From Haliotis asinina (taxonomy: Eukaryota; Mollusca; Gastropoda; Lepetellida; Haliotidae), in contig NC_090281.1 in assembly GCF_037392515.1 (NCBI RefSeq), positions 50,968,145 through 51,032,144 on the forward strand: 64,000 bases of DNA, written 5' to 3'. Under the pieces are notes generated by a model. That model was not told where the DNA came from. It ran no database searches and worked only from the letters and a program-made list of their open reading frames with translations. A program made the position numbers and the translations under genes. This document shows positions 1 through 64,000 of this stretch, piece after piece. Position 1 is the first letter of the stretch, and every line of letters starts with the position of its first letter.

Positions 1-94
1 ATTGTTTACTTTAACATGATTGTTTACCTAAACATGTAAAATGTCTCCAGACGATCTCATTTTGTTTTGTGAAACAGACTGTGTTGTTTTTCAG

Positions 95-214
95 GGTCTA
101 GCCTTCTTCTTGGAAGATGGGCAGTCAGCACTGTCGGTGAATGAAGCACTGATGTGGGCCAAAGTTAACCCCTTCTCACCTCTTGGATCAGGGATAAGGA
201 TTAACCCTTTCTGA
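95..214 (+). CDS. Terminal coding exon of an unrecognised gene (5' part outside the window)
   Basis: A pyrimidine-rich acceptor ending TTTTTCAG at 94 precedes an open stretch of 39 codons that ends in TGA at 212-214. The peptide starts GLAFFLEDGQSALSVNEALM and ends GSGIRINPF. It reads like a conserved C-terminus: aromatic-rich, with no low complexity. The phase is 0 if the exon starts at 95. I do not recognise the family with confidence, so no function is given. The upstream exons must lie to the left of this window. The transcript end is unknown; an AATAAA at 6033-6038 is the strongest candidate I noticed before the convergent SPATA4 gene, but that would mean a 3' UTR of nearly 6 kb, and closer AATAAA-like sequences exist near 1250 and 1366. 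Confidence 0.6.
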   Translation, partial: GLAFFLEDGQSALSVNEALMWAKVNPFSPLGSGIRINPF

Positions 215-2270
215 GAACATCACCAAGTCAGCATACAGTGTGTTGATAGCTTCATGTGGAACAAATGTTCAGGGCCTAGATTATCAAAGCTCTCTAGCGC
301 TAGCGTAAGTTAATGTTAATGTGTGCCTCTTACCACTATCTTAGTGCTATGAGAGCTTCGAAATCTGGGCCCTGAACAATAGTATGAAATTTTTTCTTAC
401 TTTGCATGTACTTATTTGAGTTCTACACATATATGCCAAATCATGCATAATGTTATATCTGTACAGTTGTTTCTGTTAATGCAGGTGTTACGTTGCTTTT
501 GTACTTTAACTGCCGACATAGAATATCATACAAAAGTTTTGAAAATGAAATTAAATGGAGCCTCTGCTATGTACTCAGGAGATAGACCTGATGTTTGATT
601 GAGCTTGTGTTGGGGAACTAAAGTGGCTCGTCAGGAACGCTATGATGCCAGATTATGATTATCCTTTGTGATAGCTGGAACTTCCAAGATAAGAGAATGT
701 GATAAAAAACTAAATCAAAGTTGTTCAGATTTGATCTTTTCTTGTGTGGTGTCCAGTTAACCAAGTCAAAGTGTGTGAGGGTATTTTAGGTGAGGTTCCT
801 TTTAAAGTGCCATGTTGTTCAAACTGATGATTTGGTATCTCATTCTGATTGTTAAGGCTTGAATCCTGGATAGGACTCAAACCCAAATACAAGAATCTGT
901 ACTCTACTGATAAAGTGTCACCCGAAGTATAAGAAATGTTGAATGATTTTGTTCATGCATACATTGTTGTTCTGTGATTTACATGTCCGTCCAAACTTTT
1001 TGCTTGAAAAAATTACTATGAAGTTGTTACATGTTATACATTGAGAAAAGATCTGACTGTTTGTGTTGATAACTACAAATGTGTAACATAACTGTCTCCA
1101 TTGTGTTTCGTTTGAACATTGAAAGGGTCACTGATGATTCTATACACCTATTAAAGCTCATCTGTCTGAAGTCTGAGACTGTGTTATCCATGACGTTTGT
1201 ATTCTTCAGTAGCCCTGAACAATTAAAGGTGTATGATTTGGGCAAGGTGAATAAACATGCTGATAGACAGCATGCTCCATTTATTAAAACATGGTTGGAG
1301 TTTTGAAATAATATAGCATTTGTGTGTTTTACCAGAAAATATAGAGTTTGCAACTTTTGTCCAGTAATAAAATTTTATTTGGTCAGCTATGATCAGAGAT
1401 TAATTGCTGTGACATAAAAATGTCCAGAACATTCTGTAAAACTGCCAAATTTGGATTAGAAGTTTAGCACAGACCATGCTTAGCATCAGTCCCCTTTACT
1501 TATATATCCACTTCAAACTCCAGATGCATATACTGAGGGAAAAGAAAAAGGGATCACATGAATGCAGAAGTGTTCCTTTATATTTTTTTTCCAGGCTTTT
1601 TCACAAGGTTTGTATGCGATACAAAGTTTGTGAAGAGACCTTGGAAAAAAAATACAGGACCCTATCATAGATATTGCAATATTAAAAAGAAACAAAAATC
1701 TTCTTTTTGTTTTTGTTTTTGTGATATAGTTTATTTTGTTAGTTATCCTGGAAAATATGCTTGAAGATTTTTTTCTATAGTTATCATCATGGAAATATAC
1801 CCAGCATGTTTTGAATACTTGTGTCACCAATCATCAAATTTCAAGTCTTCTTCACAATTTGATTAGACCAGATTATGAAACTTGTCTATCAGTGTTTTTC
1901 ATTGTGATTCATGGTGTGTTTTACTTTGTTTGTTTGTTTGTTTGTTTGTTTGTTTGTTTGTTTGTTTGTTTGTTTGTTTGTTTGTAATGACCAGATCAGA
2001 AATGACTTCAACTGATTGTGTCACAGGAGGGTAAATGTTATACCAATATGTACATGAATATTGTTATGTATCAGAAATAAGTTGTTGTTTCTATATTTTG
2101 AACAGATGTATTCATATATAATGATTGTCGAGTGATAACAGCAGAAGCCATATTTTCAGTGGTTAAGGTTCAGATGAAGAGCTACATGTGAAAAAAGATT
2201 GCTCACTCTGTGTGGCTCTGATTGGGAAAAGAAGCCACTCACAGCATGGTTGTATTGACATAAAATAGAA
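215..2270. other. Non-coding stretch, probable 3' UTR and intergenic DNA
   Basis: AT-rich sequence with no open frame that has protein-like composition. The frames of 60-108 codons here are short, overlap on both strands and match nothing I know. The only structured part is a (TTTG)n microsatellite, listed separately. At about 850-925 there is a weak minus-strand tRNA-like stretch that could be an old SINE head. Confidence 0.6.
1925..1984. repeat. (TTTG)15 microsatellite
   Basis: An uninterrupted run of TTTG units, 60 bp, in the presumed 3' UTR or intergenic region after the terminal exon at 95-214. It is likely to vary in length between individuals. Confidence 0.95.
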
Positions 2271-2317
2271 AAATGTGATTTTATCTCCTTTTCCAAATAT
2301 GTGATAAAATCACATTT
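2271..2317. repeat. Short perfect inverted repeat
   Basis: AAATGTGATTTTATC at 2271-2285 is followed by its exact reverse complement at 2303-2317, leaving a 17-nt loop. It lies directly next to the larger foldback element at 2326-2549. Confidence 0.7.
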
Positions 2318-2325
2318 AATAAAAC

Positions 2326-2549
2326 AGTTGTTTAACTAACTATCGTTAAAGTATTGACACAGTTCACTGTTTATTGCTGAGGGAGGAGTGCAGAGAAAGG
2401 CACAGCCAGGTGTTCACAAATGCTCAGAAAGTTATTCATTCATTAAACTGTGCTCTCTCCATGCTTTCTTGCACACCTGGCTGTCCCGTTCTCCCTCATA
2501 ACAAATAGTGAACTGTGTCAATATTTTAATGATGGTTTGCTAAAGAACT
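2326..2549. mobile_element. Foldback (MITE-like) element with about 80-bp terminal inverted repeats
   Basis: The left arm (from AGTTGTTTAACTAACTATCG at 2326) and the right arm (ending GGTTTGCTAAAGAACT at 2549) are imperfect reverse complements over about 80 bp. They share the cores TGACACAGTTCACT and CACAGCCAGGTGT. The short centre between them has no coding potential. No clear target duplication is visible, so the superfamily is unassigned. Confidence 0.7.
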
Positions 2550-2651
2550 TTTTATTTTAAGGAAAAATATTCTTTGAAAACCTCACGGAGTGGGTATGTT
2601 GTTCTGATTGTGATCATCGTTTCATTGAGTATGTTATGTTTATTAGTTTTC

Positions 2652-3280
2652 CAGTCTAAGTAAACTTAGTCTCAGTGTATTTTCGTTACACTCCACCACT
2701 GAGTCTAACAAAACCTAGTAGAAGGTCGCATCAGGTAACCTTTGAGCTACTTATAACCGTCCAATCAAACGCGAGACGGTTAAATAGATTGAACCAATCA
2801 AACAACGACTACTATTTAGGGATCGGAGGGACTTTCAAAATATTCAGGGTACCGACACAGATCTCTCCACATACAAAAATCTGTATATAACACAGTTATC
2901 TGACCAGCTGTATATAGGCTTTGGGGGTTCTGTTGACATGGTTACCATTAGCAAATATTTCCGCAAGATGACATCCTTGAATATTGCCAAAAACACTATT
3001 TTCAGGGACTGTTTACTCACCGTTGTCATGGTTGTAACATGCGCCATGTGCATCACCCAGAAGGGATTGTACACTATATAGCATTCAGAATCGTTCGGGT
3101 ACAAACCCTTTCGAGATAAAAAGTTCAAAAGGTATGTGCGAATGTCCACTTTCGCGATTTGGTAAGCTGTGTTCTGATTGGTCAAACTCAAAGGTTACCT
3201 GACACGACCTCCCATAAGGTTTTGTTAGACTCAGTGGTGGAGTGTAACGAAAAGTACTGAGGATAAGTTTACTTAGACTG
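2652..3280. mobile_element. Mutator-like (MULE) MITE, 629 bp, with perfect 10-bp target duplication
   Basis: Both termini read CAGTCTAAGTAAACTTA inward and stay complementary for about 95 bp, with roughly ten differences; the shared core includes TCGTTACACTCCACCACTGA. The element is flanked by ATTAGTTTTC at 2642-2651 and again at 3281-3290, a perfect 10-bp direct repeat. Long inverted repeats with a 9-10-bp target duplication are the hallmark of Mutator-type transposons. There is no transposase frame inside, so the element is non-autonomous. A second, diverged copy lies at 25298-25871 in the opposite orientation and shares the interior as well as the ends. Confidence 0.85.
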
Positions 3281-3290
3281 ATTAGTTTTC

Positions 3291-6200
3291 GAGCTAGACT
3301 GCAATTCATCGGTCCACTTTTCAGCCAGATGGGCTATATGTTAGGCCATGATTTTGGTGATGATCTGTGTCACAAAAAGTTTTGGTGGTACGTTGTGATT
3401 TTGTAATGCAGAATGGAGTTTTTGTTTTTGACATTTAGTACTTTTGATTCTGTGACTGGAAAATGTTCTAGATAGATCAGGCTGTGATATGGCTTCTGCA
3501 ATGGATGAGTTCTTGCATGTTAGACTTTTGAAAACATTTGTCCTCTCACAAGAGTTTGGGGGACAGTTTAATGTACCATGTAATACTGAACATAAGCACA
3601 GCCATCCATGAATGTGTGTTTCTTGTTTGTGTGCACATAGAATCTCTTCTATGCAGACCAAAGCTTTAAGACAACTCCCTTCAAAGGGTGTAGCAGTTAT
3701 GGGAGATGTAATACTAAGCCCTTCTCACACAGAGATCTTCTGGATTAACGTTAAACATACACATGTAAACATTAACTCTAGTTTCAAATCGTAGGATATC
3801 ACATTGGTTCCTGTTGTTTCTAGCACAGAGCTTAAGTAGAGAGATTAAATTACCTATTGTTAAACCTTCTGAATAAAACTCATATAAGATCACTAAAATC
3901 TTGTGTTGTACATTTGATCTGCTTTTCAAGATTGGAAGCAAACATAGCATATTTACTGCAATAGTTTTCCTGTGCATGTCACAGATTTTATTCACAGAAA
4001 ATAAAATGGACTTATAATGACCTAGTGTTATCAATATGTGAACAGGGTCTTTTGGCAAATGCAGAATTTCTTGAAATGAGTTCAACCTACTAGGTTTGGG
4101 TTTATTTATAAGTGGTCCAATTTTCTAACCAGAGCACCCAATTTGCTTACTTTCACTCTCAGGATTTAGAGTGAATACACAGGAGAGGTATTTCTTTACA
4201 AGGTTGGAATTACCTTGTCACATACAGTGATGCTATTCATCATTATCTACATAGTAGAACTGTGATGTTTGTAATTTCATAGATCACCAACAAGATGGGT
4301 ATTGCAACTCTTTTGACATGATATTTTAACAATACAGGGTAGAAAATATTTATGATAATGAATGAATTACTGGTCAATGTCGATATCTGGCCCGGAGAAA
4401 TTTTATGTTAAGATAAGTAATGCCAGTACCACCTTAGTTATGCCAACTTTGCTATACTTTAAAAAGACTTTCTTTTCCTTTATAGGTTTGTCTGCTTCTT
4501 TGCAATATGTATCGGACAATAGCTCATGAAGATAAGGAAACAAAGGTTTCATTTACACATGTATACCTGTAATATTTTATTAGATAGGAAAGTAGGAGAC
4601 ATTAAGATAAATGTCAAACTCACTCATTCACTAATGAGTTGGGGTGTTTTTTAATTTATTTTGGATTGTTGAATTAACAAAACTCTTTATTTTTCACATA
4701 GTTTTTTGTTGTTGGAAATAGTAAGAGGAAAGCCATGAAACAGAAAATCAGAGGTAGAAATATAAACTACCAATCTACAAGAATGTAAAGATTTAATAGA
4801 TAAGACCCAGGACTTGTCCAATTTTTTGTTACCATTACTTTCCAGAAGAATGTAGGATTGTCAGCAGAGTTTGTGGTCAAGAAAGTTATAGCAAGATATC
4901 TGTATCTACCCAAACATTGATTTTTTTTAATTGTTTACACTTTGAATGAACTCCTTGGGGTCACATGATGCAACATGTGTTGATGCTCATGTCCTTTCTG
5001 TTGTCTTCAGTTCACCTCTGAACCTTCTCAGAGCTGGTAATTAATTTTGGAAGTGTGACTTCTAAAATCTGTTGTGGTGTTACATTTTTTAGTTCATCAT
5101 TTAAACTTCTGATGGTTTATGTATGCCCTGATTATGCATGACAAAATCATGTGACTTTTGAATCTAGTCAATGTATGATTTCACTCTTTTTCACTACCTA
5201 TCCCATCTGCAACCAAGTGAATCAATCAGGTTGCCCTAGGAAAATATAGCTGTTGTTCTTATGGACAACTTCATGTTAACTGTCACTTTTATTCTTATGT
5301 GTATTTTGTTTTCTGCTTGGCAACATCACGTGTATGTATTGCACAATTAAGTCCATCCTTCCATGAATTGTCACAAGACTGTTTACAGTATGTAGTCTAT
5401 GTGACTGATTAATGAACATGAAAACAGACTTGTTTACATCTTTTGGGTTCTGGTAATGTATTCACCTGATAACACGATATGACAAACAATGATATATGTA
5501 AACAGACACAAACATTTTTAACATATATTTGACTCCTGGGACTAGGAATACTTCAGAGATATTCAAATGACATATTGTTACTAAGATACATTATGCATAT
5601 TTGCTGTTCATCATCCTCAAAAAATGGGCACAACTTGTAGATAGAAATAACGTTTTTGTATGTGACAGGACTGAAAAATTGCACTAAACAGCATATTAAT
5701 TATTTAATGATTCCAAAATGGACTGCCAAACAGACAAGAAAGCTGAATTCATGCTGAATTTGCAGAATGAGTTGTGAATTTACAGAGGCTTAACTGTAGT
5801 CACCCACCTAACGATTTGATGTAGAAATCTATTGTAGTATGTGTCATCTGGGCTACAGGGAAAGTACAATTTATTGGTGTTTAGATATCGTTAGTTCTGA
5901 TCCAACGCCGTCCATATTTTATGTCTAAAAAATTATGTAATTAGAAACTATTTTATGTAAATAGAACACTTCATCACATTCCAAACTGCAGAACCTCTGA
6001 AGATGCCGTTAACTATTTGTATAGATTGATGTAATAAAATTCTACGTCAGTAATTGTTTTGTCTTCATTTATGATCACACCATTTCATTAACTGCTCTTC
6101 TCAAGTGTTTTGGACAATGGGGTCTTCGTCACCCGCATCACCTATGACTGCCTGTGATGTATGCAGTAGCCGACCTGATTATTTACAGACTGCCACCATG

Positions 6201-6380
6201 TGATTAGAGAATACCACTTACAAATACTAGTATATACAAACAGGTCTCTTTCTGCTATACTCGAGCCCTTTTCATTGTAATAAAAGGTTGACTCATATGC
6301 ATTGAGTTTAATATTTTGAATTCTCATTTACCAAAAGCATAGTTACATTGAAAACAATTTAAACATTTGTGTTGTATTTT
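3291..6380. other. Non-coding AT-rich stretch with a candidate polyadenylation signal
   Basis: No credible coding exon is visible. AATAAA at 6033-6038 followed by a T-rich stretch could end a + strand transcript. A short SINE remnant (ATTATTTACAGACTGCCACC) lies at about 6160-6215. The SPATA4 3' UTR begins on the other strand near 6370. Confidence 0.5.
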
Positions 6381-6386
6381 TACACA

Positions 6387-6392
6387 TTTATT
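6387..6392 (-). promoter_or_regulatory. Polyadenylation signal of SPATA4
   Basis: TTTATT on the + strand is AATAAA on the minus strand, about 375 nt beyond the SPATA4 stop codon. It is the first canonical signal I find downstream, giving a moderately short 3' UTR. Confidence 0.55.
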
Positions 6393-6767
6393 CAGAATCA
6401 TGCAATGTACAGTGTGCAACATCAATGATTGTTATTTACAATGTCTGTCTGTCTACAATTTTATATACAGGTTTACAATATCCACATGTAGGCTTCTCCA
6501 TAAGTACTACGGCCATTTATACATTTTTACAAATAGATTGCAAGAAACAGAATATTTTTCTAAAAATAATGAACAAAAATCACAGAAACAGCGAAAAAGT
6601 TAGTGATTTTAGAATTGATAACGAATACAACTTTTTCTTGCAGCTGTTTGTCAGTAGTAAGTTTTATGAGCCAAATAGCGAAAGTTGCTTGTTGAATGGT
6701 AATATCCCAAAGTTTGACATCCGGTTTCTGACAAAAGCTGACAGTTTCTCTCCATCACAAAGACTGA

Positions 6768-9700
6768 CTAGTAGCCCTGGATGGGCATATTGTAGAATGC
6801 CGATTTGTCCACTTGATTCACTTGGATTTCCTTGAAGTGGACACTTGGCTCTCGTGCCATTGACTGGACATTTGAAGTATCAGCTGAAACATCATCAAAA
6901 TTAGCAACTGCAACAACATTCATATCATTATAACAAGATTGTTTTGCTTTAGAATGAGTGAATACTGTTTTGCAGCACTTTTACTGATATTCCAGCCATA
7001 TCACAACAGGGGACACCAGAAATGTGCTTCACAACTTTAACCCATGTCACAAATCGAACCACAATTTAACCACCCTTTTGTGGTTTTAAGTGTGTTTTCA
7101 TATGAAACACTTGGACAAGAGCCAAGAAAAGACTCTGACTATGTCACAATATTCTGCAGAATACAGTAATGCAATTTCAGCATTAACGCAATATTTTCTA
7201 GGCAAAAGATATATCTCCTGCAACAGCCAGTTGAGGACAAGAACTTCATAGATCGACTTACCATCACATCAGCATGGTATGATTAAGATCTACTTGGTTC
7301 AACTTACTGTGTTCCCGCACAGGCATATGTTCATTGTCTTCCAAAGCTTGACTTGCATCAGACTTCTCCTTCAGTGGAGGTGGTGGTCTGCGTAGACTTT
7401 TTTCACCAATAGTTGGTTTGACATTAAATCTTTGTGGATCTTCATATCTTTCCACCCGTCGGTGATCGATGTGATCATTAATTATTTTCTGTGCCTGGAA
7501 AGACATTAGGTTCGCACCACATTAAAAATATAAATTCCATTATGGAACAAATAGTACTGTAAATAACTAGAAAAAGCCGATCTTTCAAATGTGAAGACTT
7601 ACTTAAAACACTCACAATATGATATGCATATATATATATGGTTACACTGAAAATGAATTTCTCTACTAACTTGGGAAAACAAACTGCATGGGGACCATGC
7701 ATCGAATTGGTAAAGAGCATCTGCAAATATTGTGCATGTGAAAAGCTATGTTTTGGTTTAAAGTTTTGTTAAGAATTTGATTTTCTACAGATTTTCGCCA
7801 TTTTCTGAACTCATGACAATAATCTTTTTAACTTTACAAATTTGTTTTACCATAGATCAGTTCATGTGTAAACAGTGCCTTTAAACAGAATGAAATACTT
7901 TGCAAAATCTAGTTTAGAACTCTTGACTGAAAGAAATAGTCATATTTACACTACTGAGTCTAATCTTTTGATGGATAATATAGATAAGCCATGGTCCTAA
8001 CTTTACCCTTAAAATCAGTACCAAAATAATATGTTCCATACACAACAGAACCACCAACCATCATTTATATTCTCGTTGTAATAAGTCTTTGGAAATAGAG
8101 TGTTGACAAATCCATATTAAATTTTACAAGTAAATCCTGTTGATACACCATCTAATAACAAAACATGTTCTTTGCATACCTAGATTTATGTTCATCATCA
8201 GATAAACATTATTAATTTTAATCAAAATGTCATTAGTAATGTTTATATCAAAGACATGGGCCCGTGAAGATCCAGTTTAGAATTATCTTCATTTACCCAT
8301 GCTTGTCGTAAGAAGCACCTAACAGGATTGGCTGGTCAAGGTCGCAGTGTTTTGCTTGACACATGTCATTGTATCCCAATTACATAGATCAATGCTCATG
8401 CTACTGATCACTGGATTCTCTCGTCCAGACTTGATTATTTACAGATCACCACCATAGAGCTGGAAAACTGATGAGTGAGGCGCTAAACATTAAACAACCA
8501 ACCATCCAACCAACCATGAAAAGACATGGAGGGGAAATTCTATGATGATCCAAAATCATTCTTCAGTGTTTTTTCAGTTTGTAAACATTTATAACTAATG
8601 TCTCGATCAACCAGCTTCAGTTGCAGAAAACTGTGTTGCAATTTGATTTTGACATCATCTCATTACAATGGTCATAATTAGCATTGCGTTGGAATGTTAC
8701 TATTTTCTAGAAGATGCTGCTGAAGCTCCCCCATGTTATATTTCCTATGGAAGCTAGTTTGATGCAATGTGCTCATCTGAAAAAAATGATTTGCTCAATG
8801 ATCCCTCATGCGAGAATACAAAGAGCAACAAACCTTTTGTGCACTGAGTATGAGGTCCTGATCGGCCATGATTTCTGTGATACGTAGATTATTTTTGATG
8901 GACTTAGAGGCTGTGGATCTGGCATGCATAGGCAGCTTGCTCTGGTAGGCCTTGTCAGTGAAGTCAACTTCCACTTCTGATGGGACTTTTTTCACTCTGA
9001 AAAAATATGACAGATTCATTTCAGCATCTAGATTAAGTCAAATAAACAATGAAAGTGGCCCTGTGATCAGGTAGGACTGATACATGCGATTGCTGAATTG
9101 ACCAAAGAAATTGATCAGGGTCCAGTATGCACTAGTTAGGTTGGTTGGTTGTTCAATGCTGTACAAGCAATATTCCAGCTATAAGGCGGCAGTCTGTAAG
9201 GTCTCTGTGCTAAACCCCCAACTGACCAGATTAATTACTTGACCACAAGGGTTGTCAATGACCTTCATATGTTTTGTTTGTTTGATCGCTGTTTAACGTC
9301 ACACTCTACAACATTCCAGATGTATGGTTGCAGCCTGTACATAAGCAGGTCTGGACCAGAAGATCTACTGATCAATAGCATGAGCATCGGTTGACACAAT
9401 TGGAATATGATTGTGTCAACCATGTTAGCAAGCATGGCCACCCGATCAATTTTGTCACCTCTTATAATGACAAGCATGGTTTGCTCAAGGCCAATTCCAA
9501 CCTGGAGTGAGTGAGTGAGTTTAGTTTTATTCCGCACACAGTAATATTCCAGCTATACAGCAGCGGTCTGTAAATAATCCAGTCTGGACCATACAATCCA
9601 GTGATCAACAGCATGAGCATCAGTCTGCACAATTGGGAACCAATGACATGTGTCAACTAAGTCAGCGAGCCTGACCACCCGATCCCATTTAGTCGCCTCT

Positions 9701-11572
9701 TACGACAAGCATAGTCACCTTTTATGACAAGCATGTGCTGCTGAAGGCCTGGTCTACCCAAGACCTTCATGGTTCATTCCAACCTGGATCTTCACAGGAA
9801 CAGTAGTGAATGACAACAGAGAGAGAGAGAGACATGTCCCTATTGATTCCAGTCATTTCATGATTTGAATTGAAATCCAAGAGTGAAGCAGATCATAGAT
9901 GTTTAGCATTTTGGTTAAATAAAATAGCACCAGTATGGTACTAAAAAACCTAGAAATATAATCAGTTTTTGCAACTTGGAACAGCATTTCAGTTACATTA
10001 CGGAAACCACATGTGACAGGTTATGAATGTTTTGTCACTTGTGTGATACCAATGACCTAAATCATGACATAACTAGAACTCCAGTATTCCAGAATGGGCA
10101 GCTCCTTGTATGACACTATGCTGTTGCATTTGAAAGTAACCATGGTATCTGCAAGGAAGAGCAGATGCCAGGATGCCACTTACTTTCTGTTTGTAAGGAT
10201 CTCATACATCCTCTCTGTGAGAAGATTGGCCGCTCCCTCCTTGCAGTGAATTGTGCCTTCTATGTAATCCTCAGGGATATCAAGGTGCTGGCGTTTGATG
10301 AACTGTAAGATTTACACAACACTTTGACTTTTCCTCCTAGGACATGTTCAATCTAAGTATCACATCAAACACATGACGCCGTGATTGCTGCATTGCAAAA
10401 TTGAATCACTGCAGCAAGTCAAAATGGTAATCAGAAAATATAGCAGTAAGATCTATAAGTTTGCATGTAACATTTCCATACAACAGAGGCATGCACATAG
10501 TCATAGTGTAACACTATCATCATCTCATATAATGGATCAGGATTTCGTTCTCAGCCCCATGGGAATACATAAATGAAGTTGCCAGTGTGACACTACAGTG
10601 GTAACAGTAACATTATCATCTCCCATCAGTTGCCCAAGTTGGACCCATTATGTGCTACATGTGGCAGTGTGAACAGCAATGAGGCCCTAGATATACTTGG
10701 GGATCGCACTAACCAATACATACAAGTCTGCATTGCGACCAACAAAACAGGACCTCATTATGTAACCACATCCACCACACCAATATGACAATGTGCTAGA
10801 AAATGACAGAAAAAATACTCACATTTTTCAACAGAGACCAGTTTTTCTGTTTTGGATCTAGTGATGTTCCATTGTAATATGAATGCATCTGTATTTCTTG
10901 TGGAAAGTACCATGAAAATATCTCAGCTACGAGGTAACCATTCGTCAAATCCCTAAAACAAATCACCATACATTATTAGTAACTGACATGTAGTAGAACA
11001 ACAACAATAGAAGAACTAGTCAGTGTGTTTAGGGCTCATTGCAGCTGATAAAATAAATACTGTACCCTTAAACTTTAGTTACAGTGCACTTTACAAATAA
11101 ATACTATTGGTGGACAGACACCTGTGTTAATAAATGTAAAGATTCTGACTGTAATGTATACCAGGCTTTTCATTATCATAACAAATATTTGTGTTGGTTA
11201 TAGAGCTTTCAATAAATAGAAAATAACATGTCTGTCATCTGTGAAAACATTAAGCATTTATTGGGTGACAAACATAGTTCGGGATTAAAACAAAAGACAC
11301 AAAAGATTCGCAAAGACAATGTTCCTCCCTCTGATAGATTATGATTTGCTCGAATTTGGAACCCCAACACACTTGTATTTTGCCTTAAATTGTGATGCTA
11401 AATTAATAATTCATTTGCATCTTTGTAGTTTTGAAGACTCGGACCTCAAGTTGAACACAGTAATCGTAAATTAAACCGTAAGCTGATTGACATACCACTT
11501 TGGTGTTTTCAATTGCCATGTCAAGTCTAAACTTTGTATCCACCTCAACACTTCTCTTGACAACCCGGACAT
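6768..11572 (-). CDS. SPATA4: Spermatogenesis-associated protein 4 (six coding exons)
   Basis: Coding exons in transcript order are 11572-11496, 10952-10823, 10302-10184, 8996-8834, 7494-7308 and 6883-6768. All have GT-AG borders, the phases join without a break, and they total 792 nt for a 263-residue protein. The start MSGLSREVLRWIQSLDL is fixed by an in-frame TAG upstream with no other ATG between. Exons 1-4 carry the calponin-homology-like CH_2 domain of the SPATA4/SPEF1 group, with landmarks GYLVAEIFSWYFP, YIEGTIHCKEGAANLL and ARSTASKSIKNNLRITEI. Exon 5 contains FNVKPTIGE, and the last exon has KEIQVNQVDKSAFYNM; both match the human C-terminal half as I remember it. The protein is slightly shorter than the human one (305), mainly at the N-terminus. 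The family is testis- and flagellum-associated; a microtubule or axoneme role is inferred from SPEF1 relatives. It is divergently paired with MITD1. Introns hold several SINE copies. Confidence 0.93.
6950..7085 (-). mobile_element. tRNA-headed SINE, degenerate copy
   Basis: On the + strand the copy begins GAATGAGTGAATACTG and continues with GATATTCCAGCCATATCAC, GGGGACACCAGAAATG, GCTTCACAAC and AATCGAACC, i.e. it is read in reverse. In the sense orientation this gives a tRNA-like promoter box (GGTTCGATT-like), a body, and the same tail module as the other SINE family in this window. It lies in the last SPATA4 intron. Confidence 0.6.
8262..8500 (+). mobile_element. ACTC-tailed SINE, old copy
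   Basis: The sequence runs from CCCGTGAAGATCC through CATGCTTGTCGTAAGAAGC, TTGACACATGTCAT and ATTATTTACAGATCACCACC to GAGCTGGAAAAC. It is a full-length but diverged copy that has lost its simple tail. It lies in SPATA4 intron 4. Confidence 0.75.
9125..9260 (-). mobile_element. ACTC-tailed SINE fragment
   Basis: A reverse-oriented fragment with AGCAATATTCCAGCTATAAGG and GGCAGTCTGTAA, the 3' module of the family. The rest is too diverged to align by eye. It lies in SPATA4 intron 3, next to two further reverse copies. Confidence 0.5.
9280..9492 (-). mobile_element. ACTC-tailed SINE, diverged reverse copy
   Basis: Recognisable landmarks in reverse order are ACATTCCAGATGTATGG, CAGTCTGTA-like, GGTCTGGACCAGA, CATGAGCATCGG, GGCCACCCGATC and GACAAGCATGG. 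It is followed within a few bases by a second reverse copy. Confidence 0.7.
9503..9770 (-). mobile_element. ACTC-tailed SINE, reverse copy with duplicated head
   Basis: It starts with GAGTGAGTGAGTTTAG (the tail read backwards) and runs through AATATTCCAGCTATACAGC, GTCTGGACCA, GCATGAGCATCAG, CAATTGGGAACCAATGACA and CCACCCGATCCC. It then shows two successive versions of the ...GACAAGCAT motif (TTACGACAAGCATAG and TTATGACAAGCATG). This head duplication is also seen at 37.6 and 45.5 kb. Confidence 0.85.
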
Positions 11573-12009
11573 AGTTAAAGCCTCCAAGAACGAGATGCTA
11601 TGAGTGTGCACCGTCTATCTCTGACAGACTTCTCCCTAAACTTCCGCCGTTGCCAGTGACAACATCATGCTCCGATGTGAATATCATCTTATCACTACCT
11701 TAATAACCTTCAATTTATACCAAACATGTCCATTCACGTCATAAGATTGGGTTACAGTTTCACAAATACTTATATATATATATAAAACTTTCTTCTAATA
11801 TTCTTCAATTTCACTTTACCTCGGCACTTGCGGCAGCAGTTGTGACTTCCGGTGTAAAGAACAGACGATCGAGTGCAAGCGAACTGATAGCATCTTCTTA
11901 ACAGTCTTTAGAAAATAGCTGTCTTTCAGACAAAACTTAGAAATCGCTCCCATTGTTTTCGTTTTACCTTTAACTGTTTTAACAGTGCATGTCTTTATGA
12001 CTTCAAAGA
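11573..12009. promoter_or_regulatory. Shared bidirectional promoter region of SPATA4 and MITD1
   Basis: The two start codons diverge, with 437 bp between them, so both 5' UTRs and both core promoters must fit here unless distant non-coding first exons exist. On the MITD1 side a mini upstream frame (ATG at 11989, MSL then stop, in frame with the main start) and a second upstream ATG at 11997, out of frame and overlapping the main start, may dampen translation if included in the transcript. No TATA box is obvious at a convincing distance for either gene; a (TA)n run at about 11770-11783 is the nearest AT-only sequence. Confidence 0.75.
11649..11663 (+). promoter_or_regulatory. X-box-like RFX site
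   Basis: GTTGCCAGTGACAAC fits the relaxed X-box consensus RYYNYY-N(1-3)-RRNRAC with a 3-nt spacer. It lies 77 bp upstream of the SPATA4 start codon. RFX factors drive ciliary and flagellar genes, which suits SPATA4. It could also lie within the SPATA4 5' UTR. Confidence 0.45.
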
Positions 12010-15000
12010 ATGAGTGATGCGGCGAGGTTGGCAGGAGTGGAGACTTCTGCGATTAGTCTTTTGAAAAGGGCTGTGGAGCTTGATTCGTCCCGAAGGTTTG
12101 ATGAGGCAGTCACCTGCTACCAGGAAGGATTACAGCTGTTATTGGAAGTACTGAAAGGTAAGTTACCTGGTCCTTTCATGTTCATGCTGAGAAAATTTTA
12201 ATTGGTCTTCCGCAGCACTAGTCTAGTAGTCAGTAGTCTTTACTACTAAAGCAACCCATGCTTGTCTTAAAAGGTGATGAACAAAATCGCGTGGTCAAGC
12301 TTGCTGACTTGGTTGACGTATCATCATATCCAATTAGAGAATCAGTCACCGGATTGTCGGATCCCGACTTAATCATGTTACTCCGAAGACAGCCATCATG
12401 TAGCAACAGTATTGCAGAATGAAGCGATAAACAGCAAACATTCTCACTGTTCAGTTCAGCTCAATCTGGGGGGCTAGGATAAGTCCCAAAACGCCATGAA
12501 AATAAACCCAAGAAGTTGCTATCCATAAAATTTGTCCTGTACTATCACAGTACACTAAATCTTGCCCCTTCAGCAGCAAAACCATAATAGCTAATTACTG
12601 TACTATTACTACTATAGTAGTCTGTCGCGATGAGATTGGTAGTCAACAGATCAACCCAAAATCATGTTCTGGCTGAGTCTAATCTTGTTCGTAGCATTGG
12701 AAATCTTGGGATTTGTGTCACACATTGACATTCATGCTAAATTAATGAGTCCCAAGACTTCAGCCACAAATCAATAAATCATTTTGAATGATTTCACTCT
12801 CACTCTCAGCTGGTTCATTTTGCGATCATTTGACAACTTCCTTGTGGTCCTTGTTCATGTTTTCAGGTACACAGGATGATGCAAAGAAGAAAAAGTACCG
12901 TGAGAAGATATCAGAGTACATGGCTCGGGCAGAGGAACTGAAACAGCATGTCAAAGAAGAAAAAGAAGGTACAACTGTCATACCTATCACACAGTTTTGC
13001 CACAGGTTTTCTTCAGTCTAACCTTGACGGTTGTCGATAATGATTCTTTTCATAATCATGATCATGTAAATTGTAATATTCAATTCCAGTATGTAGTCAG
13101 CTGGCAATTTTTGCAAATATTGTTCAGGACTGTTTATGTGTTCGTAATCAAACATTACCATTTTACATTCTCGACTGTTTGGATTTGTAATGATGGCAAT
13201 TTTTCATTCCTTTTTACTCTGAAAACAATCAGTGTATGCTGGATTCTACTTTGCTCTTTTCCCATTATTATAAGTCCTAAAAAGAATTTTTTTCATGCTT
13301 GATCACTGTCGATGAGACCATATTTGATATTTTCAAAGAACTTTCTAATTTCAGATTTAGAAATTCATTATTTTCAAAACTAGTCCATGGTTTTTACTTT
13401 ATTATCTCTGCTTGAACAAAGCAGAAATGTTCATTATGTTTTCAATGGTTTAGACACATACTGAAGATTTGGGTTAGAACAGCTAATCAACAACCCATGC
13501 TTGTCATAAAAGGCAACTGATGGGATGAAGTGGTCAGGCTTCTGTATCGAAATGTTGTTAATGAATACTCATGATGTCAGTCACTGGTCTTGTCTGGTCC
13601 AGTCTTGATTATTTGTAAAGTTTACAGTAAACTGCTGTATCATGTGTATAGATAGAATGTTTCTGAATATGGCATTGGACAATAGAAACACTATCTTTAT
13701 GACTTTATACATTCTGTTTATTCAGTTCCAGTTTGTGACAAAATTGAAGTATAGAGACTTTGTTCACTACCATTATGGTCATTGCCCTGTAAAGGTACTT
13801 GTTAGTGAAAACTACCTTCTTTGAATTCTTATTTGTTTCCTTCTCGATTTGTTATTTTTATACCAGTAAACAATGTGATTTCTAAAGGCTTTATTCTATT
13901 ACAGCTGCTTTGAAAACTACAAATACAGTGTATTAAGATTGACTATCAAAATGGGTAATTAAAATTCATTGCATGAATACTACTTTTCAGTTTTCCATGG
14001 TGGAGATGGTCAGACGCAATAATTACCACAGTTTACTTTGAAACTAATACAGGACTTAAAAATGTCTGATTGTTTTCACAGGCTATATGAACCTGAATTT
14101 GTTCTGTGTTAATATTCTGCTTGTACAGTGTCTGTAAACAGAGTTCACAAAGGTGTTTCAAAGAAACAGGACATTGGGTCCTGTAAGTTTCAGATTTCTG
14201 TCTGACCTACTGAAAATTCACAGGACCCATAGAATAAAGTTGAACAAAACTTTCAGATTTAACATTTCTTGTAATTGACATTCAAATTATTAACATTATA
14301 TGATAACAAACATAAGATTTATAAACAGCAAACAAGTGTTGCATGCCGCAAATAACAACTTCACACAAAGACATTGTGAAATATTCAGTCAGACACTGGG
14401 GCTGGTGGGTTGGTGACTTCCATCTGACCACTGGTGAACCTGCCAGATTTGTCAGAGGGTCAGATGCTATTCGTGAACACTGTGTAAAGTGTATAATTTG
14501 TACCCCAATGATGTTTTCTTTCAGCATGCTCATATATCGAACAAATGGATGACGGTAAGGTTTTGTGGGACCACCTATGGGTCACCTGAGTTGTCACAAC
14601 TTTTACCATGGTTAAAAACATATGACCACTACTAAGGGGAAGTGTAGGTACAACATGGCTCTTCAGTTGCCTATGGGATTACTTCTTCAATCTGGCACAG
14701 TGGCATTGAAGTCAGATGGAATACCTCCTTGCATGAATATGGTAGATCTGACAAACTTCCATTGGAATCTTGTAATCAACATTAATAGTTATTTTTCTGA
14801 TATTCCATACTTTAGCCAGAATCTTGGTTGATAGAAATCCCGCAATCACATTCCGGTTACCATAGTTACAGAAAATTCTGTCTTCTTTATTTTGTTTTAA
14901 TACTTATATACCAAATATAGAGTTCAGTTGGTCTTTTCAAGCTGAAAACACCTCAGGTTACAATGTAGACTCACCCAAATACAAATACAGTGGAAGCCCT

Positions 15001-18000
15001 CAAAACCGGCATCCCTGAAATCCAGCATGCCCTCAATATCAGCTCTAGAATTTGGTCCTGACAGAAGCTAGTTAATTTATTATCATATACACGCACTCCG
15101 CATACTCCGTACTTCGGCACAATAAAGACCGCCCAACTGGCTTTTTGTACAATAGTTAACACTCACAAAACTGCCATCTGCTACCTTGGCTCTCCTGTGA
15201 TTGGTTGAACATGTATTAACAGATTACAGATTGGCAGATTACAGTTTACTCCAGTGGTTAAGCATAAGCAGGTGAGGTAAATATGGTGATCAGCACTTGT
15301 CACTTGGCGAATTATACTCATTGGCATCTCCCAATTTGTCAGTCACTCACAGTGTCAAGATGGCTTTGAAGATTAGTGGAATGTGTATGCAGTAATTCAC
15401 AACATAGTGGACTACAGAATATCATTCTCAGGTTGAAAAGGGAAAAGTTCGCTAAACCGAGACACTAGCTATACTGGCATGTTTTGCTGGTCCCAACTCA
15501 TGCTGGTTTAGAGTGGGCTTCCACTGCAGTTGTTACTGATACATTTAATTTGCAAAATTTCTTGAAAAACAACATGCACCAGTGACCTTGGTGCTGGCAA
15601 GATAAATATAGAAAATGATGAAATCCAGAATACAATGTCCTATGATATGTAGGATACACTATTATACTGACAGCTGAAAATGGTCGGTATAGACTACAAT
15701 GGTGCTAGTCATGCTGGATGTTTTGTTTATTTGAAGAATTGGGTTTTTTTGTCATTTGCCATAGTGCTTCCAGACAAAAGAGCATGTGAGCATGGTTATT
15801 TTCATGATTTGTTGCAAAAACTCTGAATTCAACTGATGAACTAACACAGATGGTCTCACCCTTGTGGAAAGATGTGCTTACTTCACATCACCATTTTCAT
15901 GACTTGCCTTTTAGTGTTACCATGACTACTAGTAAAGATTAGTGTCATGTGTGTTGATATAGTTTCACATGCTCTTTTGTTGGACCTATACATCTTGGAT
16001 TTGGTGATCATGATTCCGAAGTTGGCATGTTGAATGGATACTGATATTACTATTTGGGAGCAGTTGCCTCTGTCTTCATCACATGGAGTTTCCTTATTTG
16101 GATCAACATTAACATGATAATTAACCCAGATAAGGACACAATTTCTTTCACATTCAGACATAAGTACTAGGGTGGCTGCCAGGCTCCAAATAAGCTAAAT
16201 GTTAGTTTAAATTCATTTTTAATTTCGGACAAGTATCCATGTCTTTTTGAAAAACCGATTGTATAAACATGTAAGCAACTCTGAATGATTATCAAATGTA
16301 TCTTTTCAACTTATATTCCTGCATATCTTTACAGACTAAATTTACTTATTTGAATGCAGACACCAGAGATACAGAGTTCTGTTGCAATGATTGATGTTAA
16401 AAGATGTGCTACATTACTTTTATCCTTAATTTGACATGAATCACTTGTTTGTGCTTATGTGGCAGGTCACACATTTGAGGCTGAGCGTGAACTGAAGACA
16501 TTTACAATTTACCTGAAACAGCATTTTAAGCAGACTTATTTTATTATGTTTTAGCTTTGGTGTAATGTGTAAAATACCAATTACGTTAGAGCAAACATGC
16601 TTAAAGGAATAAGAAATATATTGAATACCCAAAGGAGTTATCAATATGGAATAATGATAATAATAAGATTACTTATATGGTGCCTCATCCGGATCACTAC
16701 TATGCTTGTCGTAAGAGGCGACTAACAGGATCGGGTGGTCAGGCTCGCTGACTTGGTTGACACATGTCATCAGTTCCCAGTTACGCAGATCGATGCTCAT
16801 GTTGGTGGTCACTGGATTGTCTGGTCCAGACTCGATTATTTACAGACTGCCGCCATATAGCTGGAATATTGCTGAGTGCGACATAAAACGAAACTCACTC
16901 ACTCACTCATCCGGATCACTAAGGGACATGCTCTAAGCGCATAACATACTGATCATTATTATTACCCTGGATAACCTAAGCTGCCTGTCAGGCACTGGAT
17001 GGTTATAGTCACATGACTTATCCCACCGGGTACCCATTTTCTGCTGGGTGAACAGAGACATTTTTGAACAAGCTCACATGCCTAAGGTGAGACCACATGT
17101 GTCACATGTGCTTTGTTGTGGGGCAGGCCCGATGTCCAAGAAACTCTCATGAGTCAAACTGCCAGACACAGCAACCCATCCAATGTTGATGATGGAATGT
17201 GAATAAATACTCAAAAGATATTTAAGAAAGATCCAGCTTAACTATAGGACTGTAGATTATCTGTCATGCAGGAGGATATTGCAGTTCATAGCCATCTTCT
17301 TCATGACATTCTTTAACTTTTGTAATAGTATTGTTTATTATTTAGGATTGTCAAAATTATTTATTCTTTGACATTTTCTGTTTATAAATTTCAGCTGGAA
17401 AATACCATGAACAAATCCACATTGAGGCTAATTCTACAGGTCATACATATGAGAAGTTGTTCACTCGCTTCATTGACAAGTCTGTGTCGGAAATAGAAGT
17501 GGAGGATCCCTACATTCGGTCTACTCACCAGGTAAGAGCAGCATGTCAGCCTTCCATGGAAAGACATTAAGACAGCCATCTGTCAGTTGTAACTGTATTG
17601 TAATCACCTGATCATATTCATGTGATATTCACTATGAGGAAGATGATTTAATTGACAAAGGTCATTTATGATCAGACCCGTGAAGGTCACATGGTAGAAT
17701 AGGCCTTCAGCAACTATGCTTGTTGTAAGAGGCGACTCATGTTGTTGTTGATCACTGGATTGTCAATTATTTACAGACCGCCACCATATAGCTGGAATAT
17801 TTCTGAGTGCATCGTAAAACTAAACTCACTCACTCACTCGTTTATGATCGTCAGTCTTCCATCTATTTCATCACTTAAAATGATCCCTTTTAGTGATAAT
17901 GATTATGAGAGTTTTTTTATGTTAAACACTGCCCAGTACTATGTTCCAGCTTTATCGTGACAGTCTGTATTATGAATGGTGTAAACCTGATAATTCAGTG

Positions 18001-18187
18001 ATTCAAGTCATAATTTAACATCGATTCACATAGTTCACACTCCATATCCATCAGAAATCTCAACCAAACCATTCAATGTGTAGTCCAGTTTGACTATGTT
18101 GATGTTTTTGAATCACAGTTAAAGAGTGAAGATCACTTTTACCTCTCATGTGTCAAAACAAAATTATCTTTACATGTCTCAGTCAGC

Positions 18188-18281
<94 letters not shown>

Positions 18282-20225
18282 TCATGTGTATGATAACATG
18301 TTAACACTAATCCGATTGTCTGAGTTTGACTGTGTTTTGTCTGTGCAGGTTTACAACTTCCTGCGGTTCTGCGAGCTGGTTGTGAAGCGTGGCCCCAATG
18401 TGAAGAAAATGAAGCTAATCACAGGAACAGATAATGTGAGTAAACCTAAGAGGCAACAAAACCCCAGTGACTAATTAAGTCAGAATTTAACGTCAGGCTG
18501 GCAGTTTGTGGTAAGTTAGACATGCAAACATCTGAGAACTACATTACTTCAGCCTTTCATGTCAGGCTGACACACTACCATGTAATTTGAATACAGTTTA
18601 TGACAGACTTAGTTTATGACATGACCTAGCTCAGTCATGCACTCGCTACAAGGACCTACTTTAGCAGAATATTTGTGCAGTGTATAGTATTTTCCATGAC
18701 ACGGAAAACTTGAATATTTGACGCATAAATTCTCTCATATATGTAGTGAATTTAGAAGCTTGCGTCATTGCTGGCAATGCTACTGGGCCTTTACTTCAGA
18801 TAATCTTAACTATAGTTTCTGTGTGATGACTGTGATGACTGGGTTTTTTTGACTGCTCAGTGCTGATTAAGGACTTGACCTGCCTTACCTTGTTTTTGCC
18901 ATTATTAAACAACCTTAGTTGATGCCGAGAAGAAACCTCAATACTGAAGTTGACTCCCCAAAACATGTCCATGACTACCTCTTGTGATACCAGGGAGTCA
19001 TGATTACTCCTAAAACTTTTATGCCAAGGGCAAACACTGAGTGTTCTGAACAATACACTCAGAGATAGTCACATGGTCTGAACAGCTACCATTTGCTTGT
19101 GCAGTCTTCTTGGTCATGTGGTCACATGTGTAAAGTGGATGGACAAACTACAATCATCTAACCAGCCACAATCATCTAAACATGGACTTGAATCCCAGAT
19201 TTGCCCAGAAACTGATCCTTTGAGTGGAATTCGTCAGTGAACTGTATTTCCTCAGGTATCAGTATTCCTTCTATATGACAGTGGACTGTTGGACCAGTAG
19301 TTGAGAAACCAAACCCATGCAATCCACCATAGATGCTTAGTGGCAGTCACTGGGTACCTGGAAGGTTGGCCATGGAATCCACAAGAGCCACTCTGTGTTA
19401 CATTTCATTCCTCTGAATGTACTAGTGAGACAACTGAAATAATGTTTTCACTACTATTGTAGGTCAGATCTTTCTCATTTCTCATTATGATTAGTGTAAG
19501 TAATGCGTCACCCTTTGCTATGTGTATCTTGAGAGAAAGTGTCATAAAGTTGTGTTGTGAAACTGAAAGAAAATGTTGGTTTGACGATTGTTTTGTTTAT
19601 TTTCTTTTTATCTGACAGCAAGCAATATTATTTTGATATAATTTGAAGAGTTGGTTTTCTGTTGCAGGATGGACAGGGCCAACAGAACCGACTCTACCAG
19701 ATTGGACAGAGTCTACACCAACATGGCATACATCTGGAGGTAGATTTCTCCTCAACACTGCATGACAGGGAGATCAGGTATGGCCGTGACCCACACTGTA
19801 TATTTGACCTTGATTGATATTTCAAACGTTTACTCTGGATTATCTGGAAAATTCATGGATAATATGTCATGTATGACCTTTACAGTTTAATTACTGTAAC
19901 ATGTTGACTGGGAGATAATGTGGAATTTTCATGAACATTTTCTTGCTTGACTCTCCCTCAGCAAAATTATTCTGTTCTTTTATCATAGTTAAACTGCCAT
20001 ATACCAAAGGTCTGTGGGACATCATCGTGACTGGCAACAACTTCTTCTGCTTTCAGATTCAACAATGGCTGGGTGATCAAGATTGGACGCGGACTAGACA
20101 TATACAAGGCTACAGAGAACAAGTTTTCCATAGGATTTTGTGACTTTGAACTGAGACATTGCCATGAAACAACTGTTGATATTTTCCATAGGAAGCATGT
20201 CAAATCTGAGCCTGTTGAAAGCTGA
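12010..20225 (+). CDS. MITD1: MIT domain-containing protein 1 (six coding exons)
   Basis: Coding exons are 12010-12157, 12867-12968, 17395-17531, 18349-18435, 19668-19777 and 20057-20225. All are GT-AG, phases are consistent, and they total 753 nt for 250 residues (human is 249). Exons 1-2 encode the N-terminal MIT three-helix bundle ([20 protein letters not shown] and [16 protein letters not shown]), which in the family binds ESCRT-III tails. Exons 3-6 encode the phospholipase-D-like membrane-binding domain, with landmarks [40 protein letters not shown] and [16 protein letters not shown]. In mammals MITD1 acts at the midbody to stabilise abscission; that role here is inferred by homology. 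An in-frame upstream ATG stops after three codons, which supports 12010 as the start. Intron 2 is long (4.4 kb) and full of repeats; intron 3 carries a long (AGT)n close to the exon 4 acceptor. Confidence 0.96.
12245..12440 (+). mobile_element. ACTC-tailed SINE, old copy in MITD1 intron 1
   Basis: Landmarks CAACCCATGCTTGTCTTAAA, GTGGTCAAGCTTGCTGACTT, ACCGGATTGTCGGATCC and AACAGTATTGCAGAATGAAGC follow the family order. It is highly diverged and the tail is lost. Confidence 0.7.
13487..13625 (+). mobile_element. ACTC-tailed SINE, partial old copy in MITD1 intron 2
   Basis: CAACCCATGCTTGTCATAAA, GGTCAGGCTT, AGTCACTGG and GTCTGGTCCAGTCTTGATTA are all present in family order. The copy ends before the tail. 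Confidence 0.65.
14988..15526. mobile_element. Pogo/Tigger-like inverted-repeat element remnant
   Basis: The left end CAGTGGAAGCCCTCAAAACC is mirrored by the right end, whose complement starts CAGTGGAAGCCCACTCTAAA. The CAGTRGAA...AAACCGGCAT style of end is what I know from pogo/Tigger-type elements. The left flank ends in TA as expected, but the right flank starts CAG, so the TA duplication is not preserved. A second degenerate copy of the end motif follows inside the left arm. There is no transposase frame. It lies in MITD1 intron 2. Confidence 0.5.
16650..17215. repeat. Unclassified interspersed repeat, interrupted by a SINE
   Basis: The sequence around GGTGCCTCATCCGGATCACT is split by the SINE at 16699-16905 and resumes with AAGGGACATGCTCTAAGCGC and ATTATTATTACCCTGG. 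Further on are CACTGGATGGTTATAG and CCACCGGGTACCCATTTTCT. The composition differs from the surrounding intron and the style is that of a dispersed repeat, but I cannot assign a class and the outer limits are approximate. Confidence 0.4.
16699..16905 (+). mobile_element. ACTC-tailed SINE, 5'-truncated, with a 15-bp target duplication
   Basis: A young-looking copy beginning at ACTATGCTTGTCGTAAGAGG and ending GCGACATAAAACGAAACTCA plus (CTCA)n. CTCATCCGGATCACT occurs at 16684-16698 and again at 16906-16920, the second overlapping the end of the simple tail. The perfect duplication proves retroposition, and the missing head compared with the copies at 37.5 and 45.4 kb shows 5' truncation, so the ACTC end is the 3' end. 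Confidence 0.92.
17676..17839 (+). mobile_element. ACTC-tailed SINE with an internal deletion
   Basis: Both the head (ACCCGTGAAGGTCACATGG) and the tail module (AGCTGGAATATTTCTGAGTG, then ACTC repeats) are intact. The middle from GTAAGAGGCGACT jumps straight to CATGTTGTTGTTGATCACTG, so about 75 bp that other copies carry are missing. It lies in MITD1 intron 3. Confidence 0.85.
18188..18280. repeat. (AGT)31 microsatellite
   Basis: An uninterrupted trinucleotide run of about 93 bp in MITD1 intron 3. It ends only 68 bp before the exon 4 acceptor and contains many AG dinucleotides upstream of the true splice site. Confidence 0.97.
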
Positions 20226-20595
20226 CATATATGAAACACCTTACTGATTGCCAAGATCATCTCAACTGTGATAGACAAGAGAGTTTTCTGCATGTTTGTA
20301 CACAGGATCCCGCTACTTGTGTTGATTGGCATGAAACATTGCATACTTTAAACAATTTCATTTGCAAAGTTTTCATATGGTGTTCTAAAAGAACTTTCTA
20401 ATTTCAAGCTTACACTGACCGATTTTTACATCTATGTTTACATCATTCAGCCTTCACTATTTTCTTGTGATGGAAACCCAGACTCAGCTCAATGCTAGTT
20501 AATCAGTATACTAGCCATCATCATAATTATACCTGTGCACATGGTTTCATCTCATTTTCATTCTGTGATATAATGAAATATATATTGTGTTTTCA

Positions 20596-20601
20596 AATAA
20601 A
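20596..20601 (+). promoter_or_regulatory. Polyadenylation signal of MITD1
   Basis: AATAAA about 370 nt after the MITD1 stop codon, followed by a T-rich stretch. Another AATAAA lies near 20864 and could serve as an alternative end. Confidence 0.55.
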
Positions 20602-20609
20602 CAATTTTT

Positions 20610-21684
20610 ACCTTTTTTATGGACTGATCATTAAGAATTCTCAGAAGAAAGTAACCAGAAAAGCACAGTGATCTCAAACAGCTGATTTCTTGTTTGTGTC
20701 ATTTTTTCAAATCCACAGTTAACTGTAATGCTGTTATTTTGTTAAGTATGTAAAAAGTATATATGTTATGTGTCTGTAATAATAATGGTACTTGTGTATT
20801 ACATATTGTTCAAAAGGACGTCTGTCAGAGTGCAAAGAAGTTTGAGTATAGTGTTTTACCCAAATAAATCAATTATATATTTTATGACATATTAGTTTGT
20901 CTTCCCTCATCAATGTTGTTTTCAACAAACTGAATGTAGCATATTATCACCCAACAGATCCTTACTTCATCACCTTTCTGATTAAGCTGAGCAATTTCGT
21001 GTAGTGGACAAGGAATCTGATGTCACATTAAAAAGTCTGCAGTTCAAAACCAATTAGATGACACACACTTTATGTTTGCAACACAAAGTGAGTACTTTCA
21101 GCAATATTACAGCAATATCCTGGTGGTGGGACGCATATTGTACCCATGTTAGGAATCAAACTCGAAGTAACACCTTAACCTTTGGACTACTCCCATGGCC
21201 TTACACTAACGAAGACCATACTGACTCCCAACTCTTTTTCATCTCCATTATGCTGGGCACACGGCAGGGTATCAACAAGCACCATCTTTTAGTGTATCAA
21301 ACCTTCTCTCCATTTATGTGTTCGAGCCTTGGTTCTACAGCAAAGCTCATCTTGAGTTATCACAACACACAGATATTAACCATGAGGAACAAAGGTTTAT
21401 TAGAAAATGTAACTTTGTATTAAACTATTAACATTAAAACCAGTATAGTATATACTGTATACTTGTATAGAAATATCACATGTCATTCATCATATAGAGA
21501 GCCATTGTCATCAGCTCTCCAAATGAGTTAGTATAAGACCTGTTAAAACACCTATCAACTAAATGCTGCTTTAAAGGATATAAACCAAATCTTGTTAACA
21601 TTTGAGAGTTCCATTTGGTGAGAACAATATTTCCCTTATATCAAGGCATGATAACGGTGTGTAAGAAAGACTTGAACCTTGCCC
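20610..21684. other. Intergenic stretch between MITD1 and the LINE
   Basis: No gene is visible. Apart from a reverse SINE copy at 21075-21205 the sequence is AT-rich and unstructured to the eye, ending in the (AAT)n run that hosts the LINE. Confidence 0.6.
21075..21205 (-). mobile_element. tRNA-headed SINE, reverse copy
   Basis: AAGTGAGTACTTTCAGCAAT, TTACAGCAATATCCTGG, GGTGGGACGCATATTGTACC, CATGTTAGGAATCAAACTCG and CCTTAACCTTTGGACTACTC appear in order. Read on the minus strand this is a tRNA-like head (GAGTTTGATTCC as B box) followed by the shared tail module. The 3' tail is reduced. Confidence 0.65.
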
Positions 21685-21722
<38 letters not shown>

Positions 21723-24639
21723 TAATAATTGTTGTATCTATGCTGCCGCTCGAACCTTGGAGGAACTTCAAACAGTTTCCAAAGAAAAGTCTTCTAATAC
21801 TGCTAACAATAAACCAAGAAAAAACCGGTTTCAAGTGAAATTAACAGAAACTAGAAAATATATTTCCTGGATAGAGCTGTGCCTGAAATTAAGATCATCA
21901 GGGAATCCCATGTCTAAACGACAAAAGGCAATTTGGAGAAAATTAAAATTACAGTACAAAACAACAAAAGAAAAGGTACTTCTCCAAATTGTTGATTCCC
22001 TTAAGGCAAAAATAAAAATTTGGACTGAAAGAAAGAAAAAATGGGAAAAGATAAACAAATTTATCAAACAAAATAAACTTTTCAAAAATAACGAAAAGCA
22101 ATTTTATAGGCAACTTAAAACAAGTGGTGATGGTGAGCATGATAAACGGCCTCCCATGGCTGCCAATGAAAGGTTCTGGAAACAGTTGTGGTCTGTACCC
22201 GGCAACTGTAACCTGGAGGCACCATGGGTCAGTGATTATGACCATGCAATGCATGAGAAAGTAACTAGGTCGTTTGTGTGTTACATCTCACCAGATTGCC
22301 TGAAAAGTGTCATTAAAAAGTCCAAATCTAATACAGCTCCAGGGCCTGATGGCATTCGAAACCGGTATTGGAAACTGTTTCCCTGTGTCCAAGCACCACT
22401 CCTTCACTGTTTCAATTCTCTTGTGGATACAGGTGATGTTCCTCCATGGTTCTGCAAAGGTCGCACAATACTCCTTCCCAAAAAAGGAGACTTGACGGAT
22501 CCCAAAAACTTCCGCCCTATCACATGTCTAAATACTCAATATAAATTATTCACAGGGTGTTTGTCAAACCTCGTGTCATGTTACTGCTCTTCCAATGAGA
22601 TAATTTACAGAGAGCAGAAGGGGGCGAGAAAAGGATGTTGGGGGTGCAAGGATCAACTTCTTGTACAGAAAATGATTTTGGAAGAGGCTAAAACATACCA
22701 CCGCAACCTCTCCATGTGCTGGATAGACTACAAAAAGGCATACGACTCTGTCCCTCACGAATGGATTCTGAAGTCTCTTCAGTGTATTGACCTCCCTGAG
22801 CGACTACTTGATTTACTCAAGTCTTTAATGAGTTGCTGGTCGACTCAACTTGAGATGTACTCGCAAGGAGAGGTGCAGACATCGGAATCTATTCCAATCA
22901 TAAGGGGAATATTTCAGGGGGACTCCTTCAGTCCATTGCTCTTTTGTCTGTCTCTAAATCCTTTGAGTTTCCTGCTCAACGGGGAGAAAGGGTACCATCC
23001 CGGACCTCCTCAGCACAGATCCCCAACACCTCTTACTCATCTCCTCTATATGGATGACATCGAGCTCCTTGCCAAAAGAGAGACCAATTTGAAAGAACAG
23101 GTTCTCCTTGTCGAGTCCTTCTCTAATGATATTGGCATGACATTTGGACTCGACAAATGTAATACTCTTCACCTGAAACGTGGCAAGGTAACTAGTGATG
23201 GATCGGTCAAGTTACAAGGGGGAGGAGTTATTGAGCATCTTGTGGAAGATCAGGCCTACACCTATCTTGGAATGCAAGTTCGAGACAAGCTCCAGAATGC
23301 CCTGATTCAAGATAAACTTCGGGCCGAGTATAAATCTCGTTTAAAGAAAATCTGGAGTTCAGAGCTAAATGCTCGAAACAAAGTCAAAGCCACCAATACT
23401 TTTGCTGTGCCAGTCCTCTCCTACTCCTTTGGAGTAGTTGATTGGACAAAACAAGACATCCAGAGTCTTGACCGCCTGACCAGAAGGATCATGTCTGATA
23501 ACAGAGCACACCACCCTCGCTCCTCTCTTAATCGTTTATATATGCCAATCAATTCGGGAGGTCGGGGTTTGATTAATGTGGAAGCTCTTCATGACAGAAT
23601 TTTATTGTGTACTTTCGCACATATTTATTTGTCAGATGATCCTCTGGTGATGCACGTCAAGATTCATGATGAAAGCAAGGAATTCCACAGCTACTTTAAG
23701 CGTGCCAAGGTTGTTGGACACAATTTGAAATTTGAAGTTGATTTTGTTGATGGCGATGTACTGCTGGACGGTACAGTGATGGGAGTAAACCAGGTGAAGT
23801 CTTTCACCAAGTCTGCCCAGAGTCGGTCCTTTGTGGAGAAGCTGTCTGAGAAGCCATTGCATCGTGTGTATATGCAGTGTGTGGAACAGAACAGCAATCC
23901 AAGCGACTCCTTCGCCTGGATGAAGTCGGCTGGTCTCAAATGTGAAACTGAGGGCTTCCTTTTTGCTGCTCAGGACCAGTCACTTCCCACTCGCAATCGC
24001 CAGAATGTGATTCTTAAAGAAAATATCAATATGAAATGTCGTCTTTGCAATCAATTTACAGAGACTGTCCAACACCTTGTTAGTGGATGCCCTTCCTTGG
24101 CACAAACAGCATATCTTAAAAGACATGATGGCATGGCTCGCTGCTTTTATTATCGTCTCTGCCATGCCTGTGGCTTTGACTCCGAGGTCCATCCATGGTA
24201 CGACCCTGAGCATGTCCAGGGCGTCCTGGAAAATGACAGCTACAAACTTCTCTGGAATAGGCCAATATACAGCCTGAGACGAATTCCAGCCAACAAACCT
24301 GATCTTGTCCTTTTTGATAAAGCCAATGAAATTATTTATATCATTGAATTTTCTGTCCCTTTTGACAGCAATGTGATAGGCAAGATTCAGGAAAAGCATG
24401 ATAAATATGCGGACCTCGCCTTTGAAATGTCTCGCTTGCATCCCAAGTACACTGTCGTCAGGCTCCCCATTGTTCTCGGTGCCCTTGGTTTGGTACCTCC
24501 TGATCTCTTGGCGCAGATGAGGAGAGTGCCCGGGTTCTCCACCGGGAGCACAGCCCTTCTGACAATCTGGGTAATGCAGAAGGCTGCAGTGTTGGGGAGC
24601 CTTCATATTCTCCGAAAAGTTCTTGATGGGTTCGACTAG
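21679..24639 (+). CDS. Reverse transcriptase/REL-endonuclease ORF of a Dong/R4-type LINE
   Basis: The frame is open for 986 codons if counted from the ATG at 21679, but that ATG and the poly-Asn run (residues 3-17) belong to the (AAT)n microsatellite; element sequence starts at Cys18 (21730). Visible landmarks are RT motif A WIDYKKAYDSVP (catalytic Asp350), motif B GIFQGDSFSPLLFC near residue 410, and motif C YMDD at 457-460. A zinc knuckle C787-x2-C790-x8-H799-x4-C804 follows. The C-terminal restriction-enzyme-like endonuclease has KPD with Asp875, then IIEFSVPF with Glu890, and KY downstream. RT followed by CCHC and a C-terminal REL domain, with no APE endonuclease, is the R2/R4/CRE architecture; the motif wording is closest to R4/Dong. 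The N-terminal zinc-finger/Myb region expected in such proteins is not seen, so the copy is probably 5'-truncated. The domain region has no internal stop. Confidence 0.9.
21685..21729. repeat. (AAT)n microsatellite, 5' flank of the LINE
   Basis: About 15 AAT units with one imperfection (AATAAAAAT). The matching 3' flank at 24788-24808 has about 7 units, so the LINE divides one TAA-type repeat. Confidence 0.95.
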
Positions 24640-24783
24640 GCAGTGTTTCCTGGGAGAAGTCCCATTCGCTGTCTGGGCTGCGTGTAGAGGGGGCGAGGGC
24701 CCTGAGCTGATGATGAGCTTGACCAGCCTGACTGTGCCAGGATCACCCGAACCCTCTCTGCTGCATTTCAATTTTTAATCTGC
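21730..24783 (+). mobile_element. Dong-like LINE inserted in a TAA microsatellite
   Basis: The body starts TGTTGTATCTATGCTGCCGC directly after the AAT run. It encodes the RT/REL protein to 24639, has a 3' UTR of about 145 bp that is unusually GC-rich for this region (GGGGGCGAGGGCCCTGAGC), and ends TTTTTAATCTGC plus a short A run before AAT units resume. Dong elements of insects are known to target TAA repeats, and the R4 clade uses a sequence-specific endonuclease, so the location supports the assignment. The continuous frame suggests a recent insertion. Confidence 0.88.
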
Positions 24784-24787
24784 AAAA

Positions 24788-24808
24788 AATAATAATAATA
24801 ATAATAAA
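24788..24808. repeat. (AAT)n microsatellite, 3' flank of the LINE
   Basis: About seven AAT units directly after the LINE 3' end; the counterpart of the run at 21685-21729. Confidence 0.9.
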
Positions 24809-25239
24809 GGCATTTTGCAACACACCATATCCAGGAACACAGAATATCCAACAAATAATACTCTTATCACTGCATAAAAATAATTAATAGTTTTTAAGAA
24901 GGAAACAAATATTAGTGAAGCAACTGAAATAAAAGAATATATTACCACCATTATTGAACATGTATTAAACAGACAACAACATAATGGCATAATCAACATA
25001 TGCCATGATCACTTGTTGAGAATCTCATCCAACTGGCTTCTTACATCAAATATAACTGATGCCACTTGACTGTAAGTGATGTCATGGCATTTTGCTGCAA
25101 ATTCACAAACAAAAGTCTCCTGGGAACTGACCATACCACATTGTCATGTAAAAGTCATAAGATATCAGAATACTCTTTTTTTGGCTTGGATTCACTTCAA
25201 GTTACATCATCGTACATCAAAAGTTACATTGTGCAAAAT
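24809..25239. other. Intergenic stretch, nothing recognised
   Basis: AT-rich sequence with no convincing exon, repeat end or RNA structure. Confidence 0.5.
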
Positions 25240-25960
25240 CCATTAGTAGTGAGTGAGTATGGTTTTATGGAGCTTTGTAGCAATATTGTTGTAATGCCTG
25301 TCTAAGTAAATTTTTCTCAGCATTATTCGTTACCTCTACTGAGTCTGACAACACTACTGGGAGGTCATGTCAAGTAACCTTTGAGACTGACCAATGAGAA
25401 CACAACTTACCAAATTGTGAAACTGAACACTCGCACCCATCTTTTGAACTTTTACCTCAAAAAGGTTAGTACCCAAACGATTCCAAACGCTATTTTCCAT
25501 ACGATCCCTTCCATGTGATGCACATGGAGCAAGCCACAATAGTGAGTACACATCGCTGAAAATATTGGCCTGTGGTAACCATGTCATCAGAAAGCCCTAA
25601 ACATGCAGGTAAAATATCTGTTTTATGTGGATTTTCATTTGTTGAGAGATCAGTGTCAGTGACTGGGGAATTTTGTACATCCTGCTAAACTATATACAGT
25701 AACCGTTGTCCGATTGGCTAAATCTGTGCTGCTGTCTTGCATTTGACTGCATTTGACTGCATTTGACTCATTGGTCGCTCAAAGGTTACCTGACATGACC
25801 TCCTACTATGGTTTGTTAGACTCAGTAGGGGAGAGTAACGAATAATACTGAGAGTAAATTTACTTAGACTGCCAGCAATGTTGCAGCAGGAGTACAGGAA
25901 GTGAGCTTCACACCATGTACTTATGTGAGTTTTGGCGTAACAAGCGAAGGCACCATAGCT
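25240..25960 (-). mobile_element. tRNA-headed SINE split by a Mutator-like MITE
   Basis: On the + strand AGTGAGTGAGTATGGTTTTA and AGCTTTGTAGCAATATTG (to 25297) are the reversed tail. After the MITE at 25298-25871 the SINE resumes with CCAGCAATGTTGCAGCAGG, AGTGAGCTTCACACCATGTA and GGCGTAACAAGCG. The order fits the family in reverse orientation, so the SINE is older than the MITE insertion. Confidence 0.6.
25298..25871. mobile_element. Second copy of the Mutator-like MITE, 574 bp
   Basis: The ends read CTGTCTAAGTAAATTTTTCT and, on the complement of the right end, CAGTCTAAGTAAATTTACTC; both carry the TCGTTAC...CTGAGTCT core seen at 2652-3280. The interior matches the other copy in reverse orientation (GACCAATGAGAACACAACTT, GTGATGCACATGGAGCAAG, GGTAACCATGTCATCAGAA). 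It is more diverged and about 55 bp shorter. Flanks GTTGTAATGC and CCAGCAATGT match at five of ten positions; both correspond to the same SINE segment, so an eroded 10-bp duplication is plausible. Confidence 0.8.
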
Positions 25961-27924
25961 CACGGAAACTATGCTGCCATACAACACATGACCATATAAC
26001 CAACATGACTGCAATATATTCTCCATCAGTATACTTATGAAGTATGTTGATTGTGTATGTTACCTCAGGTATATATACTGAACATAAAACACACACATGA
26101 TCCATAGGAGACAGAGATTAAAATCATTTCCATAAAAGGAAATTAGAAAAAACAAACAAGGTGTTAATGAAACCTAAACAAACATAACCATTACATTACA
26201 GAAAATCAATACATGTAATGAGAAACTAGCCATGAATATTTCACATCTTGAATCAGTACAACTCTCACTATACATTGTATAGTAGCTGTACATTAAACAT
26301 TGGCCTTCAGTCAAAGATATTTCTTGCAAGAAATCTTTGTGGAACTCGCACAAAGAAATTAACACACTTATAATGGGAATGAATATTATTAAAGCCATGG
26401 GAATAATAATGAATTATAACATGATCAGTCCACACTTATCTTACAAAATTAAACCCAGGGCTTAAACATGGAAGCATATAGCCACCAAAACAAGATCAAC
26501 ATTCAAGATAATCTCAATGCATATATTTTGGACATCCATAAAATTATCAGTCTACTTTTGGAAAGTGTAAGTGTATAAGTGATGCACATACCCTTGTAAA
26601 CAAAATAGGTTTATTGGTCAATACACCTCACTTTAAACGGAAATCATGGTAACCATGCCTGATTGCAAGTGGTTCAATCAGACTGTTTCAAAATCTAATA
26701 TTGCACCCAACAGACTAATGTTAAAAATATAACAATACTACTCCTTACAGTGATAACGTGTTACCTGTGATCTTATCTTGGAAGGTAAGGAAGGGGTCAC
26801 TCAGTGCTAATGAGTTTGTCCTGTACCCTATGTTCATTGACATTGCCACATTGTTATCATGTGACCTCTGCCTAAATTATGAAAACAGAAAAAAATCACC
26901 GCTAATTGCAAACGCTGATATTATTGCACTAGTAAAACCAGATCATGTTCATCAGTTATGTCAAAGATGACAGATCAGTTGGCATAGGAATTATGCAAAA
27001 CAGATCCATGTAATGTGTAACTTTGGCTTTCCTTCAGCCATGATACAAGGGTGGTAACCAAACATTTCAGGTGTACAGTTTCCCCTAAATTCACATGCTA
27101 TTACACGTAAAGCTCAGATCTGTATCTTTTGCTACTGATAACTGAAAATGCTTCAAAGAGCATGAAAAAAATATACTTCTCAAAAAAGAGACCTAACTAT
27201 TTCATAAAATGCAAAGTCCTGGTAAAGCGTTATGTGGCAGATTATTAAAGTAATATGAAACACTGAAAATGTTCTTCATCCTTTTTTTGGTAGTTCTCAA
27301 CACTTTCAAATGATTATCAACAGTAACAAATGTTGTCAACATTGAAGGGTACCCTGTAGACACAATGCAAAAGTTACATTGCGAATATATAACAAAAACC
27401 TTATGTGAATATCTAAATATGGACTTCATTACCAGCAGTAAGATATTTCATTTTTTATTTTATTTTTTTTTAGTTTCAGAATCTTTACTGACATACTTAC
27501 ATAACTATCAACCTCAAAGCAGACCTACATAAATTCCCAGAGATCACTGAACAGCATGTGATTTGTCTTGTGCATAAATCAGATGTAATCAAAACCAGGA
27601 GATAAAATATTTAGATTCTGCTGACATCTGCTTTGTCTCCATGTATCTAACAACACAGTAACACAAATCACTCACACATTATACACAAGCATTCTTCAAC
27701 AACTTGCCCATGGTAAGACACTGGTGGTGCCATGGAAACAATCATGTGGGATGTACATGACATCAAACAAAACATTCATCATGATAATCTCGGAGCAATC
27801 ATTGTGAACAACTGCTAAAGGCAAAAACTACAACTCTCATGCAGTCATGGTTCCATAAAGTGACTTTAGGGTTACAGCATCTCTATGTAAGATATTTCAT
27901 TATGTACTTAGGATTATTTCCCAA
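25961..27924. other. Intergenic stretch, nothing recognised
   Basis: Two kilobases of AT-rich sequence without an exon-like frame, clear repeat end or tandem repeat. The short frames present overlap on both strands and lack protein-like composition. Confidence 0.5.
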
Positions 27925-28470
27925 ATTAATGGGTGTGCAGTGAGCAAACTCTCTTAGGCGCTAGACTAGTGATCCAGCATGCTTGGAGGTGCCAAGATTG
28001 AGCCCACATGTGACCAGGCGTAAAAACCTTTTTAAACCTTGGAGTCAACTTTGTGTGCAGCCTCTTTCAGTGCTATCACAACCCCTAGTGTTCAGTACAC
28101 AACTCTGTGCACTTAAAGAGCCCACGAATCTGTTGATAGATGAAACGGATGGTGGTCGCGTGAATACATGCAAACACCTAGGTGCAGGTACAGCAGCATG
28201 CAGTAAACATGGACAATGTATGGTGACTGTGAGTTCCAGTTCACACTGCTGTGAATGGGTGCCTCATAAAGATGGAAAGCCACATAAACTCAGTGTGCCT
28301 AGTAGGCTGCAAGAGTTGTATGATTCCCAGGGAGTTCAGACCGAAAATATGGTGTGCCGTTGTGATGGAAATCCATTGATCAAGGGAAAATCAAAGTGCC
28401 TTTGAGCAGTTGAACTGGATATCAATGCTATACAAATGTTAGTATAATAACTAAATATAATAATAAAAAA
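27925..28470 (+). mobile_element. Long tRNA-derived SINE of about 540 bp
   Basis: The head GTGTGCAGTGAGCAAACTCT...CTAGACTAGTGATCCAG with CCAAGATTGAGCCCAC is tRNA-like (B box similar to GGTTCGAGCCC). The body includes GTGTTCAGTACACAACTCTG and CCCACGAATCTGTTGATAGA. The end GGATATCAATGCTATACAAA followed by TAATA repeats is the GCTATA(T/C)AAATG-type tail used by several invertebrate SINEs. A 140-codon frame at 27983-28405 lies entirely inside and is not a gene. Confidence 0.7.
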
Positions 28471-29144
28471 CAAAATAAAATCAACCCATAGCCTGTAAAA
28501 TTATCATAATAAAAAAATTAACCACACATCCAGAAAGCTATTCACTGATCTGCTCATTGTTATATTAGAAGTCTTGTTAAACATATAAAATGCAATATGA
28601 AAACCTTATAAAACATAGGTCTGCCAGGTTTTTTATCTACTGCCTCATTTGTAGTACATGTATTACCACGTTCAGCATAATAAGCACCCTGTACCATAAA
28701 TGCCAGCTTCAAGACAATCTGTAAATAATATTTATAAACACTTCAAATAAGACCAAACTTTTGGTTTGAACGACACTTAAATTCTGTTTCTGTCACACCA
28801 CTGGATCTCTAGAATATAATTTATCTTATTGTATAATGATTGAATGTATTCTTGCTTTGCCAATTTTCTAAATATCATTGGCACTTTTTACAGCAAATAT
28901 GGTAAGCTTGTTTACTGTGTGAAGATACTGGACACTGTGTAAAAAATGATCATTCCTTAAATCATAACAATATGAAACATTGAAAACAAGAAGAAATGCT
29001 GATGGCAAGAAAAACAAAACAATCTTCAATTCAAAATAAATTTCATCTAAAACAATTGACTCTGTTGTTCTTGTAGACTAGTTTCAATGACTTTCCATGA
29101 ACACATTAGTATATATGTAACTGAACATAAAACATATTTTAATA
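28471..29144. other. Intergenic stretch, nothing recognised
   Basis: AT-rich, no exon or repeat structure that I can support. Confidence 0.5.
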
Positions 29145-29147
29145 TTA

Positions 29148-29433
29148 GGCCAGACCAATTTTATTTCTTATTTTATGGATCTGCCTGCCTTATTTTTTTT
29201 AAAGAATAAGGAAAAACCATAAAAATAAATTTTCACCGCCCAAAAAATAAAATCCTTATGTTTTTATTGGCTAAAAATGTAAACTCACAAGAACATACTT
29301 TTAGGTTGATTTGACCCATATTCACTTCATAAACTGCAAAGAGTAAAAATCTTTGTATTACTTTGATTGGAAATTTTATTTTATTTTTTTCCCACCTGCC
29401 TTCCATAAAACAAGAAATAAAATTGGTCCGGCC
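29148..29433. mobile_element. PIF/Harbinger-like MITE, 286 bp, TTA target duplication
   Basis: The left end GGCCAGACCAATTTTATTTC and the complement of the right end GGCCGGACCAATTTTATTTC match over about 33 bp (continuing TTRTTTTATGGA). TTA stands directly outside both ends (29145-29147 and 29434-29436). GGCC-type ends with a 3-bp TWA duplication are typical of PIF/Harbinger. The interior is AT-rich and non-coding. Confidence 0.8.
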
Positions 29434-29436
29434 TTA

Positions 29437-29571
29437 TCATTTGATTACTTCCAAATGCAAAATGCCTACAGCAGATACGTATTCGGTATCTTTATCGACA
29501 CCATGCACCTAAGTTACATCTAAAACACACAGCTTGCATAGTGATAGGTTAACGCTTATCTTGTGAATATA
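29437..29571. other. Spacer between two MITEs, nothing recognised
   Basis: A short AT-rich spacer without structure that I can support. Confidence 0.4.
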
Positions 29572-29710
29572 TACTCATGGAAACAAATAAGTGAACATGT
29601 GAAAGAAAAAAAGTTCCTTTATTTATTTCCAGATTTTCACCCAGAGTGGAATATACACCTTGTGAAAGAACCTGGACTTTCAAATGTTCCCTTTTTTGTT
29701 TCCATGAGTA
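29572..29710. mobile_element. Small mariner-like foldback MITE, 139 bp
   Basis: The left arm TACTCATGGAAACAAATAAG (29572-29605) and the complement of the right arm TACTCATGGAAACAAAAAAG (29677-29710) match over 34 bp with three differences (GTGAACATGTGAAAG against GGAACATTTGAAAG-type continuation). TA at both outer edges fits a Tc1/mariner-type TA duplication. The loop is 71 bp and non-coding. Confidence 0.7.
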
Positions 29711-30115
29711 CATATGATTTGGACAAATACAAATAACTCCATTTAAATAAAAAAAAATGAGCAGAAGAGGGATGAGAGAATAGAGACTAATAACATCTGC
29801 ATTGGGGCTACATGACTTGTGGAAAAATTCTAGACTTATTTGATTTCAGGTTTTCACGTTGTTGGAGGGTTGTATGGAAGGAAAACTACATGCAATGTGG
29901 TTCTGGGATTGTGACACACACAGTCAGTGGTATTTGAAATGTATGATGGTATTGCACATGGAAGAACCAAACCACAATGTGTGCTGGGGTAGTTTTTTCC
30001 ATCACCCAAAGTTCCATCCCGAAGATTTCACTACAAAATAGACTTACAAATAAATTAAAAACTCAAACACATGTACGTTTTAACTTGGCAAGACATTCAG
30101 TAGCATTTTCAGCAT
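29711..30115. other. Intergenic stretch, nothing recognised
   Basis: A 60-codon frame at 29859-30041 is present but has no family signature and no splice context. Confidence 0.45.
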
Positions 30116-30123
30116 GTAGTCTC

Positions 30124-31441
30124 TAGGGGTGAAACAGTGCACTTTGTGGTACAAGGCCTTCGGGCCAGTCCATTTCAGTTCGCTTCAGTATACGAGATAT
30201 TATCACAATGCAGAAAATTGACAGCAAGAGCCAAACTGAACCTCACATTGTTTAATAACATGGAAAACTTAACCATAATCTTTGTTATTTTGAAAAAACA
30301 AAACTCTCATTAAATAAATTATATTAAACAAATTAAATAAATTAACACAACACATAAAGACGGGATAGCAAATGGCAAGTGATCCTTCACGCAATCATCG
30401 GTGTTGATCATAATAGCATGCATTTCAGATCTCACGCAAGATCACTCAGGTTGAGAACAGTTTTGCTGAATGATCACATGTCTATAAATAACATCTAATT
30501 TCAGGTCAAGTCATCACATTCATAGCTGACCAGTTGTTTAAACATATCGAGGTGTAATATGATGTGTTTAAAGAAGATCATTTTGTTACTTTAGTATGAA
30601 AGAATTGTTGTCACTGGTAATGTTTTTATAATTGATTGGATTAAAAAATGACTCTGATACGAGCTGCAAAACTAAACACTGATTACTCAGTATATTGAAT
30701 ATATAACATCTGCATAATCCTTAGAACTCTTTCGATCTTAATTCCAGTGAACTTATGTGTTGAAAATTAATTCAATAAAAAGCATTGCAGATATGTATAA
30801 ATTCGGAATAGCTGCCATACTAATTTAGAGATTCTAAGATAGATTTACTGAGAACATAAGGGAGATAAGTTTTGCCACGTCACATGACAAGATTTACCTC
30901 AATATAATATGTTCTCAGAAAATCCAATGTTCATGTTCTACTTGATATTTATTCATAAAACATGTGGTTGTAGGAAAAATTAGGAAATCAGTATTCCTTT
31001 AATGTATCAGATCAAAGTCTAACATATTCTACCAGTCATATTTGGATAAACCCTGTGGGAATTATACCTATAACATGTAACAATCGTCATTAATGCAAAT
31101 GATATGTTTACATGATGTGTGCAGTTACAGAAGGTATAAAATGATTTGACTAAGAGTTTTATTTGAAATAACCGGGAAAGGAAGCCAGTACTGATGTCTT
31201 CCAGACTGGTAGATCTAAGTAGGTGACATTCATGGGAATGCCGAACTTACTTCAGCAGAATGGTGGACGTATAGGAGTGTATAGACCCAGACAAAGACAT
31301 TTTTGAAAAGGTATAAAAAGATTTTTAAAATGATGGAATGAAAACAGAATATACTGAATTTTTGGATTCCATTACGGTATACGGAAGTGAAGGCCAAATA
31401 CCACTGTTCTACAAATACCGCAGTATACCATTTCACCCCTA
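30124..31441. mobile_element. Non-autonomous hAT transposon, 1318 bp, with perfect 8-bp target duplication
   Basis: The ends are TAGGGGTGAAACAGTGCACT and, complemented from the right, TAGGGGTGAAATGGTATACT; looser complementarity extends further inward. GTAGTCTC at 30116-30123 and 31442-31449 is a perfect 8-bp direct repeat, the hAT hallmark. The interior is AT-rich with no transposase domain that I can see, so the copy is a deletion derivative or non-autonomous family. Confidence 0.88.
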
Positions 31442-31464
31442 GTAGTCTCAACATTATATACAGA

Positions 31465-31530
31465 GAGAAATAAATAAAGGAACACAGGAAAATTCAGGTG
31501 TTCCTTTGAAATTAAAGAAAAGATTAAAAA
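31465..31530. repeat. Short inverted repeat near the hAT element
   Basis: AAAGGAACAC and GTGTTCCTTT flank a 12-nt spacer (AGGAAAATTCAG), with a related GGAACAC...GTGTTCC pair again at about 31534-31565. It resembles the GGAACA arms of the foldback at 29572-29710 and may be a decayed relative. Confidence 0.4.
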
Positions 31531-31684
31531 TACGTAACGGAACACTGCTAAAAAGTGGTGTTCCCTTATATGAGTCCCCACGTATATATACATCTGAAGC
31601 AATGAACGAGAGCATCATCCGATGATGCTTGTCAAGACTTTTCCATTTGTCAGATCTGCAAGTAGTTTACACAAGTAAGTAAAG

Positions 31685-31770
31685 TAGGGCTGGGACGGGT
31701 ACCCCGAAGACCCAGGATGGGTAGGTAATGGGTTGGAACTAGGTACCCGTCTCAGTACCCAGACCTATTA
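31685..31770 (+). mobile_element. Possible terminal fragment of a second hAT-like element
   Basis: TAGGGCTGGGACGGGTACCC at 31685 looks like a hAT terminus, and GGTACCCGTCTCAGTACCC lies nearby as an internal complement. I find no matching opposite end, so this is only a possible fragment. Confidence 0.3.
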
Positions 31771-31965
31771 TAATCATGAGACTAATAGATTAACATTGTA
31801 ATGTTATTCTTTCATGATTAGAAGACTGTATTGTCTTTAAAGATTTAGACATAATTTACAGTCAGTATGTGATCATGTGACTCATAGATTAAACAATGTA
31901 ATATGTTATTCCTTCATAATTAAAAGACTGTATTGTCTTTGATGATTGAGAAATAATTTACAGTC
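31771..31965. repeat. Two tandem copies of a roughly 95-bp unit
   Basis: ATCATG(A/T)GACT...ATAGATTAA...AATGT...GTTATTC and AGACTGTATTGTCTTT...ATAATTTACAGTCA occur twice in direct order (about 31771-31865 and 31867-31965) with modest divergence and small indels. Non-coding. Confidence 0.8.
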
Positions 31966-32495
31966 ACCTGTTTTGAATATAAATACATGGTTCAGATACT
32001 AAAAACCTTGGAATTGTAGCCTCTGAGCTGAAGAACTTAATGCTATTTCTTACAATTTGATGTGAGGAATCAACATAACAAGTGTCCTCATAAGGTAGGG
32101 TAATAGGGGCAGGTACCTCTGTAGAAAATTTGGACCCATGCAGGCCGTAGTATAAAGGGTAGTGTACAAGCCTGCTGAACACTTGTCATATCACATTTAT
32201 ATTCTACATTCAGACAGCACTTACTTGAAAACCTGTGACAGATCTGAATCATTGTTGAAATGATTGTCTAAACTCAGATTTGTTTACCATTGGCTTAGTG
32301 GTGAACCAGTTAACAAACATTTCATTGCTTTAACTGCGCGCAGAAGTGGCAAAGCTGGTAAACATTGCAAAAACAATTACTTAAATTATTCAAATGATAT
32401 TTTGAAAATCAAACAACCTTAAAAGTCAGTTATATTTTTTTCCTTGGATTTCAACAAGACTTCAGTGAACTAAGACATTTAAGAGAGTGTCTGAT
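31966..32495. other. Probable 3' UTR of the F-box gene
   Basis: AT-rich sequence after the F-box stop codon on the minus strand. I see no canonical polyadenylation signal at a convincing distance, so the end is not placed. Confidence 0.4.
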
Positions 32496-33917
32496 TTATA
32501 CAGCTGTCCACTTATACCCCATAACACCTGAAACTACAGAACACATTTGCTCGATTGTCTCCTCCCTGTTGTCATCATGGCGATGGAATCTATGTAGACC
32601 TACCAGTATATATTCCCCAGCTTCATTCTTTCTGATTGCTTCATCCCTATCCTCATCATCACCCTCTTCTTCATCAAATGTGTCAAGTTTCTTTTCCACA
32701 AACTCCAGTTTTTTCCATTGTCCTGATTTCTGCATTGCCATAGCAACAACAGTGGAACACTTGATGTTCCCATGGAACACCAGGGTTCTCAGATGGGAAC
32801 ACTTGGACACAAGGTACCTTAGATCAACATCTACATCAGAGGTGTCAGCGTAACAGATGAAATGTTTGAGAGATGACGCAAATTTGTCGGTGATGGAGCC
32901 AATGATCTGCCCATTACATCTTGAGTATGGAAGAAAGGAGACAGACGTCAGTGGCATGTCTGGACATAGGAGGAGAGACAGTTCTGTGTTCGGAACTTGT
33001 GACATTACAGAACACTCCACCTCAAGTTCTGGACTTGCCAATGCCAATGCCTTCCAGATGTCTGATGATATGTCTGGAATCTGAAAAGCATGGTTGAAGG
33101 CTGAATACGTAACATATACCTGAAGCAGTTTGAGTTTGCATCTATCAGGAGAGGACAGCATGGTCAGAATTTCCTCGCTCAACATGGGTGATCTCAGAGC
33201 AAGATGGGTCAGCTTCTTCAGATCTGGTAAAAACGTCATCAGAAATAAAGGGGATGGTAAAAGAGGCTCTCTCTCAGACCATGCACTGTCGTCTCTCCAA
33301 AACAGGCTCAAAGATTCCAGCTCTCTGAGTTTTTCATTCTTGACAATGGCATTGAAAATATTGAGATTATTCTGAGTGAACAACTCTGGATACATCGGCC
33401 AAGATTTAATATTCAACTGTTTCAATCTAAAAGCATTATTGATAAAATTTATGAAAATTTGAATATCAGACTTAAATGGCGGGAATCCACCTATATCAAA
33501 CTGAGTGATTAACTTCCCTGCTTCTAGCGTCAGACTCTCCAGGCGACAGACTTCGCTTAGCTTCGTCAAAATTAGACGACTGTCATCATCAAAAGTGCTC
33601 ACATGACCAAATATTTTTATGGTGAGTTTCTGAAAGAGATGGCCAAACTTGTCAATCATCTGGACCAGACTGTTTGGGATATAAGTGTTACTGAGAGAGA
33701 AGTTGGTGGCCCCGCCCTTCAAATTGACATTGACTGTGCTCCACAATGACGGGTGATAGAAGTGTTGATACAATGACTGACAGGTCATTGACAAGTTGTA
33801 TCTGTCCTTCAGTTGTAGGTACTGCATAACTTGAACCCATGCCACCTCTGGAAGCAGACCAAAGTTGTAATTATCTCGTCCTGAGTCCACTGGAATCTCA
33901 CTTCCTGCAAGCTCCAT
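32496..33917 (-). CDS. F-box only protein, FBXO33/FBXO39-like
   Basis: One uninterrupted coding exon of 473 residues. The N-terminal F-box is visible at about residues 20-65 (LLPEVAWVQVMQYLQLKDRY, then NLSMTCQSLYQHFYHPSLWS), the segment that binds SKP1 in SCF ubiquitin ligases. The rest is a leucine-rich, irregular-repeat substrate-recognition region. Segments such as SSDIWKALALASPELEVEC, KCSHLRTLVFHGNIKCSTVV and IEQMCSVVSGVMGYKWTAV follow the order I remember for human FBXO33, and FBXO39 is related. An acidic linker (DEEEGDDEDRDEA) lies near residues 415-430. A strong acceptor (TTTTTCCGTTGCAG) ends 28 nt before the ATG, so there is probably a 5' UTR intron with the exon starting at 33945. 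Substrate is unknown. The choice between FBXO33 and FBXO39 would need a tree. Confidence 0.85.
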   Translation of the reverse strand: MELAGSEIPVDSGRDNYNFGLLPEVAWVQVMQYLQLKDRYNLSMTCQSLYQHFYHPSLWSTVNVNLKGGATNFSLSNTYIPNSLVQMIDKFGHLFQKLTIKIFGHVSTFDDDSRLILTKLSEVCRLESLTLEAGKLITQFDIGGFPPFKSDIQIFINFINNAFRLKQLNIKSWPMYPELFTQNNLNIFNAIVKNEKLRELESLSLFWRDDSAWSEREPLLPSPLFLMTFLPDLKKLTHLALRSPMLSEEILTMLSSPDRCKLKLLQVYVTYSAFNHAFQIPDISSDIWKALALASPELEVECSVMSQVPNTELSLLLCPDMPLTSVSFLPYSRCNGQIIGSITDKFASSLKHFICYADTSDVDVDLRYLVSKCSHLRTLVFHGNIKCSTVVAMAMQKSGQWKKLEFVEKKLDTFDEEEGDDEDRDEAIRKNEAGEYILVGLHRFHRHDDNREETIEQMCSVVSGVMGYKWTAV

Positions 33918-33945
33918 GTTATTTTTATTGTCTTGCTTATCACAC

Positions 33946-35394
33946 CTGCAACGGAAAAATATATAATATTCAAAAATTCAATGGGACAAAACCCAAATCC
34001 ATTTTCAAATAAAGTAAGTTGTCTCATGTAGAACGCAACGCCAGAGAAGGAACATGACATCATTGGTTTGTTCATGACGTCACACTACCATGACAAAGTG
34101 ATATTTTGCGTGTTCCACTAAAATATACAGGAAGCAGCAATGAACTTAATGTCAGTTCATTAATTCTGCCAGTTTGGGATACCTGTATATGGGTTCATAA
34201 CAAACATAATAGGTTCCTGCACTCTATCTTTATAATTATATCAAATGTTCTTTGTAATTTTGTCACTGGTGCCAGCACTGAACACAGGAAAGACCATTCT
34301 AAGGATTACAGTTAATATAATCCACAAGGTCTTGTCACTGATGGGGTCATAGCACTATCAGAGGAATGCTAGCTTTTCTTTTTGCCAAAATATGTGCTAC
34401 ACAGTTTCTAAATCCTAGGCAGACTTAAAGCTCATTATCTTCTTTAGGGGGCAATTGTTCGATTAGTATTATTATCTGATAATTATTACTTGATAAATAT
34501 AGCAAAAGAGTTAGATTAAATAAATCATCCTCAATATCACCATAAACATTCCATACGTAACATAACAAAACAAAACAACTCACATTATGATATTCCAAAC
34601 GACGATTATGAATTTGTTTTCAGATGTCGTAAATATTGATCATTTTACGACATTACATAGACGAGACTGGACAACAGTTTGCCGACTAAATTACTTGGTC
34701 ACTATATCTATAAAGTACATTATTCATGAAACCTCATCATGGTCAAGATTCATAGTACACATACGAAGATAAGTGTTTTGAAACTCTACTTCCGGGTTAT
34801 TGTGTTAAAAGAACATGATAAAAATCATACCATGTTGGTTTTAATCACATCTAATGAACATACCTTAAAACAGTGTCACGTGAAGTTGATACGACGCTTC
34901 ATATTCCGTGTCCATGTCGGCCTGTCCCAGCAGTCAAAGTTGGAATCTCCCCATGTCATAACTAAAAATAGACCTTGTTGTTGCGTTCGCTCGATTCCTC
35001 GTGTCCTAGAAACTCAGATCGAGCATCAGAGCAACCACATGAGAACCTATTGCAATGCTTATTGCAAACTGGAAGATAATCTCAGAGGCAATATTAATGT
35101 AAAATGTCGGATACAAAATCGCCTATTCCTTACAGCAACTGGACAAAATATTGAATAGACTCCTACCGAAGTTTGCGTGGGAAAGAAAAAATACGATTAC
35201 TCAAAAAGCGTAGATATCGTCATGCTCAACTGATCATGCATGTATTTCCAGACATTCCTAGTGCGTTTGTCATGGTGACGTGTAGGTAAAGTGTATTATT
35301 ACCTCTTGGTCATGAGACACACCCTATGTGAAAGAAATATACACTAACCTATACCTTCTAACTTTTGCGTGTTTGCTGCCCTCAGAAGTTATCC
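33946..35394. other. Upstream region of the F-box gene, nothing further recognised
   Basis: This should contain the 5' UTR intron, the non-coding first exon and the promoter of the F-box gene, but I cannot place them. A frame of 139 codons at 34739-35158 has no family signature. Confidence 0.4.
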
Positions 35395-35530
35395 CAGACA
35401 TAAGACAACGGTCTGTTAACAATCTAGTCAGCACCAGACAATCCAGTGATCAACGGAAGTATGCAGTGGATACGATGACATGTGTCACTGAAATTAGCGA
35501 GCCTGTACTCACTCACTCACTCACTCAGTT
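35395..35530 (-). mobile_element. ACTC-tailed SINE fragment, diverged
   Basis: CGGTCTGTTAACAATCTAGT, CACCAGACAATCCAGTGATC, GATGACATGTGTCACTGAAA and TTAGCGAGCCTG are the family landmarks in reverse orientation. An (ACTC)5 run follows at the wrong end for this orientation and may come from a second, nearly lost copy. Confidence 0.6.
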
Positions 35531-36224
35531 TAGGGACCCATGAATACCCAGGTCAGAATATGCATGGTCTTCATCAACCCCTGCCGGTCATTTAAGAGGC
35601 AACCATGCAGTGGGATCGTGACATCACAGCACCATGCAATGACATCACGCAATTAGTTTGGACCCATCAGCCGCTATTGATTCCGAGACAATGGAGTGTA
35701 TCATTTCAACCCGACTTTCGGCAGCATGGCAGATAACTATACAGTGAAGAAAGCATGACATGAAGAGTCACCATGACATTGTCTTGACCAAAACAAATGG
35801 AATGTGAACTTACCGTTCGGCACAGTATCCCAGTGTATCTTAATTGCCAACAGATCTTATGATACTATCCCAATGTAACCATTGGGGTGGGGGGAGGGGG
35901 GGGGGGTGGATTCGAGGGTGATATTGAAATGTTGTACTCAAATCCCATATGTGTGTGTTGTATGGATACCAACTACCGAAATACATGAGACTACTATAGA
36001 CATCTCTGTTGTCACGCACAAAGCTTTCTCACAGTACAATACAGTTCAGAGGAATGAGTGCCAAAGATAAGGGTAGATTTGCATAAGTCTTTAGGTCAAT
36101 CATGACTATACTTGAAATGGCAATTTCAATGACAAATAGAAATATTCTTCTGATGGACTGGGGTAGACTGCCTGCGCTTATCCAGCTACGCAGACTGGTT
36201 TAGCTTGAAGCACAGCTAGCTAGA
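35531..36224. other. Intergenic stretch with a poly-G tract
   Basis: A G-rich run (mostly G with scattered T and A) lies at about 35884-35910 and could form a quadruplex. Otherwise nothing is recognised. Confidence 0.5.
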
Positions 36225-36530
36225 CTACGATATTTTAGTGTTATTATAAATAGCGGTATAATCCATCCCACATGCATGTTCAAATGATCCCTCAGAGAAG
36301 TTGTCTTTCTCCCACTTCCTTTTAACTTGGGTCCCAGGTGGAGCCACCGAAGCCTTTCTGTGACACCATATGCTTCTGTGTTTTCGCAAATCAGAAGGAT
36401 CTTGAAACAAGAGGAAACAGTCATCACAAGATGGCATGGTTGAGAGACATTCTTCACACCTCTGCTCACTCTGAATATTTAAGTCAGACTGAATGGTCTT
36501 TGCATGGAGATCCCCTGCAAACTGAATGCA
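36225..36530 (-). other. Orphan frame with a zinc-finger-like cysteine/histidine cluster
   Basis: On the minus strand a frame of about 100 codons contains QRCEECLSTMPSCDDCFLLF followed by DPSDLRKHRSIWCH, i.e. C-x2-C, a second C-x2-C seven residues on, then H and C/H at C2H2-like spacing (x12-H-x4-C-H). The end is polar (KRKWEKDNFSEG) and stops at 36225. The first ATG is inside this region (36437), which would remove the first cysteine pair. It may be an exon of a zinc-finger gene, since an acceptor-like CATTCAGTTTGCAG precedes the open part, or a fragment of a dispersed coding repeat. I do not recognise the family. Confidence 0.3.
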
Positions 36531-36639
36531 CTAGGATGCAAAGTCGCCGAAGGGGAGGTGTTTGTTTAGATCAACCAACATGTAACCATAAGGGTTCTCC
36601 TTTCAAACTGGTCCATGAAATGGTCTGAGTTACCTGGAT

Positions 36640-37240
36640 GCATCTGTCTCGCCTATGTCACGATGGGTTGTTGATGGATAGGGTTATTGAGCAGAAGCAG
36701 ATAATGGCGTATCACAAGGATATTCTATCTTGTAAGCTCGGGGTCCTCGCCAGGGAAGGGTATTTAATAAAACTCTGACCTGATGAAAGGAGCTTCATGT
36801 TTTTTTTCAGTAATCTCGGCCTTTCATTGAGATGGTAAATTCAAACTACTCGAGTTTTGTCGACCACCCCTTCTACACACTGCATAGTTTGCATGGTAAA
36901 TGGTTTCGATACAGCAGGGAGAGAGAGAGCAGGATGTCGTCTGTGTATTCAGGGACAAAAGTGATGCATGATCGGAAATGAAGGGGTTTCATGGCAAAAA
37001 TGAAACCGGATGAAACCAATTGATCAATCTGTATTCCATGATGTCCCTCGCTTTCTATGCACCTGATCCAAAGATACACACATGACCGTCAGGACAGCTC
37101 AAGGTCATTACCCTCCACGCTCTGTGAAAAGAAGTCACCAACAAAGTGTTCTCCAAGGTCACTGCCTTCTGTGAAATGAGGTCACGCAGGTGTTTGGTGA
37201 CGTCATAAAAATAGACTATTTGAACATGTATACAAAAGTC
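36640..37240. other. Intergenic stretch, nothing recognised
   Basis: Ordinary composition with no exon, repeat or RNA feature that I can support. Confidence 0.45.
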
Positions 37241-37244
37241 ACGC

Positions 37245-37365
37245 TCAGCAATATTCCAGCGGAGGTCTGTATATTCGAATCTGGATCAGACAATCAGGTG
37301 ATAAACAGCATAAGCAGCGATCACATGGAAACTGATGACGTGTCAAACATAATGTAGTCAATACA
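37245..37365 (-). mobile_element. ACTC-tailed SINE, partial reverse copy
   Basis: CTCAGCAATATTCCAGCGGA, TCTGGATCAGACAATCAGG, ATAAACAGCATAAGCAGC and GATGACGTGTCAAAC follow the family order in reverse. The head is missing. Confidence 0.7.
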
Positions 37366-37541
37366 GAACGTCTGTTCAGATCTACCCAGCACGTGCAGAA
37401 TGTCGATGGTTCCGTCCTGACACCAAACGACGATGAAAGATAGTGTTTGTTGTTACCCTGGATATTGTAAACATGTTTCTGACCAGAGACAATGATTGTA
37501 TGAATACAACTGTATAACCCGTATTTACGCTGTTGACATTA

Positions 37542-37810
37542 ACCCGTGAAGGTCCCGGGGTAGAAGAGGCCTTCAGCAACCCATGCTTGCCGTAAATGGC
37601 GACTGGGCTTGTCGTAAGAGGCGACTAAGGGGATCGGGTGGTCAGGCTTGCTGACTTGGTTGACACATGTCATCGGTTCCCAATTGCGCAGATCGATGCT
37701 CATGTTGTTGATCACTGGATTGTCTGATCCAGACTCAATTATTTACAGACTGATGCCATATAGCTGGAATATTGCTGAGTGCGGCGTAAAACTAGCTAAA
37801 CTCACTCACT
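37542..37810 (+). mobile_element. ACTC-tailed SINE, near full length, duplicated head
   Basis: It starts ACCCGTGAAGGTCCCGGGGT, carries the doubled CATGCTTGCCGTAAATGGCG / GGCTTGTCGTAAGAGGCG segment, continues through GGTCAGGCTTGCTGACTTGG and TCATCGGTTCCCAATTGCG, and ends GCGGCGTAAAAC plus (ACTC)n. It is one of the two best full-length copies here. No clear target duplication is visible. Confidence 0.9.
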
Positions 37811-38245
37811 GATCCGACATTTGTCCCAGTCCGACTGAGTGTCGGAATATGCAGCTTCCACTGTGTTCTAAACATGAGTGGAAATTGCGTGGTACCACGG
37901 TGGTAATGGCATGGTACCAGGGAGACTGAAAAGTTCAACTGTAACGAAATAATCACTAACTTCGAACTCAGTTTATTAATACAGCTGTACACCGTTCGAA
38001 ATAATCGCATAATCTGTCAAAAAAAGGTTTTCAACCAGAATCTTTTCTATATTTTTTTTCATTAAAGTTCGAGAACCATCCATGATTCATCAACAGCAAC
38101 ACCAATACAAATATCTCTCGATATGGTCATCGCTTATTGTGTTTGCAGAAATAGTGTGAAACTGTGTACATTGTGTAGTGTATTTTGTGGTTATTGGTTT
38201 GACCATCACAAAATGGGCTTGCTGATTTGTTTATGTACAGGGAAT
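37811..38245. other. Intergenic stretch, nothing recognised
   Basis: A short inverted motif (GGTACCACGGTGGTAATGGC, then ATGGTACC) is the only structure I notice. Confidence 0.4.
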
Positions 38246-38246
38246 A

Positions 38247-38248
38247 AT

Positions 38249-38327
<79 letters not shown>

Positions 38328-38331
38328 TTTT
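38247..38331. repeat. (TTTA)n microsatellite
   Basis: About 21 uninterrupted TTTA units. A frame running through it gives a meaningless LFIY repeat peptide. Confidence 0.96.
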
Positions 38332-38767
38332 AGGGGAACTCGTGGTTATCCTGATCACCCGCAGAGATATGAATAAAAGAAAACAATGTTGTGAAGCTAT
38401 ATATATATTTATATATTGATATATTCCTATCCAAAAGCGCCATACAAACGAAATTCACACCCGCTACACTGAAAACGCCAGATATGACGTTACGAGTAAA
38501 GTGCGGTTAGGAGCTGTACCTGTGTGGGGAGCTTGCGATAACGAGAGTTAGCTCCCTTAGTAAACACGCTCTGTCAAGAAGTGTTGATCGTTGACACCGT
38601 CTTTCAGATCAGCACATCAGGTAGTCAGGAATGAGCATCTGAATTGAAGTTTCTTTACAGCCGTTGGTGTAACGTGATTGATACAGTAACAGGTAGATAC
38701 AAATAAAAAAACGTGTATGCCTACTGTACGGGCGTGGTCTTTGTAATCGTACTAACCGAGAATAAGT

Positions 38768-38836
38768 CGATCGATGCATAGGGTATGCCCCTATACGACT
38801 TATAGTAGTACAGGGGCATACCCTATGCATCGATCG
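38768..38836. repeat. Perfect 25-bp inverted repeat with 19-nt loop
   Basis: The arm at 38768-38792 (beginning CGATCGATGCATAGGGTATG) is repeated as its exact reverse complement at 38812-38836. No mismatch occurs over 25 bp, and the flanks do not pair. It could be a very young foldback element, a small-RNA hairpin, or an assembly or replication fold-back. Confidence 0.9.
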
Positions 38837-39334
38837 CCTGTGGGATGGGAGTGATTGAGCAATATTGTTTTAGGCCGTAGTTTGCCTGTTTTGAGCGTGG
38901 TTGTAACCTAAGCAACGATCAACGAAGAGTTCGGAACAGCGTGGCTGTGAACAATTTTGGAATCCTTACTATCCGATTTAATGTCAGACATATGTTTATG
39001 AATCTTGAAAATAGTGATACTAGCAGCTCTACATTTATAAACACGTAGTGAACGTTCTGTAGATAAAATTGGGAGCGATCCAGTGAGTTACCTTTAATGC
39101 CGAAATATTCCTGTTATATCAGAGTATCGCCATATTGGATACCCTTAACAAGTCTCATGATCACACGACTTCCTCTTTCGGCGTTGGTATGATCACTTCA
39201 AGACAAAATGCATTGATGGATAATTTGAACAACACCAAAACTGACAACAACGATAAACAACTGGTTTCCCAAGGCGCACAACGCTGCATCACTGTAGATG
39301 ACTACATCACCAGTGACGCTACAATATATAATGC
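38837..39334. other. Intergenic stretch, nothing recognised
   Basis: It might hold a non-coding first exon of the downstream ankyrin gene, but I cannot identify one. Confidence 0.35.
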
Positions 39335-39765
39335 TTAACTCATTAAGCCCTGGAGCCGCTCCACTGCCCAACACCTGGCACCCCTCGCTGACTGCCTGAT
39401 TGCTGCGACGAGGCTAATTAGTGCTAATCATGCCTGATTTCCCTGGCAGGTCTCGGATATGACAGGAAACTGTCTAGTCTCACAAACAAGTACTGATTAT
39501 TTAATTGTGTCGTAAAGATGGAAAAGAGGCCGATGTGAATACATATATTACAGCATTTCATGTAATTTATTAATGTGTTCCTTATACCCCTTTGCCAGTG
39601 TGTGCTGTATTTTTATCAACACCTACGCGGTCTTTGTACGTACGAGATGAACAAATATACAAATTCCTCCTGTCTCTCTCATCGTATTGACTGAATTATC
39701 ATATATTATTTATAATAGAGTTTAAAAAGAGGGGGAACTTGAATTATAATCGTCTACATTTTTTG

Positions 39766-41910
39766 CCAAGACATTGCTCGTGCTTACTGACTGTTTCAAG
39801 GAAAGTATCAATAGGTGTGTAAGTAACATGGAGCATATAGAAATTTATAGTTTGTCACTTTGTTCATCTTAACTTAACATACATCACCATTCATACACAT
39901 ACATACTGCATAATACATTTATCATTACTCGATGCTAAACAAAGTTTCCCGTCATGTGATGGGATAAAATATCACAAATGTAACGCATTATATCTCACTA
40001 ATTCATTATATTGGCTGATACTTTGACCAATCGTATCGTGAGAACCTGTCACATAGGAAGAGCAAGGTGATGGGGCGTGGCCTAAACTTCTGAAGGGCAC
40101 ATTTCGTCACTCAGATTGGATACATTGATTTTATATTGTATTGTTTACCAGTGGATATGTTGTGTTTTGGTTGTATATTCTAACTATCATATAACAATTT
40201 GTGTATTGTCTGATATCGTATCGCTATCAAGGTTCACCAGACTGCACCCGTGTGTGCATATACAGTACAGAGAATGAAGCGTAAGTAGCACCATCAAGTG
40301 GGTTGTCCGACAAAATAACAACACATGTTTCTTTTACGCTTGTCCCGGGACAGTCCGTTCAATAAGGGAGTAGGGGCGTGGCTATGTATAAATTTTACCG
40401 GAGACTGTTGTGTCAAGACCAATAGTAGCGCTAAATAATCTTATTACTGTAGTCTGAATGATGATATGCAAGGGTATCAATACCATGACTAATATGCTAT
40501 CCTGCTTTTACGGATGATGGATCAACGGAATTAGTTGCTACATGTGATAATTACAGAGAAGTGTCAAGAAACTTTCAATAGCTCATAAAGTAAGGGATTA
40601 TGTAAGTGTGCCTTTCTTCACACATGTTTGGAATCTTTGTATGTAAGACATACTTAAACCAAATGATGTCCCACTCATATCATTGTGTGAGATTAAATTG
40701 TTCAAAACATCTATGTCAATGGCAGTAAAGACGAATTTACGCACATGCCTAATAATCTATGAAAGAAGCGTTTTCGCTGATACATTGCTAGTGTTTACTG
40801 AATATTTTAAGGAAAGTACTAATAAGCTAGTCTGTGACTTACTTATAACAGATTCACAGTTTGTCGCTTTGGTTCATCTAGATTTAATGCAGAAAATATA
40901 CGTTATCGCACGAACATACATGTATGCATATTGTATAATGCTGTTCCTTGCACATACATAAGACAAAGGGTCATGGGGTGGGCGTCATCAAAGTTGTCGA
41001 ATATGTCGTTTTGTATCTTAACTGTTCAATATACTCCCTGATTTGTTATCTATGACCAATCGTATCATGAGATACCTGTCACATTGGAAATGACAGGTGA
41101 TGGGGCGTGGGCTAAATTTCTGAAGGGTACGTTCGGTCACTAGACAGCTTTGATACAGATTGACTATTGGTTAGATCGTTGACCAATCGATATGCTGGAT
41201 TTCAGTTTTATCAACTCTAGCTATCATGAAAAGTTTGTGTATCGTGAACATATATAATCGTAAGGATGCCTGAAATGTACACGTAGAACTAACAAGCACT
41301 TTGACGAGTTTATTTTTCTTTGAAGCGCTCAAAGCGCTACAATCCGATTATTTTTACCCCGCATAACCCAATCCAACTATTGAGTAGAGATGGTATTTAT
41401 TTGCATATACTTTTTGCGCACACTACTTGTACATCAAACATAATGGTTCGCTGAACATTTCAATTTAATCTGCACATTGTTATGAATAAATACCATAATT
41501 CAAGAACATGTATTATAGAATTTAAAAAAGTAACACGATACTGATTTATACACTTGAAGTTGAATCTCCCCATATGTTTATGAAGATGGACATACTTATA
41601 TTTGTTTTGAAAGCAAACGATGTTCAGAAGATTGACAATGGGCGTAACTCCACAAAACAGGTTGTCCAATGATGTAACAACGCATTAGTTTGTTTTACAC
41701 TTGTCACGGGACAAAAGTTTACCTTGACATGCATTCGGCCAGAGGCTGTTATTTTGAGGTTGAAAGAGGTGTTTACATATCTCATTTAGTGTTGTCTGAT
41801 TGAATGATTATACGCATCAATTCCATAACTATTATCCTCCTTTTATTGACGATGGATCTGATACACGTGATCATTACACAGGATAAGATAATTACAGAGA
41901 TCAAATACAA
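39766..41910. repeat. Diverged direct duplication inside the TTAA element
   Basis: Three blocks recur in the same order about 1.0-1.36 kb apart. Landmarks include AAGGAAAGTA near 39800 and 40810. GACCAATCGTATC(G/A)TGAGA is followed by GATGGGGCGTGG near 40030-40080 and 41055-41105. GGTTGTCC and CTTGTC(C/A)CGGGACA occur near 40300-40350 and 41660-41715. The second copy carries about 330 extra bases at 41265-41650. Divergence is high and the sequence is non-coding. Confidence 0.7.
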
Positions 41911-42552
41911 AGGTTTCTTACACAATGCTTATGTAAATTGCATTGAAAAATCACATTTCAAACAAGCATGAAACAGCTTGAACAAAATACCCCAGTTACC
42001 TTTGTATGGTTTATGTGTACTATATATGTATATTCTGAGTAAATGCAAGAGTTATCACTTCATATTCGATTATGTATTATTGTCAACTTTAAAAATCAAT
42101 AGTCGCAAATGAATTAGGTCTAAATTAGTAACTTGGTTTATTTAAAATCAACATGAACATGAGTGTAATACAGTATTGCTATTTATGTCTACGATTCATT
42201 ATATGGACTATTACAACAAATGAATGAATGAATGATTTAATTTAGAAGAAGGTTTTGTAACCTTGTCACCATTAATTCAATCAATGTGCAAACATAGTAT
42301 TTTAGTGTTCAATCCCAATGACGAGTAACCAACACGTACCTCCTGTGACAACATCTCATAATCGCTTTTCTCACAGACATGTGTTCCTTTGCCTGTATAA
42401 TCCCCCGGCATTGCAAGCAATTGTTATCAAAACACATTAATAGTTCTTCTGATTAACACAGAAAGTAACCTCTCTCGTAAGAAAAGCTAATCTTTGATCA
42501 TTACTGCTAAACTGATTGAAATTATAGGTACAGTACAAATTTAAAATGTAAA

Positions 42553-42684
42553 ACCCCCAATACGCGGCTCTCGCTGAATGAGAGGTGCTTTTCGTAACCC
42601 CCAGTATGCGGCTCTCGCTGAATAAGAGGTGCTTTTTCTTACCCCCAATAAGCGACTCTCGCTGTGAGAAGTTAATTAATTTGC
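42553..42684. repeat. 44-bp tandem repeat, three copies
   Basis: ACCCCCA(A/G)TA followed by GCG(G/A)CTCTCGCTGA and AGAGGTGCTTTT starts at 42553, 42597 and 42641; the last copy is partly degenerate. The GCGGCTCTCG core reappears in the right terminus of the enclosing element at about 42694. Confidence 0.85.
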
Positions 42685-42898
42685 CGCATATACGCGGCTC
42701 TCGGCCTTAATGAGTTAATCAAACATGACTTTGGTGCATAATAGTAGCATATGCCTCCTCATCATCTAAAAACCTTTAGAAGTTTCACTAATTACCTGAA
42801 AGCCATAACACTGATCACATTTAAAAACAGGATAAATAAGTGGTGTTCTTTGTTCACAGCCCACAATGAACTAAGCAGAGGGACTACAAACCAGCATC

Positions 42899-45800
42899 AT
42901 GTCTACCTTGGAACAGGACTTACATAATGCAGTAAGGAGTGGTCATCTGCTACAGACTCAGTCTTTGCTCCTGAAAGGAGCCAAAATTGATGGCATCTAC
43001 TATGGATGGACACCCCTGCAGCAAGCAATTGATGCTGGTAGGTATGTCCAGCTGCTGGTATGTCCAGTCATCATGGTGATGTTATATAAACCATGTGGTG
43101 TTGGTCTGTAAAAAATCTAGAATGGACCAGTCAGTCTAGTAATCATCATATATATCATAAGCATCATTCTATACAGTGACGTATACAGTGACATGTTGAC
43201 CAAGTCAGCAAGCCTGACAAGCCAGTCCAGTTAGTCACCTCTTACAGCATTACAAATCTAATGTGGATATTAATAGACAATACATAAAAGGCTTTTAAAA
43301 CAGAAGATCTTCTAGGGCACAATTTGTGGTATATGGAGAGCATTTTGTAGAAGCTCTCAGCAATGTTACAAATTAAGCATGTAAAAGGGGGATGCTTGTC
43401 ATAATCCATGTGTAAATACTATTTTTATTTTCGGTTATTGAGTAGATAGTAGGAGATGTGAGAGGGGTGGTTATGACTAATCTTTCGTTTTAGCGACATG
43501 TCTTTTTCCTGTGGTGTGGTAGTATGTTCATATCTTTTGTCCCCAGGAAATGAAGCAGTGGCATTATTTCTAATAGAGGAAGGCTGTGACATCAATTACC
43601 ATGACAAGAACAATCTGTCACCATTTGAGAATGCTGTCAGAAAGAATCAGGCAAAAGTAAGATTCCTTTGATTGAATCATACAATCGTACTCATATTATT
43701 AAGGGATTTGTTTACAAAGCTCAACCTAAGCTGCATTTTTGTGTAAACATGTGTAATATATCCCCATAGCCCAATATCTTGAGAGTTGCTTGTATGAAGA
43801 CTGTGTCTAATGACTTTTAGGTGTGTGAATTATTGCTGAAGAAGGGCATTGATGGTAATCTCGCATTATCTGATGGAGAGGTACCACTCCACGTTGCTGT
43901 GGAGAAAGGAAGCACCAAGCTGGTCAGCGTCCTTATGAGTGAAGGTAATGTAAATACTCTCACATAGAAGGTGAAAACAAGAAACTGTTTATGGATAAAA
44001 AGTTCTTCTTTCTTTCTGAATCACCTAGTGAATGGACAAGAAGTAATTCTGAAATGTCGCGAAGGATAAATACTTTATCATCCATAAAATGCTTCATGTC
44101 ATGTTCTTCATATGTATGAAAGACTTGAGTTAAAATCTATTGTACAAGAGCCAGAATGGTAAAAGTGTCATATCTTTATCTCACAGATTTACCTGGGACT
44201 GTAAACTGTTTTTCAGTAACGTAGACTGATTTTTGTCTTTCAAGGCATTGACAAACACTAGGTATCTACACTGGCGTGTGTTTAAATTTCACAGAAATGC
44301 ACCACTATCATTGTACAGTATTACATGCCTACAAGACTAAAGCTGGGGATTTCAGTCGAAGTCACCCAATGACTCTCAGAACTGAAATCATACTCGACAA
44401 ATTGGGCCTTTGCTGTGTTCAGCTTGTGTAATGCTTCTTATCCTGATAACTTAAACGTCTTGGAGACAAACGTCATCTGTAAGTTTTGTAAGTACTTATT
44501 CATAAAATTTTCTCTTTCTAAGGGAAAGTTGACCTAAGCTGTAAAAATAAGCGTGGACAGTCACCACTGTATGTGGCATGCTCTGAGGGCCTGGCCAAGA
44601 TTGCCTCCATGTTGGTGACATCAGGAGCAGACGTCAACTTCCAGTGTGAGGATGATGGGCAGACGCCACTTATTGCTGCAGCAAGCAATGAACACCAAGA
44701 TGTTGTGAAGATTCTTTTAAAAGTAAAATTTCTAAAAATCAATGTTTCTTAATTTGATAAAGTTCCAAAATGCATAATATCAAATGGGTGATGAGTTTGG
44801 TTGTACACTGATTTTAGCAGATTTCCACCGTATCAACTGTTTAGCATGGGGTCAAGTCCACAGATTGTCTGAAAAGCCAAGTTTCTAATCTGGGTTTGTC
44901 AGATGAGGACAAGTTCTAACTTACACACTATCAAACCTTTAATTTACTAATAAGATATGGTGGTGTGTGGATGAGTGTGATTGTACACTGATTTAACAGA
45001 TATCCAATATTATCACTGAGTAGTAAGGACATCCTTACCTTGTCAGCTTGCTGATGGGGTTAGCCACTTTGCTCATGATCAGAAGGTCCTTGGTTTGAAT
45101 CCCAGCATGGAACTTGGACATTTAATGGCTGCTACTACAGGGGGCACCCAAAATGAGTTTCAGACATTGTGTCTGCGTGTGGAATAAAACTTGGCCTTTG
45201 CCATAAGAAGCCAACACTTCACCGATTAGGCTAATATTCCATCCCTATTGCATTGCTGTACGTGTTAGTAGTAGATACCTTGCTTGGAGTGTGTATGTGT
45301 GCATTTCATCAATCCTCCTTGCTTATTGATCAGTTGAAGCAACAGGACATCAGAGTGGTTCATTGTTGAGAGGAACAGGATATGATGTCATGCATTGTTT
45401 ATGATGTCATAAATTGTTTATATTACAAGAGACGTCCTTCAGTACCTGTGAAGGTCCTGGGTAGAATAGGCCTTCAGCCAGCCATGCTTGCCATAAAAGG
45501 TGACAAGGCTTGTTGTAAGAGACGACTAACAGGATTGGGTGGTCAGGCTGGCTGACTTGGTTGACACATGCCATCGGTTCCCAACTGCCCATATCAATGC
45601 TCTTGCTGTTGATGACTGGATTGTCTGGTCCAGACTCAATTATTTACAGACTGATGCCATATAGCTGGAATATTGCTGAGTGCAGCGTAAAACTCAACTC
45701 ACTCACTCACTTACTTCCTTCAGTGAAGAGTAGGGTTGATATTGTATTTGTATGTATTTCTTCAATGCCTAACTTAAGAATGTCAGTATTAACATATAGA

Positions 45801-46237
45801 ATAACCTACTCAAAGTTGTAATCTTCTGTTCCTCACAGTGAAGTAAGTCCAAAACCAAAGGTTGAGGATTTATGCCAATCGTTCACTTGGGACAGATAAT
45901 TCTGAGAAGTTTCTTTGTTTTTCTCTAATTACTGTATCTATCTAGCTGTGATATGACTGAAGAATTGTTCAAAATGGTGTTACACTCAACTCACCGAGTC
46001 TGAAAAAAGTGTCTCTGTTCTGTGCAGTACAATGCAGATGTGAACGTCCAGGATACAGATGGATGGACGGCACTGTGGCATGCTTACACCAACAGCAGCG
46101 AGGACATCATTGAGCTGTTGCTGAAGGCAGGAGCCAACAGAAACATCCCCAACAGTGATGGCCTCACCATCATGGAGGACGCCAGGGAGAACGAGGATGA
46201 TGAGATGTTGATCTTGTTCCAGAAGTATCTCACATGA
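42899..46237 (+). CDS. Ankyrin-repeat protein (five coding exons)
   Basis: Coding exons are 42899-43037, 43547-43656, 43821-43944, 44523-44722 and 46028-46237. All are GT-AG, phases join, and they total 783 nt for 260 residues. The protein is essentially only ankyrin repeats, about seven, of the form G(W/Q)TPL...A...G....V..LL..GAD(V/I)N. Clear examples are GWTPLQQAIDAGNEAVALFL, GQSPLYVACSEGLAKIASML, GQTPLIAAASNEHQDVVKIL and GWTALWHAYTNSSEDIIELL. The C-terminal repeat is degenerate and acidic (ENEDDEMLILFQKYL). There is no SOCS box, kinase, death or transmembrane segment, so it is a small scaffold or interaction protein with unknown partner. An acceptor (TTTGTTCACAG) at about 42859 suggests a 5' UTR intron, and a two-codon upstream frame (ATG AAC TAA) precedes the start. 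Introns 1 and 4 carry SINEs. Confidence 0.9.
43095..43255 (-). mobile_element. ACTC-tailed SINE, old reverse copy in intron 1 of the ankyrin gene
   Basis: GGTCTGTAAAAAATCTAGAA, GGACCAGTCAGTCTAGTAAT, GACATGTTGACCAAGTCAGC and TTAGTCACCTCTTACAG are the family landmarks in reverse order. Confidence 0.75.
45045..45200. mobile_element. tRNA-like SINE remnant(s) in intron 4 of the ankyrin gene
   Basis: GGTTAGCCACTTTGCTCATG and CCTTGGTTTGAATCCC look like A and B boxes in forward orientation. The following GGGGGCACCCAAAATGAG and TTTCAGACATTGTG match the tRNA-headed family read in reverse. This may be two adjoining remnants. Confidence 0.4.
45447..45712 (+). mobile_element. ACTC-tailed SINE, near full length, duplicated head, in intron 4 of the ankyrin gene
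   Basis: It runs from CCTGTGAAGGTCCTGGGTAG through the doubled CATGCTTGCCATAAAAGGTG / GGCTTGTTGTAAGAGACG segment to TAGCTGGAATATTGCTGAGT and (ACTC)n. It has the same arrangement as the copy at 37542-37810. Confidence 0.9.
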
Positions 46238-46611
46238 CAGTCCAGGTTTGCAGAGAATCATAATCATACAACACAATGAAAGTCATAACTTGTTTCTACT
46301 TAATACTGGAATGTGGAACACAGCATGTTTTTCACATTGGAGTTATATTTTTAGGATTTGGCTGTTTGGTAGTTTAGTTTAACACATGCTCAAGAATTGT
46401 CCCACGCATCGCTTTACATTTAACCAAGGGTTTATCATCCATTTATGTTATCATTATAATCTCATGGGATGATCAGCCATTAAAAACATTTGACACATAG
46501 CTTTGATACTAGTAGGGTAGGGAAGGGAAGTAAATTGAGTGTACACAGATACCATAAATGTTTTGTTACATCAAATGCATTGGTTTCAAACCTAACTTTG
46601 AATTTGCATAA

Positions 46612-46617
46612 AATAAA
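46612..46617 (+). promoter_or_regulatory. Polyadenylation signal of the ankyrin gene
   Basis: AATAAA about 375 nt after the stop codon; a second AATAAA follows near 46798. Confidence 0.5.
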
Positions 46618-47368
46618 CAAAATGTGTAAACATTACAACATATATTTTGAGTTGCCATGACATACTTAGACATGGAGTTACAACAAGTGGTCAGATCACT
46701 TCATGGAATGGTGCCCTAACCTTGGGAATCCTGTCTTGTTGTACACTTGTCTTCAGGCCCCATTCCATATAACTATCAGAGTGCTTTGACTGTCGTAAAT
46801 AAAGTGTTTGAATGAATATCGCCATAGCACTTTAGGAAAGGGAGCCTAAAGCTCAACCAAGTGGTGTTCATCAGGTAAAGTTTGTATTTTGTAATGCATT
46901 TCCTTGTTCCATTTCCAATGATCGTCATGCTTTTATTTTATTGGAAGATGGTTTTCAATTTGTATTTACTTGTGTTGTTATCATTCTTCACTAAGTATTA
47001 ATCTGACACTGTAGTGTGTTCTGACTGCACTAATAACTGTATAATTCTGATACAGTTGAATATCAAGGCTTCATATATTTGGTGCTTGTTTCATCTCATT
47101 CAATACTGGATTGCTTTTTCCCATGTCATTCATGCAAAAACAAGTCAGATGTATTGGGCATACTTGTACCCGACCATGGCTATAGACTCACACTTTTATT
47201 GTATGTGTTTAAAAGTCCATAACATGCTCAACTGACTACTGCAGTGTCCAGTTCAGTATGTTTCAACATTCATAATACATACAATTCGTTTCTAATCTAT
47301 TACATTTTGCATCACAACAAAGAGGATAATGTTTTCTCAGGAAACAAATGTAAAGATAGTGAAGTCCA

Positions 47369-47442
47369 GACTCGATTATTTACAGATCACCAGCATATAG
47401 CTGGAATATTGCTGAGTGCGGCGTAAAACTAAACTCACTCAC
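47369..47442 (+). mobile_element. Severely 5'-truncated ACTC-tailed SINE
   Basis: Only the last 70 or so bases remain: GTCCAGACTCGATTATTTAC to GCGGCGTAAAACTAAACTCA plus two further ACTC units. TCCAGAC occurs at the 5' junction and again right after the tail, consistent with a short target duplication that overlaps the element sequence (microhomology at the truncation). Confidence 0.85.
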
Positions 47443-48727
47443 TCCAGACAGTGAAACATGTTTGTAATGTACTGAACGTTCCGATAATGAACACAAACAC
47501 ATGCTAGAAATTGTCAAAATATACTGATATAGTGTCTCTGAATACCAGCAGTTTCTAAGAATATGTTTTAGTAGACTTTTAAACGGTGTTGGTATGTTCT
47601 TGTTGATCTTCACAGAATAGTCACTTATCATTTGAGGAAATTTGAGTACCTGAGTACTTAAATACATATTTTTTGTGACTTTTTCATGATGAATAAGCTT
47701 TTGAAAATGCTTGGTTTTGACAAATCTGTGTACCAGAGAAATCCACTGTCAAAAGACAGCAAGTTTTAAAAGATTTTTGCAGATTTCTCTCAAGATTTGA
47801 CTGTTCAATATCATTGTTCATTTATTCAAGAGTGCCTATCTCAGATTTTCTCTTGTATGTGTAACATTATTTGGTTAAGCACCATTCCTGCAGTAAGTGC
47901 CTTATGCCAATTGTCAGGTTATTGTGGCAGCTGTACAGGAGCTTTGCATTGCTTGCTGCCTTGTGCTAGTACTTAACTCTAACCAAAGTTGTGAAAGAGG
48001 TCAATATTTAAACCCTTTGGATCAAATCAGTTATTTTCAGGAGATAAAACCAAATCTCACTGAGAATTTGGATCCTAATTAGCAGAATTGACATGTTTTG
48101 AATATTGTAACTACGAATCCAAACTTTGTAAATTAGAATTGCACATATCATTAATTTGATATGATGTCTGACTATTAATGAGAAAGAAGAACTCGTCCAT
48201 TAATATTAATGTATGTCCGTCTATCAGGCTGTCTTTATTAGAGTTGATTATTGTGATGTTATTTGATACCTTTATAATACCAATTATCGTCTTGTAAATT
48301 ATTGTGGGAAAGAGAAATATAGGAATAGTGTGCAAGAATATATTTATGGTATTTTAAAAATATTTATATGTATTATTACTTTTGTAGTGGGGTAAAGGTG
48401 TGTGTGTGTTTTAGAGGGGTTTGAGAATGGGGCAGCAGCCTCCCTACTGGTTTACTTAACATTCCTTCATCCATATGTTGCAAGTAATGTTACATTCCGT
48501 CCTTGTGGATGTTTTTTTACTGGTAAGAAATGTTTAATTTCTGTGTTTTCCAGAGTTATAAAGAATAAAGTAAAATACATCTGTGACTTGCTTTGTCAGT
48601 TGTTTTATTGCTTTCATATAAGGTACAAATTAAGGAATTCACCTGTACAAAATAATTATTTCATTGTAATGAAGCGTCATAATACTGCTCAGGTTACAGG
48701 AAGGATGCTAACCTATTGTGCTAGCTG

Positions 48728-48871
48728 GAATGTTTAGTTGTTATACCATTGGAATCACATGTAGAATGTTTAGTTGTTATGCCAGCTTGATTACCTGTAG
48801 AATGTGTAGGTGATATGCCCTCCAGAAGTCTTTCAAATGTTTTGCTGTTATACAGCTAGATTACCCGTAGA
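48728..48871. repeat. 36-bp tandem repeat, four copies, next to the satellite
   Basis: Units starting at 48728, 48764, 48800 and 48836 share GAATGT(T/G)TAG(T/G)TG(T/A)TAT followed by a less conserved half and (A/C)CCTGTA. The period is exactly 36 bp and the last unit abuts the A-rich satellite. Confidence 0.8.
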
Positions 48872-51050
48872 CCAACAAACAAAACACCAACAAACCATAA
48901 TAACACAAGTAACAAAACATGAAACTGCGAAAACCACAACTTATCAAAAGAAAGATAACAAAAGTAAGGACGTAATTAGATACAAGACCGAAAAGACCAA
49001 CAACATAAATAAAATAACAAACAAAAACAAAATCAAACTGAGACAATACCCCCTTCATGCAAGAAAGCACTACCGTAAACACACGTGCACGCACGCGCGT
49101 AACTGCCCAGAACATTCAATCGAACAAAAGGAACAAACACCATTCTCTCAATCAGTGATACATCATTAAAACCATAACACGAATGTGGAATAGACAATAC
49201 ATGTGTGAATAAACTGAATGAGGCAAGCAGAATACACACAAAGATACCTAAACAAAAAAAACAACAAAAAAACAAAACAAACCAGCACAAACAGATCACA
49301 AAACAAACAGCAGACATGTAATAGAAACAAGAAAATAAAGAGAATATATCCATCAACCAGCATTAAAATCTTCTATCACACATCAAAGAACAATTGAAAC
49401 AAAAAAAAATATCAGTCCCTGAAATAACATCAGCAAAACAGGAACGAACTAATCTGAGCTATAAAAGAACAAATGAAATAAATCAATTATGGCAAGAACC
49501 ATCCAAAAACAAGCAAACAAAGAACAAAACAAACACGTGTAAACACCGAAATGAACCCATAAACAAGCACGCGATGCCGAAACCCAAGAACAGTCCACGC
49601 AAATAACAACACAAGTAAACATCAAACTGAGAAAACATCAAATTAACCAGAGAACGCTAACACAAGCAATCACCCCAAAAGATCCCAACAGACGGAAAAG
49701 GAATGGACAACAGAACAAGAAAACTAAATAAGGGAGGCTAAGAGAAGCAAATAGGGAGGCACAATCAAATACTAACATGTGAAACAACAAACCTCAAAGT
49801 TAAGAAATCAACACGAAAGCAAGACACAGTCGACAAACTAGTAAACAAAAATAGAACAGACCAAACACACGTCTAAAAAACGACAGGGACCCTTCAAAAA
49901 GCATAAAAATAACAAAAACAACATTATACCAAGTGAATAAATACAAACACATGTGGCCAAGCTTCAAAATAAGGACACCTCAACTTCACACAAATGCAAC
50001 ACATGCAGTCACCAAAAGAAAAGAAGAAAATGAAAAACAATGTGGCTCATAAACTAAGTTTACCAAGCGACAAAACTGCAATGAAGAACCACACGCATCG
50101 AAAGAAAACACAACCAAGCCAATATTTCAACATAAACATGAAATAGAAACAAAGGAAATAAGGAAAAGAAAGCCATCAACCAGGTAAATAAATATCGAAA
50201 TTATCAAACAATACAATAAAGAAAAGAAAACCATCAACCAGGTAAATAAATATTCAAAATATCAAACACAGTATCGAATATCAAAACACAAAAGGAACAA
50301 ACATCCAACTATCAATCACTTAAACAACATCATCAAAACCTGAAGCACAAAAGATGAATATACTACTCAATGAGTGAACTAAAACAGTCAAATCGCATAA
50401 CACCAATGAACAAACACACTAAGAAAATAAAAAATGCCAACATTTGAGCAAAAAACAAAACAGAAAAAACAAGAATCAAACTAAATCAAAGGAAGAAAAA
50501 AATAACTATCAACAAGCTAAATGAATATCCAAGAATTCAAACAAAGCATCAAACATCAGAGAACAAGAGTAAGAAACAACCAACTACCAATCATTGAAAC
50601 AACATCATTAAAACCCAAAAACAAAAAATAGAATTCACAACATAATCAATACACAAAAAGAAGCAAGCAAAAATATACCAATGAGAAAACATACAAACAA
50701 AACGAAACCCCAAATTGCCAACAGTAAAAAACAAAAACAATAAAACAAAACATAAATAAATAAAGATAAAATCAAAACAAAAAAAAGTAAGAAAAGAGAA
50801 GTATCCGTCAGTTAAATGAACATGCAAATATGCAAATGAAGTATCAAACATCAAAGAACAAAAGGAACAAACATCAAACTATCAATCTCTAAAACATCAC
50901 GAGAAAAGGAAACACAAAACAGGATTGGACAACACAAACGGTAAACTAAATATGGCAAGTAAAATAACAACAAAAAAACCAAACACAAATAGAATAAAAC
51001 ACAAACAACCAACTACCAACAAACTAAATGAATATATAAGAATTCAAACA
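48872..51050. repeat. Diverged edge of the satellite array
   Basis: The sequence turns abruptly A-rich with few T and G. Degenerate versions of the array motifs (ATCAAACATCAAAG-like, CTATCAATCACT-like, ACCATCAACCAG, AACAACATCATCAAAACC) recur at roughly 260-280-bp spacing from about 49346, becoming regular toward 51 kb. This is the expected decay at an array margin. Confidence 0.75.
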
Positions 51051-53110
51051 AAGTATCAAACATCAAAGAAGAAAAGGAACAAACAACAAAATATCAATTA
51101 CTGATATAAAATCATCAAAACGCAAAACACAAACAGTAAATACACAGCGAAATGAGTAAACGCAACGAGGGCAAGCACAATAGCACCAATAAACAAACAC
51201 ACAAACAGAATAAACCACAATCAAACCAACATAAAAACAATAAAGAAAAACTAAGCAGAAAAATAAAATCAAAACTAAGGAAAGAAAGAAAATATAACCA
51301 TCAACAAGCCAAATGAACATCCCAGTATTCCAACGAAGTATCAAACATCAAAGAACAAAACGACCAACCAACAAACTATCAATCACTAAAAGAGTAAGAC
51401 ACACATTCAGAACAAAAGAAAGTGAGGAAAACAACACCATGCAAACAGAATAAAACACAACCATCCGAAAACATAAACTCTAAAAGCCAAGCAGCAAACA
51501 TAACATCAAAACAAAGGGACAAAAACAAAGGCATCTATCAACCAACTGAGAGAACATCCAACAATACAAACAAAGCATCAAACATCAAAGAAAAAATTCG
51601 AAAAACATCAAACTGTCAATCACTGAAACAACATCAACAAAACCCGAACACACAAAAGACGAATGGACAACACAATGAGTAAACAAAATGAGGCAAACAA
51701 AATAACACCAAGACACAAAAACAGAAACAGAATAAACGACAATCAAGCCAACATTCAAACGCTAAAAAATAAAATAAAGCAGCAAATATAAAATCCAAAT
51801 CAAAAGAAAGTAAGAAAACATAACTACACGAAAGTTAAATCAACATGCAAATATGCAAACGAAGTATCAAACATCAAAGAACAAAAGGAACAAACATCAA
51901 ACTATCAATCTCTAAAACATCACGAAAAAAGGAAACACAAAACAGGATTGGACAACACAAACGGTAAACTAAATATGGCAAATAAAATAACAACATAAAA
52001 AACCCGCACAAACAAGTAGAACAAAAAAGAAACAACGAACTACAACAAACTAAATGAATTTATAAGAATTCAAACAAAGTATCAAACATCAAAGAAGAAA
52101 AGGAACAAACAACAAAATATCAATTACTGATATAAAATCATCAACACGCAAAACACAAACACTAAATACACAGTGAAATGAGTAAACTCAACGAGGGCAA
52201 GCACAAAAGCACCAATAAACAAACACACAAACAGAATAAGCCACAATCAAGCCAACATAAAAAAAATGAAGAAAAACGAAGCAGAAAAATAAAATCAAAA
52301 CAAAGGAAAAAAAGAAAATATAACCATCAACAAGCCAAATGAACATCCAAGTATTCCAACGAAGCATCAAACATCAAAGAACAAAACGACCAACCAACAA
52401 ACTATCAATCACTAAAAGAGTAAGACACACATTCAGAACAAAAGAAAGAGAAGAAAACAACACCATGCAAACAGAATAAAACACAACCACCCCAAATTCT
52501 AAACACTAAAAGCAAAGCAGCAAACATAACATCAAACCAAAGGGACAAAAACAAAGGTATCTATCAACCAACTGAGAGAACATCCAACAATACAAACAAA
52601 GCATCAAACATCAAAGAAAAAACTCGAAAAACATCAAACTGTCAATCACTGAAACAACATCAACAAAACCCGAACACACAAAAGACGAATGGACAACACA
52701 ATGAGTAAACAAAATGAGGCAAACAAAATAACACCAAGACACAAAAACGGAAACAGAATAAACGGCAATCAAGCCAACATTCAAACGCTAGAAAATAAAA
52801 TAAAACAGGACATATAAAATCAAAATAAAAGACAGTAAGAAAACATAACTACATGAACGTTAAATGAACATGCAAATATGCAAAAGGAAGTATCAAATAT
52901 CAAAGAACAAAAGGAACAAACATCAAACTATCAATCTCTAAAACATCACGAAAACAGGAAACACAAAACAGGATTGGACAACACAAACGGTAAACTAAAT
53001 ATGGCAAGTAAAATAACAACAACAACAAAAACCAAACACAAATAGAATAAAACACAAACAACCAACTACCAACAAACTAAATGAATATATAAGAATTCAA
53101 ACAAAGTATC
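51051..53110. repeat. Satellite zone 1: two 1026-bp tetrameric monomers
   Basis: The landmark ATCAAACATCAAAG occurs near 51055, 51340, 51577, 51866 and 52081, i.e. steps of about 285, 237, 289 and 215 bp that then repeat, summing to about 1026. Each step is a diverged copy of one ancestral unit (shared order: ATCAAACATCAAAGAA, CTATCAAT or CTGTCAAT, then ACTGAAA/ACTAAAA). Confidence 0.85.
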
Positions 53111-56100
53111 AAACATCAAAGAAGAAAAGGAACAAACAACAAAATATCAATTACTGAAATAAAATCATCAAAACGCGAAACACAAACAGTAAATAGACAG
53201 CGAAATGAGTAAACTCAACGAGGGAAGCACAATAGCACCAATAAACAAACACACAAACAGAATAAGCCACAATCAAGCCAACATAAAAACAATAAAGAAA
53301 AACGAAGCAGAAAAATAAAATCAAAACTAAGGAAAGAAAGAAAATATAACCATCAACAAGCCAAATGAACATCCCAGTATTCCAACGAAGTATCAAACAT
53401 CAAAGAACAAAACGACCAACCAACAAACTATCAATCACTAAAAGAGTAAGACACACATTCAGAACAAAAGAAAGTGAGGAAAACAACACCATGCAAACAG
53501 AATAAAACACAACCATCCGAAAACATAAACTCTAAAAGCCAAGCAGCAAACATAACATCAAACCAAAGGGACAAAAACAAAGGTATCTATCAACCAACTG
53601 AGAGAACATCCAACAATACAAACAAAGCATCAAACATCAAAGAAAAAACTTGAAAAACATCAAACTGTCAATCACTGAAACAACATCAACAAAACCCGAA
53701 CACACAAAAGACGAATGGACAACACAATGAGTAAACAAAATGAGGCAAACAAAATAACACCAAGACACAAAAACAGAAACAGAATAAACGGCAATCAAGC
53801 CAACATTCAAACGCTAAAAAATAAAATAAAGCAACAAATATAAAATCCAAATAAAAGAAAGTAAGAAAACATAACTACACGAAAGTTAAATGAACATGCA
53901 AATATGCAAACGAAGTATCAAACATCAAAGAACAAAAGGAACAAACATCAAACTATCAATCTCTAAAACATCACGAAAAAGGGAAACACAAAACAGGATT
54001 GGACAACACAAACGGTAAACTAAATATGGCAAGTAAAATAACAACAACAAAACCAAACACAAATAGAATAAAACAAACAAACAACTACCAACACACTAAA
54101 TGAATACATAAGAATTCAAACAAAGTATCAAACATCAAAGAAGAAAAGGAACAAACAACAAACTATCAACCAACTGAGAGAACATCCAACAATACAAACA
54201 AAGGATCAAACATCAAAGAAAACACTCGAAAAACATCAAACTGTCAATCACTGAAACAACATCAACAAAACCCGAACACACAAAAGACGAATGGACAACA
54301 CAATGAGTAAACAAAATGAGGCAAACAAAATAACACCAAGACACAAAAACAGAAACAGAATCAACGACAATCAAGCCAACATTCAAACGCTAAAAAATAA
54401 AATAAAGCAGCAAATATAAAATCCAAATCAAAAGAAAGTAAGAAAACATAACTACACGAAAGTTAAATCAACATGCAAATATGCAAACGAAGTATCAAAC
54501 ATCAAAGAACAAAAGGAACAAACATCAAACTATCAATCTCTAAAACATCACGAAAAAGGGAAACACAAAACAGGATTGGACAACACAAACGGTAAACTAA
54601 ATATGGCAAGTAAAATAACAACAACAACAAAAACCAAACACAAATAGAATAAAACACAAACAACCAACTACCAACAAACTAAATGAATATATAAGAATTC
54701 AAACAAAGTATCAAACATCAAAGAAGAAAAGGAACAAACAACAAAATATCAATTACTGAAATAAAATCATCAAAACGCGAAACACAAACAGTAAATAGAC
54801 AGCGAAATGAGTAAACTCAACGAGGGAAGCACAATAGCACCAATAAACAAACACACAAACAGAATAAGCCACAATCAAGCCAACATAAAAACAATAAAGA
54901 AAAACGAAGCAGAAAAATAAAATCAAAACTAAGGAAAGAAAGAAAATATAACCATCAACAAGCCAAATGAACATCCCAGTATTCCAACGAAGTATCAAAC
55001 ATCAAAGAACAAAACGACCAACCAACAAACTATCAATCACTAAAAGAGTAAGACACACATTCAGAACAAAAGAAAGTGAGGAAAACAACACCATGCAAAC
55101 AGAATAAAACACAACCATCCGAAAACATAAACTCTAAAAGCCAAGCAGCAAACATAACATCAAACCAAAGGGACAAAAACAAAGGTATCTATCAACCAAC
55201 TGAGAGAACATCCAACAATACAAACAAAGCATCAAACATCAAAGAAAAAACTTGAAAAACATCAAACTGTCAATCACTGAAACAACATCAACAAAACCCG
55301 AACACACAAAAGACGAATGGACAACACAATGAGTAAACAAAATGAGGCAAACAAAATAACACCAAGACACAAAAACAGAAACAGAATCAACGGCAATCAA
55401 GCCAACATTCAAACGCTAAAAAATAAAATAAAGCAACAAATATAAAATCCAAATAAAAGAAAGTAAGAAAACATAACTACACGAAAGTTAAATGAACATG
55501 CAAATATGCAAACGAAGTATCAAACATCAAAGAACAAAAGGAACAAACATCAAACTATCAATCTCTAAAACATCACGAAAAAGGGAAACACAAAACAGGA
55601 TTGGACAACACAAACGGTAAACTAAATATGGCAAGTAAAATAACAACAACAAAACCAAACACAAATAGAATAAAACAAACAAACAACTACCAACACACTA
55701 AATGAATACATAAGAATTCAAACAAAGTATCAAACATCAAAGAAGAAAAGGAACAAACAACAAACTATCAACCAACTGAGAGAACATCCAACAATACAAA
55801 CAAAGGATCAAACATCAAAGAAAACACTCGAAAAACATCAAACTGTCAATCACTGAAACAACATCAACAAAACCCGAACACACAAAAGACGAATGGACAA
55901 CACAATGAGTAAACAAAATGAGGCAAACAAAATAACACCAAGACACAAAAACAGAAACAGAATCAACGACAATCAAGCCAACATTCAAACGCTAAAAAAT
56001 AAAATAAAGCAGCAAATATAAAATCCAAATCAAAAGAAAGTAAGAAAACATAACTACACGAAAGTTAAATCAACATGCAAATATGCAAACGAAGTATCAA

Positions 56101-57890
56101 ACATCAAAGAACAAAAGGAACAAACATCAAACTATCAATCTCTAAAACATCACGAAAAAGGGAAACACAAAACAGGATTGGACAACACAAACGGTAAACT
56201 AAATATGGCAAGTAAAATAACAAAAAAAACAAAAACAAACACAAATAGAATAAAACACAACCAACCAACTACCAACAAACTAAATGAATATATAAGAATT
56301 CAAACAAAGTATCAAACATCAAAGAAGAAAAGGAACAAACAACAAACTATCAATTACTGAAATAAAATCATCAAAACGCGAAACACAAACAGTAAATACA
56401 CAGCGAAATGAGTAAACGCAACGAGGGCAAGCACAATAGCACCAATAAACAAACACACAAACAGAATAAGCCACAATCAAGCCAACATAAAAACAATAAA
56501 AAAACGAAGCAGAAAAATAAAATCAAAACAAAGGAAAGAAAGAAAATATAACCATCAACAAGCCAAATGAACATCCAAGTATTCCAACGAAGTATGAAAC
56601 ATCAAAGAACAAAACGACCAACCAACAAACTATCAATCACTAAAAGAGTAAGACACACATTCAGAACAAAAGAAAGAGAAGAAAACAACACCATGCAAAC
56701 AGAATAAAACACAACCACCCCAAATTCTAAACACTAAAAGCCAAGCAGCAAACATAACATCAAACCAAAGGGACAAAAACAAAGGTATCTATCAACCAAC
56801 TGAGAGAACATCCAACAATACAAACAAAGCATCAAACATCAAAGACAAAACTCGAAAAACATCAAACTGTCAATCACGGAAACAACATCAACAAAACCCG
56901 AACACACAAAAGAGGAACGGACAACAAAATGAGGCAAACAAAATAACACCAAGACACAAAAACGGAAACAGAATAAACGGCAATCAAGCCAGCATTCAAA
57001 CGCTAGAAAATAAAATAAAACAGTAAATATAAAATCAAAACAAAAGAAAGTAAGAAAACATAACTACACGAAAGTTAAATGAACATGCAAATATGCAAAC
57101 GAAGTATCAAACATCAAAGAACAAAAGGAACAAACATCAAACTATCAATCCCTAAAACATCACGAGAAAAGGAAACACAAAACAGGATTGGACAACACAA
57201 ACGGTAAACTAAATATGGCAAGTAAAATAACAACAACAAAACCAAACACAAATAGAATAAAACAAACAACCAACTACCAACACACTAAATGAATACATAA
57301 GAATTCAAACAAAGTATCAAACATCAAAGAAGAAAAGGAACAAACAACAAACTATCAACCAACTGAGAGAACATCCAACAATACAAACAAAGGATCAAAC
57401 ATCAAAGAAAACACTCGAAAAACATCAAACTGTCAATCACTGAAACAACATCAACAAAACCCGAACACACAAAAGACGAATGGACAACACAATGAGTAAA
57501 CAAAATGAGGCAAACAAAATAACACCAAGACACAAAAGCAGAAACAGAATCAACGACAATCAAGCCAACATTCAAACGCTAAAAAATAAAATAAAGCAGC
57601 AAATATAAAATCCAAATCAAAAGAAAGTAAGAAAACATAACTACACGAAAGTTAAATCAACATGCAAATATGCAAACGAAGTATCAAACATCAAAGAACA
57701 AAAGGAACAAACATCAAACTATCAATCTCTAAAACATCACGAAAAAGGGAAACACAAAACAGGATTGGACAACACAAACGGTAAACTAAATATGGCAAGT
57801 AAAATAACAAAAAAACAAAACCAAACACAAATAGAATAAAACACAAACAACCAACTACCAACAAACTAAATGAATATATAAGAATTCAAA
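53111..57890. repeat. Satellite zone 2: three composite units of about 1.6 kb
   Basis: Each unit is one full 1026-bp tetramer plus a shortened one of about 576 bp. The first two units are 1602 bp apart and almost identical by eye; the third is about 15 bp shorter. The short monomer is marked by the junction ACTATCAACCAACTGAGAGA at about 54162, 55764 and 57351. Confidence 0.88.
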
Positions 57891-60800
57891 CAAAGTATCA
57901 AACATCAAAGAAGAAAAGGAACAAACAACAAAATATCAATTACTGAAATAAAATCATCAAAACGCGAAACACAAACAGTAAATACACAGCGAAATGAGTA
58001 AACTCAACGAGGGAAGCACAATAGCACCAATAAACAAACACACAAACAGAATAAGCCACAATCAAGCCAACATAAAAACAATAAAGAAAAACGAAGCAGA
58101 AAAATAAAATCAAAACAAAGGAAAGAAAGAAAATATAACCATCAACAAGCCAAATGAACATCCCAGTATTCCAACGAAGTATCAAACATCAAAGAACAAA
58201 ACGACCAACCAACAAACTATCAATCACTAAAAGAGAAAGAAACACATTGAGAACAAAAGAAAGAGAAGAAAACAACACCATGCAAACAGAATAAAACACA
58301 ACCACCCCAAATTCTAAACACTAAAAGCCAAGCAGCAAACATAACATCAAACCAAAGGGACAAAAACAAAGGTATCTATCAACCAACTGAGAGAACATCC
58401 AACAATACAAACAAAGCATCAAAGATCAAAGAAAACACTCGAAAAACATCAAACTGTCAGTCACTGAAACAACATCAACAAAACCCGAACACACAAAAGA
58501 GGAACGGACAACACAATGAGTAAACAAAATGAGGCAAACAAAAAACCACCAAGACACAAAAACGGAAACAGAATAAACGGCAATCAAGCCAGCATTGAAA
58601 TGCTAGAAAATAAAATAAAACAGTAAATATAAAATCAAAACAAAAGAAAGTAAGAAAACATAACTACACGAAAGTTAAATGAACATGCAAATATGCAAAA
58701 GGAAGTATCAAACATCAAAGAACAAAAGGAACAAACATCAAACTATCAATCTCTAAAACATCACGAGAAAAGGAAACACAAAACAGGATTGGACAACACA
58801 AACGGTAAACTAAATATGGCAAGTAAAATAACAACAACAACAAAAAACAAACACAAATAGAATAAAACACAAACAACCAACTACCAACAAACTAAATGAA
58901 TATATAAGAATTCAAACAAAGTATCAAACATCAAAGAAGAAAAGGAACAAACAACAAACTATCAATTACTGAAATAAAATCATCAAAACGCGAAACACAA
59001 ACAGTAAATACACAGTGAAATGAGTAAACTCAACAAGGGAAGCACAATAGCACCAATAAACAAACACACAAACAGAATAAGCCACAATCAAGCCAACATA
59101 AAAACAATAAAAAAACGAAGCAGAAAAATAAAATCAAAACAAAGGAAAGAAAGAAAATATAACCATCAACAAGCCAAATGAACATCCCAGTATTCCAACG
59201 AAGTATCAAACATCAAAGAACAAAACGACCAACCAACAAACTATCAATCACTAAAAGAGTAAGACACACATTCAGAACAAAAGAAAGAGAAGAAAACAAC
59301 ACCATGCAAACAGAATAAAACACAACCACCCCAAATTCTAAACACTAAAAGCCAAGCAGCAAACATAACATCAAACCAAAGGGACAAAAACAAAGGTATC
59401 TATCAACCAACTGAGAGAACATCCAACAATACAAACAAAGCATCAAACATCAAAGAAAACACTCGAAAAACATCAAACTGTCAGTCACTGAAACAACATC
59501 AACAAAACCCGAACACACAAAAGAGGAACGGACAACACAATGAGTAAACAAAATGAGGCAAACAAAATAACACCAAGACACAAAAACGGAAACAGAATAA
59601 ACGGCAATCAAGCCAGCATTGAAATGCTAGAAAATAAAATAAAACAGTAAATATAAAATCAAAACAAAAGAAAGTAAGAAAACATAACTACACGAAAGTT
59701 AAATGAATATGCAAATATGCAAAAGGAAGTATCAAACATCAAAGAACAAAAGGAACAAACATCAAACTATCAATCTCTAAAACATCACGAAAACAGGAAA
59801 CACAAAACAGGATTGGACAACACAAACGGTAAACTAAATATGGCAAGTAAAATAACAACAACAACAAAAAACAAACACAAATAGAATAAAACACAAACAA
59901 CCAACTACCAACAAACTAAATGAATATATAAGAATTCAAACAAAGTATCAAACATCAAAGAAGAAAAGGAACAAACAACAAACTATCAATTACTGAAATA
60001 AAATCATCAAAACGCGAAACACAAACAGTAAATACACAGCGAAATGAGTAAACTCAACGAGGGAAGCACAATAGCACCAATAAACAAACACACAAACAGA
60101 ATAAGCCACAATCAAGCCAACATAAAAACAATAAAGAAAAACGAAGCAGAAAAATAAAATCAAAACAAAGGAAAGAAAGAAAATATAACCATCAACAAGC
60201 CAAATGAACATCCCAGTATTCCAACGAAGTATCAAACATCAAAGAACAAAACGACCAACCAACAAACTATCAATCACTAAAAGAGAAAGAAACACATTGA
60301 GAACAAAAGAAAGAGAAGAAAACAACACCATGCAAACAGAATAAAACACAACCACCCCAAATTCTAAACACTAAAAGCCAAGCAGCAAACATAACATCAA
60401 ACCAAAGGGACAAAAACAAAGGTATCTATCAACCAACTGAGAGAACATCCAACAATACAAACAAAGCATCAAAGATCAAAGAAAACACTCGAAAAACATC
60501 AAACTGTCAGTCACTGAAACAACATCAACAAAACCCGAACACACAAAAGAGGAACGGACAACACAATGAGTAAACAAAATGAGGCAAACAAAAAACCACC
60601 AAGACACAAAAACGGAAACAGAATAAACGGCAATCAAGCCAGCATTGAAACGCTAGAAAATAAAATAAAACAGTAAATATAAAATCAAAACAAAAGAAAG
60701 TAAGAAAACATAACTACACGAAAGTTAAATGAACATGCAAATATGCAAAAGGAAGTATCAAACATCAAAGAACAAAAGGAACAAACATCAAACTATCAAT

Positions 60801-63800
60801 CTCTAAAACATCACGAGAAAAGGAAACACAAAACAGGATTGGACAACACAAACGGTAAACTAAATATGGCAAGTAAAATAACAACAACAACAAAAAACAA
60901 ACACAAATAGAATAAAACACAAACAACCAACTACCAACAAACTAAATGAATATATAAGAATTCAAACAAAGTATCAAACATCAAAGAAGAAAAGGAACAA
61001 ACAACAAACTATCAATTACTGAAATAAAATCATCAAAACGCGAAACACAAACAGTAAATACACAGTGAAATGAGTAAACTCAACAAGGGAAGCACAATAG
61101 CACCAATAAACAAACACACAAACAGAATAAGCCACAATCAAGCCAACATAAAAACAATAAAAAAACGAAGCAGAAAAATAAAATCAAAACAAAGGAAAGA
61201 AAGAAAATATAACCATCAACAAGCCAAATGAACATCCCAGTATTCCAACGAAGTATCAAACATCAAAGAACAAAACGACCAACCAACAAACTATCAATCA
61301 CTAAAAGAGTAAGACACACATTCAGAACAAAAGAAAGAGAAGAAAACAACACCATGCAAACAGAATAAAACACAACCACCCCAAATTCTAAACACTAAAA
61401 GCCAAGCAGCAAACATAACATCAAACCAAAGGGACAAAAACAAAGGTATCTATCAACCAACTGAGAGAACATCCAACAATACAAACAAAGCATCAAACAT
61501 CAAAGAAAACACTCGAAAAACATCAAACTGTCAGTCACTGAAACAACATCAACAAAACCCGAACACACAAAAGAGGAACGGACAACACAATGAGTAAACA
61601 AAATGAGGCAAACAAAATAACACCAAGACACAAAAACGGAAACAGAATAAACGGCAATCAAGCCAGCATTGAAATGCTAGAAAATAAAATAAAACAGTAA
61701 ATATAAAATCAAAACAAAAGAAAGTAAGAAAACATAACTACACGAAAGTTAAATGAACATGCAAATATGCAAAAGGAAGTATCAAACATCAAAGAACAAA
61801 AGGAACAAACATCAAACTATCAATCTCTAAAACATCACGAAAACAGGAAACACAAAACAGGATTGGACAACACAAACGGTAAACTAAATATGGCAAGTAA
61901 AATAACAACAACAACAAAAAACAAACACAAATAGAATAAAACACAAACAACCAACTACCAACAAACTAAATGAATATATAAGAATTCAAACAAAGTATCA
62001 AACATCAAAGAAGAAAAGGAACAAACAACAAACTATCAATTACTGAAATAAAATCATCAAAACGCGAAACACAAACAGTAAATACACAGCGAAATGAGTA
62101 AACTCAACGAGGGAAGCACAATAGCACCAATAAACAAACACACAAACAGAATAAGCCACAATCAAGCCAACATAAAAACAATAAAGAAAAACGAAGCAGA
62201 AAAATAAAATCAAAACAAAGGAAAGAAAGAAAATATAACCATCAACAAGCCAAATGAACATCCCAGTATTCCAACGAAGTATCAAACATCAAAGAACAAA
62301 ACGACCAACCAACAAACTATCAATCACTAAAAGAGAAAGAAACACATTGAGAACAAAAGAAAGAGAAGAAAACAACACCATGCAAACAGAATAAAACACA
62401 ACCACCCCAAATTCTAAACACTAAAAGCCAAGCAGCAAACATAACATCAAACCAAAGGGACAAAAACAAAGGTATCTATCAACCAACTGAGAGAACATCC
62501 AACAATACAAACAAAGCATCAAAGATCAAAGAAAACACTCGAAAAACATCAAACTGTCAGTCACTGAAACAACATCAACAAAACCCGAACACACAAAAGA
62601 GGAACGGACAACACAATGAGTAAACAAAATGAGGCAAACAAAAAACCACCAAGACACAAAAACGGAAACAGAATAAACGGCAATCAAGCCAGCATTGAAA
62701 CGCTAGAAAATAAAATAAAACAGTAAATATAAAATCAAAACAAAAGAAAGTAAGAAAACATAACTACACGAAAGTTAAATGAACATGCAAATATGCAAAA
62801 GGAAGTATCAAACATCAAAGAACAAAAGGAACAAACATCAAACTATCAATCTCTAAAACATCACGAGAAAAGGAAACACAAAACAGGATTGGACAACACA
62901 AACGGTAAACTAAATATGGCAAGTAAAATAACAACAACAACAAAAAACAAACACAAATAGAATAAAACACAAACAACCAACTACCAACAAACTAAATGAA
63001 TATATAAGAATTCAAACAAAGTATCAAACATCAAAGAAGAAAAGGAACAAACAACAAACTATCAATTACTGAAATAAAATCATCAAAACGCGAAACACAA
63101 ACAGTAAATACACAGTGAAATGAGTAAACTCAACAAGGGAAGCACAATAGCACCAATAAACAAACACACAAACAGAATAAGCCACAATCAAGCCAACATA
63201 AAAACAATAAAAAAACGAAGCAGAAAAATAAAATCAAAACAAAGGAAAGAAAGAAAATATAACCATCAACAAGCCAAATGAACATCCCAGTATTCCAACG
63301 AAGTATCAAACATCAAAGAACAAAACGACCAACCAACAAACTATCAATCACTAAAAGAGTAAGACACACATTCAGAACAAAAGAAAGAGAAGAAAACAAC
63401 ACCATGCAAACAGAATAAAACACAACCACCCCAAATTCTAAACACTAAAAGCCAAGCAGCAAACATAACATCAAACCAAAGGGACAAAAACAAAGGTATC
63501 TATCAACCAACTGAGAGAACATCCAACAATACAAACAAAGCATCAAACATCAAAGAAAACACTCGAAAAACATCAAACTGTCAGTCACTGAAACAACATC
63601 AACAAAACCCGAACACACAAAAGAGGAACGGACAACACAATGAGTAAACAAAATGAGGCAAACAAAATAACACCAAGACACAAAAACGGAAACAGAATAA
63701 ACGGCAATCAAGCCAGCATTGAAATGCTAGAAAATAAAATAAAACAGTAAATATAAAATCAAAACAAAAGAAAGTAAGAAAACATAACTACACGAAAGTT

Positions 63801-64000
63801 AAATGAATATGCAAATATGCAAAAGGAAGTATCAAACATCAAAGAACAAAAGGAACAAACATCAAACTATCAATCTCTAAAACATCACGAGAAAAGGAAA
63901 CACAAAACAGGATTGGACAACACAAACGGTAAACTAAATATGGCAAGTAAAATAACAACAACAACAAAAAACAAACACAAATAGAATAAAACACAAACAA
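57891..64000. repeat. Satellite zone 3: 2050-bp dimeric higher-order repeat, nearly three copies
   Basis: Two monomer types alternate. One has CTCAACGAGGGAAGCAC and AAGAGAAAGAAACACATTGA; the other has CTCAACAAGGGAAGCAC and AAGAGTAAGACACACATTCA. Equivalent points fall at 57940, 59990 and 62040, exactly 2050 bp apart. Copies differ by only a few visible bases. The array continues past the window end. Confidence 0.92.
62261..62279 (-). other. CENP-B-box-like motif (one example of about nine)
   Basis: The minus strand reads CTTCGTTGGAATACTGGGA. The first 11 bases equal the CENP-B box YTTCGTTGGAARCGGGA; the second half has two extra bases and a CTGGGA end in place of CGGGA. It occurs once per full tetramer, for example at 51320, 53372, 58161, 59185, 60211 and 62261. 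Confidence 0.5.

What the first reader, a model, noticed from the sequence alone, without database searches (positions are those of the whole stretch)
48872..64000. Three-level higher-order satellite with zones of different organisation
Direct reading gives a roughly 256-bp ancestral unit (subunits of 215-290 bp), a 1026-bp tetramer, then zone-specific higher orders: single tetramers (51.05-53.1 kb), 1.6-kb composites (53.1-57.9 kb) and a 2050-bp dimer (57.9 kb to the end). Similarity between copies rises from the diverged left edge toward the right. This is the pattern expected of an expanding array whose centre lies to the right of the window, and the family may be undescribed.
Basis: seen in the sequence. 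Interest (0 to 1): 0.75.

Follow-up and report, generated by a model that had tools for sequence, protein, structure and literature searches.

The report
One-locus tandem repeat in abalone-like genome
A 20-kilobase stretch of nested tandem repeats, found at one place (in two near-identical copies) in what looks like an abalone genome, changes length by mispaired recombination as satellite DNA is known to do; it is a tidy example of a known process, with an unusually lopsided base composition between its two strands.

Summary
From 48,872 the window is a head-to-tail array of four diverged subunits (237+289+216+284 = 1026 bp): single tetramers, then composites of 1602, 1602 and 1587 bp, then 2050-bp dimers. 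The array ends at 68,556, only 4.6 kb past the window, against a 2.4-kb G/A-rich block. Its most homogeneous part (57.7-64.9 kb) lies almost wholly inside the window, and identity falls again to the right. In the 1.14-Gb genome, 97 of 100 listed anchor matches (106 in all) lie in this array and in a second copy 3.35 Mb away on the same contig (98.5-100% identical where sampled; retained haplotype or recent duplication). The second copy is shorter by exactly 9801 bp: one 1602-bp composite plus eight tetramers. One of its tetramers is a chimera of a core and a right-edge tetramer, so an unequal exchange is caught directly. The most striking feature was not in the finding: the + strand is about 57% A and 12% T for 20 kb, with sharp edges. 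It is not coding and no CENP-B-like box was found. Best reading: an interstitial, locus-specific higher-order tandem array evolving by unequal recombination; a new member of a known kind. Interest 0.3.

The parts
48728..48871 (.). Left border: T-rich 36-bp direct repeats (2.6 copies, 48728-48819) and the sequence up to the array
   Evidence: TRF row 48728-48819; sequence
48872..50240 (+). Degenerate left edge: A-rich, T-poor, barely recognisable monomers
   Evidence: composition change point 48,863; profile hits 49122-49361, 49374-49444, 50050-50208; shuffle control
50241..52560 (+). Diverged monomers, then single tetramers (C-D-A-B, about 1026 bp)
   Evidence: anchors and gaps; tetramers W50841 and W51864
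52561..57351 (+). Three composites of 1602, 1602 and 1587 bp; each holds a tetramer plus about 576 bp and a 78-bp truncated monomer at the junction
   Evidence: lag-1602 alignment 52561-57358 vs 54163-58965 at 97.5%; 78-bp gaps after anchors 54125, 55727 and 57314
57352..63828 (+). Homogeneous core: from 57,681 tetramers a-b-a-b-a-b, period 2050 bp, same-type copies 99.2-100% alike
63829..64000 (+). Start of a further b-type tetramer; the array goes on past the window to about 68,556, then a G/A-rich block to about 70,973
   Evidence: right flank fetched

Best explanation
An interstitial, locus-specific non-coding tandem array with higher-order structure. A roughly 250-bp unit was tandemly duplicated and diverged (shown: four types, 65-75% alike), a four-unit block was then amplified as a 1026-bp unit (shown), and later exchanges made composites and dimers (structure shown; order inferred). 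Copy number changes by unequal homologous recombination between in-register tetramers: the second copy differs by exactly one 1602-bp composite and eight tetramers, and one of its tetramers is a chimera of a b-type tetramer and the right-edge tetramer W66906 (shown; that the left parent is W58705, 8.2 kb away, is inferred from the length, since other b copies are 99.9-100% identical to it). Exchange keeps the middle homogeneous while both edges, which rarely pair, drift (pattern shown, cause inferred). No cell function is needed to explain it. The strong strand asymmetry is probably inherited from an A-rich, T-poor founder sequence and copied by amplification (inferred).
For: Unit structure and identities. 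One orientation: 0 minus-strand profile hits in 122 kb, and 18,398 of 19,685 array bases covered (coverage is partly by construction, as the profile was built from these monomers). Length difference 19,052-9,251 = 9,801, which splits by the anchors into 1,602 left of the last 78-bp junction and 8,199 right of it. Chimera F19069 (columns where the four parents tried differ): W58705 matches 19 of 19 columns from 54 to 486 and 14 of 40 from 557 on; W66906 matches 1 of 19 and 39 of 40. F19069 pairs with W66906 in the tree at 99/98. Both edges are less like the consensus (96.3-97.5% left, 97.2% at W66906) than the core (98.4-99.3%). Confined to one locus plus its copy: 97 of 100 listed anchor matches, totals 101 forward and 5 reverse against 2 and 1 for the reversed control.
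Against: Replication slippage or break-induced replication would also leave unit-sized differences and chimeras, so crossing over is not separated from these. One column (921) of F19069 goes against the simple chimera, and F18044 is a less simple mosaic with two columns that match none of three parents tried. The order of events is inferred. The founder explanation of the asymmetry is untested; a test for strand-biased substitution gave p = 0.33 with singletons (n = 54), 0.075 (n = 63) and 0.016 (n = 84) with looser calls whose polarity is less safe, so an ongoing bias is not excluded. The gradient is not smooth: W51864 is 94.8-95.8% like every other window tetramer, and W52890 and W54492, near the left edge, are 99.6% alike.
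Confidence: 0.85

Rival explanations
1. Centromeric or pericentromeric satellite of this one chromosome: the array marks or borders the centromere of C2.
For: The array lies at 51.02 of 101.98 Mb, the middle of contig C2; higher-order structure is typical of some centromeres (recalled).
Against: Only 20 kb; of 100 listed anchor matches 3 lie outside the two arrays (one on C1, two elsewhere on C2), near the control level; no CENP-B-box-like site on either strand of 48,872-71,005 (box recalled); ordinary flanks with an F-box open frame 15 kb away and dispersed repeats.
Confidence: 0.06
2. Functional strand-asymmetric element: a transcribed repeat-RNA locus (hsr-omega-like, recalled) or an R-loop or replication-barrier element made of the A/C-rich array plus the G/A-rich block.
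For: AT skew 0.54-0.70 in all 39 bins of 500 bp from 49,001 on, with change points at 48,863, 68,557 and 70,973; skew persists in the degenerate left edge; 4 G-quadruplex-like starts in the G-rich block.
Against: No transcription data; no Rfam match (window only); GC skew flips between the two blocks, so one strand-biased process does not explain both; G/A-rich blocks elsewhere have no A/C-rich partner in the 10-30 kb read around them (6 of 6 places), though the one on C15 has a T/C-rich 23-bp array beside it.
Confidence: 0.06
3. Assembly artefact: composites, dimers or the second copy come from collapse or mis-joining.
For: The second copy, 3.35 Mb off on the same contig, is 100.000% identical in two of four 3-kb samples, which looks like a retained haplotype.
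Against: Both copies show the same zone order and the same odd 78- and 275-bp units; the difference is a whole number of units. Read depth could not be examined.
Confidence: 0.05
4. Tandem array carried by a mobile element, as in Helitron/Helentron-borne molluscan repeats.
For: Known in molluscs (PMC7492417, listing and abstract start; PMC12692304, passages).
Against: No dispersed copies found; no element ends recognised by eye, and no element library was searched.
Confidence: 0.04

Closest known systems
Alpha-satellite-type higher-order repeats (primates)
   Same: Diverged monomers built into a multi-monomer unit; homogeneous core and diverged edges; length differences in whole units (pattern recalled).
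   Different: One 20-kb interstitial locus, four-monomer unit of about 256-bp monomers, no CENP-B-like box found, extreme strand asymmetry.
Abalone SalI satellite family (Hernandez-Ibarra 2008) and the Muchmore 1998 abalone satellite
   Same: Satellite DNA of the same likely genus.
   Different: Both seen only as citations in PMC5874043; sequences not seen, so identity is not excluded by comparison. A SalI site occurs here once, in the degenerate left edge, and in no tetramer.
Low-copy euchromatic tandem arrays ('seeds') of satellitome studies
   Same: Low-copy non-coding arrays amid ordinary sequence (PMC12692304, passages).
   Different: This one has several levels of organisation within 20 kb and lies at one locus and its copy.
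Rapana venosa 1460-bp satellite
   Same: Gastropod AT-rich satellite with a long unit thought to come from a shorter ancestral one (PMC11121367, passage).
   Different: About 5% of that genome by the same passage; here about 30 kb in two copies.

Membership tests
Satellite DNA in the extended sense (any non-coding tandem array; PMC12692304, passage) | Head-to-tail copies in one orientation | tested here: met
   0 minus-strand profile hits in 122 kb; 18,398 of 19,685 bases covered, partly by construction
Satellite DNA in the extended sense (any non-coding tandem array; PMC12692304, passage) | Non-coding | tested here: met
   Stops in every frame (279, 271, 342 on +; 286, 261, 326 on -); longest open run 124 codons; open run of a tetramer reached by 141 of 500 shuffles
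Satellite DNA in the classical sense (not filed under it) | Abundant in the genome | tested here: not met
   The assembly holds the anchor word at one locus and its copy (97 of 100 listed of 106 matches); raw reads not examined
Satellite DNA in the classical sense (not filed under it) | Heterochromatic | not testable with these tools
   No chromatin data
Higher-order repeat | Multi-monomer unit far more alike between copies than its monomers are to each other | tested here: met
   Same-type 95.6-98.3% vs between-type 65-75%
Centromeric satellite | Bound by CENP-A or located at the centromere | not testable with these tools
   No ChIP or FISH; one contig only
Abalone SalI satellite family | SalI site in the unit (inferred from its name) | tested here: not met
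   One GTCGAC at 49,829, none in tetramers; family sequence not seen
Transposon-borne tandem repeat | Array present within dispersed element copies | tested here: not met
   no dispersed copies found; both are capped or word-based searches

The most novel reading that the evidence does not exclude
The whole 22-kb block (A/C-rich higher-order array plus adjoining G/A-rich array), T-poor on one strand from end to end with sharp borders, is a single strand-asymmetric element whose composition is still being kept up by a strand-biased process (transcription, R-loops or one-way replication), not just inherited from a founder.
Probability: 0.06. Interest if true: 0.6.

Novelty: new member of a known kind. 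Interest (0 to 1): 0.3.

Why it matters
A complete, short higher-order array with both edges and two near-identical copies lets unequal exchange be read at single-tetramer resolution, which is hard in megabase arrays. An EcoRI site once per core tetramer makes a length-polymorphism test simple. A 20-kb strand asymmetry of this strength seems unusual for a long-unit array (recalled; no survey was made) and its upkeep is an open question.

Tried and rejected
Coding repeat (low-complexity protein): rejected, stops in all frames. Known RNA family: no Rfam match in the window. CENP-B box: none. Immunoglobulin-switch-like AGCT motifs: one in 18.3 kb. Phased A-tracts near 10 bp: no clear 10-bp peak; weak correlations at 7, 13-15 and 30 bp. 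Strand-biased substitution as upkeep of the asymmetry: inconclusive; an equilibrium composition computed (A 0.575) looks like the observed one but is not used, because wrong polarity alone would produce it. G/A-rich plus A/C-rich blocks as a recurring pair: not seen at the six other G/A-rich places read. The left-edge search of the genome never got an answer.

Reading the BLAST row far 1-19329 vs 38019-57358 as a full match of the composite zone was dropped: anchor order shows that the second copy has two, not three, 78-bp junctions. Dropped before counts: four inter-anchor gaps (one of 898 bp, three of 78 bp) of 74; all stretches that are not complete C-D-A-B tetramers by length (15 kept in the window copy, right flank included, 6 in the second copy).

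Full report
Where it is. The window is C2:50,968,145-51,032,144 of a 1.14-Gb, 159-contig genome. Six matches to the egg-lysin family PF01303, all over the cut-off, cluster at C14:26.67-26.92 Mb; 0 of 14 control genomes match. From recall that family is known from abalone and near relatives, so the source is probably an abalone (Haliotis); the species was not determined.

The array. TRF here stops at periods of 500 bp, but shared 14-mers starting in 46-64 kb peak at lags 2050, 1026, 1024, 4100, 3074, 1602 and 1587. An 18-bp anchor marks the monomers: 56 matches in the window, all + and all from 49,373 on, against a shuffle mean of 0.40. Spacings run 237-289-216-284 = 1026 bp. Of 74 inter-anchor stretches, 70 were aligned (one of 898 bp and three of 78 bp left out); sorted by length, 67 fall in four types (A 15, B 17, C 19, D 16), 95.6-98.3% alike within and 65-75% between types; three others (275, 275 and 295 bp) are variants.

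Zones. Single tetramers start at 50,841 and 51,864. Three composites follow (52,561-57,352; 1602, 1602 and 1587 bp), each with a 78-bp truncated unit (order x-B-C-D-A-B-C; 78+289+216+284+237+288+210 = 1602) that marks an out-of-register exchange. From 57,681 tetramers alternate a-b-a-b-a-b; a against b is 98.3-98.9%, same-type copies 99.2-100%. At 62,805 and 63,829 two b tetramers follow each other, then an a-like tetramer, then two diverged ones at 65,879 and 66,906.

Beyond the window. Sixty kb of contig from 2 kb inside the window end were fetched (overlap with the window checked). The array ends at 68,556 in a part-monomer, then a G/A-rich block runs to about 70,973, then ordinary sequence. 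The array spans about 19.7 kb with its middle at about 58.7 kb. Identity to the consensus of the 15 tetramers is 96.3-97.5% for the four leftmost, 98.4-99.3% from 56,094 to 63,829, and 98.9, 98.1 and 97.2% for the last three; the consensus leans to the core. The claim of a centre to the right of the window is therefore not supported.

Strand asymmetry. The + strand of 51-64 kb is A 0.567, C 0.206, G 0.111, T 0.117, against A 0.312, T 0.313 in 1-48 kb. AT skew is 0.54-0.70 in every 500-bp bin from 49,001 to 68,500. The next block is G 0.43-0.48, A 0.33-0.37, T 0.12-0.18 on the same strand, GC skew +0.75 to +0.86, so T stays low but GC skew changes sign. G/A-rich blocks occur elsewhere: a 37-bp repeat with about 139 copies on C15, and others on C2, C6 (two), C12 and C13. 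None of these six places had an A/C-rich array beside it in the 10-30 kb read; the C15 one is followed by a T/C-rich 23-bp array. A seventh place, C12:10.544 Mb, hit weakly by the array, is a short simple A/C-rich run.

Second copy. C2:54.37 Mb holds the same array with its flanks. Left flank: 10,814 matches, 11 mismatches, 30 gap columns; right flank 99.57% over 3,020 bp, and 98.5% over a 9,489-bp alignment that takes in array end, G/A-rich block and flank. Four 3-kb samples: one matches over its last 1,618 bases at 98.5% (8 mismatches and a gap in 1,376) and 99.2%, the rest of it belonging to about 6.3 kb absent from the window; the other three are 99.83%, 100% and 100%. The matches run across about 120 kb, sampled, not read through. 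The mosaic of identical and slightly diverged pieces fits two haplotypes kept by the assembler better than an old duplication, but read depth is needed; I put retained haplotype at about two in three.

A caught exchange. From first to last anchor the window copy spans 19,052 bp and the other 9,251 bp. The difference, 9,801, is 1,602 (one composite) to the left of the last 78-bp junction and 8,199 (eight tetramers) to the right (anchors). The last full tetramer of the second copy, F19069, follows W58705 at 19 of 19 informative columns from 54 to 486 (W66906: 1 of 19) and W66906 at 39 of 40 from 557 on (W58705: 14 of 40); column 921 is the exception (four parents tried, gaps counted as letters). 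W58705 and W66906 lie 8,201 bp apart. A single in-register exchange within about 70 columns explains the loss; other b tetramers are nearly identical to W58705, so the left parent is named from the length. Because W66906 has its own left half, the longer state is more likely ancestral, so this event reads as a contraction. F18044 is a less simple mosaic at columns 129-254, with two columns matching none of three parents tried. In the tree of 21 tetramers the window and second-copy rows interleave (6 changes of label), as expected if the array was already built before the copies parted.

Only here. The 18-bp anchor with up to one mismatch has 101 forward and 5 reverse matches genome-wide, reversed control 2 and 1. 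Of 100 listed, 97 lie in the two C2 arrays (all 73 exact ones among them) and 3 elsewhere; six were not listed. A 1.1-kb core search gave 10 matches in the second array and one weak simple-sequence match on C12, and did not list the window itself, which shows that this search is a lower bound. Unassembled or collapsed copies cannot be excluded.

Function. Nothing found requires one. Not coding, no Rfam family in the window, no CENP-B-like site. The mid-contig position is noted, but a 20-kb single locus beside ordinary sequence is weak ground for a centromere. The best-supported working is turnover by unequal homologous recombination, as in the standard model of satellites (Smith 1976, recalled).

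Literature. Six paper searches showed no report of this array in the listed titles and abstract starts; the listings were capped. Two abalone satellite papers (Muchmore 1998; Hernandez-Ibarra 2008) were seen only as citations. PMC5874043, PMC11121367 and PMC12692304 were read as passages only. Two further searches were for background; none of their papers was opened. 'Undescribed' is probable, not shown.

Noticed in passing
window 21676-24639 (+): Open frame of 987 codons with reverse transcriptase and zf-RVT domains: a LINE-like element.
   Followed up: partly
window 32496-33977 (-): Open frame of 493 codons with an F-box domain, the nearest likely gene to the array on the left; the right flank was not scanned for genes.
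   Followed up: partly
C2:54,313,069-54,319,381 (second copy), opposite window about 1,281: About 6.3 kb absent from the window: an insertion or deletion between the two copies.
   Followed up: no
L014:6799-7344 vs extended window 74658-75021: A 182-bp tandem repeat has three copies in the second copy and, judged from BLAST rows, two in the window's right flank.
   Followed up: no
L030:1382-6530 and 7549-8402 (C15:19.04 Mb): A 5-kb G/A-rich array of a 37-bp unit, about 139 copies, GC skew about 0.8, followed by a T/C-rich 23-bp array of 37 copies: strand-skewed blocks recur in this genome.
   Followed up: partly
L009 about 9578-9785: A dispersed repeat of about 210 bp, SINE-like from recall, with 85-87% matches on many contigs (40 of 5,799 first-look candidates scored).
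   Followed up: no
window 1925-1985, 18188-18281, 38247-38330: Perfect microsatellites: TTTG, 15 copies; AGT, 31; ATTT, 21.
   Followed up: no
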